Below are positions 1 through 64,000 of a stretch of 64,000 nt of DNA, piece by piece. Source of the stretch: Anagrus nilaparvatae (lineage: Eukaryota; Arthropoda; Insecta; Hymenoptera; Mymaridae); assembly GCA_022575985.1 (NCBI GenBank), contig JAKSXM010000266.1:1178001-1242000 (forward strand), read 5' to 3'. Position numbers and translations under genes: made by a program. Each line of letters opens with the position of its first letter. The first letter of the stretch is position 1. The notes under the pieces are model-generated. The model was given only the letters and a program-made list of their open reading frames with translations. It ran no database searches and was not told the origin of the DNA.

Positions 1-985
1 GATGAATGACCAAAGGGTAGTATTAACCGTATTCTCTTAAGAGCGCTAAGTCCAGTCACCCAGGTTACTTAATTTTCAAAATGCAAAATCTAAAAAATAT
101 GCTCAGGCTGATAAGTCTCTTGCTCAGCAAGAGACAAATTCGATTACCAATTCCGATCAAGTGAAAGCCTCGGTGGTTGGTACTGGTCCCAAGGATTCTG
201 AGGGGGGCCTAAAATTTTTCATGGAGATTTAGCATCTAACTCCGTCCTGGGTGGTGCTCCTGCAGATGGTGTTCCCCAAGAAGATAGCAGCAATTATGTG
301 CTTAATGCACCAAACAATTGTGCTGTCGAAAACAGCGATGGAACAGAAACTATTGTAAATGCTGTTAACATACCATTTTACCATGGTTATCATACCATGG
401 TTATCAGTAAGTCAACAGTAAGTTGGGTAGACCGTATTAAAATTATACAGGCCATAACCGACGACAGGAAGAAAGAGAATGTTCAAATAGACAAGTGTTA
501 ATCAAATCTCTTGAATCAAATCACTGTCGATTATAAAGAAAGCGTTTGAGGCCATAGAGAAATATCATTGCCAGATAAAAACTGAATGTAAAGCGCTGAC
601 TGCTCATTTTACAGAGGTATAGAAGAACGTTGTGATGCCAATCAAAAATGGTGTTTCAAAGTTCGAAAAAGTACTCGAGCAGTTAATCTTAATTAAGCAA
701 AGTTAATGAGGCCGAAATAATGGAGACTGTGCAATTACACAAATTCAAGGATGTAAGAAAATAGCTACCAAAGAGGACACGACCCCTTACTTCAGATGAG
801 GACTCACCAGATTCAAGACATACTATGAAAAAAGCTGCCGAGAATAACCAAAAGGGTATAGTAACACATTAGAATTGGAACGGGAAGCCGACTATGCCTA
901 AAAAAACTAGAGATCCAAATAGAGAAATCTAAAGAGGCAGAAAGCAGGGAAACTGCCCCAGTTACCGAGAGGCTCTGGCTGTGGC
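1..985 (+). pseudogene. Degraded LINE upstream part (possible ORF1 remains)
   Basis: The stretch has slightly higher GC than its surroundings and broken short reading frames on the plus strand, ending where recognisable endonuclease sequence starts. By position it should be the ORF1 (gag-like) part of the R1-type LINE that follows. I could not recognise a zinc knuckle here, so the ORF1 call rests on position only. Numerous stops and frameshifts show it is dead. Confidence 0.4.
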
Positions 986-1860
986 TAGAAGCAGGTGTCA
1001 TCGGGAAAATTCATACGACCAGACTTGCTGGTGAATTATTGCAACAGATTATTCGCGAAAAGGATATAAGTTCCTTTTATTAAACGAGCAACCTCACAAT
1101 TACAACCCGCAGGGCTGGCTTTCCAATGACACCAATGTTTGTGCCATATAGCTCCGAGGCAGAGTCCAAGCGTCCCGACAAGGGAGAGGCAATTGCCACG
1201 TGCGGCGAGACAATTTATGTAAGGTAAGACACATCGAAGCCAGGGTCTCCGGCAGCGTAATCTTCGGTGGAGACTTTAACGGTAGGGCTTTAGAGTAGAG
1301 CAAGCCTATAACCAACCCCAGGCGACGATGGGTACTTGAAAAGGTCACTAGATGCAAACTGGTGGTTCAGAATAGAGGAAACAGTCGTACCTACGCGAGT
1401 TCTAGGAGAGAATCCTCCATCCCTGATATAACCTTCGCAATAAAAGAAGCGTCTAGAAAGATCGGTGAACGGAAAGTGATAGATGGCGAAACGGGTAGTG
1501 ACCATAAATATATCACCTTCGGGGTGTTCTCATTCGATCTGAAATAGAGCATCTGTGAAGTACCTGGGAGTTCTGCTTGACATTAAGCTGAGCTTCTGAA
1601 ACAATTTCAGAAGACGAGTGAAAAAGATGCGTTAGTCGCATCCTTTCTGTCAAGGCTTATGGTCAACAGAGGTGTGGGCCAGGAAAGCGAAGACTTCTGA
1701 TGTCCGTGGTGAACTCTATTCTGCTATGCAGCTCGGAAGTTTGGGCGGACGCCACCCAAACCAAGAAATACAAGCAGAAGATCTGCTTTACAAAGAGGCA
1801 AGCGGCACTTAGGATCCCCATCGCATACCACACGGCACGCTATCAGTGATTTAGGTGGTA
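986..1860 (+). pseudogene. R1-clade non-LTR retrotransposon, endonuclease plus RT C-terminal remnant
   Basis: Translated across several frameshifts, 990-1550 matches an APE-type endonuclease of the R1 clade. It has a LLQQ-type N-terminal helix, a GGDFNGRALE active-site-like segment near 1270-1300, an SSIPDITF segment near 1410-1435 and a terminal SDH-like GSDHKYITF near 1495-1520. Directly after, 1552-1860 matches the C-terminal part of the same family's reverse transcriptase (KYLGVLLD, then a ysam-type segment). The catalytic RT core between them is missing, so a large internal deletion joined the two. In-frame stops include the TAG after ALE. This is a fossil. A related fragment lies at 40,503-40,850 on the other strand. 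Confidence 0.75.
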
Positions 1861-3850
1861 GTTAGTGTCCTTCCTATTGACCTGCTAGAATTGGAGCGCA
1901 ATTCCACGCCCACTCCAATGCTATGATTAAATGGCAGGGACAATGGGACAGCGACAAGAGTGGCTGGTGGACGCAGAGACTGATTCTGGTTCTGGAGGGT
2001 TCTGGAGAGGTTCTAGAGCTCCCAAAAAGCAGTGTCTCATCGAAATTTTTTTTTGCCAAAAAATATAAGGCTTAAGGATAATTTTAAGCCTGGTAAGAAG
2101 ATTTTTCACTAATAGCATTTGAGAAATCGATTTTTGAAAAAAAAAACAGCCTATCTTAGCGATTCCTCGCGTATGCGCTACTCAAAAAATGAAATTATGA
2201 AATAGAAATTTCCTATCCGGACCCTAAAAGAAAAAATTTTTTATGCTAATGTAAGTTAAAAATTGTTGGGAGGTTAAAAATTGGCCTGGTGACTTATTTT
2301 TGGTAGTACTTTAAGAAAAAAGCACTTTGGCGCAGTTTTGAAGACCCTACGATACAAGTCACCCACACTTCATTTACATCTACCCATATATATAGGGGCA
2401 TATCCATTACTTCTCATACAAAAATGTGCGCACCTATGACTCCGATCGGGCTCAAATTTTTAATTGTGGTTTGGGGTAATAAAAAACTCAGCCAGCCAAA
2501 ATGTCAGCTATTTCGCAGGACGGGTTGCCTCTAAAAGGTCCCAAAATAGCTGTTTTTAGCCAATTTTCAAGAATTTACTGGGCATCAAGGATTAATCCAA
2601 ATAACATTTGGATGGTCTCATTTTTTTGAACTGAACTTTCAACTGTTACCAAAAAAATTTTTTAAAGTTTCAAGGAATTGGTTTTTAATGTCATTGATTA
2701 ACGTAAGATTCATTTGATCGAAAAAAGCTAATTTTTGAACTTAAATTGTGACTCATAATCATTAGCTGAATACTTTCGATTAATATCGTTTAAAGCGTCT
2801 AGCAAATTACTTTTAAATGAGACCTTAAACATTAAAAAAGGTTATCAGGGACCTGAGATATAAGCAATTGAATATTACTTTTTTTTAAAATATTGTTTTT
2901 TTTTAACAACTTTAATCTTCTGCAAAATTTTTCTCTGAGCACTTTAAAGGCTGAAAATTTCAGGAAAGCTTTTTTTGATATTAAAAAATATCCCTTGAAA
3001 ATTTGGGCGATGGTGTTGGCCTATGTTTGTATATATAGGACTCTGAAAATGTTCAATAATTGGACCAATATTGGCCAATAAGTAGTTAAGGGGTAAGCAA
3101 AAAATTTTTCTTCTACAATATTGGAATAGCCAGGGAAAAATTAACTCAATTTGAAAAAAAGAATTTTTGTTTTTGACCCAAAAATAAGCAAGTTATCATC
3201 ATTTTAAAATTTTTTTAAAAAATGTCAAAAAATCCCAGTATTAGGGTCATTATACAATAGTCTAACTTTAAACAATGGTAAATCGCTTATTTGCCGGTCA
3301 AAAATAAAATTTTTTTTTTTTTATTTATTTAAATTTTTTTTTGGGTTATCCTCTATGAGCAACCTTGTTGATCTAAAATTTAAACATAACAAAAAATTTT
3401 GCCAATAAATTTATATAAGTAGACCTTAAATGTTTTTATTTTTATTTATTTAATATTATTAATTTTTTACCTATCCATAGCAAGTGGAAGTACATCTGAA
3501 AACTCCAAACCAGGAATAATTTGACGATCAAGCTCCTAAACATTTTTATAAACACCTTTTATACATTAGATTTACGTCCCTAACTTCTAAAACGTCACCG
3601 AATGGGCTGAAATTTGCCATGGTATCTTGGTATCATGTATACAATAAAATACTCCATGAAGAGCTAATTTCAAGCTCTTTTTTTTTTAATCACCCTAATA
3701 TAGATAATAAGAAAGCAATTTTCGAAGTAACAAAAAGAGATACACCATCTCAAATTTAACCGCGAATTTAAAAAATAAAAATAATTTTTAAATATATAAA
3801 CTTATAGAACAGAAACCATTATTATTTATTAATAAATTTATATAAATATT
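1861..3850. other. Gene-free repeat-derived DNA
   Basis: No supported gene. Short open frames here are AT-rich chance frames. The segment near 2430-2470 (a GATCGG-CTCAAATTT core) resembles the ends of the foldback element at 26,985-27,800 and suggests an old relative of that family. Confidence 0.5.
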
Positions 3851-3851
3851 A

Positions 3852-4172
3852 GCCTAAATAAAATAAATTTCATTAAAACTGACCTCTTAACAGCCAAATT
3901 CTAGGCCAAAAATCAAAAAATTACACCAATTTTAAAATCTATATTGCAATTAATACTTTACTTTTACACTGTTAACAGTATCCCAATATTGATTTCAACA
4001 ATCTTAAGCCAAATTTAATTTAATGTCATTAAAATTGACCTCATAACGGCAAAAAATCGGCGAACTCTAGGCCAAAAATCAAAAAATTACACAAACCAAT
4101 CTGTATTCCAATCAATATTTTACACTATGAACAGCATTCCGATATTAATTCCAACAATTTTACTATATATTA
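3852..4172 (+). repeat. Two-copy tandem repeat, ~160 bp unit
   Basis: A segment with AGGCCAAAAATCAAAAAATT, a TTGACCTC/CTGACCTC start and a cluster ending in CAACAATTT or CAACAATCTT occurs twice head to tail (about 3,855-4,015 and 4,017-4,170), with roughly 80 percent similarity by eye. Confidence 0.6.
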
Positions 4173-4239
4173 AGATTCCCTAAACGCGTATTATTATAAA
4201 TCCCATTGCGTAGGCAAAAAAACAGAGGACCCACAGAGG

Positions 4240-4455
4240 GTAAAGTCTGATAAAGCTAATTTTTAAGGAGTGCACTGAATTTATAATATTATTCAAAAAG
4301 GTTTCATGGGGGCACAAGTAGGTTGAGAGGTAGGTACTGTGATAGTTGACGACTTGGCATTATCGCTGAAGTTTATTTTCATCCCTTTGTTAATTGATAA
4401 AAGATATTTTTACAAAATTTTCTCTTTTAATATTTAAATTTTGATAAAGTTTACT
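4240..4455 (+). repeat. Interspersed repeat, inverted copy at 39,885-40,055
   Basis: Shares AAAGTCTGATAAA, a GTGCACTGAATTTATAATAT segment and TTAATATTT...GATAAAGTTTA with the reverse complement of 39,885-40,055. Two copies in opposite orientation 35 kb apart indicate a dispersed element of unknown class. Confidence 0.55.
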
Positions 4456-4639
4456 CTTTTTTGTGTAGAAAATAATGTTTTGTGTAGTTATACTATAAGA
4501 TACGATAAGATAAAGTTTATTTGCACCAAATACAAAAAAACGCTGCCAAGTGATTGGCACTATGGTTCCTCATCAACAATAGCAAAATATTTATAATGGT
4601 CTACTTTATCTAATAAAAATGATGTTTTTTCAATTTTTT

Positions 4640-6543
4640 TATATGAAAAATATTCAAAAAAAAAATTTGAAAAATCAGAATCAGATGGAAAAAATCCTTT
4701 AAAAACAATAATTCTAGATATTAGTACTTTCATAGAAATAAATTAAGTTCTACATCCAAAAAGAAAAAAAATTATTGTGTTTTTTTAATTTTTGTATACA
4801 AAAAATTTTGAAAAAAAAAAAATTTCAAAAAAATTACATATCAGATAGAGAAATCCTTTAAAACAATAATTCTGGATATTAGTATTTTCATATAAATAAA
4901 TTAAGTACTAAGTCCAAAAAGAAAAAAAATTATTGTGTTTTTTTAATATTTTTATACAAAAAATTTTAAAGAAAAAAAATTTTAAAAAATTACATATTAA
5001 ATGGAGAAATCCTTTAAAAACGATGATTCTGGATATTAGAACTTCCCTAGAAATAAATTAGGTATTACGTCCAAAAAGAAAAAAAATTATTGTATTTTTT
5101 AAATTTTTTTATTAAAAAAATTTTGAAAAAAAAAATATCGAAAAATTACGTATCACATGAAATAATCATTTAAAAACGATAATTCTAAATATTCGTACTT
5201 TCGTAGAAAAACATTAAGTACTACATCCTAAAAAAAAAAAAAAATTGGCATTTTTTATATTTTTTGGTGGCAAAAATTTTGAGAAAAAAATTTTCAAAAA
5301 ATTAAGTATCAGGTCCAAAAAATTACTTTTATAGAGGTTCTTAAAACTAGTACTTCCATGGAAGCAAATTATGTACTACGTTCAAAGAAAAAAAAAATTG
5401 GTGTTTTTTGTATTTTTTTATGACAAAAATTTTGGGAAAAAATTTTTCAAAAAATTAAGTATCAGATTCGAGATATCGAGTAAAAACCATACTTTCAAAT
5501 ATAAGTACTTTTATGGAAATAAATGAGGTATTACACCTAAATTAAAAAAAAAAAAAAAGTATTTTGAAATCTCTTGATGAAAAAATTTTTGAAAAAAAAA
5601 TTAGATCTTAATTCCATAATGGTTGTTAAATACTACCGATTGCAAAATTTTCAAATATTAGTACTTTCATGGAATTAAAGGAAGTATTACACTAAAAAAA
5701 AAAAAATATTACAGATTTTTTAATTTTTTTGTTTTTTTAATTTTGAGAAAAAAAATTTTGAAGAAAAAAAAGTATCAGGTCCAAAAAATTACTGTAAACG
5801 AGGTTCTTAAAACTAGTACTTCCATGGAAATAAATTAGGTACTACGTCCAAAAAGAAAAATAAGTTTCGTATTTTTTGTGTTTTTTTGTGAAAAAAATTT
5901 TCAAAAAATTAAGTGTCAGATTGGAGATATCAAGTAAAAACCATACTTTCAAGTATAAGTACTTTCATGGAAATGAATGAGGTATTACATCCAAAATAAA
6001 AAAAAGGGGGGGGGTTTGAGATTTTTTTATAAAAAAATGTTTGGAAAAAAAATTAGGTCTTAATTCGATAATGGTTTTGAAATATCACTAGTTACAATAT
6101 TTTCAGATATTAGTACTTTCATAGAATTAAATGAGGTATTACACCAAAAAAAAAAAAAATATTGCATTTTTATTTATTTTTCTATTTTTTTAACTTTGAA
6201 AAAAAAAATGTTGAAAAAATTAAGTATCAGATCCAAAATATACTTAAAACTAGTACTTCCATAGAAATAAATTAGGTACTACGTCCAAAAAGAAAAAAAA
6301 AATTACTATTTTTTGTATTTTTTTGTGAAAAAAATTTTAGAAAAAAAATTTTTAGAAAATTAAGTATCCGTTTCGAGATATCGAGTAAAAATCGTACTTT
6401 CAAATATAAGTACTTTCGTAGAAATAAATGAGGTATTACATCCAAATTAAAAAAAAAAAAAGTAGTTTGAGATTTTTTTATGAAAAAATGTTTGAAAAAA
6501 AAATTAGGTCTTAATTCCATAATGGTTGTGAAATTTCACGAGT

Positions 6544-6623
<80 letters not shown>

Positions 6624-6735
6624 GACTTTTTTTAAAAACCGGTTTTTTAGCTTCCTGAGGTCCCAAAACGTGCTTATATGCCAAAAAATCAAAAATCAAA
6701 ATTTCACCTATCACAAAGGTTCCTCTATGAGGAAC
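4640..6735 (+). repeat. ~155-bp satellite array with fixed terminal module
   Basis: About a dozen head-to-tail units carry TAGTACTTTCATAGAAAT, AAATTAGGTATTACGTCC-type and long A or T runs. Anchor positions (about 4740, 4897, 5050, 5210, 5360, 5517, 5672, 5828, 5977, 6130, 6268, 6420) give a 140-160 bp period. A TCTTAATTC-ATAATGGTT variant recurs about every 450 bp (5608, 6056, 6506), so units are organised as trimers. The array ends with a (CA)n tract, then a module containing AAAACCGGTTTTTTAGCTTC and TCCTCTATGAGGAACC. The same ending occurs near 12.6 kb and 14.7 kb. Confidence 0.75.
6553..6620. repeat. (CA)n microsatellite
   Basis: Uninterrupted CA dinucleotides for roughly 65 bp inside the terminal module of the satellite array. 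A shorter, partly degraded counterpart lies at 14,620-14,650. Confidence 0.9.
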
Positions 6736-6846
6736 CAAAAATATACATAAAATATACATGTACATAAAATATAATAATCGTATAGTGTATAATTGGGTAT
6801 AACAATGATTTGGTATATATTCAGTTTACATATAATTTATTTAAAT

Positions 6847-8196
6847 TTAAAATATGGTGGACCAGTATACTAAAAGAACCAGTATACTAAAATTTATTGC
6901 ACCTATAATAAGTGAGTAAACAATTAAAAAGTAAATAAAGCGTATATTAATCAACAACAGGCTTCGGCCATCCAATTTCGATTCTTTGGTATGAAGGTGC
7001 TTAAAAAGTGCAGCTTTAAAACGACTTAAAGAAGGGCGGTTTCGAATAGAAATGGGTAGTGAATTCCATTTTTTTACCCCCAATACCTGAAAAGAATTAG
7101 CCCCTCTCCCCTTTGTGATATCAGGTACTGCCTGTTATTATTATTATTATTATATGAACTATTAATATTATTTTCATATGAGCTTCTCTTATAGTTTGCT
7201 CTATAATTTTGCCTTTTTTCTGTGGATATTTTCTTACAGCATATCTTAGTTTTTCTGAATCTTCAAAATTTTTAGACTCAGCCTTCTTTCTGACTCTTGC
7301 GTCACTACCTGTTCGAATTTCTTTTATGCAATAAACAGATTCTTGCATAGTTGCAGATACTTGATCTCTTAGTGCATTAACATCGATTGGATTAGTTTCA
7401 GCTGCGCATATATTAATGATATTATTCTTTTGCCTATTAGGGCTTGGTGTGTCAGCTGACTCTTGTAATAATGACCGATCTTTTGACCCTGGTAAGATAT
7501 GTTGTACCGAAATTATTGTGGCTCAAACTTGGTATTTGACTTTTTCTAGTTGAGCTTAAAATTTGATTTTCTGCTGCCAATCCCCCTCTAGGTGGAACGT
7601 AAGGGGAACTGGAAAAGTCTTGATTTTCTGCTTGGTTTTGAAAAGTAGTTGACCTTTTATTATCTTGGTTATCATTAATTGCAAACCCGATTGACCTTTT
7701 GTTTTTCAATGGACCTGTACTCTGAATGACTGCTTGAGGATGATTTTCCATGTTTTCAGTCCTTTTATTTTGTATCTGTTCTTCATTTTCTGTGGTTTTT
7801 GATGATGAAGTAGCGTTTCAATCTACTAGCGAATCAGCTGCTATTCTTGTTGCTACTTCTTTAAGTTGAGAATGTCGTAATTTATCAATTTCTTCTTGGG
7901 GTATGTCTATATTCTCTACAAAAGATGAGGTTATATGAACCTAATAATTTATTTTGTAGGGCCAACATATTACTACAAATTTTTTCCCTATCTTTGAATT
8001 TAAGTTCCTCTAATAACTCTTTATTTTTTTCTTCTAGTTACTTGTATATCTAGCTAGAAATTCTAGCTAATAAATTTTGATTATTGGAATCGAGAGAGTT
8101 AGGGTCAAAAGAATTAATGTCGCTATTATAGAATGTACTTGCATTAATGACCTGCTACTAGATTCTCTTGGTGTTGCTTCTCAGTTTTGGAGGCAT
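6847..8196 (-). pseudogene. Degraded LINE: ORF1-like protein and ORF2 C-terminus
   Basis: Read on the minus strand, it starts at 8196 with MPPKLRSNTK and continues through broken frames with a charged, coiled-coil-like part (LEEKNKELLEELKFKDREK) and a Gln/Asn/Ser-rich part (about 7750-7450). It ends in a basic segment (7350-7150). Immediately downstream, 7083-6847 encodes the motif WNSLPISIR followed by SLSRFKAALFKHL. This is the typical extreme C-terminus of the reverse transcriptase ORF of jockey/CR1-like LINEs. The endonuclease and RT between the two are absent, so this is ORF1 joined to an ORF2 tail by internal deletion. Family assignment of the ORF1 part is inferred from this arrangement. 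Confidence 0.6.
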
Positions 8197-8199
8197 TTT

Positions 8200-10480
8200 G
8201 TTTTAGTTAGTTGTAGAAAATGTAAACAAATTTCTTCTTAGATTCCTTGAGATACGTTAAAGACTTGAATATCTTGAGTATTTTGAAAAAAATTCTTGAT
8301 TATATTGTTGAGGTATTTAAAAAAAAATTATTTAAATTCAGATATTAAGGAATTTTTTATTGTTTTTATAAATTGGGTTCGTATGCCCCCAAATGATCTA
8401 CAAGTTGACAGCATTATTTGAGAAATTGCCTAAGATACTTATTTTATGACATTGTCGTAACACTGAACTAAACTAGTACCCTTAAAAAAAATCTGAGCAA
8501 TTAATTATGTGCTAGTTAGAAAAATACAAAAATATTTTAATTTACCTTTCTAGAGGTTCAGAAAAGTTCTCTGCACGTTTGTCAGTCATTGACAACATCA
8601 ACTCAAAAAAATACTAAATGAAGCTACAATATTTAGCCCATTACTCTGAATCCGACAAGAATAAATAAAAATAACTATATTCATCGTTTTTAGTTATCCA
8701 AAAGTATGCAGAATCCCTTTTAAAATAATTTCTAAACATTTTTACTACGCAGCAAGTTTTCGAAATCAAAAACTGTCCAATTTGTGATATTTTTACCACT
8801 GAAATAAGCTCTTGTTTTAAAAAAATAATTCAAAATAAATGATTCCATCATTTTTAGCGACTAAAAAAACTATGAAATGCCCCCCCAAATTTTATTTTTA
8901 TGTTGTCTTTTAAATTTAGTAGCTTTAGTCCCACTTGACGTTCCTGAGCCCATTTTCAAAAATCGAAAACGCTTTGGCGCTGTCTAACGACAAATTATAT
9001 TTAGATGCGGTTTAGGTAGAACTTATTTTTTCATTAAATGATATCCGAAAACGCTTAAGCACCTTAAAAAATCGAAAAAACGTTTTTTTGACAGTGTAGT
9101 GATATCATTTAAAAGAGAGGAAGGGTATGGGCGCGAAAGCGCATAGTCACGTTATAAAATAGCTCCGTGAAAAATAGTTATTATTTACAGAAAAAGTTTA
9201 AAAAATACCAGAAAAATCGGTCAAAAACGTCAAAATAAAATTTATTAAATAAATAAAAATAAAAGAAAAACTCCATCATAAAAATTAAATCAAGGTTAAA
9301 AGAAAGATAAAAGTTGAGAAAAAGTTAGGTTAAAAATGTGGCTTGTATAGATCAAATTATAGTATTTATAACACAAGAGTTTAAAATATACAAACAATTG
9401 ATATAATAATAGGTAATGATAACAGTATTAAAAATAGTCTTGATGAAAATGCCGTTTTTTGCTTAAAATATATTGAATAGTGAAGAAAAAAAAATAGGGT
9501 TAAATCCCAAAAATTTATTTTAATAGTAAAGGGTAAAATAGCAATTTTCATAAAGAAGAAATTAAAACAGAGTAAGTAACTTATAAACTTCTAATCACAT
9601 CATTTACAATGAAAAGAAGTGAATTTGTAAGCGAACAGCAATTTAAAACAGTAAATACAAAACATTATAAACAGATATATCATGAAAACAGCACCAGCGA
9701 TTGCAAAAAGGGTGACACATCCTCAACCCATTAAAATATAAAAAGGGATTTCTTAATAGGAATTCCTTGAGAAATAAATTAAAATAGTGCAGTGATGTGC
9801 CAGCATATGTAATTGTTAGTGATCTTTGTCAACAGATATTGAAAACAGAAAAATTAAAAAGCAAAGAAATTCAAAAAAATAGAAAATTGAAGAAAATACA
9901 AGAAATAGATCTAAAGAATTTTTCCTAATTTTAAGTTCATAATATATAATTTTAATTTAAAATCAAAACATGTTCTTTAAATAATTTTTATGTTTATACT
10001 TTAAATTTTGTATTAACTTATTTCAATCTTGTAACAATTATGTATATAATTTGACAAGAATAAAATTATTACTATTATATGGACCAATCTCCATAAAAGT
10101 AACAAAAAAATATATATATATATTACTAAGATATATTTATAGAATCTATTGGACGTTCTGAGCATGTGCAAGGATTACACTTTTTTCATGATATACCATC
10201 ATGCAATTAAAATTTTGTAAACTCGCGGGTTTTTCTAAAGCAATGTAGAAAACTACATTGTTGATGTTTCGTTAAACCTGTTATCTCTCTCTTACTCATC
10301 AGATTGGCTTTTTAGAGATAACAGGCCAAAGCCAATGACATCAGATTTTGTTAGTCGAGACTTTCTTTATATACAGAATGGAAGTGTATTTTGTCGCTTA
10401 CGAGAGCGACAGCTGAAGTATAGCCATCTGTTATTGTTGTTATTGGTTGATTTTTTGTCCTTTTCCAACCATTACATTAT
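8200..10480. other. Gene-free AT-rich region
   Basis: No supported coding sequence. Short inverted motifs occur near 8,960-9,100 (CGAAAACGCTTTGGC and CCGAAAACGCTTAAGC). The last part, 10,190-10,480, is less AT-biased and lies directly before a possible first coding exon, so it may contain that gene's promoter and 5' leader. I see no TATA box in a convincing position. Confidence 0.4.
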
Positions 10481-10489
10481 AGTTTTAGT

Positions 10490-13400
10490 ATGAATTTATC
10501 GCTTTTAAATGCTCGCGCTGATGCAATTTTAAAAAACTACCTACTAGAGTTAAAATTGGTAAGAAAAAGTAAAAGTAAAAAATAAACAATTTTTTTTTTT
10601 AGATGAATTGTAAATTGTAAAATTGAAAAATATTAAGGAAAGCAAAACTTTGATTTAAAAAATTATGTTTTTTTAAATTTTATATTTTTGAAATTCAGTT
10701 TAGCGCAACTCATACCTATTGTAGACAAAATATTTATTGTCAAACATAAAAAATTTCTACATGACAATATAAGAAGTCTCAAGCCGGTATTAAAATTTAA
10801 AAATTTTTACTAATTATAAGGAGGATTCATCATTGACATGTGAGTGAGTCTGGTGCCCCCCGTTTCATGCGCTGTTTAAGGACAAGTTAAGATTAGTTTT
10901 ATAATAATAATAATTATGGCGTCGATAAGGTAGAAAATTTGCAAAATTATTAATTAAATTAGCGAGTATTTAATTATTTTAAAAATTAAATGTCCACGAC
11001 ACTCGATAATTGTAAAATTGATTCGATTACCAATTTTAGATAAATTGCTTTCCATAATTTCCAAGTAAATTGCTTTTTCCTAAAATTATTAATGAAAAAA
11101 GCAACTTTCTCAAAAAATAACGTATAGAATTAAATGAAACTTTGTATCCGACTTTATTTTATGATTATCTAGGGCAGTCCATTCTTCATTGTTTAATTGA
11201 TTAAATTTTTTTTTTCTTTTATAAATATAATATACCAACTGATAAAACAGAATTGTCTCTCTTTTATTTCAAAATAAACAACAGTAGAGGTTGCAACAAG
11301 TTTTTTCTGGGTTAATTTTATCAAATTAATTTTTTTTTTGAAAATTTTTGCTGCTAAAAAATACAAAAAACGCCAATTTTTTTTTTCTTGAACGTAATAC
11401 CTAATTTATTTCAAAACATTTGCCAGCAAAAAATACAAGAAACAATAAATTTTTTATTCTTTATGGACGTGTAGTACCTAATTCTTTTCTATGGACGTAC
11501 TAATTTTAGAAATTGAACATAACTACGCCAGCTACACCAAAACCTGTCTAACAGACATAATTATCATAAAAGAAGATTATGTACTGGTTTTAAAAAATCA
11601 TCATTTGAATCATTTCATAATATAAAATTCATTTTTCATTTAAACTAAAATATATTTCAGCCAAAGCAGTCTCATCCAGTTGTTACAGATCCTTTACTTG
11701 TGACTAGTGTTAAAGAAGAAGAAGAAATAGCAAAAGGTTGAATTAAATTTAAAATATTTTCTTTTAATAAAAACACAGAATTAAAATTATTTTTTTATAA
11801 CTTGTTTTTAATATAAATTCACAATCTTTTCATTCCCGGCTAGTGCCAAGGCCATTACATTTAATGTTTTTATTTTAACTAAATAACAAACTTCTCAATA
11901 AACTGACCACAATTTATACTCCCTGCGAGTTATTTATATTGGTGGATTACTGTATTATGGTACTGAGTGCATTTTTGATCACAAAAAGCTTTTACAAAAA
12001 ATTTTTATCATTTAATCTTAATAAACGATTAAATTTTTTTTTTCTTTAAGAACAAGTATTAAATAAATTAATATGATTTCAGTAAATATATTAGATGTTT
12101 CAGATCTAAATTGGTGGAAGAAATTTAAAACATTAATTTTTTGAAACTTAAAATAAAAAGAGATACTTATTGCTTGTAATGATATCTAGGTTTGCATCAA
12201 GCTTTATTACAATACTCCAAACAATAAATCGTTTTAAAACTACTAATATGCTGAATAATTATCCTTGAGACATAATGATTCAAGTTTTTTCAGTTATTTT
12301 TTACTGAAAATACCTAAATCATTCTGTCCCAAGTTTAATTATTAAGCAAATTCTGTTTACAATATGAAAATACTACAAAAATTTACTTGCATGGATAAAA
12401 ATGAGAGTTTACATCCAAATTAAAAAAAAAAAAAAATACCTGAAGATTTTTTGGTGAAAAAAATTTTATAAAAAAAATAGGTCTTAACGTCATAATGGTT
12501 GTGAAATATCACCGGTGACAGTGCTACATACATACATACACACTGAGGTCTCAAAACGTGCGTATATGTCAAAAAATCAGAAATTAAAATTTCACCTAAA
12601 ACAATGGGTCCTCTATGAGGAACCAAAATCATAAATATTTCACTCTAGAGTAAAATTAATATTGATTCTCTGCAATATAAAAAAACAGCAAAAATTTCAA
12701 TCTATAATGTTAGTTGTTTTATATATGAAAAAACTCAAAAATTTCACCATATATAGAGTATAATGGATATCGGCTGTCCTATTTATGAAAACATTATAAA
12801 AATTATAAAAGTTTATAAAAAATATTATAAAAGTTTAACTCGATTGTAAAATTCATATTGATTGTCTACAATATGAAAAAAATGAAAAAATTTCAACCTA
12901 TATTGTTGACTGTTTTTTATATGAAAAAACCCAAAAAATTTCACTATAGAGTAAAATGAACATCTTCTGTCCTATTTATGAAAAAAAAAAATAATAAATA
13001 TTTCACTCCAGAGTAAAATTCATATTGATTGTCTACCATATCAGTTGTGATGAATATGAAAATAGAAAATATTTAAATATTAATTATCTACAATATGAAA
13101 AAAACTGGAAATTTTGTTAAAAAAGCTGCATATCACTATATTTTATTTTCAATTATTATTTATTATCAATAATTATTTATGTTATAAAATATACCGCATT
13201 AGTTATAAATATTTATAAATAATCATGTAACTTTTTCTTAATATGAATTATAAAATTTTTTTGTTAATTTTAGAAGTATAAAATTAATTCTGTTCTCATT
13301 CATTTTTAAATAAAATTAAATTGCATTTAAATCACGTATAATTAAATTTATTATAATCAACTACATATGATTAAAATATAAAAAAATTAATGCACAAGAG

Positions 13401-16400
13401 TTTTTATTTGGTTAAGCCGAGCATCGCGAGGCCAATCAGCTAGTTTCTATTAACTTTTAAAAGTTTTTTTATTGATCAAAAATATTGGAACAAATTTTAA
13501 AAAAATTAATTATCAGATTCGAGATATCGAGTAAAAACCATATTTTCAAATATAAGTACTTTTGTGGAAATAAATGAGGTATTACATCCAAATAAAAAAA
13601 AAATGTATTGAGATTTTTTGATGAAAAAATTTTTGGAAAAAAAAATTAGGTCTTAATTCGATAATGCTTGTGAAATATCACCGGTTATATAATATTTTCA
13701 GATATTAGTACTTTAATGGAATTAAATGAGGTATTACACCAAAAAAAAAAAAAATATTGCAGTTTTTTTTATTTTTCTTTTTTTTTTTATTTTGACAAAA
13801 AAAATTTTGAAAAAATTAAGTATCAGATCCAAAAAATTACTTTCAAAAAAGTTCTTAAAACTAGTACTTCCATGGATATAAATTAGATACCACGTCCAAA
13901 AAGAAAAAAGAAATTGGTATTTTTTGTATTTTTTTGTGAAAAAAATTTTAGGAAAAAAATTTTCAGAAAATTAAGTATCCGATTCAAGATATCATGTAAA
14001 AACCATACTTTCAAATACAAGTACTTTCATGGAAATAAATGAGGTATTACATCCAAATTAAAAAAAAAAAAAATGTATTGAGACTTTTTGATGAAAAAAT
14101 TTTTGGAAAAAAAAATTAGGTCTTAATTCGATAATAGATTGAAATATCACTAGTTACAATTTTTTCAGATATTAGTACTTTAATGGAATTAAATGAGGTA
14201 TTACACACAAAAAAAAATATTGCAGTTTTTTTATTTTTCTTTTTTTTTGAATTTTGATAAAAAAAAATTTGAAAAAATTAAGTATCAGATCCAAAAAATT
14301 ACTATAAACAAGGTTCTTAAAACTAGTACTTCCGTGGAAATAAATTAGGTACTACGTCCAAAAAAAAAAAAAAATTTTGTATTTTTTGTATTTTTTTGTG
14401 AAAAAAATTTTCAGAAAATTAAGTATCCGATTCGAGATATCATGTGAAAACCATACTTTCAAATATAAGTACTTTCGTGAAAATAAATGAGGTATTACAT
14501 CCAAATTAAAAAAAAAAAAAGTACTTCGAGCTTTTTTGGTGAAAAAATTTTTGAAAAAAAAATTAGGTCTTAATTCCATAATGTTTGTGAAATATCACCG
14601 ATTACATACGTACGTACGTGTACACACACACACACATACACACATACACAGACTTTTTTTAAAAACCGGTTTTTTAGCTTCCTGGGGTCCCAAAACGTGC
14701 TTATATGCCAAAAAATAGAAAATCAAATTTTGACCTAACACAAAAAGACATTCATTTTTCAATATTATAACAAAAAAAGTCTTTGAATATTAAAAATTCT
14801 TTATTAAAATAATGAAATTTTTAGTTACGTTACCCGGGATAGCGTTAACATGTATTGTAACACTATATATTTCGTAAATCTCTTTTTTTTTGCTAATAGG
14901 TCCATTAAATTTTCCAATAGTTAGAATTTATGTTTTTTGAATCGCTGAATATGAATATGAAATACGTTTTTACCAAAAATGGTCTAGTTGCCCACAATAG
15001 GAATTTTGAGGTTATGTTTTGCGGGTTTTTAACGTGTTTATCTGTTACTTATGTTTTTTGGCTCCCTGAATACAAATATGATATAATTGTTTTTACTTAA
15101 TATGTTCTATAGTTGAGCAGAATAGAAAATGGCGAAAAATCCAAAACAAATTACCTAAAGTAGGCAACTGGACCGTTTTCGGTAAAATTGGATTTCATAT
15201 TCGTATTCAGTGACCCAAAAAACATAAAATTTAAGGAATATTTTATGGACCTATCAGCAAAAAAAGTGATTACGAAAAGGGGATATATGACCTACAATAC
15301 ATGTGTTATAACATGCATTTTTAAAACTTAAAATTATATATAATATAATTTTATAAAATTAAATACGAAGACATGCATGTTATTAACGTGTATTATAATA
15401 AAGTCGGGATTTTTTTTAATTATAATTATAAATATTATCTTTAGGTATTTTTTTTATTATATTATTTAAGTTTCATCTCTTTAAGTCATAATATTACCTT
15501 TTTTATGTTAAGCTATAAAATCAATTTTCTATAAAAAATCATGTTGAACTGACTACTATATTTTGCTGATTAAAAATTAGTTAAGTCAGTAATTAAAGGC
15601 TAAAAAAGTTTATTTTAATTTGAAAATTTTTAAATTTTAATAATTTCTCACTTTCATCAGTTTCTGCTACATATCAATTACATTACAAACTTAAACTACC
15701 TTAAGTGCAGTAAATTTTTTTTTTAAATGTATGAGGTAAGATATCAATGGGTAGGTCTAATAAATAAATTCGCTAAATCAAAATTTAATTCAATAACAAT
15801 ATATGGCTTAACATGCTTTTGATCTAGCAGCTTAAATTTTTATAGTATTTTGAATTTGACAGTCGTTTAACGCGAAAAAACTTATTATCAGTTTTATAGT
15901 CAATTATAATCTGAAACCCTTGAAAAAATATATAATATAATGGTTGAACATCCAAAAACAGGCATTTTTAGGCCCATTTCGCGGATAATACGTGCCATTT
16001 TTATAAAGAAAGTTATTATTCGAAAAGGGAAATCGTTATTTTTTACTCAAAATTTAAATCCTTGAGTTTTTTGATTGCTAATTCCAAAAATCAACATAAA
16101 ATAATCATAAAGCATTTAACCCAAGGGATAAGTTTTGTACCCGAAATAGGCTTAAAAAAACGCCTGAATTTAGATTCTCAATCCTTAATATATATTTTCC
16201 GAAGAGTTTAGTAAAATTTTCATAATTTTTTATTTAAATTCGCAAAATCTGTTTTCATTGTTAAAATATTCTATTTTTATGTAATAAATAGTAAATCTAA
16301 TATAAATTTCTATAAATAACTATTTTTAACATGTATTCGATTTTTTAGGTTATAATTAATTAAAAAATAAAAAGCAAACATTTTTATTTGCTTAAGTTGT

Positions 16401-19014
16401 CAGTACTGAGGAAAACTAAGATGTTTTTAGGAAAGTTTGTATTTTTCATAGTTGTAATCCGGCTATCGAAAATATCGCGATTATCTTATATCGGTTATTA
16501 AATGATAAAATTACTGAATCGACCCCCTGAAATGGAAATTGTATATTCTTTTTAAGGGAAAACATTACAATTTCATTATTATAACTATATAAGATGCTGA
16601 TAATTTATAGGAAGGTAAAAATAATAGAAGATACTTAGACATGGGAAAGAATATTACTCATTCTCGAGCGTATAAATATAAATGTTTTTAGGTTGGCGGC
16701 GTTAGCCGCCATCCTAAAAATATTTATATTTATATGCTAGAGGATGGGTAAATATTCTTTCCCACGTCTAAGTATGTTTTTTATAAATTAGTGATAAAGA
16801 ATTTATCATTATTTATACAGGTACACGTGTAACAAGATCAAATTTCTATAGGACTTTTAAATTCTGACAATAAAACGTCAACCCCATAGCACCGCTGTTA
16901 ATAATATACGTTCAATCCCCTCTCCTAAATATAAAAACTATGCCTAGAAAGCGATCGATAATTACATTCTTAACTTTTGAATAAGCGTGTTTTTGTACCT
17001 TTTTTTTTGTTTCAAAGCCGTGGAAGAATGTGAAAATTGAATAATAAAATATTATATGCTAATGCGCACGCTTATTACAGGATTTAAAAGTACTATAAGA
17101 ATATGATCTTTTCCACGTGTAGTTGTGTATAAATAATGATATAATTCTATGTTACTAATTTATAAATAAAAATACCTCATTTTTCTTTCTTTTGTTTAAA
17201 TATTGAAATTATTTTTCATAAAACCCATGAAATAACTAAGTGCCCGATAATATTTATTATAGTTCCGTACAATATAATATTGGCTGTATGTATATAATAA
17301 TAAATAAAGGATTAGTCCAAAATTTTTATGATTTTCAAATAGTATTAGGTGCTATTACAAATAGTACGTAAACAAATTCGGTAATAGTATTGAAAGAAGG
17401 CTATACATAAAAAGGGATTTTTTTACTTGATAAGTCTGTAGGGTATCAGACATTCGAGACTTTTTATTTCCTACAGTATTTATTAATATACCTATTAAAG
17501 GGGTGTGGTTACCCTAAAGTCGGGTCGTGTACACGAATTTTCTGTTTTTTTTGTCAAATTTTTGCAAGTCAGATTTCTTGTGAAGCCCGGAACTTCCCGA
17601 AAATCTCTACACTTGCATTTGTGAATCAAAAGCCTCCATTGATAACCCAAGCTCGACCCAACTCGAAGCAAGAAACCAGAAATTTCGTGTACCCGACCCG
17701 ACTTTCAGGTAACCGCACACCCTTAGCACCAGTATTCGATCCTATTGATAAAGAAATTTAAAATATTGAAATTTTCTATTTTATGATAATTTAAACAGGT
17801 ATTTATATAAGTTTTTATACTTAATTTAATATTATTTGATGCATCTTGTGAATAAAAATATAGTATTATGAATGATATATCACAAACAAAAAAAATAACA
17901 TTCAAATTTTCAGATAATTTTATATTAATAAATATCATTTATTAATAAATGAAGGTAAGTATTGATATCAATGAATTATTTATGTTATTTGTAGTTTATG
18001 CAATAACACAAAAATGTGTCTATAATATATGAATTTAACTATTCGTAATGTATATAATATAAGTAAGCACATATACCTTTTCATTCTTGCAGAATGGCGC
18101 CTAGAACGGGATTTTGTTTTGTTTTTTATTGTCCCCATTACTATAATTATTACCTATATATTTAAAAATATAAAAATAAACTAAAAAACTAAAAAACACA
18201 ATTTCTCAAACAATATTAAAAAGCAGTAAAATAAAAAACATTTACAATTCGCAAAAAATATAAGGCTTTTGGTATAGCTCTTTTCTATCTCAAGGCTAAA
18301 AAGCAAAAGCGAGGAGACTCAGTTCACCAGTCAAAACATATAATAAAAATTATCAAAACATGCGCGCGCATTTTAGAAGAATAAATAATAAAGCAAAAAC
18401 CCGCTTTTTAAAATTTATCAATATTATTGATGCAATAACCTTATGCAGGAGCTCTTGAGTACTTATACTTTTTTGTACAGTACAAAAATTAAACAAAAGG
18501 CAAAACAAAATATAAAATTTTTTTATCATAAACTTCTTTATTTTGTTAATTTATAATAAAAATTTATATTTAGAAATTAATCATTGGCTCTCAACACAGG
18601 CGTAAATATCGACGTCCGATATGCATTTTAAAAACTTATAAAGGACAACAATATGAGAAGAAATGTAAATGTAAGAATTACTTTAAAATTTACTTACCTA
18701 ATTTTAAATAAAGTAATATAAATTTAAATAACTGCACTGCAACATTTTTGTTAATATTTTTACGTTCCGAATAGTAATTTACCATTCATTTTATTATCAT
18801 GATATGAGTAAATATTTGAGCATATATTTTTATAATAAAAAAAAGTTGGTGTTAGTTTAATTTGTGCACTATATTGTTGAAAATTTATTCCATTACAGTG
18901 GGATGTTGGAAGAGAAAGAAAAAAGAACCAGTTATTCAAGATACTAATGCAATGCAAGCTTCCGATATGCATCAGCCAAGCCCTACTTATTTAGTACCAA
19001 AAAATAATGAATAG
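10490..19014 (+). CDS. Possible small three-exon gene, ~87-residue protein of unknown function
   Basis: I do not recognise the product. Three segments join in frame with proper splice signals. Exon 1 is 10,490-10,558 (MNLSLLNARADAILKNYLLE and three more residues, then GTAAGA). Exon 2 is 11,661-11,736 (after TTTCAG; ends in a run of Glu, then GTTGAA, a weak donor). Exon 3 is 18,899-19,014 (after TTACAG; begins Val-Gly-Cys-Trp-Lys-Arg-Lys-Lys-Lys and ends at TAG). Phases 0 and 1 agree. An acidic EEEE patch is followed by a basic KRKKK patch that could serve as a nuclear signal. A polyadenylation signal AATAAA is at 19,058-19,063. The second intron is over 7 kb and full of repeats, so further exons may exist. 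Support is splice logic only. Confidence 0.4.
11330..11520 (-). repeat. Satellite fragment in reverse orientation
   Basis: The segments CTTGAACGTAATACCTAATT and GGACGTGTAGTACCTAATTC are the reverse complement of the 155-bp satellite anchors (TTAGGTACTACGTCC). About one unit and a half, in the first-to-second intron region of the possible small gene. Confidence 0.6.
12370..12640 (+). repeat. Satellite terminal unit with TCCTCTATGAGGAACC module
   Basis: One satellite unit (TACATCCAAATTAAAAAA, GGTCTTAACGTCATAATGG) followed by ACATACATACACAC and the terminal module ending TCCTCTATGAGGAACC, the same order as at 6.4-6.74 kb and 14.4-14.75 kb. Confidence 0.65.
12640..13115 (+). repeat. Tandem repeat, ~190 bp unit, about 2.5 copies
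   Basis: Recurring TTTCACTCTAGAGTAAAATT-type starts with ATTGATTCTCTGCAATAT or ATTGATTGTCTACAATAT and TTTTATATATGAAAAAAC at about 12,645, 12,850 and 13,005. Not the same family as the 155-bp satellite. Confidence 0.55.
13490..14745 (+). repeat. Second 155-bp satellite array with terminal module
   Basis: Same family, orientation and trimeric organisation as 4,640-6,735: the TCTTAATTC-ATAAT variant recurs at about 13,650, 14,120 and 14,568. It ends with ACGTACGTACGTGTACACAC, a short CA tract and the AAAACCGGTTTTTTAGCTTC module. The two arrays share their 3' end, which suggests the array and its end move or were copied as a unit. Confidence 0.7.
14840..15335. mobile_element. Foldback element, ~490 bp
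   Basis: The left arm (ACATGTATTGTAACAC, GCTAATAGGTCCATTAAAT, AAAATGGTCTAGTTGCC) reads as the reverse complement of the right arm (GGCAACTGGACCGTTTT, GGACCTATCAGCAAAA, CTACAATACATGTGTT). Arms are about 190 bp and diverged by some 15 percent by eye. No coding capacity. Confidence 0.7.
15900..16210. repeat. Weak inverted repeat
   Basis: AACAGGCATTTTTAGGCCCATTTCG on the left mirrors CGAAATAGGCTTAAAAAAACGCC on the right, and ATATATAATATAATGG mirrors weakly. An older, diverged foldback element. Confidence 0.4.
16631..16779. mobile_element. Short palindromic element, ~150 bp
   Basis: ATACTTAGACATGGGAAAGA at the left is mirrored by TCTTTCCCACGTCTAAGTAT at the right. The arms meet at GGCGGC-GTTA-GCCGCC near 16,695. 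Almost no loop, so a strong hairpin is possible. Confidence 0.75.
16800..17145. mobile_element. Foldback MITE-like element, ~345 bp
   Basis: The left end TTTATCATTATTTATACAGG with ACACGTG and AAGATC is mirrored by the right end (GATCTTTTCCACGTGTAG, TGTATAAATAATGATA). Arms of about 75 bp flank a non-coding centre. Confidence 0.7.
17496..17725. mobile_element. Foldback MITE-like element, ~230 bp
   Basis: AAGGGGTGTGGTTACCCTAA and AGTCGGGTCGTGTACACGAA are mirrored by TTTCGTGTACCCGACCCGAC and TTTCAGGTAACCGCACACCC. Arms are about 55 bp. The GGTTAACC / GGTAACC end motif is shared loosely with the element in intron 7 of the DNMT3-like gene. Confidence 0.7.
17726..18898. other. Gene-free AT-rich stretch
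   Basis: Only chance short frames. A CTTGCAG followed by AATGGCGCC near 18,090 looks like a splice acceptor but no open exon follows it convincingly. Confidence 0.4.
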
Positions 19015-19469
19015 TTTATATTGTATTTGTAATATAAATTAAAATGAAGCATCCATAAATAAAACTGCTACATGAATTACGTTACGTTATTAGTTTAATA
19101 CAAAAGAAATTTTATATCATTTTAACCAAAAAATAGAAATTTAAAAATTTAATAGAATGTCATATAATTTGCTGCCAAATATATCGAGGAGGGTATGTAC
19201 GAGTTTCATGTATCAGGTCCTGACACTTCTTGGCAGAGTGTCTTTGTATAATTTTTTTTAAATTTTCAAAAAACACTTAAGATACATAGAAATAAATTTC
19301 ATAGGCCTACTACAGCAAATCCTCAAAACAACAAACCTCTAAATGTTATAAAATAATATTTCTTAGCCACTTGCAAAATGGTAGTGTTCTTTAAATGATA
19401 GTCTAAGGCTCTTAATCTTATAATATTCTAGTCCCAAAAGGTCTATGAAATGAAGCTCATGGTATCAGG

Positions 19470-20220
19470 AGGGTTCAGTTATACGTTTTAGTATAGAGAC
19501 AGACATTAAGAGTACATGATGGATCTGTCATACTATATGAAATGGATAAGAAGCTCAATTAATTTTTAGAAATAATTAAAAGACTCTATGATTACAGCAT
19601 TAAAACAGGGGACATGACAGATATAAAGATGTACTAGTTGATCGATCTGCTAGATTTTGATATCACATGTATTATTATATGAAATTTAAAAATTATCGAG
19701 CATTGTGAAGTCATTTAATTAAGAAGAAACATTTTTAAAATTTTAATTACCTTTTAATTTGATTACTTACAACATAAAAAAATACTCATTTGAGTGAGAT
19801 CAAAAACCAGCAGATCGATTTTACTAGTACATCTCATTGTCTGCCTTGTCATCTGTCTTTATACTTGAATCATCGAGTCTTTTAATTTCTAAAAATTAAT
19901 TGTTATATGAAATTTAAAAATTATCGAGCATTATAAAGTCATTTAATTAAAAAGAAACATTTATAAAATTTTAATTACCTTTTAATTTGATTACTTACAA
20001 CATAAAAAAATACTCATTTGAGTAAGATCAAAAACCAGCAGATCGATTTTACTAGTACATCTCATTGTCTGCCTTGTCTTCTGTCTTTATACTTGAATCA
20101 TCGAGTCTTTTAATTTCTAAAAATTAATTGAGGTTACTATCCATTTCATGGTATGAGTCATACCGTATGACCTTACTTTTAATATCTGTCTCTATCGTAC
20201 TGAAAACTAACGCTATGTAT
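19470..20220. mobile_element. Foldback element with an internal 227-bp duplication
   Basis: The left arm (TTTTAGTATAGAGACAGACA, TTAATTTTTAGAAATAATTA, GACATGACAGATATAAAGAT) is mirrored by the right arm (ATCTGTCTTTATACTTG, TTTCTAAAAATTAATTG, ATATCTGTCTCTATCGTACT). The segment from TTATATGAAATTTAAAAATT to TTTCTAAAAATTAATTG is present twice in direct order (starts about 19,676 and 19,903), so part of the right arm was duplicated after the palindrome formed. It lies between the possible small gene and the THAP-DNMT3 gene. Confidence 0.7.
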
Positions 20221-20627
20221 TATTATATGAAATTTTAAAATTATTGATTATTTCTTGGCAACGTATTGAAACAATTTTTTAGTATATGAGCTAAGTGTAA
20301 TAATCAATTAATTTATTCAAAAATTCCAGATGCTATATATAAAATGACTGTAGCAATATTCACTGTTAACATTTTTTTATTTTTGCATATGTACATAACC
20401 AAGTCTAAAATTGCATTTAAAATAAATAACAAAATTATTCTAACAAAAATTTTATTTTTATTTCAATTTAAATTATGTAAAAAAAAAATTTTTATTACTT
20501 TTTCATGTGTATGTATCACATGTAGAATAAATAAAGCTTTACAGAAATAAACAGAATATATATAAATAAAAATTAAATATTGAGAAGCTGTGAAAATTAT
20601 TGATAAATTTTTGCAAAGTTGCATAAA

Positions 20628-21948
20628 ATGCCTGACTACTGTTGTGTGTGTCAGGAATCTTCCCGAACACTAAAAAATGCAACTTTTCACAAGTAAGTGA
20701 TCAATAATTACAAGCAATAAACTAAATTATAAAAATATCAGAAATAAAAATTTTGCATAGAAATTAAGAAATTAAGAATTAAGATATTTTGCTGTTAAAT
20801 TCGTTTTAATGTATTTCATGTACTTAAAACTTATGTCATTTAATGCATTAAATTTTGGTCAAAATATCTGTGAATCACTGTATCATGATTATCCTAGTTA
20901 AAATTAAATTAAATTGAAGATTTACTTAAATAACGAAAAAAAAATATAAAACAGACCATTTGCATTTTTAACACAACAATGCTTTAATCAATAAAAATAA
21001 CTAAATAACTATTTTTCAATATATAGTTGAGACATTTTTCCTGCATGTAAAAATTATAAAATAGTTACTTTCTATTATTTTTATAAAATATAAATTATAA
21101 TAGAAATCATAACAACTGTAACAAATAGGTTATAATCTGCAAAATAATGTATATTTTAATAGAATTTTGACATTTGTTTTATGTACATCCATAACACTAT
21201 ATAATAATTAATAAACTATAATACAAACAACGTGTTACTTTTTTAAATAAAAAACAATGTATATAATCAGTTACTATAAAGATACTACAAATAAGAAAAC
21301 TGTCCATCCAATTAGGCAATGGTTCATGATATACTACGGAGTGTATCAAAAATACAGAGGCTCTAAGATCATCAGCTGATCATTAAAATGTAGATCAAGG
21401 TCAAGGAAGGTTTATGTATTTGCGGTTATAAATAGACTCATGAAGTAACCTGACCGATGCGATGTCAAATTGTTTAATAAATAACTAAGGCTGGAGGGTA
21501 AAAGAAATAAATTAACATTGAGAAGATAGGAAAATTATTTTTAAATATAAAAATATATTTTTATATAAATTTTTTAGAAAATTTTTGTATAAATTGTATA
21601 AATTTTTTAGAAAAACAGGTAACTTAAGTTAATTAAAAAGTTCCTTTATAGCAAAATATCTTTCTTGGGCTCTATTAAACATTTCTGTGCAAGATTTTTT
21701 CCATATTTAATCGTGTAATTTAATCAATATATGAATTTACAGAATCCCATTTAACAGAGGGTTTTTTGAAAAACAATGGGAGACGGTATTGACAGATTAT
21801 GGAATTACAGTTAAAGAAAAAATCAAAGTTTGATCGTACCATTTTGCAGCAAGTAGTATTACAGAAAAAATCATGAAAAATGGAACGAAAAGAAAGTTTG
21901 TGAATAATGGTGCTTTTCCTACAAATTTGTTTAAAGCCAAAAAAAAAG
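20628..21948 (+). other. THAP domain exons 1-2 of the DNMT3-like gene
   Basis: THAP is a C2CH zinc-coordinating DNA-binding domain also found in P-element transposases. Here MPDYCCVCQ supplies the first two ligands (Cys5, Cys8). FHKIPFN and the invariant Trp34 follow, then the CxxH position reads stop-Ser-Tyr-His-Phe (codons 52-56), and the conserved AVPT-type box reads AFPT (79-82). Spacing of 43 residues between the second and third ligand fits the family. Only the third Cys is replaced, by TGA; TGA differs from TGT or TGC by one base. Exon 1 ends at AA before GTAAGT (phase 2) and exon 2 ends before GTATTG (phase 1). All other diagnostic residues are kept, so the lesion is recent or the codon is tolerated. 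Confidence 0.85.
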
Positions 21949-24900
21949 GTATTGAAACTGTTTCAGAAATTTAAAAAATAAAATTTTATTGCAATGCGAT
22001 GCTAAATTATTATTTGTGGGCAGTAACCAACCATTTGATAATATTGTTAAAGCATGTTTTAATTTTGTTTATTTTATATTTTTTTGATTTGGTTTAAAAA
22101 TTATATATAATGTATATATATATATGTATAAAGTATATCTGCTTAAAACTTTTCCCAACAGTTTCGTGGTCATAAATTAGTTGAATTAAAGAAAGTATAA
22201 AAATTATCATAAAAATTACTGATCTAATATAAAAAAAAAATTGATTTTAAAATGATATAAATTTTGCTGAAAATTAATAATAGGGTTTAATTTTCATACC
22301 AATCCAACCAGAAAATTAAATTTTTTTTTTTTTTAATGAAGCAATCTTGTAGTGCATTTTAAAATATTAAAATTTTAATGTATAATGTACTATTTTTTAT
22401 ACTAGAAAAATAGATCAAAATCAGAAAGATTATGTAAATAATAATACCAATAAAAATAATCCCGGAGTAATGAATGATTCAATGCTGGTATCAAACCCTA
22501 CTTCTCTGAATAATATCGAAAGCCAAGAAATTCGTAATTCATACAAATCAGATAATCAGATTACAGAAAATGTAAAAATTTCAAATTTTGATGATTCCCT
22601 AAATCATCCACTAGCTAAAGATTCTCGTCAACATGAAAATGCAAAAACCGAAAATTTAGGTTTGTATCCAATTCTAAAAAAAATAACCACGTATTACTAC
22701 TCCCTGAATTTTCTGTCATCTCCTTCTGTAATCGGGTAAAAATGAGTAGTCCGAGGGAAACCTGATATCTTGCCGTCAACCCCCTGAATTTAGGGAGTTT
22801 TAACTCTCTGAGTCAGGCAGTAGAACTACGTGGTTATTTTTTTAGAGAAATACCACAAATGTAGAATTAATTTCAGTATATTAAAAATAGTTAAACATTT
22901 ATTTTTAACAAATGCAGTTGTAAGAATGATAAAAATGATTGGTTTTCAGCCATAACATATGAGACAAAGAAAAATGTGGATGGTTTGATTCAATTACCTG
23001 GAAAAATAAATTTTTATTTTTTAAACATTGAAAAGGTCAACACTATTGATTTATTTTATCTTGGTGGTCTTGATAAAAAAAAGCTCTTGAAAGAAATAGA
23101 AATGTTTTTTCTTGAAGACGAATTTTTGACTCCTGAAGATTATGAAAAAATTGATTGTATAGATAATTTGTGGATAAAAAAGGTGCGTTTGCAAGTCGTA
23201 AAATCTAAATACTGCTTGGATGAAACCCCAATAAATTTAACTGAAATACCTACTACAAGTTTTGATTATTCAGCTGGTACCTTGATTTGGGGTAAATTTC
23301 ACGGAACATGGCACCCAGGTAATTTATCTTAAAATAAATTATAAAATATTTACAAAATAATTAATGTATAAGAATATAATACTTTTTTACTTGTAGCCAT
23401 AATAATTAATAGCATTGATATAAATAGAGAATCTCTCAAAGAAGGACATCTATTAGTTATTTGGTTTGGTTACTCAATGTTTGCTGAGGTGAATAATTTG
23501 CATGACTAATTATTAGAAATTTTATACAAAATTTATAAAAATTAAATAATTAACTTTTTAGCTAGATAAAATATCCGAAGTTAAAAGCTTTAATGACTTT
23601 TCAAACACTTGCCTTGATAACAGTAAGCAAAAAAAGAAGCACAGAGTCAATGATAAAACTTTATTAAAGTTAATAAAGGTATAAATGAAAAGAAAAAAAT
23701 GGTTGTTTAATACTTAAAATGTTTTTTCATAATTTTTATCGATCATTGTAGCTATTAAAATTTCCATATCCAGAAGATAAGCATATGAAAAGTACAGAAA
23801 TAAAAAATTTGTTTTCATTACATAAAAAAAATTATTGTAATTTATAGACTATTTGTTTTAATTATAAAATATGAGTATGCGGTTAACCGACTTCTCAAGA
23901 ACCTGCGACCTGAAAGAACATTTTTTTTTCTTTAAGGTCAGGTCAGTTTTCGGATAAACCCGAAAAATTTAAGAGGTTTGAAGGTTCGGTTTTGAATCAG
24001 GAATTTCCCGGGCTTTATGATTCAATAAATGCTTTTTTTTCCTTTGTGTTAAAAAAAGAGTAAAAGTAGTAAAAAATAACATAATTTTTTTAAAAAATAT
24101 GAATTTATTTCCTGGAACTAATAAAAAAGCGTTTTCAAAAAATGCCCATAGAATTGTAAGGCCAGGAAAATTTCTGATTTAAAGCCTTGCCCTTAGACCT
24201 CTGAAGTAAAAAATTTGAGATCAACCAGACCCGAAAAGTAGGGTAACCACGTACGCTTATATTATAAACGTCAAAGTAAATTTTCATAAAATTTTTATTT
24301 TATAGTAAATAATTTAAAATTTATACCGTACCCAGAGGAAGTTAGCACAACATTAAGCAAATACAATAGCGATAATTTTGAAAATTCCCAATTAGATGAA
24401 ATTCCTTAAAAAAATAATAACGCAGAAAAGATAAATAAAATTTCATTTGAAGGTATAGTAAATCAAATATATAAGGAATATTTAAGAAACTTGATAATAT
24501 TTATATTATTAATTTTTATATTATTTGATATTTTATTACGACTTAAATTATTTAAGTATTACTTAAATTATTTTAATTAAGTAAAAAAAAATTTGTTTAT
24601 TCCTAAAATCAATATTTTTGTTATTTATAGTCAAAAAGAAAATACCAAAAAAAGAAACAAAAATAAGTCCAAGAATCCGAAAATTGAAAAAAGGAAAAAA
24701 GAAAATAAAAGTGTTATCCATCTATGATGGGATCGCAACAGGTAATCAAAAATACTATACATCAATGGATTTTTAAAATTATTCTTGCATGGTTTAATAG
24801 TAAATTTTTAACCAATGGAGCAAAAAAAAAAAGAATCGCCCAGATCACACGTTAATTAGCGATCTGGAATATTCTTTTTTGCTCCCATGAACAAAACGAA

Positions 24901-27900
24901 ATTTTCTTTCTCAGCGTGAAAAAAAACGCGTTTTTTTTCGATCTCGTTGCGGGTTCAAAAGTGTTTTCGACCCGCTCTTTTTGCAAATTATAAATAAATT
25001 ATTTGTTGATATAAAGGGGTCACTCTAACGAATATTAATATATAGTTTTACAGTATACGATACATAGTTTTACTGTAGTTATACTAAATAGTTTTACTGC
25101 ATAAATTAATTTGATTTATTTTTGCTAATAATGGTTTTAGCCATTAAAGTTTAGCCAAGGATATTGTAAAAACTTCATACCATGAGATTTTCATGGCATT
25201 AAAATCTATTGAATTTTCCGATAGGAAAATTAAAAAAAATTTTTATCAATCATTAAATTTTTTTATGGGTGAAAACAACTGCTAATTCTATTCTTCAGAT
25301 CCAGAAAATTTTATGGGTTTCCCAATAAGGCGGTTAGAAAATTCAAAAAAAATTTTTGTACAGAGTTTATTCTTTTTTCAAGAATGTTTTTATGGGTGTC
25401 AAAAAACTGATCCCGATTAAGATATTTTACTTTTCTATACCTATAAATTTTCTGATTTATCCAATATGGCGACTGAAAAATTCAAAAAAAATTTTTGAAT
25501 CGGTAAAATACCTTTTTTTTAAATCTTTTATGGCTGACTAAAATGGATAATTATAGTATTATTCAAACGGCAATTTCTTTTAACCAACCTTGAAACCACC
25601 TTAGAAATGAAAAAATCTTAATTTATATTTTATATATCTTTTCGGTCTGCTATATTTGGTTCCCTAATAATTATTCGGGAGTCTGTAAATTCAAATTTCA
25701 AACAGTAATTCATTTTAACAGACCCTGAAACCACCCTGGTAAATGTAAAAATCTGTATTTTTAATTTTTTTTTATGTGTTTGGTCCGCGATATTTGGTTC
25801 CCGAATAATCGTTTCAGATAATTATCATAGATTTCATAGCCAGGAAAAGATGAAAATCTCATAGCATGAGGTTTTTACAACCTCCCTGGCTAAACTTTAA
25901 TAGGTAAAACCATTACTAGCAAAAGTAAATCAAATTAAATAATGTAGTAAAATTTTTATAGTAAACTATGTAGTAAAAGTATATAGTCATTTTTGTTTAT
26001 TTAGGCATAGATAAGTATTAAAAAAACCTATTACTGGTTTCTATGTGTTCACTTACAATAGTTTTAACACCCTCGCTTTATCATGTAGGTACTATAGGTA
26101 TTTTTTTTCTACTAGGTACTCCCTGTATTACTGTAACATATTACTACCAAAGAATGTAAATACGAACAGCATAAACTTATATTCTTTGTTACTACTACTA
26201 TTAACTTAAAAAAATATAAGTCCATTTGACCCCTCCCCCCTAAGACGAAACTTTTTGCTCCTCCCCCCAAATGTAACCTTTTGACCCCAATTCTTAAAAC
26301 GTCGCTTTTTAACCCACCCTTCCTAAAAACGTTAATTCTTTTACCTCCCTCCCTAAATAAGGTAATTTTGACCCCCCCTGAGAGGGGATTTTATGAAGGT
26401 ACTTTCCCTATGTAACATGTTAAAAAATTAATGAAAATACTAAATAAATACCAATTCTGGTTAAGAACCACCAAATTAGTTTTATTGGCTATAACAGGAG
26501 CTGTTTAGGACCAAGAGTTCTAAAAATTTTATGATTTTTCTATCTTTATGTTAACAAAATGTGGGGAAATTTTGAGCTAGAACCGTTGACTTGATCTACC
26601 TATCAATATTGCTATTTTGTCTCAGAAACACTAAAAATGAAAATTATTTTTTTTTTAAATAAATAGTTTCTAATTAACATATTTTTTACACACTATTAAG
26701 GCTATGTTGCATTAAAGGAAAAAGGAAATGATATTGATAAATATCATGCATGTGAAATAAATCATGAAGCTCGATTGGTTGCAATAGCAAATCATGGTGA
26801 AAACATAGAATATTTAAATACAAATGATGTATTAGAAATTACCGAAGAAGATATAAAACAAATTTGCCCAATCGATTTACTTCTAGGAGGAAGTCCGTGT
26901 AATCAATTAAGTGGAGCAAATGCAACAAGGCAAGGATTAGAAGGTAAAACAAATTAATAAATATTTAAAATTTTTATATGAGTCTTTCTTTGCCAAAACA
27001 GCGATGGTTGCCAGGGGGGTTCGTCGGATCGGACTCAAATTTTCCGGGAAATTCCGGAAAATTGGAAAATGCGTTTTAAGAAAAATCGTAATATCTCATT
27101 TGCCGCAAAAATTGGAATTAGTATAAACTTGGTAATTTGTGACAATATCTTTACTTGACCATAACTCGGTTAATTTTCATCGAAATGAGCATTTTTTTTT
27201 TCAACTACTTTTTCCCTGGCTATTTGATTCTAAAAGAAAAAAAGTCAATTTATGCAACCCTTTATGGTTTATTACATATGTAAAGATCAAGAATGTAAAA
27301 ATAATCTAAAACAAACTAAAATCCATCCTTAATGGCCGAAACAGAAAATATTTTATGGCTAGTTCAATGGGATTTCGTTTGAAGAAAATTTAAAAAAAAA
27401 TTTTTATTTTTTTAATTTTTCAAAAACAAAATGGCGGCAAAAGAGTTATTTCGGTTTTTCCAAAAACACGTTTTCCCATTTTCCGGAGTTTTCCGGGGTT
27501 TTCCCGAAAAACTAAAGGCAGATATGGATTTACAGCAGGTTTCCCAACATATATAATGTTTGAGATTCTTTTTTCAAGCTGTTTTTTATTATTTTTTAGC
27601 AATTTTCCTAAAAACACCAACGCTAATCGATAGCCACCCAATGAGTTTGATTGGCCATAACTCGGGTTGCTTAAGACCTAGAGGGCTAAAAATTTCAGGA
27701 TTTTCCTGTCTTAGCGGTATAAAAACATGGGGAAAATTTTAGGCCGATCCGACGACCCCCCTGGCAACCATTGCTGTTTTGGCAAAGAAAGACTCATATA
27801 ATAAAACCAAATATATTAATGATTAAATTACAGGAGAGGCGTTAGCTTTGGTTGAAAAATTTGCTCAAATAAAAAAATGGATCAATAAATATAATCCCAG

Positions 27901-28903
27901 AGATCGAAAACTTTATGTTCTTTTTGAAAATGTGAAGTCTATGAAAGATGTTGATAAGAAAAAAATAAATGAGTAAGTTATAAATAAAAAAATTAAAAAA
28001 AACTGATAACCGGTTTGTTTGAACACAACCAAAACGCATGGAGCAGGTTTAATTATAGCTAAGGGCTAGGTGTAATGCATAAATGTTACGCAACATTACA
28101 ATAAAATTTGCAATTTTTATAATTTGTAATTAATCAGCTTTGCTAGATGTTAAAATTCTAAATCCAAACTATTCTGAATCCCTAAACGCTTATTATTCTA
28201 AGGTTCCTAAATCGAAAATATTGTAACTCCCTTTACCTGATTTATTACGAATCCATAAACCTTAATTATTATAATTCTCAAATCGAAATTATTCAAAATC
28301 TATAAACCTGGATTATCTGGATTAACTCCCTGCCTATAGACTTGTTCCATGTTAAATAAGGAATTATTTTCTAAATATGCTTGCATACCTAATTCAAATT
28401 ATTCAAATTTATGGCAGCATTATGGGTCAAAAACCAAGATACATCGATTCAGTTTTATACTCGGCAATGCACAGAAAACGGTTGTATTGGTGTAACATAG
28501 AAGAAATTCCTATAAGAAAGGAATATAAGATATTGCAACAATATTTAGATGATAATAGTCAAAGAATCGCTCTTTTCGAAAAAATAAATTGTATTACCGG
28601 TAACAGTAACTCTTACTTCCAGGGTAAAATAATAATAATGGCTCATTTACGGATAAAAAATTTGCATATAAATAATTTTTATTTTTAGGAGCAAGGAAGA
28701 AATTCCCCATAAAATTTAATGGAGAAGGAGATAAACCGTGGATCACAGAAATTGAAAATCTTTTTGGCTTTTCAAAACATTATACCGATTACGGTAACTT
28801 GTCAATTACCAAGCGGAGAAAATTATTGGGTGCATCCTGGCACATAGGAACAATAAGATACCTATTAAGACCATTGAAAACTAAATTTAGAACAAAAATT
28901 TGA
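20628..28903 (+). CDS. THAP-PWWP-DNMT3-type DNA cytosine-5 methyltransferase (13 exons, two in-frame stops)
   Basis: De novo DNA cytosine-5 methyltransferase of the DNMT3 family with an unexpected N-terminal THAP zinc-finger domain. Exons: 20628-20692, 21743-21948, 22414-22659, 22950-23318, 23397-23488, 23562-23678, 23752-23836, 24306-24452, 24631-24741, 26701-26943, 27834-27972, 28418-28623, 28689-28903. Every junction has GT and AG, phases agree and the total is 2,241 nt (746 aa). Order: THAP 1-88, Asn-rich linker to 172, unknown ~110-aa part, PWWP ~282-330, Lys-rich linker with no Cys-rich ADD domain, methyltransferase ~468-746. The start suits THAP, which usually sits at the N-terminus. 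Odd points: TGA at 21831 (codon 52) and TAA at 24407 (codon 428). The catalytic domain itself is unbroken. It is either a recent pseudogene or is expressed through another start and exon skipping. It would act in the nucleus on chromatin. Confidence 0.82.
22674..22845. mobile_element. Foldback MITE in intron 3 of the DNMT3-like gene
   Basis: CTAAAAAAAATAACCACGTA at the left is mirrored by TACGTGGTTATTTTTTTAG at the right. An inner part with CCCTGAATTT is mirrored by AAATTTAGGG-like sequence. About 172 bp of the 290-bp intron. Confidence 0.75.
22950..23678 (+). other. PWWP domain exons 4-6 of the DNMT3-like gene
   Basis: Exon 4 ends in LIWGKFHGTWHPG and exon 5 carries VIWFGYSMFAE, the two hallmark strands of a DNMT3 PWWP (family forms: VWGK-GF-SWWP and WFGD-KFSE). 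Exon 6 (LDKISEVKSFNDFS) matches the helix that follows. PWWP domains read methylated Lys36 of histone H3 through an aromatic cage. Here SWWP is shortened to TWHP, and the Asp after WFG, which in mammalian DNMT3A is part of the cage and mutated in disease, is Tyr. Histone reading may be weakened or changed. The ~110 residues before the PWWP in exon 4 match nothing I know. Confidence 0.8.
23863..24268. mobile_element. Foldback MITE filling intron 7 of the DNMT3-like gene
   Basis: ATTATAAAATATGAGTATGC then GGTTAACCGACTTCTC at the left is mirrored by GAAAAGTAGGGTAACCACG and TACGCTTATATTATAAACG. It occupies about 406 of the 469 intron bases. Without it the intron would be near 63 bp, like introns 4, 5, 6 and 12. 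Confidence 0.7.
24305..24452 (+). other. Symmetric linker exon 8 carrying a premature TAA
   Basis: Exon 24306-24452 (147 nt, phase 1 to phase 1) encodes LKFIPYPEEVSTTLSKYN, then a TAA at 24407-24409, then an open tail to the donor GTATAG. Because its length is a multiple of three and both ends share a phase, joining exon 7 directly to exon 9 keeps the frame and removes the stop. Exon 7 contains a similar LLKFPYPEDKHMKSTEIKN segment, so exons 7 and 8 may be duplicates of one another. Confidence 0.6.
24818..24882. repeat. Short hairpin in intron 9
   Basis: AGCAAAAAAAAAAAGAATCG and CCAGATC are mirrored by GATCTGGAATATTCTTTTTT and GCT, giving a stem of about 27 bp. An A-to-T imbalance in the arms leaves some mismatches. 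Confidence 0.5.
25080..25980. mobile_element. Foldback element in intron 9 of the DNMT3-like gene
   Basis: Left arm (ATTTGATTTATTTTTGCTAA, TGGTTTTAGCCATTAAAGTT, TAGCCAAGG, CCATGAGATTTTCATGG) is mirrored by the right arm (GATGAAAATCTCATAGCATG, CCTGGCTAAACTTTAATAGG, TAAAACCATTACTAGCAAAA). Arms are about 120-150 bp and the centre contains diverged direct repeats with AAATTCAAAAAAAATTTTTG. Confidence 0.65.
26220..26392 (+). repeat. C-rich degenerate tandem repeat in intron 9
   Basis: Four or five loosely repeated units of 35-40 bp of the type TTTTGACCCC-CCTCCC-TAAGACG or TAAAACGTC. This strand-biased pyrimidine tract stands out from the AT-rich background. Confidence 0.5.
26985..27800. mobile_element. 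Foldback element filling intron 10 of the DNMT3-like gene, TA target site
   Basis: TATGAGTCTTTCTTTGCCAA and ACAGCGATGGTTGCCAGGGG are mirrored by CCCCTGGCAACCATTGCTGT and TTGGCAAAGAAAGACTCATA, with TA on both outer sides. It covers 816 of the 890 intron bases. The intron would be only about 72 bp without it and one TA. Internal sequence repeats fragments also seen near 26,470-26,600, an older relic of the same family. Confidence 0.8.
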
Positions 28904-30785
28904 AATATTAGATTGATATTAATTTTAAAAACTTTTTTTATTTTTTTTTTTTTTAATTTTTATTATCATGTATTATTTGCATGAAATTGTTAAATACAAA
29001 AAGAATATGAATATTTGTAGCTCATTTAATGAATACTTTATGAATTTTTTGATTTTTCGAAACATTCAAAAATGTTTTCTTCTGAGAAAACAAGTATACA
29101 GGTAAAATAAATCAGCAGTGAAGCTGAGTAAAATAATTTTACATTAGATAAAAGAATATTATTAAGATAATCTGTATTGAATTTTTCTCATTTTACGGGA
29201 ATTTTCTTTTTTTTAACAACTTAAACTCATTTGTTGATTATAACTCGTTAAAACCAGGTTGTTTCCGGTTAAAACCAGGCGGAACCTGGTAAGATTAGCT
29301 AAATTATGTTCCAGAATTTTCCTAGTTCCTTACACAATTAAAAATGTATGCTTTGATATATGATCCAGTAAAAATTTAGAACAATAGGTATATATATATA
29401 CAGATCTAATACAATAAAGAAGCTTGTTTTTTATTCAGATTTTTCTCTTGTGTTCAATCTAAAGAACTACACATTTATAATCTTGAAAATCGAGGCTAGA
29501 AATAAAATAAATATTTTGTATTATTTGTTTCTCTGAATTAATAATATCTGCATTTGAATGCTCAAAAAAATGATATTAATTATATATATTAATTATAACC
29601 TAAATTTACGCATTGAAAATGGATCTGAAAAAACAATGTGAATTTTTTTTTTTATAAAACAGACAAGCTTGCCTCATGAATAATAGACTTTTTAAATCAT
29701 AAATCTATTGATAAATGATAATGTATGTCTTAATGCATAATTTAAATTAAAAAAAAAATTGTCTGTCTTATAAGCTTATAAAACAGACAATCTTTTTTAA
29801 ATTTAAATTATCGATTAACTATAGCACAAGTAAACATAAAAATTATAGTAAAATTAATTTTGAATAAATACGATAAAAAATTATATAAGTGATTTGTCGT
29901 TATAGTTATAGTTATTAATTATAAATTTGTTAAGTTATTTTATTTGTTAGCGGTATATAATTATATCGTTATTGATTTGATATATCAGTAATTTGAAGTA
30001 TACTTTTGCTTAAATTAAATTTTACCTTAGCTTAGATCATAAAATTTCAACCTACAACTTTTATGGCTCAAAACTCAAAGTTAAATATATTAATATTTAG
30101 ACCTTTTCTTTACAATTACAGTTAAAATACTTTTCTTATATACTTGAATGTATAAAAAAAAAAAGAAATGGTTTTTAAAGCTATATAAGTCAAAACTTAC
30201 TCAGAAGTCAACAATAATATATTGTATGCAATAAAATTTATGAAAAAATAAGAAGTAGTACCTACTTTTTTTTTTTTGAAAAATTTTTTATTAATTCATA
30301 CATACACCTTTTCTTTATAATTAAAGTTAAAATATTTTCTTAATAATACAATGTAAAAAAAAAACACTGCTTTTTGAAGCTATGTAATTATTGTATATAT
30401 ATATATATATATAAATATATATAAATAAATATACTGTAAACGTTTAAGGTTTATAAAAAAAAAATTAACTAATTCAATTGAATTTAATAACTATTGGTAT
30501 TTTTAAATATTAAGACATTTTAATTTTATCAATAATGTATGAAAAATAAAAATGAGAGAAATGAATTGATCGACCTTTAAAAAATTATTTAAGTCTATCA
30601 TGTTGCTGTAAGGAAGGCTCAATTGTACACAGTTTCTCTTTAATTAAATTAGCGCAAAAAAAATTATTTTATAAAAAATACTTTTTTTTTTATTTGGTAT
30701 ATATGATGTTATTAAGAATATTAATTCATAAAAAATATTATTAAAATAATATCAAATTATTTACCGAATAGAAAAAAAATGTTTT
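28904..30785. other. Gene-free intergenic region
   Basis: Contains AATAAA signals at 29106 and 29413 that could end the DNMT3-like transcript, a repeated AAACAGACAA motif near 29,660-29,790, and (AT)n near 30,395-30,430. No coding sequence is supported. Confidence 0.45.
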
Positions 30786-31811
30786 TTATAAAATTTTGTT
30801 TGAAATAATTTCATATTTAATTTTTTCCCTGAAGTATGGCATATCAGTTTGCGAGAAATCAAAAATTTTGTTGCTGCAGATGTATTCTGCGTAGACACAC
30901 ATAAAAACTCCACAGTCACTGCCGTTTTTTTGCTGTGGTATATTAGTCACAGCTCCGTAACGCCAACCGTTAAAATTAAAATTTTTCATATTTTGTTTAT
31001 GGTAATATTCATCTGCAATATATTCTTGTAATGTATGTAAACAATTAATATTTTTTGATCCCAAACTGTCATAGTATGCAAAAAATTTATTTCTAAAATC
31101 AACAACGGCTAAACTCCAGTGGTTATTGTTGATGTGTATTGGGACCAAGAACAAATCCTTATCAAAAATATCTAATTTTTTAGTCCACTTTTTAAGTGAA
31201 TCAAAGCCTTTTTCCACAAGTTTGGGATAAAAGAAAGAATTCATTGCATGCACTTTTGGGAATCCTGGTTTGGTACCACGGTCAATTAATAAATTAATAT
31301 AATAATTTATTACATTATCATGTAGCCAGTTTAAATTATCCAAAAGTTGAAGGTCAGCTTTACTAATCCTTAGACCTAAATACTCGGTGATAAATGCTTC
31401 AGGTGTTTTACCCCGTAAAACTGATTTTATGTGATTCCTCATTTTAAGTGGCAATGTTTTTACCAACGTGCCCTCCGAGGTGCCCTCACTTGCATCAAAT
31501 TTAGTCTTTTTCTGTTCAACTGGTTTTGAATTATTATTATAAATTTCACATTGTTGTTTTCTAATGATGGTATTGTGAGTAGAAATTTTTTTATTTCGTA
31601 CTTTTGTCTTTGAAGTTTTCGTGGGATGAGGGTAGTTAAAAAAAATTTCATCTAAAAATTGCCTGCCGTAAAAATTATCATTAGCATAAAAGGAATTTTT
31701 ATTTCCTTTTCTTAGTCTCTTGCAGCACAAAGGCATGTTATTTTGGGCGGTGGAAACTGTAGCCAAACTATGAAACTTTTTTTTTGTTGTTGAAATTTTA
31801 ACGCTATTCAT
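30786..31811 (-). CDS. SUMO-specific cysteine protease, SENP1/Ulp1 type
   Basis: A 341-residue intact single-exon protein. The C-terminal ~200 residues form a C48-family Ulp1 protease, which matures SUMO precursors and removes SUMO from targets. The catalytic set is complete: His231 in NNNHWSLAVVDFR, Asp248 in FAYYDSLG, Gln294 in NIPQQKNGSDCGVF and nucleophile Cys300. The 17-residue His-Asp spacing equals that of human SENP1, and NGWRYGAV and MPYFREKIKYEI match the rest of the fold. The ~135-residue N-terminal part is basic and Asn-rich, much shorter than in SENP1, and holds KKK and KRLRK patches that could be nuclear signals. The absence of introns suggests a retrocopy, though the frame is fully preserved. 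It is convergent with the DNMT3-like gene and divergent from the gene at 32.7 kb. Confidence 0.93.
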   Translation of the reverse strand: MNSVKISTTKKKFHSLATVSTAQNNMPLCCKRLRKGNKNSFYANDNFYGRQFLDEIFFNYPHPTKTSKTKVRNKKISTHNTIIRKQQCEIYNNNSKPVEQKKTKFDASEGTSEGTLVKTLPLKMRNHIKSVLRGKTPEAFITEYLGLRISKADLQLLDNLNWLHDNVINYYINLLIDRGTKPGFPKVHAMNSFFYPKLVEKGFDSLKKWTKKLDIFDKDLFLVPIHINNNHWSLAVVDFRNKFFAYYDSLGSKNINCLHTLQEYIADEYYHKQNMKNFNFNGWRYGAVTNIPQQKNGSDCGVFMCVYAEYICSNKIFDFSQTDMPYFREKIKYEIISNKIL

Positions 31812-32655
31812 ATTTTTAAACGTTATTTTACTTGTATATAGAAGGTAAAATATCTGACAATAACTACTTTTGTAAATTAAGAATCCTAAAATCAGAGAAA
31901 AATATTCAGTTTTTTCTATACAAAACTGCAGTATGTAAACAAAACAAGAAAATAATAATTACGTTATCTTATTTTTTTAAATAATAAGAAACATTTTTCT
32001 GTCAAGAGAAGATTGAAGCCGAAAAAATGTGGTATTTATTATGTCTTTGAAAAAATCTTATATAAAGTCAAATCTAAAATATTTTTATTTCTAAAATATA
32101 ATAAATAATAGAAACTTTGAACTTAGGACACTATTTTCTGTGAACTATTAAGTATGGCATTAAAAAACTATTTATATTATATAGATGGCAGAATAATAAT
32201 GTGCGCCATGCTGATAGTGAAGTATCTTATTATTCGGCAACCCTGTCGGCAAGTAAGCACTTCCATGCGTTCATAAATAATAAGTCTCTTAAAAACAGTC
32301 ATCATCAAAGTACGTGTAACTTTTTTAATATATTAGACTAAAAAAAAGTTATAGACAATATAAACATTCAATTAAATTCATTACATTTCTTTCTTTCAGA
32401 AATTTCTTAATTTTTTTTGCATGTACTTAATGAGTTAAATTGAATGTTTATAATTTCTATAACTGTTTTTAACTTAAATTATTGAGGTTATGTTTAGCGA
32501 TTAGTGAAACAATTTCTTTTTTGCAAACTTTTATTTCTGTCTTCTAATGTACATTGCGTTTAAGTATATTTCAAATTTTTTTAAACATTTTTTTCCTTTA
32601 ATGTCAGGATCATATAAATGTCAAGACGTGGAAAAAAAAATATAAGAATCAAAAA
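31812..32655. promoter_or_regulatory. Intergenic region between divergent genes, candidate two-way promoter
   Basis: About 840 bp separates the start codons of the minus-strand SENP gene and the plus-strand Tyr/Gln/Pro-rich gene. It contains a hairpin at 32,338-32,465 (AACATTCAATTAAATTCATT mirrored by TTAAATTGAATGTTTATAAT, with TTATAGACAATATAAAC mirrored loosely). No clear TATA box; the role as promoter follows from position only. Confidence 0.35.
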
Positions 32656-34379
32656 ATGTCCAGAGTTAACTCAGTTAACGTGGTAACGAGACAAGCAGCT
32701 TGACAAAGCAGCTCCTCAGAGCGTAAGAAAATATATATAATTTTAAAGCAGGAGATAATTTTTTATTTATAACAATATTCGCTATTTTAGATATAAAAAT
32801 ATTAGATTCTTCAGATTCTGAAAATAAAATGTCAAATGTAAAAATATAATGGTAGATATAATGGACGTCATAGTTATTGGAGAAGTGCAATTGGCCAACA
32901 ATCACTATACATTCGCAATTCTCCTATTAACTTAAAATATGATGATCACCAACAAGAAGGTAGGATATAACGATTCTAGTTATATTACAATTAAATATAA
33001 CTATAAATTTATTATTGTTAACTTCAGAATCAAAGAAAGAAAAGCACGATACAATAAAGGAATTAGAAAATAAAGTAAGTATGAAGCATGCATGTAAATA
33101 GAAAATTAACTTATTACAATTTTAAATTTATGAAATAATTTTAGGTTGATAGCTTGCAAAAAGAACTTCATGAAATAAAAAGAACAGATAGTCATAAGGA
33201 TATAAAAGTGGAACCATTTGAAAATGTTTCATATTTTAATTCAAATAATATTCCCTCGAATCCTTTGATACCCACTCCGCATCGACACAGGAATTTTGGA
33301 GGACTAACCTGGAAATAAGGTCTATTTCCGTGTTAGAAACTGGAAATTACTATATTTCCTTTTTCAAAACTAGAAAAGAAGCAATTTCTGTGTTACCATA
33401 CAGAAACGACTTATTTCTTGGTTTTAAAACAAGAAATTAAATGTTCGGAAAAAAAAGCAAATCGATTCCTTGAATGAAAACTAGAAATAAGTCGTTTCTG
33501 TTTTATAAAACATAAATTTATTGATTTCTGGTTTTCAAACTAGGAATCAGATATTAGAAAATATGTGTGATACAATTTCTTGATTCAAAACAAGAAAAAT
33601 TTTTATTTTTTGAAAAAAGTTAAAAAATTATTTTTGGATGTATTTACGGGGTTTTTTGGGTGCGCTAAGCTCAAATTTAATAATAAAAATTTTAAAATCG
33701 GAACCAATGACACTGAAACCGCCAAATTCGGTAAAAAAGTCTGATTTTTAAAACTTAAAAAAAATTTTTTTGTTACATGGCTTTCGGGGTTACGAATTAT
33801 GCTGATCCCGAATTCCTCAGCCAAAATTGAATTAATGTAACCCAAAACCGTAAAATACGGTAAAAATATTATTTTTTACAATTCTAATGGAATATTTTTG
33901 ACTGCGGTACCTAGGGTCTTGGATTATCCTAAAACCGGATGTCTCGGCGAAATTTTGAAAAAAATGGATCCCGAAACCGTAAAATTCGGTAAAAATATGT
34001 TTACTTTAAAAAATTTTTGTTAATTATTTTTAACTGCGGTACTTGGGGATTTAGACAAAACTAAAATTTAAATTTCTGAAACTTTAAATCAATCTTTTGA
34101 TTAAATTTAAATCACGGACCTAGAAATCGGAAAATTCGGTAAAGATAATATTATCTAAAAAAGTCTTGATCAATTTTTCTTTACTACGGTACGAATGAAG
34201 AACCCGAAATTCTTGAACAATTTACTAAAATTTTTTATCATTAAAAAATTAATAACTGATAAATCCGGTAAAAATCTAAAAAATCTAAAAAATCAGCAAT
34301 CTTATATCAAATTAATAAGTTTCTAATAATGGGTTCCATAAAATGCTATAGTTTTTTTAGCATTCATTTTTAATCTATA

Positions 34380-35290
34380 CTATAAATTCAGCCTTACATC
34401 CAAATAACCTAAGGATGTCGTATAAAAAACAATGCTTTGAGCCTTACACCCACATAACCTAACAAAGTGGTTTATAATAAAAAAACGACACGTCAATCAT
34501 TACACTAACATAACCTAATAAGAAGTGTATAATAAAGAAACGACACGTCAAGCATTACACTAGCGTGACCTAAGGAAGTATTCTTAAGAAAAAAACGACA
34601 CGTCAAGCCTTACACTAACATAACCTAAGGAAGTAGGTTATAATAAAATACGACACGTCAAGCCTTACAGTAGCGTAACCTAAGGAAGTAGGCTATAATA
34701 AAAAACGATACGTCAAGCCTTACAGTAGCGTAACCTAAGGAAGTAGGCTATAATAAAGAACGACACGTCAAGCCTTGCAGTAGCGTAACTTAAGGAAGTG
34801 GACTATATTAAAAAACAACACGTCAAGCCTTACAGTAGCGTAACCTAAGGAAGTAGGTTATAATAAAAAACGACACGTCAAGCTTTACAGGAGCGTAACC
34901 TAAGGAAGCAGGCTATAATAAAATAACGACACGTCAAGCCTTACAGTAGCGTAACCTAAGGAAGTAGGCTATAATAAAGAACGACACGTCAAGCCTTACA
35001 GTAGCGTAACCTAAGGAAGTAGGTTATAATATAAAACGACACGTCAAGCTTTACAGGAGCGTAACCTAAGGAAGCAGGCTATAATAAAATAACGACACGT
35101 CAAGCCTTACTGTAGCGTAACCTAAGGAAGTAGGCTATAATAAAGAACGACACATCAAGCCTTACAGTAGCGTAACCTAAGGAAGTAGGTTATAATAAAA
35201 AACGACACGTCAAGCTTTACAGGAGCGTAACCTAAGGAAGCAGGCTATAATAAAATAACGACACGTCAAGCCTTACAGTAGCGTATAATA
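34380..35290 (+). repeat. 55-bp satellite array, left arm of FB1
   Basis: About 16 units of CGACACGTCAAGCCTTACAG, TAGCGTAACCTAAGGAAGTA and GGCTATAATAAA. Units toward the outer end are more diverged (CACTAACATAACC), and those toward the centre are nearly identical. Confidence 0.9.
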
Positions 35291-35829
35291 AAAATATATA
35301 ATACAGAAAATATAGTAAATTTAGTAACTAGAGTGCAGACTTAGTTGGTTATTTAAATTTAATATTAAATTTTGAAAAAGAAAATGTCTGAAATTTACTA
35401 AAATTTGTTTATAGGAAACTCTGGAAATTAAGGAAATTTGGTTGAAACACTAAAAAAGTACTGGAAAATTTTAAAAAATAGTCTGGAAAGTCAGGGAATT
35501 TTAAAACTTCACTTCCGTGTCCACCCTGACTATACCATTGCATTAGGTTATGTTGGTGTAACTCTTGTGCTAAATTTTTGTATTAATCTAATGCTTTCAA
35601 AAATTATAAAAAATATCTAAATTTTTATTATTTTTGGACGTAATACATAATACTTTTCAATGAAAGTAATAATTTCAGAAAACTCGGTTTTAATAGATTT
35701 ATTGGATATGGTAATTAAGGATTTGAAAAATTTTTTAATAAAGTTTTTATCACCAAAAAAAAACTCGAAAAAAACTGACCTGATACTTAATTATTTGAAA
35801 AGTTTTGTCTCCAAATTTTACGTTGTGTT

Positions 35830-36530
35830 GATGTAAGTCTTGACGTGTCATTTTTTATCATAACCTACTTCCTTAGGTTAAGTTACTGTAAGGCATGACG
35901 TGTCATTTTTATTATAGCCTACTTCCTTAGGTTACGCTACTGTAAGGTTTGACGTGTCGTTTTTTATTATAGTCTACTTCCTCAGGTTATGTTAGTGTAA
36001 GGCTAAACGTGTTGTTTTTCATTACAGTTTACTTCCTTAGGTTATGTTAGTGTAATGCTTTACGTGTCGTTTTTTTCTTATAGAATACTTCCTTAGGTTA
36101 AGTTACTGTAAGGCTTGACGTGTCATTATTATTATAGCCTACTTCCTTAGGTTATGTTACTGTAAGGCTTGACGTGTCGTTTTTTATTATAACCTACTTC
36201 CTTAGGTTACGCTACTGTAAGGTTTGACGTGTTGTTTTTTATTATAGTCTACTTCCTTAGGTTATGTTAGTGTAAGGCTTGACGTTTCATTTTTTATTTT
36301 AGTCTCTTTCCTTAGGTTACGCTAGTGTAAGGCATGATGAATCGTTCCTTTTTTTATTTCCTTAGGTTATGTTAGTGTAAGGTTTAGATGATTTTAGTGT
36401 AATTCTTGACGTATCGTTTCTTTAGTATAGACTTCTTTATTAGGTTATGTTAGTGCAATGATTGACGTGTCGTTTTTTATTATAAACCACTTTCTTAGGT
36501 TATTTGGATGTAAGGCTGAACGTATTGTAT
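35830..36530 (-). repeat. 55-bp satellite array, right arm of FB1, inverted
   Basis: About 12 units in reverse orientation (CTTCCTTAGGTTACGCTACT, GTAAGGCTTGACGTGTCGTT). Copy number differs from the left arm, so the arms changed length independently. The ~500 bp between the arrays includes a piece of the 155-bp satellite family (GGACGTAATACATAATAC near 35,635). Confidence 0.9.
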
Positions 36531-38599
36531 AGTTTAAAAATGAATGGTATAATAACTATACTATTTTATGGAACCCGTTATTAGAAACTTATGAATTTGA
36601 TATAAGAATGCTTGTCTTAACTCCCCAGATTTTTACCGAATTTTTCAGTTATTAATTTTTTAATGATAAAAAATTTTAGTAAATTGTTCAAGAATTTCGG
36701 GTTCTTCGTTCGTACCGTAGTAAAGAAATATTGATCAAGACTTTTTTAGATAATATTATCTTTACCGAATTTTCCGATTTCTAGGTCCGTGATTTAAATT
36801 TAATCAAAAGATTGATTTTAAGTTTCAGAAATTTGAATTCTAGTTTAGTCTCAATCCCCAAGTACCGCAGCTAAAAATAATTAACAAAATTTATTTAAAG
36901 TAAATATATTTTTACCGAATTTTACGGTTTCTGGATCTCTTATGTTATAGCAATTCGGTTTAAGAAGGATCTAACATCCTAAGTACCGCAGTCTAAAATA
37001 ATCTATTAAAATTTTAAATATTAATATGTTTACCGAATTTCACGGTTGTTAGGTTATTGATTCAGAATTTGGTAATTTGTCCAAGAATTTCGGGTTCTTA
37101 ATTCGTACCGTAGTCAAAAAAAAATTTATCAAAACTTTTTCAGATAATTTTATTTTTACCGAATTTTACGGTTTCGTGATCTATTATTTTAAAACTTTGA
37201 CTAGAAATTCGGATTAAGCCTGATCTAAGACTCTAAGTACTGCAGTAAAAAATAATCCATTAAAATTTTAAAAAATAATATTTTTACCGAATTTTACGGT
37301 TGTTAGGCAAACGATTTAGAATTTGGTAAATTGTCCAAGAATTTCAGGTTTTTCATTCGCACCGTAGTCAAGAAAAAGTTTATCAAAACTTTATCAAAAG
37401 TTTACCAAAACTTTTTCAGAAAAAATAATTTAACCGAATTTTGCGGCTTCTAGGTCCATCCTTTAAAATTTGATCACTTTTTTGAGCAATTTGAATTCAA
37501 TTTAATCTAACTCCTCAAGTACCGCAGTAAAAAATAATTAACAAAAAATATTTAAAATAAATAAATTCATACAGAATTTTAAGGTTCGGGATCCATTTTT
37601 TTCAAAATTTGGCCGAGACATCCGGTTTTAGGATAATCCAAGACCCTAGGTACCGCAGTCAAAAATATTCCATTAGAATTGTAAAAAATAATATTTTTAC
37701 CGTATTTTACGGTTTTGGGTTACATTAATTCAATTTTGGCTGAGGAATTCGGGATCAGCATAATTCGTAACCCCGAAAGCCATGTAAAAAAAAAATTTTT
37801 TTTAAGTTTTAAAAATCATACTTTTTTACCGAATTTGGCGGTTTCAGGGTCATTGGTTCCGATTTTTAAATTTTTATTATTAAATTTGAGCTTAGCGCAC
37901 CCAAAAAACCCCGTAAATACATCCAAAAATAATTTTTTAACTTTTTTCAAAAAATAAAAATTTTTCTTGTTTTGAATCAAGAAATTGTATCACACATATT
38001 TTCTAATATCTGATTCCTAGTTTGAAAACCAGAAATCAATAAATTTATGTTTTATAAAACAGAAACGACTTATTTCTAGTTTTCATTCAAGGAATATATT
38101 TGCTTTTCTTTTCGAACATTTAATTTCTTGTTTTAAAACCAAGAAATAAGCCGTTTCTATATCGTAACACAGAAATTGCTTCTTTTCTAGTTTTAAACCA
38201 AGAAATAATCCGTTTCTATATCGTAACCGATCGTAACACAGAATTATAGTAATTTCCAGTTTCTAACACGGAAATAGACCTTATTTCCAGGTTAGTCTTC
38301 CAAAATTCCTGTGTCGATGCGGAGTGGGTACATTATGTAATTCCAGCTCCACTGTACCAGGCATTACCTTCATTACATTCATCTCTACCGTACCAGTCAT
38401 TATCTACAATACATCCTTCTCCTCCACCATACCAGCCATTATTACCTACATTCCATCAATCTCCACAGTACCAGTCAACCTCAATGTACCAACCTCCTTT
38501 TTTAAATCAACTAAATCCAAATCAATACAGTGGTTTTCAGCCACACCAGCTTACTCATCAACAAAATTCTCAAGTTATTGGGATTCATGATTAAACACA

Positions 38600-38872
38600 T
38601 GCACGCGCGTCGGTGTAAGTAAGATGGCTACCCTAAGGTATGGATTAACATTGTGCATATAGACCAAAAATTAATATTTTTAATAAAATGAATTAAAGGT
38701 TTAAAATTTTTACAAAAATAAAACAGTGTATATTAGAAATAGTATTGTGTTAATAAATTTATGTGTTTTTTTCAATTTAATATCTTTATTTTAACTAATA
38801 ATGAACTATTTGTTACTTTTCCTATGTTATTCATGGAAAAAGAGTAGCCATGTTTTATACACACCTACGTGT
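38600..38872. mobile_element. Small inverted-repeat element in the 3' part of the Tyr/Gln/Pro-rich gene
   Basis: CACGCGCGTCGGTGTAAGTA and AGATGGCTACCCT at the left is mirrored by AGAGTAGCCATGTTTTATAC and ACACCTACGTGTGG. Arms of about 35 bp with several mismatches. It separates the TAA-terminated exon from the open segment at 38907-39056. Confidence 0.5.
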
Positions 38873-39394
38873 GGAGGGGGTAAAAATGTAAGCATGAATT
38901 TAATCTGGATTCCCAATACCACCAAACTATTCTTTTATTCAAACTCGTGGGCTTCCAATTGCATCGCAAGCAGTTTCTCAAACATCCTCTCCATCGTTGA
39001 TGGAGATGCTACAAACAGCTTTAAATTCATCAGCTAATAATCATCTTAATCGCTAAACTTAATTTTAGAAATGGATAAAATTGAATGGACTGGATTTTTT
39101 AATATTTATAAGCATACGAGTATTTCAGTAAACTTATGAATATTAAAGAATCCAGTCTATCAAAAACAATAGTTTTTTTTTTTTATTTATAAATAAACAT
39201 TAAAATATAATAATAGTAATTTAATTTTAAAATTATTGTTTTTGTGAATAATAAATTTTTTGTAAATTTATTAACTTATGTGATGCTATTCTTATCTATA
39301 ATAAATAAACAATAAAATAATTTCTTCTATTAATAAATATGATCCTATCATCAAATCTGTTAACTAAAATTTAAAAAAAAGGTCCATTCCTAAT

Positions 39395-39640
39395 GAATCA
39401 AGAGTGTATGTCTTATGAGCAATTATCTATTAATTTATGATAAAAAAAAAGTCTATAGCCCTGACTCCATTGCGCATGAATTCTCTATATTTATTATAGT
39501 GCATGCATAGAATAAAATGTATGTCTTATGAGACAGACGTTATCAATTATCAATTAATTTATGATAAAAAAAAAAAAGTCTATAGCCCTGACTTCATTGA
39601 GCATTAATTCTCAATATTTATTGTAATATTGGTAATATTT
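39395..39640 (+). repeat. Tandem duplication, ~130 bp unit
   Basis: GTATGTCTTATGAG, ATTAATTTATGATAAAAA and AAGTCTATAGCCCTGACT occur twice head to tail (about 39,403 and 39,518). The second copy carries an extra short ATCAATT insertion. Confidence 0.75.
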
Positions 39641-39884
39641 ACCCTAGGTTCATTCCACACGAATACATTTTCATATTCAAAAAACTTAGCACTACCTAAA
39701 AAATAAGTTTTTATTGGATATTGACAGTATTATTTATAGGTTCAATTTTCACTTCAGGGATAAATATTCTTATAGAATATATATATAGAGTATATTTATA
39801 CTCCTATGAAGAGAGCATTGATAGCTAATTTGGTAGCGCTTCAACTTTTTAATCATTGCTCTAATCACTCGTATCACTACACAA

Positions 39885-40055
39885 AACATTAACTTGTACT
39901 CACTTACTCAAAGATTAAACTTTATCAAAAAATAAATATTAAAAGAGAAAACTTTATAAAAAAATCTTTTGTCATGAAACCTTTATGAATAATATTTTAA
40001 ATTCAGTGCAATCCTTAAAAATCATTTTTATCAGACTTTATTTTGCGTTTTGATG
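39885..40055 (-). repeat. Inverted copy of the repeat at 4,240-4,455
   Basis: The reverse complement of AACTTTATCAAAAAATAAAT, AAACCTTTATGAATAATATT and AATTCAGTGCA matches the earlier copy. Same unknown dispersed family. Confidence 0.55.
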
Positions 40056-40161
40056 GGAATTATTTTTTTATAGATTTGGTTATTTTAGCCGTCGGTGGAG
40101 GGGAGATGAGATTTTGGGGGTAAATGTTTTCTCTAAGATTTTGCTCTTATTTCCTTGAGTC

Positions 40162-40480
40162 ATGAAATATGGCAAAAAGACGAGCGAGGACTCTCGTTTA
40201 AACAAAAACTTATCTGACATCGATCAGGGAAGACAAGATGGAGAGCTCTCAATAATTGAGAAAATCAGGAGGGAGCAAAGGAGGAAGAAAAAAGTGCTCC
40301 AGGAGGAAGCAAATAGAAAGAGGCTACAAGAGCAACGTGAAAAGTTTCCGCACCAGCGAAAGATACAGAAGGATTTTCGTTAAAAACGCCTACTAGAAGA
40401 AGAAAAAAATGAGAAATGGTTGAAAAAATCGAACTCGAATGAAGCGGCTTCCTACCGGTATCCCACTGATCACCAAGATT
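40162..40480 (+). pseudogene. Charged open frame, possible transposon protein remnant
   Basis: The frame 40162-40383 encodes 73 residues with a strongly charged helical segment (IEKIRREQRRKKKVLQEEAN). After the TAA the same frame stays open to about 40480 (KRLLEEEKNEKWLKKSNSNE). GC content is higher than the background. It directly abuts the R1-type LINE fragment of the opposite strand. I cannot assign it to a family. Confidence 0.35.
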
Positions 40481-40502
40481 CCCGCCATCGTCGACGTTTA
40501 TT

Positions 40503-40850
40503 TCAAATTACATGACTTGATTCAGCATCTGCTGCGCCACTTTCATTTCTTTGACTTTTATACTTAGGGCTACGTCGACCATTTATATCCTTTGTGCAAA
40601 CAATTTGTTGCAACAATTCACTAACAAGTCCGGCCGTATTTACGTTCTCTTGGAGGAACTTAATCATTTCCGATGACAACTGCTTCTTGCCACAGTAAGA
40701 GCCTCCCGGTAACTGGGGCAGCATCCCTCTCCGGGATAGTGGTACGTGGGGCACTTATCCTTTCTGGTCTTGCAGAGGAAAAACCACGTTCTTAATAGCC
40801 ATCTTCGCCACATTTAAGACACACCTTGCTTCTATCCGTAATTATAACCC
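40503..40850 (-). pseudogene. R1-clade LINE fragment (ORF1 zinc knuckle and endonuclease start)
   Basis: On the minus strand, 40825-40811 encodes CLKC followed by GEDGY, a CCHC knuckle with its His lost. A shifted frame then gives CKTRKDKCPTYH. Further on, EMIKFLQENVNTAGLVSELL matches the LLQ-N-sraA-LL start of R1-type endonucleases, and GLVSELLQQIVCTKDI aligns with GELLQQIIREKDI of the LINE at 986-1860. The same family is thus present twice in opposite orientations. Confidence 0.6.
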
Positions 40851-40854
40851 ATTA

Positions 40855-41320
40855 TTTAATAAATCTTTAATAAATTATTTTTTTTTAGATTTTTATTTTA
40901 ATATTAGTTTCAGATATTTATTTGATAACAGATAACCAATCAACTTTTTTTAATAACGTCGGAAAAAATTGTCATTAACCCACTATAGACCAATCATACG
41001 TTGCTGGAATTTTAAGTACCAAACTGTTATAAAATGTTATTTTTTATTTTAAAAAGAATTCTAGGGTTAAAAATGATTTATTTCAAATTTAAAAACTGTT
41101 TTTACATACCATCCCTCTAAAAGGTATTAAAGTAGGGTTAAACATGAATTTTTTTTTCATTTACTAACTAGAATTCTATATATAGTAAAAAATATAATTT
41201 GCGTATTTTCCTGTAATTCTTCAATCCTAACCCATTTAGATAGGTTACTATCCCAATGTAAGGTGTAAAAAAGTAAAAACTACAATGGCGATTGTTTATG
41301 GATTACAACTTTTTTTAAAA
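40855..41320. other. Gene-free stretch
   Basis: AT-rich, with a loose hairpin whose ends are AGAATTCTAG near 41,055 and CTAGAATTCT near 41,168. Nothing coding is supported. Confidence 0.4.
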
Positions 41321-41321
41321 G

Positions 41322-43545
41322 CTATTAGTTCAAGAAATGGAGACTTAAAGTGCCGATTATGTCGATGTCAGGCCAACGGCTTTTGAAAATAAAACTTCCA
41401 AAGACGTACTTTTAGATTAACCAACTATTACATCTCCATTGGGCAAGGAAATGCCAAATAATTAGGGCAAAAAAATTTTTTTTTCGTTTTTTTAAATTAT
41501 CTCTTTAACGGTTCAAAATATAAAAAATTTACCCCAATAAAAAAATGATGGCGAGAAAAATTTACAAAAAAAATGTTTTAACAAAATTTTTCGTAGGAAC
41601 ATTATTTTCCACGGAAAATGAAGTTAAAAACGTAAGTGAAATTCTCTTTTACGCGTAACATAATGTGTATGTTCCTTACAAAAAAACGTCTTCGCGCTGT
41701 AAAAATTACTTTTTTTTACCATTTAACTTTTTACACCTAAAAAAAAGGATGTATTAATCGAAAGATGAATACTTCTTAATTTAGGAAAAAAGTATTTTAA
41801 CCAAAAAAAAAAATTATTTTTATCCTTTTGGCCAGATGAAGATAAAAGCAATTTTATTTTTTTTCTGCCAAAAATAAAAGGTTGTTCGACTAGAAATTTT
41901 TTAAAAATTATTATTCGATTGTTTTTAGCATTAGTTGGGGCTCTTATTTCACATAAAAAAAAATTCACATATTTCGCCAACCCAAAATGAGGCAAATTTT
42001 CGAGAGCTCCTGGAAATTAAAAAAAATGCATAAAATCGCATCTTAAAAATAAAGAAACTAAAAAAGGTACTAAAATTTAACTTATGAATGTAATTTTTGG
42101 CTTATTTTTTTGCAAATTTTATGTACTTTTAAGGGCTCAAAAAAATTTTTGCTTTTCTTTTTTACTTTTTTTTTTTTTGGCCAATAATTGAACAAGAAAA
42201 CGTAAAAAACTCTTATAATTATTTTTTTTTCAAATAAGAATTGTGAAAAGATGGTATCGATTTTAAAAAATTTTTTAATTGGGTTTATTAAAGAAATAGT
42301 TCTTCTTCTTATTTTTGTGGTTAAAATTCATATATGCATTATTGACCCAAAAATAACCGGGATTTATTCACGCATGATTTCACGCTTTGTTTTCAGGTAT
42401 TCGAAAGAGACGGGTTTCTTTTGAGCTCTTTGTGTATTTGTATATATTTCTCCTCTTGATACATGTGCGCCTGCGTACTCTACGAATTCATACAATATTA
42501 CTGTTGTTTAGTCAGCATCTGTCTATGTATAGCGTCTATATTTTAAGTGTGTTTAAGAAAAAATTGTTATTTATTTAATAATAAATATATGAATAACATA
42601 TTATAAATAAAATTATGTATTTTTATGGAAAATAAATTGTTTTATTTTGCAACTCTATATCTTTTTTTAATACAATCAAACTTTATCACTCTAAAGCAGT
42701 AAAAGTTTTTATTTTTACAAATCCTGTTATTTTGCGCTAACTTAATTTTCATTTTCCGTGGAAAATAATGTTCCTACGAAAAATTTTGTTAAAACATTTT
42801 TTTTGTAAATTTTTCTCGCCATCATTTTTTTATTGGGGTAAATTTTTTATATTTTGAACCGTTAAAGAGATAATTTAAAAAAACTAAAAAAAAATTTTTG
42901 TTGCCCTAATTATTTGGCACTTCCGGTATTTAATATAAAAGTGCAAAGAAATTTCCTTGCATTGATACTATGAGAAAAAGAAATTATGTTAGAAAAACAA
43001 TTTTTGATTGATTTTTTTTTACGTTTCAAGTCATTTTCAATCGTTTTAGCAACAAAAAAAATTCCGGTAATCCTGAACGGAATTCCGTTAGTTACAGGTG
43101 TAATTCTGCTAACTACTATATTTTCGCTAGAGGAAAAGCGGATTTTTTTTCATTTTATCAAACTTTAGTACTCTAAAGCAGTAAAAGTTTTTATTTTTCC
43201 AAAGCGTGTTATTTTGCGCTAACTTAATTTTCATTTTCCGTAGAAAATAATGTTTCTACGAAAAATTTTGTTAAAACATTTTTTTTGTAAATTTTTCTCG
43301 CCATCATTTTTTTATTGGGGTAAATTTTTTATATTTTGAACCGTTAAAGAGATAATTTAAAAAAACGAAAAAAAAATTTTTTTGCCCTAATTATTTGGCA
43401 TTTCCTTGCCCGATGGAGATGTAATAGTTGGTTAATCTAAAAGTACGTCTTTTGAAGTTTTATTTTCAACCGCCGTTGGCCTGACATCGACATAATCGGC
43501 ACTTTAAAGTAATTTTAGTCTCCCTTTCTTGAAGTAATAAGCTTC
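41322..43545. mobile_element. Foldback element, ~2.2 kb, ~310-bp arms
   Basis: Left arm (AGTTCAAGAAATGGAGAC, AAGTGCCGATTATGTCGATG, AGATTAACCAACTATTACAT, GGAAATGCCAAATAATTAGG) is mirrored by the right arm (TTTGGCATTTCCTTGCCC, TGTAATAGTTGGTTAATCT, CATCGACATAATCGGCACTT). Part of the right arm also exists as a direct copy at about 42,690-42,925 versus 43,170-43,410. The centre has no recognisable protein. It ends about 12 bp before the next foldback element. Confidence 0.8.
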
Positions 43546-43556
43546 ACAAGATCTCA

Positions 43557-46500
43557 AATTGAACTGCCGGATGTAAGAACAGGTTATAAGGTTTTTATTG
43601 ATTAAATATTTAAAAAAAAAAAAAATTCGCGAATTTCAATTATTTTTTTTTGGATATCGATACAAATATTTATTTTAGTCAGGATAGCGAAGTCAAAAAT
43701 ATAAAAAAAAATTTTCCCTTATTGTTATTGACAAATTACTAATTGTTATTCCGATTTTTAAAACCGCCCAATTTGAAAAAATTTCTCGCTCTATCACTAA
43801 TGAAAACCAGTTTTTACTTTTTTAAAAAAAATTTTTCGCTTTAATTTTTTTCATACATTATTCTTACACATGGGCGTAAAAAAAATTAATTTAAAAGAAT
43901 TTTGGGTCGGAAATATTAATTAGGCAAATTTTTGTTACGATGATTTTCACTATAACCAAAACTTTAACTTAAAACCAAAAAAGTAGCGAAGGAATTTTAA
44001 GTAGGAAAAAACTTGAATCGAGGGAAAAATCAAGAAACACTTCAAAATTATTTATAAACAAAAATTTTTTTATTTGGAACAATAATAATCAATAAACAAT
44101 TAAATTAAACAATGCGTGTTATCAAACGCGTGCGAGAAAGAAATACACAAGACAGAGCATGGTTGAAAGGTACTAAGGTGTGTTCAACCCAAGAAAAAAT
44201 TTGAATAAATTAAAAAATTTACGGCGAAAGACTAGAAAGTTGCCTGGCTAAAGTATCATGTAGTAGAGGAACCCATACCAGTTAAGGTAAAAATTTATAA
44301 AAATAGTTTTATTTTTTTTTTTCTGTTTGGAAGTTAAGACTAATACAAAAACTCTTTTTCCGGGTTTTCAATCAAGGAATTTATAGTTTCTTTTCAAATT
44401 CTAGGATCTGAAACCCGAAAATCTTCTCTTTCCATGTTTTAAATCATGAAAATTAATTGCTCGTTTATTGTGAGTATAATTCCTAGATTTAAAACCAGGA
44501 ATCGAATTATATCTTTTTTATAATTTAGAAAAATGGTCTATTTACCCACAATATGCAACTTTTGTTTATTTTTAGCAGTATTCTGGGGATTTTTATTAAA
44601 TATTCATATATTCAGGGTTAATTAACAAATAATATGGTACGATTATCCACAATAGAAAACTTTTGGTAACTTTTATTTCGGGGTTTCCTTAGTTATATGT
44701 TCTTAGGCTCACTTGACACTAACATAATATCCAATTTTACTAGACATGGACCAATCACCCACAAAACAAAAAAACGACATGTCAAGCCTTACACTAACAT
44801 AACCTAAGGAAGTAGACAATAATAAAAAACTACACGTCAAGCCTTACAGTAGCGTAACCTAAGGAAATAGGCTATAATAAAATAACGACATGTCAAGCAT
44901 TACACTAACATAACCTAAGGAAATTGGCTATAATAAAAGAACGACTCGTCAAGCCTTACAGTAGCGTAACATAAGGAAGTGGACTATAATAAAAAACGAC
45001 ACGTCAAGCTTTTAGTAACGTAACCTAAGGAAGTAGACTATAATAAAAAACGACACGTCAAGCCTTACAGTAACGTAACCTAAGGAAGTGGACTATATTA
45101 AAAAACGACACGTCAAGCCTTACAGTAGCGTAGCCTAAGGAAGTAGACTATATTAAAAAACGACACGTCAAGCCTTACAGTAGCGTAACCTAAGGAAGTG
45201 GACTATAATAAAAAACGACACGTCAAGCCTTACAGTAGCGTAACTTAAGGAAGTGGACTATAATAAAAAACGACACGTCAAGCCTTACAGTAGCGTAACC
45301 TAAGGAAATGGACTATATTAAAAAACGACACGTCAAGCCTTACAGTAGCGTAACTTAAGGAAGTGGACTATAATAAAAAACGACACGTCAAGCCTTACAG
45401 TAGCGTAACCTAAGAAAAAGGACTATATTAAAAAACGACACGTCAAGCCTTACAGTAGCGTGACTTAAGGAAGTGGACTATATTAAAAAACGACAAATCA
45501 AGCCTTACACTAACATAACCTAAGGAAGTGGACTATATTAAAAAACGACACGTCAAGCCTCACAGTAGCGTAACTTAAGGAAGTGGACTATATTAAAAAA
45601 CGACACGTCAAGCCTTACAGTAACGTAACCTAAGGAAGTAGACTATAATACAAAACGACACGTGAAGCCTTACAGTAGCGTAACCTAAAGAAATGGACTA
45701 TATTAAAAAACGACACGTCAAGCCTTACAGTAGCGTAACTTAAGGAAGTGGACTATATTAAAAAACGACACGTCAAGCCTTACAGTAGCGTAACTTAAGT
45801 AAGTGGACTATATTAAAAAACGACACGTTAAGTCTTACAGTAACGTAACCTAAGGAAGTAGACTATAATACAAAACGACACGTCAAGCCTTACAGTAGCG
45901 TAACCTAAGGAAGTGGACTATAATAAAAAACGACACGTGAAGCCTTACAGTAGCGTAACCTAAAGAAGTGGACTATAATAAAAAACGACACGTGAAGCCT
46001 TACAGTAGCATAACCTAAGGAAATGGACAATATTAAAAAACGACATGTCAAGCCTTACAGTAGCGTAACTTAAGGAAGTGGACTATATTAAAAAACGACA
46101 CGTCAAGCCTTGCAGTAGCGTAACTTAAGGAAGTGGACTATATTAAAAAACAACACGTCAAGCCTTACACTAACGTAACTTAAGGAAGTGGACTATATTA
46201 AAAAACGACACGTCAAGCCTTACAGTAGCGTAACCTAGGGAAGTGGACTATTTTAAAAAACGACACGTCAAGCCTTACAGTAACGTAACCTAAGGAAGTA
46301 GACTATAACACAAAACGACACGTCAAGCCTTACAGTAGCGTAACCTAAGGAAGTGGACTATAATAAAAAACGACACGTCAAGCCTTACAGTAGCGTAACC
46401 TAAGGAAGTGGACTATATTAAAAAACGACACGTCAAGCTTTAAAGTAACGTAACCTAAGGAAATGGACAATATTAAAAAACGACATGTCAAGCCTTACAG

Positions 46501-48092
46501 TAGCGTAACTTAAGGAAGTGGACTATATTAAAAAACGACACGTCAAGCCTTGCAGTAGCGTAACTTAAGGAAGTGGACTATATTAAAAAACAACACGTCA
46601 AGCCTTACACTAACGTAACCTAAGGAAGTGGACTATATTAAAAAACGACACGTCAAGCCTTACAGTAGCGTAACCTAGGGAAGTGGACTATTTTAAAAAA
46701 CGACACGTCAAGCCTTACAGTAACGTAACCTAAGGAAGTAGACTATAACACAAAACGACACGTCAAGCCTTACAGTAGCGTAACCTAAGGAAGTGGACTA
46801 TAATAAAAAACGACACGTCAAGCCTTACAGTAGCGTAACTTAAGGAAGTGGACTATATTAAAAAACGACACGTCAAGCTTTAAAGTAACGTAACCTAAGG
46901 AAATTGACAATATTAAAAAACGACATGTCAAGCCTTACAGTAGCGTAACTTAAGGAAGTGGACTATATTAAAAAACGACACGTCAAGCCTTGCAGTAGCG
47001 TAACTTAAGGAAGTGGACTATATTAAAAAACAACACGTCAAGCCTTACACTAACGTAACCTAAGGAAGTGGACTATATTAAAAAACGACACGTCAAGCCT
47101 TACAGTAGCGTAACCTAGGGAAGTGGACTATTTTAAAAAACGACACGTCAAGCCTTACAGTAACGTAACCTAAGGAAGTAGACTATAACACAAAACGACA
47201 CGTCAAGCCTTACAGTAGCGTAACCTAAGGAAGTGGACTATAATAAAAAACGACACGTCAAGCCTTACAGTAGCGTAACCTAAGGAAGTGGACTATATTA
47301 AAAAACGACACGTCAAGCTTTAAAGTAACGTAACCTAAGGAAGTAGACTATAACACAAAACGACACGTCAAGCCTTACAGTAGCGTAACCTAAGGAAGTG
47401 GACTATAATAATAAACGACACGTCAAGCCTTACAGTAGCGTAACCTAAGGAAATGGACAATATTAAAAAAGGACACGTCAAGCCTTACGTGCTCTGCTTT
47501 GTGTATTTCTTTCTCGCGCGCGTTTGATAACACGCATTATTTAATTTAATTGTTTATTGATTATTATTGTTCCAAATAAAAAAATTTTTGTTGATATATA
47601 ATTTTGAAGTGTTTCTTGATTTTTCCCTCGATTCAAGTTTTTTCCTACTTAAAATTCCTTTGATACTTTTTTGGTTTTAAGTTAAAGTTTTGGTTATAGT
47701 GAAAATCATCGTAACAAAAATTTGCCTAATTAATATTTCCGACCCGAAATTCTTTTAAATTAATTTTTTTTACGCCTATGTGTGAAAATAATGTATGAAA
47801 AAAATTATAGCGAAAAAGTTTTTTTAAAAAAGTAAAAACTGGTTCAGATTACTTGAGATAGAGCGAGAAATTTTTCCAAATTGTGTAGTTTTAAAAATCG
47901 GAATAAAAATTATTTATTTGTTAATAACAATAAGGAGAATTTTTTTTTATATTTTTGACTTCGCTATCCTGACCAAAATAAATATTTGTATCGATATCAA
48001 AAAAAAAATTATTGAAATTCGCGAATTTTTTTTTTTTAAATATTTAATCAATAAAAACTTTATAACCTGTTCTTACATCTGGCAGTTCAATT
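43557..48092. mobile_element. Foldback element FB2, ~4.5 kb, ~600-bp arms around a satellite
   Basis: AATTGAACTGCCGGATGTAA is mirrored by TTACATCTGGCAGTTCAATT at the other end. Arms continue through ATATCGATACAAATATTTAT to the inner borders (TGCGTGTTATCAAACGCG and CGCGTTTGATAACACGCA). Between the arms lies a 2.7-kb array of the 55-bp satellite in one direction only. No transposase seen. Confidence 0.88.
44762..47490 (+). repeat. 55-bp satellite array with 440-bp higher-order repeat
   Basis: About 49 units of AACGACACGTCAAGCCTTAC, AGTAGCGTAACCTAAGGAAG, TGGACTATATTAAAA. Unit variants recur at exactly 440 bp (eight units): TAACCTAGGG at 46231, 46671 and 47111; ACAATATTAAAAAACGACATG with its flank near 46021, 46461 and 46901. 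So the distal 1.3 kb consists of three near-identical eight-unit blocks. Confidence 0.92.
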
Positions 48093-48099
48093 GTGCTTA

Positions 48100-48180
48100 A
48101 ATACCAAAAAATCAGATATTAAAGTGTCACTTACAAAAATTGATTCCTCTATAAGTAACCACAATTTAGATTATTATAAG
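48100..48180 (+). repeat. Relic of the satellite terminal module
   Basis: TGCTTAAATACCAAAAAATC, AAAGTGTCACTTAC and TTCCTCTATAAGTAACC resemble the module at 6,668-6,735 (GTGCTTATATGCCAAAAAAT, TTCCTCTATGAGGAACC). It sits in the 94-bp gap between FB2 and FB3. Confidence 0.45.
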
Positions 48181-49224
48181 TAAATATACAACGTGACCAC
48201 GAAATCATGGAGTTGTGATTATAAGCCAAAGTGTAGGTAGAAATAGCGAAAAATAAATTATGGGATTTGAATGAATTTATGCGTTCTCTCGATTGGTAAG
48301 TTCAAAATTTTGGTACGGCTTACCAGTTTTCCAGAAAAAGAATAATTTTCACCAAAAAAACGAAAAAGTTCAATTTTTTTTAATAATATTTTAAAAAATG
48401 CATGAAAAATAATATTCCACAGATTAGTTTTAATTAATATTGCATATTTTTTAAAATATCTCAAATTAAAGTTTCAAATTTTTAATCATTTTTGAAAATG
48501 GTAATATTACCTTCTGAAAGGTAAGCCAGCTAAGTTCAGACGATATATCATATAGGTTAGTAGGAATTAAAGAATAAATAAACTATAGAGCTCGTTAGTT
48601 CTTCTGCTACTCTAATTCTAATAATTTTTCTGCAAATGAAATCATGTTTTCTCACATTATTTTGTAAATTAAAAGATCCTAACCTAACAAATAATTATAC
48701 AGCAACTACAAGATGGAAAAAATTTTTGCAAGCAAATTTATTAAATTGAACCTAGATACCAGGAAATAAATTAACAATTATGTACAAATATCTATTTATT
48801 TAATAAGACTATCTGCTAAGGAATTATAAATTTATTGTTAGGAATTATAAATGTATTTTTCAATTTGCGATTGGCTATGGTAAAAGTTGGAAAAGAGCCA
48901 ATAAACAAGCCAATCGCAGTTAAGTTTAAGTTTAAGTTTCTTTTATTAGGCACTTTTGATACCGACTGTTTATTGAAAGATTAAAATAAAATAATTTTAG
49001 TACCCAAAGAGAAACGTCTTAAAAGGGGGTAGTTTCATGTTCAAGTTTCATGATCAAGCTTGCTGATCAAGTTTACGTTCATTGCGTTGCGGCTAGCTTG
49101 CAGTCGTGACCCCGATTTTATGGAGTTGGTAGAATCATCCAAAGGATATTAACTTTTGCGCGACGTAACCAATCGAGAAACTCAGATTGCTAAGCTCCGA
49201 TCGAACAACTACAATCGACTAACT

Positions 49225-50265
49225 TCTCTGATTGCCCCGTGAATTAAGCTTGCGGATACCTTCTTGCTAAGCATTCAGGAGAACCCTGCTTGCTAAGCAT
49301 TGAGGAAAAGCCTGATTGCTAAGCATTCAGGAAATTTCTGATTGCTAAGCATTCAGGAAAACCCTGATTGCTAAGCATTGAGGAAAAGCCTGATTGCTAA
49401 GCATTGAGGAAAAGCCTGATTGCTAAGCATTCAGGAAATCCTGTTTGCCAAGAATTTAGGAAATTCCTGCTTGCTAAGTTTTCAAAAAATCCCTGATTGC
49501 TAATCATTCAGGAAATCCTATTTGCTAAGCATTCAGGAAATCCTATTTGCTAAGCATTCAGGAAAACCCTGATTGCTAAGCATTGAGGAAAATCCTGATT
49601 GCTAAGCACTCAGGAGATCCCTGCTTGCTAAGCATTGAGGAAAAGCTTGATTGCTAAGCATTGAGGATAACCCTGGTTGCTAAGCATTGAGAAAAAGCCT
49701 GATTACTAAGCATTCAGGAGAACCCTGCTTGCTAAGCATTCAGGAAATTTCTGATTGCTAAGCATTCAGGAAATCCTGTTTGCTAAGTTTTCAAAAAATC
49801 CCTGATTGCTAAGCGTTTAAGAAATCCTATTTGCTAAGCATTCAAGAAAACCCTGATTGCTAAGCATTCAGGAGAACCCTGTTTGTTAAGTTTTCAAGAA
49901 ATCCCTGATTGCTAAGCATTCAGGAAATCCTATTTGCTAAGCATTCAGGAAAACCCTGATTGCTAAGCATTCAGGAAATCCTGTTTGCTAAGCATTCAGG
50001 AAATTTCTAATTGCTAAGCATTGAGGAAAATCCTGATTGCTAAGCACCCAGGAGAACACTGCTTGCTAAGCATTGAGGAAAACCCTGGTTGCTAAGCATT
50101 GAGGAAAAGCCTGATTGCTAAGCATTCAGGAGAACCCTGCTAGCTAAGCATTCAAGAAAATCCTGATTGCTAAGCATTAAGGAAATCCTGGTTGCTAAGC
50201 ATTCAAGAAATTCTTGATAGCTAAGCATTGAGGAAAAGCCTGATTGCTAAGCATTCAGGAGAAAG
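49225..50265 (+). repeat. 25-26-bp tandem repeat, left arm of FB3
   Basis: About 40 units of GATTGCTAAGCATTGAGGAA plus AAGCCT, alternating with CATTCAGGAAATCCT and CATTCAGGAGAACCCT variants. Units contain TTGCTAAGCA and differ at the same few positions, giving several interleaved subtypes. Confidence 0.9.
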
Positions 50266-50739
50266 TTTTGAATTTTAGGAGTATAAAAAATCTCGATTCT
50301 TTCTAAACGGTAAATATTATTTAATAATAAAAATTTAATTTTTATACTTACCTTACTTAGCATATACCAGCTCTCGAAGAAACCTTTAAATTCTATTGAT
50401 CTACTGTGGACACTGCAAGATAACAAAAATTAAATGTAAACAAAAGTTGTTTACATAGAAACGTTTTTAAAACATTTCTGAAATGTTTAGCTTCCAAGAA
50501 AAAGGGGACTTATAAAAAGTTTCCAAAACGTTTTGAAAACGTTCTATAAACGTTTCTGTTTCCATTTTTAGAAATTTAGAAACGTTTTGTGCTGTATATG
50601 ATATGACTTTTTAGAATAACTTCAAAAAAGAAGGAGTTGCTAACTAGTAATTTAAACAAATATACTTTTTTTCTAAAGGTCTACTTTTTATCACTGTAAT
50701 TTGCGCGTTTTTATCGTTATGATATCTCCGCTTATACAC

Positions 50740-52465
50740 TGAGAAAAAAATATTACTACATTTAAAAAAATTTGCTTTGTTTCAAGAAAATTATTTTTTT
50801 CAATACTGCCTAAGATACGTCTTTTTGACTTAATGAAATCTTACGCATTGAGTTAAAAACATATTTTCTCTATTTTAAAAAATAATGTTTTGGGAGAAAG
50901 AAATATTTCTTAGAAACAATAAACAGTCGCCTAGCGACAACATCATGAGTTTTTGGTACAATCAAATAATTAGTTATGTGAAATAAATAAATTTTTGATT
51001 CTATGAAATAATTTTTTCGATCGAAATTGTCAGTAAAAAATTTTTTTTTTTGCAAAATGCAAAAAATTATTTTTTCCTTGTTTTTTTTTTAATAATTTTT
51101 TAATTTTTTTATTATTAATCTTATTTTTATAAATTATTATGATTTATATATATTTTTTTTAAATTATTTGTTCATTTATTTAATTTTTTTTTTTTAATTA
51201 TTTTATTTTTTTATTTTTTTTTTTTCATTAAATTTAATTTTAAATTTTGTCATACCCGGGAATCGAACGCAAATCTCTTTTTGTCTGCAGAACTACGCGT
51301 CGTAACCAATCCAATGGACAACGGCAGCATCTTACTAAATAGAAGTTAATTTTCAAAGATATGTAACGAAAAAATTATCGATAAAGCAGATTCAAAAACA
51401 AAAAATAATGCATCGAGTTTTTAAAAAGAAATAAAAAAAAATTTTTTATTTAAAGCCAGATGGAATCAGCAGGTGGTAATAAACATATGAGTGAATTCTG
51501 ATATTATTTTTTTATTTTAATGTCATCAAAATAATTATTTTTTTTTCAAGATGAATTTATAAATATTTATTAATATCTATAAATACTAGCTGCCTCCGGC
51601 TCGCTTTGCTCGCCCCGGCATATGCCATGGGGGCTGCGCCCCCCTGGAACCCTGCGACTTGATTTTTCCAAAGATATGTTGTTTTAGCTTACTCAAAAAT
51701 TTGTAAAATAATCTTTTTTTACCCGAAGTATTATCTAAAATTTACTGAATCATAAAATTAATGGGCTTATGAACCTAAACGGTTAATTGGTGATCAGCAA
51801 TACAAAGTTTCGCAACCCTTCCATTGAATCCACAAGCAAATGTTGTTTCCCTTGACTACCCGTTCTAAGGTTCCACCTGATAATAGCTGTTCAAGTTTCT
51901 TTAAGTTTCTTTATTCAGTTATTAGTGGCTGATAAAAATTAGAAATATATATAATACTAGTTCTAAACTTTTATAATTTTCGAAAAATTATCTTATATAA
52001 AATATTATATAAAAAAGTTTATCCACTTTCTTTATTAAATTTAGAATATTTGGCACAATTATTCTAATATTTTAATTTTTTATTAGGTAAAATAGAATAT
52101 TGACAACATTTTGTTATTGCTAATGAGGAACCATAGTGCCAATTACTTGGCAGGGTATTTTTTTACTTGGCGGCCTGGCAAGTCTTTTAAAATAATTTTT
52201 GGTAATTGTAAGTTGGATTAATTATGGGTCAATTCGCTTCAGATAATAACTGTTAATATTCAATACAGCAAATTTAGATAATATGAATTTTTTAAATATT
52301 TATAGCTTGCGTAAAGTTTTTCAAATCCAAAAACTTTGGCAGTGAAAAATTTTTACAGCTAAAAACAAAGGCTAAAATACAAGCACATAATTATAGCAAA
52401 CTTGCATTATTTTTACATGTAAATATTTCTGTTGTTGTAAGATTTACAATTTCATTATACTTTTA
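50740..52465. other. Centre of FB3 (spacer between arms)
   Basis: AT-rich with composite debris. A GC-rich block at 51,585-51,660 (CCGGCTCGCTTTGCTCGCCC, GGGGGCTGCGCCCCCCTGG) contains two small hairpins. A segment near 52,120 (GAGGAACCATAGTGCCAATT) is the reverse complement of one near 4,550 (CACTATGGTTCCTC), pointing to another dispersed repeat. No gene is supported. Confidence 0.5.
51251..51326 (-). repeat. tRNA-derived sequence (SINE head or tRNA pseudogene)
   Basis: The minus strand shows an A-box-like GGATTGGTTACGACGCG and, about 40 bases on, a B box GTTCGATTC followed by CCGGG, within a tRNA-sized 76 bp. I could not fold a convincing acceptor stem or fix an anticodon, so a working tRNA is unlikely. 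A tRNA-derived SINE is the better reading. Confidence 0.45.
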
Positions 52466-52944
52466 GCCGAAACTTGTTTGCCTATAAACGGAGATATCAT
52501 AACGATAAAAACGAGCAAATTACAGTGATCAAAAGTAGACCTTTAGAAAAAAAGTATATTTGTTTAAATTACTACTTAGCAACTACTTCTTTTTTGAAGT
52601 TATTCTAAAAAGTCATATCACATACAGCACAAAACGTTTCTAAATTTCTAAAAATGGAAACAGAAAAGTTTATAGAACGTTTTCAAAACGTTTTGGAAAC
52701 TTTTTAAAGGTCCGCTTTTTCTTGGAAGCTAAACATTTCAGAAATGTTTTAAAAACGTTTCTATGTAAACAACTTTTGTTTACATTTAATTTTTTTTATC
52801 TTGCAATGTCCACAGTAGATCAATAGAATTTAAAGGTTTCTTCGAGAGCTGGTATATATGCTAAGTAAGGTAAGTATAAAAATTAAATTTTTATTATTAA
52901 ATAATATTTACCGTTTAGAAAGAATCGAGATTTTTCATACTCCT

Positions 52945-53260
52945 AAAATGAATGCTTAGCAAACAGGATTTCCTGAATGCTTAGCAATCAGGCTTTTCCT
53001 CAATGCTTAGCAAGCAGGGTTCTCCTGAATGCTTAGCGATCAGGCTTTTCCTCAATGCTTAGCAATCAGAAATTTTCTGAATGCTTAGCAAACAGGATTT
53101 CCTGAATGCTTAGCAATCAGGCTTTTCCTCAATGCTTAGCAATCAGGGTTTTCCTGAATGCTTAGCAATCAGAAATTTCCTGAATGCTTAGCAATCAGGC
53201 TTTTCCTCAATGCTTAGCAAGCAGGGTTCTCCTGAATGCTTAGCAAGAAGGTATCCGCAA
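52945..53260 (-). repeat. 25-26-bp tandem repeat, right arm of FB3, inverted
   Basis: About 12 units in reverse orientation (AATGCTTAGCAATCAGG, TTTTCCTC). The left arm has about 40 units, so the array has contracted or expanded in one arm after the palindrome formed. Confidence 0.9.
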
Positions 53261-54632
53261 GCTTAATTCACGGGGCAATCAGAGAAGTTAGTCGATTGTA
53301 GTTGTTCGATCGGAGCTTAGCAATCTGAGTTTCTCGATTGGTTACGTCGCGCAAAAGTTAATATCCTTTGGATGATTCTACCAACTCCATAAAATCGGGG
53401 TCACGACTGCAAGCTAGCCGCAACGCAATGAACGTAAACTTGATCAGCAAGCTTGATCATGAAACTTGAACATGAAACTACCCCCTTTTAAGACGTTTCT
53501 CTTTGGGTACTAAAATTATTTTATTTTAATCTTTCAATAAACAGTCGGTATCAAAAGTGCCTAATAAAAGAAACTTAAACTTAAACTTAACTGCGATTGG
53601 CTTGTTTATTGGCTCTTTTCCAACTTTTACCATAGCCAATCGCAAATTGAAAAATACATTTATAATTCCTAACAATAAATTTATAATTTCTTAGCAGATA
53701 ATCTTATTAAATAAATAGATATTTGTACATAATTGTTAATTTATTTCCTGGTATCTAATTTTCTAATTATCTAATCTTCAATTTAATAAATTTGCTTGCA
53801 AAAATTTTTTCCATCTTGTAGTTGCTGTATAATTATTTGTTAGGTTAGGATCTTTTAAGTTACAAAATAATGTGAGAAAACATGATTTCATTTGCAGAAG
53901 AATTATTCATTTACGCGCTCATTTAATTAAATAAACTATTATACAATTATAATTAATAAAAAATACAAATAAATAAATAACCTCGAAATATTTTCCTTAT
54001 GCGGTTATCGAGAATTAGAGTAGCAGAAGAACTAACGAGCTCTATAGTTTATTTATTCTTTAATTCCTACTAACCTATATGATATATCGTCTGAACTTAG
54101 CCGGCTTACCTTTCAGAATGTAATATTACCATTTTCAAAAATGATTAAAAATTTGAAACTTTAATTTGAGATATTTTAAAAAATATGCAATATTAATTAA
54201 AACTAATCGGTGGAATATTATTTTTCATGCATATTTTAAAATATTAATAAAAAAAATTGAACTTTTTCGTTTTTTTGGTGAAAATTATTCTTTTTCTGGA
54301 AAACTGGTAAGCCGTACCAAAATTTTGAACTTACCAATCGAGAGAACGCATAAAATCATTCAAATCCCATAATTTATTTTTCGCTTTTTCTACCTACACT
54401 TTGGCTTATAATCACAACTCCATGATTTCGTGGTCACGTTGTATAAAAGCATTATTGCAATTTATGTCTAAAAAATTATATTAATAATTACCTAAAAAGA
54501 AGCAGCTATTATGAATAAAGAATTTAAGGTGTACTTTTATAAATTCTTTGTTTTATTATTCTATAAAGAATAAACTTATTAATTATTCGTTTCTCAGCTT
54601 CAAAACTAAATGAACTAATACATAAAAATTCA

Positions 54633-54980
54633 CTTTAGCGCCGGCGTGACCATACCACTGACGCTCGGATTTCCCTTAGAAAATGGGTAAAAAAATAATT
54701 ATTTTTTAAACTTAAAGTACTTCTTTACTAAAAAGGACTTGCTTTACGAGATTCCGGGGTCAGATTTTTAATTTTGTATCGATAATTGATTTTTTGTCTT
54801 TTTTGGGGCCACCATGTTTAATTAACGGTCAATAATATTAAAAATCTGACCCCAAAATATTGTAAAACAAGTGGTTATTAGTAAAAAAATACTTTAAGTT
54901 TAAAAAAAATCATTTTTTTACCCGTTTTCTGAGCGAAAATCCGAGGGTGAGTGGTATGGTCGCGCCGCCGCTAATGGGTT
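54633..54980. mobile_element. Foldback MITE, ~350 bp
   Basis: TTTAGCGCCGGCGTGACCAT and ACCACTGACGCTCGGATTT are mirrored by AAAATCCGAGGGTGAGTGGT and ATGGTCGCGCCGCCGCTAA. Arms of about 140 bp; the centre contains GGGGTCAGATTTTTAAT and its mirror. Confidence 0.8.
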
Positions 54981-55288
54981 AATATATTATAACATTAATT
55001 TACTTGTAATGGATGCAAAAAACATTTTTTTACACTGTATTATAGTCACAACATTCTTATTTTGTATTTTAGTTTTTTGTTAAATATTAAATTCTTTTTG
55101 GTTAAATATTTAACGAAAGCAGCTCCAATTTTATAATTGCAAAATCATTTTTAAATCTTTTAAAAGACAAGAAATAGTATAAACTGCTCTTTTTTGCACA
55201 AAAAATAGATTTAATGTATATTTATCCACGTTAGCCCTGGAAAGTATATATTAAATGCACTATACTATGCTGGAATAACTAAAATTAT

Positions 55289-55803
55289 TAAGGCACATTC
55301 TACAATAGCCACATACACAAATATAGAAGTACCTATGGGGGTTATTCTCTTGATTCAAATTTTTCATTATCTTCCTCTTACACGGTTTTGTCGGTAAAGC
55401 AGCGAGGTCTCGAGAAACAATTAATGATTTTTCCTGAAAAAACTGGGGTTAATTTTCCTTGAATTAATTAAATAAACTATAATTTTGATTAGCTTATGCA
55501 AATCAACCCCCGATTTTTCCAGAAAAGTCATTAATTTTTCCTCGAGACTTCGCTGCTTTACCGACAAAACTGTGTAAGAGGAAGAGAAAGAAAAATTTGA
55601 CTTAAGAGAATAACCCCCATGGATAGACTTATTTGTGTATGGCCAACCTTCAGATAACTGCGCCCTCTATTTCTCTACATTAATTATTGTAGACTTTTTA
55701 CCTGCTGGTAAGGCAGATTTTAAAATTAGGTTGGCCATACACATATATGTCTATCCATAGGTACTTCTATATTTGTGTATGTGGCTATTGTAGAATGTAC
55801 CTA
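55289..55803. mobile_element. Foldback element carrying a nested foldback
   Basis: ACATTCTACAATAGCCACAT and ACACAAATATAGAAGTACCT are mirrored by AGGTACTTCTATATTTGTGT and ATGTGGCTATTGTAGAATGT. The left arm is interrupted at CTATGG-ATAGAC by the element 55338-55618, while the right arm is intact. Confidence 0.8.
55338..55618. mobile_element. Nested foldback MITE, 281 bp, ATG target duplication
   Basis: Ends GGGGGTTATTCTC and GAGAATAACCCCC, flanked by ATG at 55335-55337 and 55619-55621. The uninterrupted right arm of the host element shows one ATG at this position, confirming a 3-bp duplication. A 3-bp duplication with G-rich ends fits the PIF/Harbinger group; the assignment is tentative. Confidence 0.8.
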
Positions 55804-56127
55804 AAGTACTTTCATGCGTATGTCTTAGTGTCTCGATTTACACAAAATATGCGTACAACTATGGCTTATCCAAACTGCAAAGTAATATCTCTATTAGGTA
55901 TCTCTTGAATAAGCATAAGTTGATACAATATTTGAGGGATACTAGTTTTTCCAAACACTGTTTTTCGCATTCAACATATAACTGCTAGATGGCAGGTACT
56001 TATACTATATGTTTTCCGAGGGAGTCTAGCCTCCATAATAATTTCTTTAAAAATTTTAATTCTTCCAGCATGCAGGTGCATTTTGCATATTTTCCAAGGC
56101 TAAAAGTCCATAAAAAATTTTTATACA

Positions 56128-56250
56128 CACGAGACAGAATGTACCCCATCATCCGACACTTATTCATATAGAGTTTTTTATAAGTCGGCGTCAAACCTCT
56201 ATATAAATAAGCGTCGAATAATAGCGTACGTTCTGTCTCTAGTGTATTAA
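56128..56250. repeat. Short inverted repeat, ~120 bp
   Basis: ACACGAGACAGAATGTACCC and CGACACTTATTCATATAGAG are mirrored by CTCTATATAAATAAGCGTCG and GTACGTTCTGTCTCTAGTGT. Confidence 0.65.
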
Positions 56251-56747
56251 TATAATATTCCCTATATCCCTCAACTGTTTATACCAAAAAATTCTTAAAT
56301 GTATCTAAAACTTCTTGAAAATCACTATTTTTTTCTTTATCAAAAAGACTACTACTGAGTTTAAAATTTTTAATTATGATTTACAGGATTTCAGATTTGT
56401 TTCAAAAAAGATCAATATGCGTCTTAAGTATTTTAAAATTTATGTTATTCTTTACTACTTAAAAAACATCGAAGGACTTAATATTGGTAAGATTTAATTC
56501 TAGTTAATTTTTTTAATTAAAATAAGCCGCTTAAAAAAATGAAAAAATATGTCAAATATTTTTGATATAAGTAATAAAATAACAATAAATTGCGACCAAC
56601 GATTACGTAGTCAAGTATTAAAAATTTTTATGCAGTTAATTTATATTTTATTTGATACCTTAAAGATTTAATTATATAATTATAGAAAATTATATAATTT
56701 TAATATTAAATTTTTAGTTATTTCTATTAATCGCCCATATTTTTCTA

Positions 56748-57443
56748 AGTATATATATATTATTATTTTTGATTTTATTGACCTGTACTGGGCATAATTG
56801 TTAAATGAATCATATTAAATTAAATTGTCCTATCTTGATATGTGTATGTTTTTAAATAACATCCCTTTTTTTATTAAGACATATCAAGCGGCAATATTAT
56901 ATTATTTTTAAATTCATTTAAAAATTATTTTCCAAAAATACGTGGTTGTTAATGTAGGTACAGAAGGTACCTGCAGCGTTTCGATCAGCACGCTCAAATT
57001 TAAAAATTATATAATATTGCCGCTTGATATTTCTTAATAAAAAAAGGGATGTTATTTAAAAACATACACATATCAAGAGGGAACATGTAAAAACCACCGG
57101 TGGAGGCGCCATTAAATTCTACTTGACTACCGTGGTTTCAGTAAAATATTACATATTTTTTGCAAAATTATTCTGTTTTGATAACAGAAATGATGGCATA
57201 TATTATTATATATATTATATGCCATCATTGCTATTATAAAAACAGAATAATTTTGCAAAAAATATGTAATATTTTACTGAAACCGCGGTAGTCAAGCTCG
57301 AGTCGGGCGATTTAAATGGCGCCACCACCGGTGGGTTTTACATGTTCCCATCAAGATAGGACAATTTAATTTAATATGATTCATTTAACAATTATGCCCA
57401 GTTCAGGTCAATAAAATTAAAAATAATAATATATATATATAAT
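56748..57443. mobile_element. Foldback element carrying a nested foldback
   Basis: Left arm TATATATTATTATTTTTGAT, GACCTGTACTGGGCATAATT, CCTATCTTGATATGTGTATG, AAGCGGCAATAT is mirrored by ATATTGCCGCTTGATAT, CATACACATATCAAGA and AGGACAATTTAATTTAATAT, AATTATGCCCAGTTCAGGTC. The right arm is interrupted by the element 57079-57349. Without it the two arms align over about 250 bp. Confidence 0.85.
57079..57349. mobile_element. Nested foldback MITE, 271 bp, 7-bp target duplication
   Basis: Ends GGGAACATGTAAAAACCACC and its near mirror GGTGGGTTTTACATGTTCCC, flanked by ATCAAGA at 57072-57078 and 57350-57356. The uninterrupted left arm of the host shows a single TCTTGAT at that place. The centre is an almost perfect hairpin (CAGAATAATTTTGCAAAAAA mirrored). 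Confidence 0.88.
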
Positions 57444-58024
57444 TTTACTTTATTTTAAAATTTATAATATTTTTTTTAAATTATCCAATAAAAACTTCCT
57501 TGAGGTAGTGACGTCGAGTTTTTTTATTTATTTCAATTATTCAATTTTTGGTGCGAGTTTAAACTCAAAAAAACGGAAAAAATGAATTTTTTTTTTTTGG
57601 AATTCCTGTTTTCAATCATAAAAAATTCTATAAATAAAAAAAAATTGAAAAAAAAAAATATCTCGACTATAATACCTTCTAAATTGTCTAAAGAAAGAGT
57701 GTACAAAATTTCTTAAGGATTGGTAAAGTAGTTTTCGAGTAACGTGTCTCACCGACTTGAAAAAAAAATTCCTCAGAAAACGCGCTAAAGTTTTTTTTTG
57801 TAAGTAGTTTTGTAACATTTTTGTAAAAGTCTATACCCATAACTTCGTTAATTTTGTTCCGAGCATAGACTTCAAATTTTAGATTCCATTTTAATTTAAT
57901 TAGTCATTCCTCAGCTTTTGAGCCAAATGAAGTAATAATAGTTAAAAAATCACTAATTATATAATCTATTATAAAATTAATTCATTTTTATAATTACATC
58001 ATTTTTATTTTGTATTTTAGCTTT

Positions 58025-58195
58025 TGGATAAATTTTCAACCATTTTGGTTGAATATTCAACCAAATTGCTGAAAAATCAACCAATTGGTTGAAAATTAAT
58101 ACTTTTGGTTGAAGATTACTATTTTTGGTTGAATTTTCAACCAATTAGTTTAATATTCAACCAATTGGTAAAAATTTCAACCAAAAATAGTTGTT
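58025..58195. repeat. Cluster of TTGGTTGAA / TTCAACCAA motifs
   Basis: About ten copies of TTGGTTGAA or TTCAACCAA in both directions within 170 bp, spaced 8-25 bp apart, so many overlapping small hairpins are possible. Confidence 0.7.
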
Positions 58196-58212
58196 CCGCA
58201 TTGTATATATGA

Positions 58213-59248
58213 GCGATTATTTCTCAACTCGGCCACCCCCCTCTGTCCAAAAATGGTGGCAACTTAAAATGATTTTGGTTTTCTCAAATTGACTGGAAAA
58301 GGGTCTAGTTTTTTATTCTCATTGGCCTTTTCAACTCTGTAAATCTACTGTGCCCATTTTAGGCACTGAGCGGCGGCAGGTCGACATTTTAAAAACAGAA
58401 AAATTGAAATAAAAGTAGATTAACGGTAAGTTTTTTGAAATTTTTCTCTCTTAAAAGTTGTTATTTATTAAAACTAACAAAATGAGACCATTTGCATGGT
58501 AATTGATTGATTTCTTAAAAAGTTTTGTGGGTGCTATGTAGCTTTTAAAAATGGGTAAAAAACGGCTACTTTGACTGATGATATCTCTGAACCTACATAT
58601 CCAAATTAAAAAAGTTTTAGTGCAAAATGGTAGTCTTTTGATACATAATAAGTGTGCCAAATATCAGGGGATTTGATTGAATAGTTTCGGATTTAGCAAT
58701 TTTCGGGTATAAATTCTCTTAAAAAAATGGGTCAAAATTTGTCTCAGAATTACCCTTAAAAATGCTAAATCCGAAACTGCTCAATCAAATCCGTTGATAT
58801 TTAGCACACTTATTATGTATCAAAAGACTACCATTTTGCACTGAAAATTTTTTATTTTGGATATGTAGGTTCAGAGATATCATCAGTCAAAGTAGCCGTT
58901 TTTTACCCATTTTTAAAAACTACATAGCACCCACAAAACTTTTTAAGAAATCAACCAATTACCACGCAAGTGGTCTCATTTTCTTTGTTTTAATAAATAA
59001 CAACTTTTAAGAAAAAAAAATTTCAAAAAACTTACCGTTAATCTACTTTTATTTCAATTTTTCTGTTTTTAAAATGTCGACCTGCCGCCGTTCAGTGCCT
59101 AAAATGGGCACAGTAGATTTACAGAGTTGAAAAAGCCAATGAGAATAAAAAAATAGACCCTTTTCCAGTCAATTTGAGAAAACCAAAATCTTTTTAAGTT
59201 GCCACCATTTTTGGACAGAGGGGGGTGGCCGGGTTGAGAAATAATCGC
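58213..59248. mobile_element. Near-perfect palindrome, ~1.04 kb
   Basis: GCGATTATTTCTCAACTCGG and CCCCCTCTGTCCAAAAATGG are mirrored by CCATTTTTGGACAGAGGGGG and GGTTGAGAAATAATCGC. The arms are about 510 bp with a very short centre near 58,730 and differ at only a few positions. Open frames within are shadows of the palindrome. Confidence 0.88.
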
Positions 59249-59254
59249 CCATAT

Positions 59255-60090
59255 GTATTGTAAATAGTATAAGTGTATATATGTAAGAGGGGCGAGAGAA
59301 GACGCCGGCACGCACCTTCAGTGCTTGCACGGCTGCCTTTAGCATAACATGCTTTAATAATAAATCCTTTATGTATGTGCTTTATTTAACCTCTTAGAAC
59401 CTTACGTTATACGGAGGTCACCAACAGTTATTTGCACAAGCGATCCAAACCGCATTTTTTGCTTTTATTCCCTCGGAAGTCGATATATATATTGAGATAT
59501 ATACCGCTTTTTCCTTTAATGGAAATAATTAGATAGGTTTGGAGACGTATGGACAAATTGTGGTGAAACTGTGGGATTAGAAGGGATGTTTAGGATAGGT
59601 GGAACTGTAACAATCATTTCAAACTTTATCTATTCATAGCCTTTTGCTATATTACAAAGCGAGCGCGTTACCTCTGCGCTACCGAGCCGGTTAATAAATC
59701 CTTTACAATTAGTAATTAAAATGCAGTAATTTTATTAATTTATTATAACCTTTCTCCACTTCTAACCACCAGTGATAAATATTTGGAATCATAAACATTT
59801 GGTCCTTCGAGCTGTTAATATTTTTCAAAAAATATAGTGCAATTATTATTTGAACGAGATCACGTGACTCCAAGCACGAGGTCGTTTAGACGCCAAGAAC
59901 AGATACATATCTACAACTTCAGTGTTTTTTAATTTGTTTCAGTTAAATTACAATATTTTTTTTTTTGGAGTGCTGATTATATTTGGTGATTATCAAAGTT
60001 CAAATAATTTCAATATAAGTGGTGAAAGTGTTTAATAATCTCAAAGTGCGGCACAAAAATTTTGATACATTCCAAGAATAATTAGAATAA
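59255..60090. other. Composite debris: possible LTR fragment and tRNA-like piece
   Basis: 59,255-59,425 has a U3-R-U5-like look (GCTTGCACGGCTGCC, then AATAATAAATCC, ending near GGAGGTCACCAACAG), but no partner LTR is present. At 59,692-59,640 on the minus strand, CGGCTCGGTAGCGCAGAGGT and AACGCGCTCGCTTTG resemble the D-arm half of a tRNA; no B box follows. Both calls are weak. Confidence 0.3.
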
Positions 60091-60094
60091 AAAT

Positions 60095-60490
60095 TCAACA
60101 TGGCGTATTTTTTCAATAATTAATTCAACATGGCAAGTCTTTATAAAAAAAAATTTAAATAGAATTCAACTTGGTCAATTGCAGAATTGTCAATGTTCAA
60201 CCTGGCGAATTTCAAACGTTTTAAAATTCAACTTGGCGAATTTCAAACTTTTAAAAATTCAACTTGGCGAATTTTAAGAGAAAAGATAATAAAAAAAAAA
60301 AGAATTTCAACAATCATTAAATCAAAATTTTATGTAGAAGACGGCGATCACGTGATTCTTCACCAAAATCCTTTTGACGTCATCGTCTCTGCAAGAAATA
60401 TACCAGGGATCATATCGTTAGAAGACAACGATCACGTGGTCCTCTCCGAAATCTTTTTGGCGCCATCATCTCTTCGTGTGTTGCTATAGC
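60095..60490 (+). repeat. Tandem TTCAACTTGGCGAATTT units, then GATCACGTG duplication
   Basis: Three close copies of AATTCAACTTGGCGAATTTC (about 60,190-60,275) and looser ones before form a ~30-bp repeat. Then CGATCACGTGATTCTTC and CGATCACGTGGTCCTC start two copies of a ~80-bp unit (60,345 and 60,430); a third GATCACGTGACTCC is at 59,868. The open frame 60187-60489 is produced by the repeats and is not supported as a gene. Confidence 0.55.
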
Positions 60491-60784
60491 AGTTCAGTCA
60501 GCGGCCATATTTTTGAATTCTAAATGGACTTTTTCGGCTACCACGATGCATCGACTTGTTGATTTTTCACTTTTTTACTACTCTTAAAATAGAAGATACA
60601 TAAATATTTTTATACGAATTATTCTTAAATTATTTAAAATCAAAATACAAATACTGCTAGTAATTATAATATTTAATATTTTATATTAAATTTTGCTGTA
60701 TATAATTTTGCTGTCTACGGTTGCGGGTTGCGGGGCGATTTTACGCTTTTGTAGAATCAGCCTTAAGGTTGAATTTTGGCGAGC

Positions 60785-61200
60785 AAAAAATATTTTGCCG
60801 TTAATTAAATTTAAATTTTAACGTTAATTTAAGGTAACTTTAACGTTAATTTAATGTAGATTTAACGTTAATTTAATGTTAAATTTAACGTTAAATTTAA
60901 CGTTAAAATTATCGCGCAAAATTGAAGAAAAAAAATCTTCATAATTTTGCTAATCCAACTATGTAGTTATTATGGAAATTACCCTGATGCTTCTAAAATT
61001 AAGCATCATTGCTATTTTTTCATAACTAAATTTTTTGATCAAATTAATGTTCTTTCTAACATTAAATTTAACATTAAATTTAACGTTAAAATTCAACATT
61101 AAATCTAACGTTAAAATTCAACACTAAATTTAACGTTAAAATTTAATGCTAAATTAAACGTTCAAATCTGATATTAAATTTAACGCTAATTTTAACATAA
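60785..61200. repeat. TTTAACGTTAAA palindromic motif clusters
   Basis: AACGTTAA occurs many times at 60,785-60,910 and again at 61,060-61,200, often as the self-complementary TTTAACGTTAAATT. The two clusters flank ~150 bp of unrelated sequence, as arms of a degenerate foldback would. Confidence 0.6.
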
Positions 61201-62152
61201 AAAAAGCATACAACATAACAACCAAAATTTTAGAAACGTTTTTGAAATAAGCCTTTAAACTGTTTCAAATGTCCGCAGAAAAACGTTTCCAAACGTTTTA
61301 TTAATATTTCAGGATGTTTCATCGGCTCCGACTTTTTTCCCTTAAAATTGCTTTTTGGCGTATTTACGGACATTTGGTGTATAAAAAATAAAAAAATTTA
61401 GTATTTTCTTCATTTTTTTATTTTATTAATAGATCAATGAAATACACACACACACAAAAATTGACAATTTATTAAAACTTTGTTTCGATCAATAAACTAC
61501 AGCTGGTTTAGTAACATCATTAGAAATTTCTGTAAATAAAAAAAAATATAAATTTTTTAGCTATTATTCTCTAAAAAAGTTTAAATTTGAATAAATTGCA
61601 ATACCTTCTTGTTTTTTCAATTATATTTCATGACCGTTTTAATTTTTTGAAAATGTAGTCTGAACCTCGAAAGTCAGCTATTTTTAACTGCAGATGTAAA
61701 ATTTTCAATTTAAGAGTTCCGATCGGAACTCCATCTTTTCGAAAAAAAAGTTTTATACCAGATCTCCAATCAGACTCTCAAAATTATTGATTTTTTGAAA
61801 TACAATATTTTTTTTACAATATTTTTTATACAATATTTTGAAATATGATAATAGTTTTCTTCTAACGATAGGTTATTTGCAATTTCTGTATAATTTTAAT
61901 TATAACTTTAATTAAAGTTTTAATTTAATTTAATTTAATTTAATTTAATTTCTTATTTTTTATTCTGTAAAAACTAGTACAATTGCTCGTACTAAATTGC
62001 AAATACCCTGTTCGTAGTAATACTCCCTTTTTGGGGTTAGTCCGGGACCATGACTTCCATAATTCTGCAACAAGTTAAATTAAAAATTACTAGAATTAAA
62101 AATGCTCGAAGAGGAAGGTGATAGCATGAGTGTGTAATCGTGTAAAGTTAGG
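61201..62152. other. Upstream region of the BEL/Pao element
   Basis: It includes (TTTAA)n near 61,920-61,950. If the BEL/Pao element has a 5' LTR, it should end shortly before 62,150. A candidate primer-binding zone around 62,035-62,060 (GGTTAGTCCGGGACC) could not be matched to a tRNA by eye. No second LTR lies in the window. Confidence 0.35.
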
Positions 62153-63295
62153 ATGGAAACATTGAAAAATAATTGGATTAAATTCGAATCTCAAGATGCT
62201 CTTTTATACGATCATCCTGAATACGATTCATTACTTTCAGAGCAACCTTATTTCAAAGATTCTCACTTTGATGCTACTGAATCCACTTACTTAAAAAATG
62301 TAGGCCTCTTCCAACTTTATTTAGATTCTCACCCTTACTCTTCCCTTTATTCAACTGCGATTGATAATAATGTTTTTAATTTTAGAAATACAAATAATGA
62401 TGATAGTGAGAGACTCCCTCGAATAAATTTACCTGAATTTTCTGGTGAATATAAAGACTGGGAATCCTTCCGGGACGTCTTTCAATCTTCGGTCATTGAT
62501 AAACACAATGTTCCTGACGTCACCAAATTGAGACATCTTAGGACATGTCTCAAGGGTGACGCCGAGAATCTTGTCAAGTCATACCCGATTACTACTGAAA
62601 ATTTTGCTATAGTATGGAAAAAATTAGTAGATAAATATGAAAACAAAAAGAGGTTGGTTCATTCGCATATGTCGTCATTATTTTCAATAAAGCCTATGAT
62701 TAAATCCAGTTCATCTGAGTTGAAAAGAATTTTAGTAAGTCTGAACACTCCTTTGTCAGCTCTTAAAATTTCTCTCGTGCTAGTGCTCACGCTAGTGTCG
62801 AAACTTTTACGCCCTTGATACTTAATATACTATAATAATTTATCGCTAACTTCCCAGACAGCCGCAAATGCTGCAATGGTAGTAAAAGCTTCAGATCCCC
62901 CAAGTTTTAACCAATTAATTTCTTTTGTGGATTCTCAAGTCAGTACCCTAGAATCTTTAGAAGAAAACAACACTAAAATAAATCTAAATGAAAAATTAAA
63001 TAATAATTCTAATAATAATGCACTCATAAACTCAAATGTAAATACAATTCCTGCAAAGGTATTTCATAATCAAATTAATTCTTCTAAATTACAATGCCCT
63101 TTATGTTAGAGTGAGCACTTAATTTTTAATTGCACTGATTAAAAAAAATTATCAGTTGAAAAAAGGTTTGATTGCATAAAGCAATTGAAAAGATGCACTA
63201 ACTGCCTTGGCAGTCATACCTTTTTTAAATGCCCTTCAAAAAAACGGTGTAATGCTTGTAAAGGCAAACACCATACAACTTTACACAATAAAAAT
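62153..63295 (+). pseudogene. BEL/Pao retrotransposon gag with zinc knuckles
   Basis: The intact-looking frame 62153-62818 encodes 221 residues with the DUF1759 gag core: LPRINLPEFSGEYKDWESF, then LRHLRTCLKGDAENLVKSYP and IVWKKLVDKYENKKRLVHSH. A frameshift near 62,760 moves the rest of gag to other frames (PPSFNQLISFVDSQVSTLES, 62,898 onward). The knuckle region reads CTNCLGSHTFFKC and CNACKGKHHTTLH (63,212-63,290), typical of BEL/Pao. Stops at 62,816, 63,107 and about 63,294 show gag is broken. Gag would package the element's RNA. Confidence 0.85.
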
Positions 63296-63303
63296 TAATT
63301 AAG

Positions 63304-64000
63304 AATAAAGCTAAGGATTCTAAAACTGATACGGGATCCACAAGCAAAAACAATGATTCAAGTTCGTCTAATGTTGGAGTTTCACAATCTGTTAATTTAT
63401 GTAACCGTTCTATCGATTTATGTCAAAATCCTTGTGACGTTTTATTGTCCACTGCAATCGTTAAAGTTGTTAACGAAGATGGTTTTGAATTCCTCGCTAG
63501 GGCACTCATTGATAATTGCTCTCAAGCATCCTTTATCAGTGAATCGTTATTTAGGAGATTGAAGTTAAACTTTTTGCCTCTTAATATGCCAATATTAGGT
63601 ATAGGTGGCGTTAAAAATTATACTTGTAAAAAATTGGTTAAACTCCATATTAAACCTCACTTTGTTTCGGACTTTTCAATTGAAGTTTTAGCCTTCGTTA
63701 TTTCAAAGGTATCTTCGTACTCACCAATAGCCAGTAAAGGATGTAAAGAATTAGATCATATTTCTGGCCTGTTATTAGCTGATCCGAATTTCGACAAGAG
63801 AGGCCAAATCGAAATTTTACTTAGTGCCTCTACCCACGCTTCTATTATTGAAGAAGGGATTAGAAGAGGCGCTCTGAATGATCCGATAGCTATGAATACT
63901 AAATTTGGCTGGGTCATTTCAGGTAATGCAGGCATTGAGTCTGCTTCTAACATATCGGTGATTTCAGACGCCGAAACTACTCTGTCCTTCGATTTAGAGC
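63304..64000 (+). CDS. BEL/Pao retrotransposon aspartic protease region (partial, runs off the window)
   Basis: An open frame from 63304 to the window end encodes the DUF1758-type retropepsin of BEL/Pao elements. The active-site segment is ARALIDNCSQASFIS (Asp at 63511-63513; family form LLDSGSQ-SFI, so the Gly is Cys here). ILGIGGV, a ISKVSSY segment and LDHISGLLLADPNF follow, then the C-terminal GWVISG (63,905 onward). The Gly-to-Cys change may affect catalysis. It is in a different frame from gag. The RT, RNase H and integrase should lie beyond 64,000. Confidence 0.82.

Follow-up and report, generated by a model that had tools for sequence, protein, structure and literature searches.

How de novo methyltransferases reach particular sequences is a long-standing question, and it is raised again by a predicted gene of the wasp Anagrus nilaparvatae, found in a window of 64,000 nucleotides (JAKSXM010000266.1), in which a THAP zinc finger precedes a PWWP and a DNMT3-type catalytic domain. 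The known DNMT3 enzymes are guided by histone marks through their PWWP and ADD domains (excerpt of PMC8821070), and DNMT3 is described as the most easily lost DNMT in this host's group (excerpts of PMC8821070 and PMC7257214). We consider it probable, at roughly 0.62, that the gene in the window is a stop-broken member of a multigene family of predicted THAP-PWWP-DNMT3 methyltransferases that would likely be targeted by their THAP domain. The best reading of the family, as far as its sequences tell, is that of a DNMT3-type enzyme in which histone reading would have been exchanged for likely DNA-sequence targeting.

A Pfam scan of the window exon pieces placed THAP, PWWP and DNA_methylase in this order on the + strand of positions 20628-28903, namely PF05485 at 26.8 bits vs. 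a cut-off of 23.9 (with an X placed at the stop codon), PF00855 at 30.3 bits vs. 25.6, and PF00145 at 44.4 bits vs. 22. The three domains thus stand in the order proposed by the initial annotation, and the profile scan of the exon pieces gave no ADD match, in keeping with its proposal. The catalytic part has its best PDB match in DNMT3B (278 residues aligned, E 9.9e-60), with the conserved motifs of a DNMT3-type domain present both here and in the paralogue C175. The alignment of the window THAP with THAP1 (2ko0) is weak (E 0.043), and the THAP scores are modest across the gene family. Open runs matching exons 3, 4 and 10 in length were found in 0.85%, 0.4% and 0.78% of 4000 random window frames, respectively; the gene signal in the window is not due to chance, and its homology scores are well clear of noise. 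Because it combines a PWWP with a catalytic domain lacking ADD, the predicted product would be a DNMT3-type enzyme, that is, a partial DNMT3 candidate under the rule excerpted from PMC8821070, and not a canonical one.

Table 1. Predicted exons and in-frame stop codons of the window copy (positions within the window).
Feature	Positions	Strand	Remarks
Exon 1: start codon and first THAP part (C-x2-C), phase 2 donor	20628..20692	+	homologous first exons in C337, C175, C1
Exon 2: remaining THAP	21743..21948	+	donor phase 1 in window, phase 2 in C337/C175
TGA in frame at third THAP zinc ligand position	21831..21833	+	breaks window copy
Exon 3: low-complexity linker	22414..22659	+	acceptor uncertain (22406 or 22414)
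Exon 4: leading stretch, then first PWWP half	22950..23318	+	
Exon 5: second PWWP half	23397..23488	+	Tyr at D266 position of DNMT3B
Exon 6: PWWP region end	23562..23678	+	
Exon 7: short	23752..23791	+	donor weak
Exon 8	24306..24452	+	TAA in frame at 24407-24409; C337 exon open
Exon 9: basic stretch, then motif I (DGIATG)	24631..24741	+	
Exon 10: up to and beyond catalytic PCN	26701..26943	+	
Exon 11: motif FENV	27834..27972	+	
Exon 12: motif VIII and target-recognition loop (CITGNSNS)	28418..28623	+	
Exon 13: catalytic domain C-terminal part, then stop codon	28689..28903	+	

The proposed join of 13 exons holds as to its GT-AG introns and compatible phases, but its frame is broken by two in-frame stops (TGA and TAA in Table 1), and the continuous frame of 746 codons previously claimed was not reproduced, the predicted join giving 732 codons with both stops inside. 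The C2CH zinc ligands of the window THAP are incomplete, since the third ligand position is a stop. Both stops are shared with the paralogue C373; in C337 the THAP has no TGA and the cysteine is present. Reading the TGA as selenocysteine was rejected, given that the Rfam scan of the window returned no family at gathering score, and hence no SECIS at that threshold, and that the sharing of this TGA by C373 together with the exon 8 TAA fits decay better. A 22-base mini-intron excising the TGA was judged too short. To judge by its predicted frame, the window copy as written is not a working fusion; the predicted THAP-PWWP-DNMT3 catalytic architecture without ADD is real, even though this copy of it is broken.

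The fusion proposed by the initial annotation, stop-broken in the window, is open in two paralogues, C337 (728 aa) and C175 (858 aa), the only complete open models. In the predicted C337 model, every exon is open in the expected frame, with Pfam scores of 28.0 bits for THAP, 40.9 for PWWP and 46.6 for DNA_methylase, and the 10-exon model of C175 has no internal stop and scores 30.7 bits for THAP and 36.9 for PWWP. PF00145 gave no match in C175 at E 0.1, although C175 matches DNMT3B strongly (E 1.2e-61). Neither model has a Pfam match to ADD (searched at E 0.1 in C337). The zinc ligands of the THAP are intact in C337, C175 and C1. A complete model of C1:17.55 was abandoned at the junction of exons 5 and 6, which has no in-phase solution, so that an extra exon is likely there.

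The fused protein might play the part that DNMT3L plays, that of an adaptor or inactive partner, with the THAP serving protein contacts instead of DNA targeting. This seems to us unlikely: it would agree with the Asn or Ser at the position of DNMT3A R836, with the replaced D266 position of the PWWP, and with the substitution of the catalytic PCN by PCS in C1:17.55 and by PCE in C79:17.61 and C79:14.67, but C337 and C175 have kept DGIATG or DGITTG, PCN, FENV and HRxR, and DNA binding is described for a transposase THAP domain (excerpt of PMC3688188).

Instead of the single odd protein first supposed, the window gene belongs to a large family in which ADD is present in some members, and DNMT3-like exons form 35 clusters in the same genome. 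Many copies are damaged: the window copy and C373 have two stops each, C39 has a stop in the FENV exon, and C95:2.17, C342:1.32 and C79:14.67 are damaged as well. In C79:17.61, motif I is altered. It could be argued that the family consists mostly of decaying duplicates which segmental duplication or mobile elements have spread, and whose THAP forms have no present function. This we regard as unlikely, despite the numerous damaged copies, the sequence next to the C234 and C113 copies that on visual inspection looks like mobile elements, and the comparison of the window with C373, where 6.5 nonsynonymous and 1.5 synonymous changes match the expectation without constraint. Against such general decay, two complete open members retain the catalytic motifs, and the comparison of the window with C337 indicates purifying selection over THAP, PWWP and methyltransferase, with dN/dS values of 0.13 in the THAP (Fisher p 6e-10), 0.19 in the methyltransferase, 0.32 in exons 4-6 and 0.60 in the linker; the first two values mean that THAP and methyltransferase were both constrained.

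The window copy might still work as an enzyme lacking THAP, starting in exon 3, where an in-frame ATG could begin such a protein, and skipping exon 8. Skipping exon 8 keeps the phase, leaving 683 codons that still include the TGA, and the exons after the THAP are then open; nevertheless, such an enzyme requires a new start as well as the skipping of an exon, and the unconstrained changes between the window and C373 speak against it, which makes this reading quite improbable.

A further reading takes the THAP exons for a short independent gene or a remnant that happens to lie upstream of a DNMT3-like gene beginning at the exon 3 ATG; we hold this to be very improbable. The join of exon 2 to exon 3 is indeed weak in the window: the acceptor that keeps the frame, 22414, scores -3.25, that at 22406, the homologue of the acceptor taken in the C337 model, does not keep the phase in the window and has a score of -5.82, and the THAP-linker junction totals about -0.8 (donor 2.42, acceptor -3.25; with a smaller matrix than that used for C175). 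In addition to the TGA inside the window THAP, there is an AATAAA at 21977, where a short THAP transcript could terminate. On the other hand, the predicted models of C337, C175 and C1 connect the THAP exon with the linker in phase 2, the junction scoring 12.9 in C175 and 18.9 in C1, and the THAP dN/dS of 0.13 is that of a constrained sequence. Moreover, a THAP exon lies upstream in the same order and strand in 11 of the 16 loci read among the 35 clusters; these 16 include the window, C373 and C337, as well as four (C39, C79:15.40, C342:1.32 and C95:2.17) chosen because a THAP had already been placed there, and among the nine read without prior THAP knowledge, four have it (C175, C1:17.55, C79:17.61 and C79:14.67). 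One THAP profile was built from six of the THAP loci, which match by construction. Five THAP matches precede methyltransferase clusters by 3.1-5.8 kb, each on the strand of its cluster, where about 0.03 would be expected by chance. Two of the five resemble near copies, and a sixth match is 18.9 kb from a methyltransferase cluster, the five being within 6.5 kb.

Viral and plasmid origins were discarded, with IMG/VR giving one stretch of 33% identity and plasmids two bacterial C5-methyltransferases at about 31%, as was a transposon unit, because the window-C337 homology runs on upstream of the gene over 18065-18908 and leaves no sharp element end on that side.

Returning to the THAP-targeted methyltransferase family, the five THAP members without ADD included in the tree form one clade (support 100/98), which also lacks the second, canonical PWWP and whose retained PWWP lacks a cage aspartate. 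ADD reaches 48.7 bits in C365 and at best 26.6 bits, slightly below the cut-off of 27, in C79:17.61. Since some members have both THAP and ADD, the fusion with THAP likely predates the loss of ADD. C365 was rejected as a THAP-bearing member, as the 4.2 kb that precede its PWWP exon contain no THAP exon, and it is nested beside two THAP members, so that several joinings are possible. The ancestor would have been THAP-PWWP1-PWWP2-ADD-methyltransferase, with PWWP2 and ADD lost later in the clade of the window. In the resulting proteins, THAP exons would be spliced to PWWP and methyltransferase exons, and the THAP would likely direct the enzyme to particular DNA sequences where cytosines would be methylated, with catalytic activity maintained, site preference altered, and the missing ADD presumably releasing the enzyme from H3-tail control. 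A maintenance enzyme is likely also present, given two strong DNMT1-RFD loci in the genome.

If true, a zinc finger-DNMT3 fusion, repeated and diversified in one genome, would represent direct sequence targeting and a natural, testable counterpart to engineered epigenome editors. To our knowledge, this would be the largest DNMT3 expansion in any one animal. We found no description of a THAP-DNMT3 fusion family in the open-access papers searched, and the excerpt of PMC13228809, on the sea cucumber THAP expansion, is without the term "methyltransferase".

Among known systems, DNMT3A and DNMT3B share with the window gene the entire catalytic domain (motifs I, IV, VI and VIII) with a PWWP ahead of it; in contrast, the window gene has an N-terminal THAP, ADD is not found in the window, C337 or C175, and the single PWWP of the window keeps W263 with D266 replaced, its recognition loop having Asn at the R836/K777 position (for the roles of these residues, see the excerpts of PMC7335073, PMC7615734 and PMC3119473). 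Mouse DNMT3C, which acts on young transposons (excerpt of PMC11401227), is likewise a duplicated DNMT3 minus one histone-reading domain, although in DNMT3C it is the PWWP that is missing, whereas in the window it is ADD, with a THAP added. THAP proteins and the P-element and Galileo transposases have the same N-terminal C2CH THAP zinc finger, but here a methyltransferase follows it, and no transposase family was matched by Pfam in the window pieces or in the C337 and C175 models. The DNMTs borne by retrotransposons in dinoflagellates and charophytes (excerpt of PMC5890265) resemble this family in that a methyltransferase has multiplied within a genome, with some copies beside mobile DNA; unlike them, the present copies keep their introns, and no transposon gene was found inside the THAP-methyltransferase unit of the window, C337 or C175. 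Finally, and only as a tentative possibility, this may be a DNMT3 family with built-in, diversifying THAP readers and histone control removed, each member methylating its own target, perhaps a transposon, which would make it the equivalent, within a single protein, of the KRAB zinc-finger system.

The architecture is real, the window copy is broken, and the family to which it belongs is unexpected. Thirteen exons with GT-AG introns join, by predicted splicing, with compatible phases at every junction. The initial annotation had these exons and phases, and its domain order of THAP, PWWP and DNMT3 catalytic domain was recovered by the profile search it had proposed, run with Pfam and structure-sequence comparison, each domain exceeding its cut-off (THAP 26.8 bits with X put at the stop, PWWP 30.3, DNA_methylase 44.4). 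The catalytic part aligns with DNMT3B over 278 residues (E 9.9e-60), also matches DNMT3A, and retains DGIATG, GGSPCN, FENV and HRxR, the last being motif VIII. The further claim of one open frame stands for phase and falls for openness: a TGA sits at the third zinc-ligand position of the C2CH THAP, as placed by alignment to THAP1, and a TAA lies in frame within exon 8. Skipping exon 8 preserves phase, and no bypass of the THAP stop was found that would spare the zinc finger. The weakest join of this copy lies between THAP exon 2 and exon 3, where the donor is in a phase unlike that of C337 and C175, two other contig loci of this genome with DNMT3-like exons. The claimed absence of ADD holds for the exon pieces, to which the profile search was confined and in which it gave no match.

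Features of the window and of two other DNMT3-like loci
Feature	Position	Strand	Remarks
THAP-PWWP-DNMT3 gene	20628-28903	+	13 exons
TGA stop	21831-21833	+	THAP
TAA stop	24407-24409	+	exon 8
Inverted repeats, intron 9	25061-25194; 25850-25985		perhaps ends of a non-autonomous element
Second palindromic insert, intron 10	about 26983-27800		apparently fills this intron (by eye)
Ulp1/SENP-type SUMO protease frame	30786-31958	-	open and intronless over 390 codons between stops; PF02902 at E 2.3e-40
55-bp satellite, three arrays	34455-35285; 35818-36382 (inverted); 44769-47488
26-bp tandem repeat arrays	49264-50260; 52949-53246		opposite orientations
DUF1759 piece	62138-62818	+	E 3.1e-27; DUF1759 occurs in BEL/Pao gag proteins
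DNMT3-like copy, C234	C234:362000-370500		beside a PIF1/Helitron-like helicase frame (by eye)
DNMT3-like copy, C113	C113:8948100-8956000		LINE-like reverse transcriptase frame upstream (by eye)

A catalytic-domain search of the genome (488.7 Mb, 393 contigs) gave 83 exon matches, grouped into 35 clusters, some of them near copies of one another, and the exon 3-7 protein as query found three loci only, namely the window, C373 and C337. C373 is 99.6-99.8% identical to the window in three blocks totalling 9.4 kb and carries both of its stops; it would thus be either a recent duplicate of the window copy or its other allele. C337, with 74-86% identity in aligned blocks, intron sequence included, has the zinc-ligand cysteine and an open exon 8. 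Its exons 2-13 are each open in the expected frame and join into a predicted stop-free model of 707 residues, and with exon 1 and a start codon found upstream the full predicted protein has 728 residues and matches THAP (28.0 bits), PWWP (40.9) and DNA_methylase (46.6), with no Pfam ADD at E 0.1. C175, at about 55% identity in the catalytic domain, yields a predicted model of ten exons and 858 residues that is free of internal stops, its intron phases matching those of the window at shared junctions except the THAP-linker one; Pfam gives THAP 30.7 and PWWP 36.9 bits, and despite the lack of a PF00145 match at E 0.1 it matches DNMT3B at E 1.2e-61. C1:17.55 has the same parts in open exon pieces, but its motif IV is PCS and one junction found no solution in the model. 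These open members make the architecture of the family testable, hence its high interest.

Over 710 codons, dN/dS between window and C337, a mean over both branches, is lowest in THAP (0.13) and the catalytic domain (0.19), rises to 0.32 across exons 4-6 and 0.35 across exons 7-8, and reaches 0.60 in the linker. It departs from neutrality in THAP (p 6e-10), methyltransferase (1e-18) and exons 4-6 (3e-5) and not in the linker. Because both branches are averaged, THAP persisted as a protein domain through a large part of the interval after duplication. Window and C373 differ by 1.5 synonymous and 6.5 nonsynonymous changes, with no sign of constraint between them, and therefore the window copy likely decayed late.

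Sixteen of the 35 clusters were read with some upstream DNA, and a same-strand upstream THAP exon was present in 11 (window, C373, C337, C39, C175, C1:17.55, C95:2.17, C79:17.61, C79:15.40, C79:14.67, C342:1.32), a biased rate, since C39, C79:15.40, C342:1.32 and C95:2.17 were picked because the genome THAP list placed one there. Among clusters read without such a hint, leaving aside window, C373 and C337, the figure is 4 of 9. The upstream DNA read held no THAP exon at C365 (within 4.2 kb), C342:13.18, C234, C95:4.04 and C113:8.95, the last two copies looking truncated or interrupted. A twelfth THAP, at C79:15.63, was assigned from coordinates alone, this cluster being one of 19 outside the upstream reading, a few of which were seen with 1.5 kb flanks only. 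The genome holds at least 147 THAP matches, a lower bound because 150 of 300 candidates were scored, and THAP genes or elements are very numerous. By the generic THAP search alone, five clusters, two of them apparently near copies, have a THAP within 6.5 kb upstream; chance would give about 0.03, or 0.35 were there 1500 THAPs in the genome.

Other members bear on how these architectures arose. C79:17.61 carries a THAP exon at 27.2 bits, two PWWPs, of which the first is weak and below cut-off (16.1) and the second scores 33.0, two ADD matches each below its cut-off (18.4 and 26.6 bits, E 0.002 and 7e-6) and a methyltransferase whose motifs are altered; THAP, PWWP, ADD-like and methyltransferase pieces were also seen by eye at C79:14.67 and C79:15.40. 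C365 also has two PWWPs, the first weak at 14.3 and the second at 41.5, together with ADD (48.7 bits) and a methyltransferase in which R occupies the R836 position. In a 12-row tree the five ADD-less THAP members form one clade (support 100/98), C365 joins C79:14.67 and C79:17.61 (98/97), and C79:15.40 stands apart in a poorly resolved part. The simplest reading of these sequences is that THAP was first added to a DNMT3 that had ADD as well as two PWWPs, and that the clade of the window lost PWWP2 and ADD later; several independent joinings are possible.

This family is known here from a single genome. No THAP plus DNMT3 architecture was found among the open-access papers listed, judged on titles and abstract beginnings, and a survey of 138 Ecdysozoa gives the full DNMT3 set as PWWP plus ADD (PMC8821070). 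By analogy with the Galileo transposase, whose THAP domain is reported to bind DNA (PMC3688188), the THAP of these proteins would recognise some short sequence in DNA. DNMT1 looks duplicated, with two strong DNMT1-RFD loci (C147:19573224 and 20061214) and one weak at C196, and the two strong ones could maintain marks after these had been set. Window G+C is 28.4%, an AT richness that, together with the DUF1759 gag piece, would suggest an insect. CpG observed/expected is 0.70 in exons vs. 1.02 in the window, a depletion that weakly fits gene-body methylation; the neighbouring SENP frame equals the exons.

DNMT3A and DNMT3B have an ADD, described as autoinhibitory until it contacts the H3 tail (PMC11401227), whereas none was found in the exon pieces of the window or in the models of C337 and C175. 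In alignments, the PWWP of the window's clade retains W263 of DNMT3B, while D266 is Tyr in the window and Thr in C175; as both are described as cage residues (PMC7615734; PMC3119473), H3K36me is likely read less strongly. In the recognition loop, R836 of DNMT3A and K777 of DNMT3B, residues reported to govern CpG or flank preference (PMC7335073), are replaced by Asn in the window, C337 and C1 and by Ser in C175, and thus the site preference of these putative enzymes likely differs from that of DNMT3A and DNMT3B.
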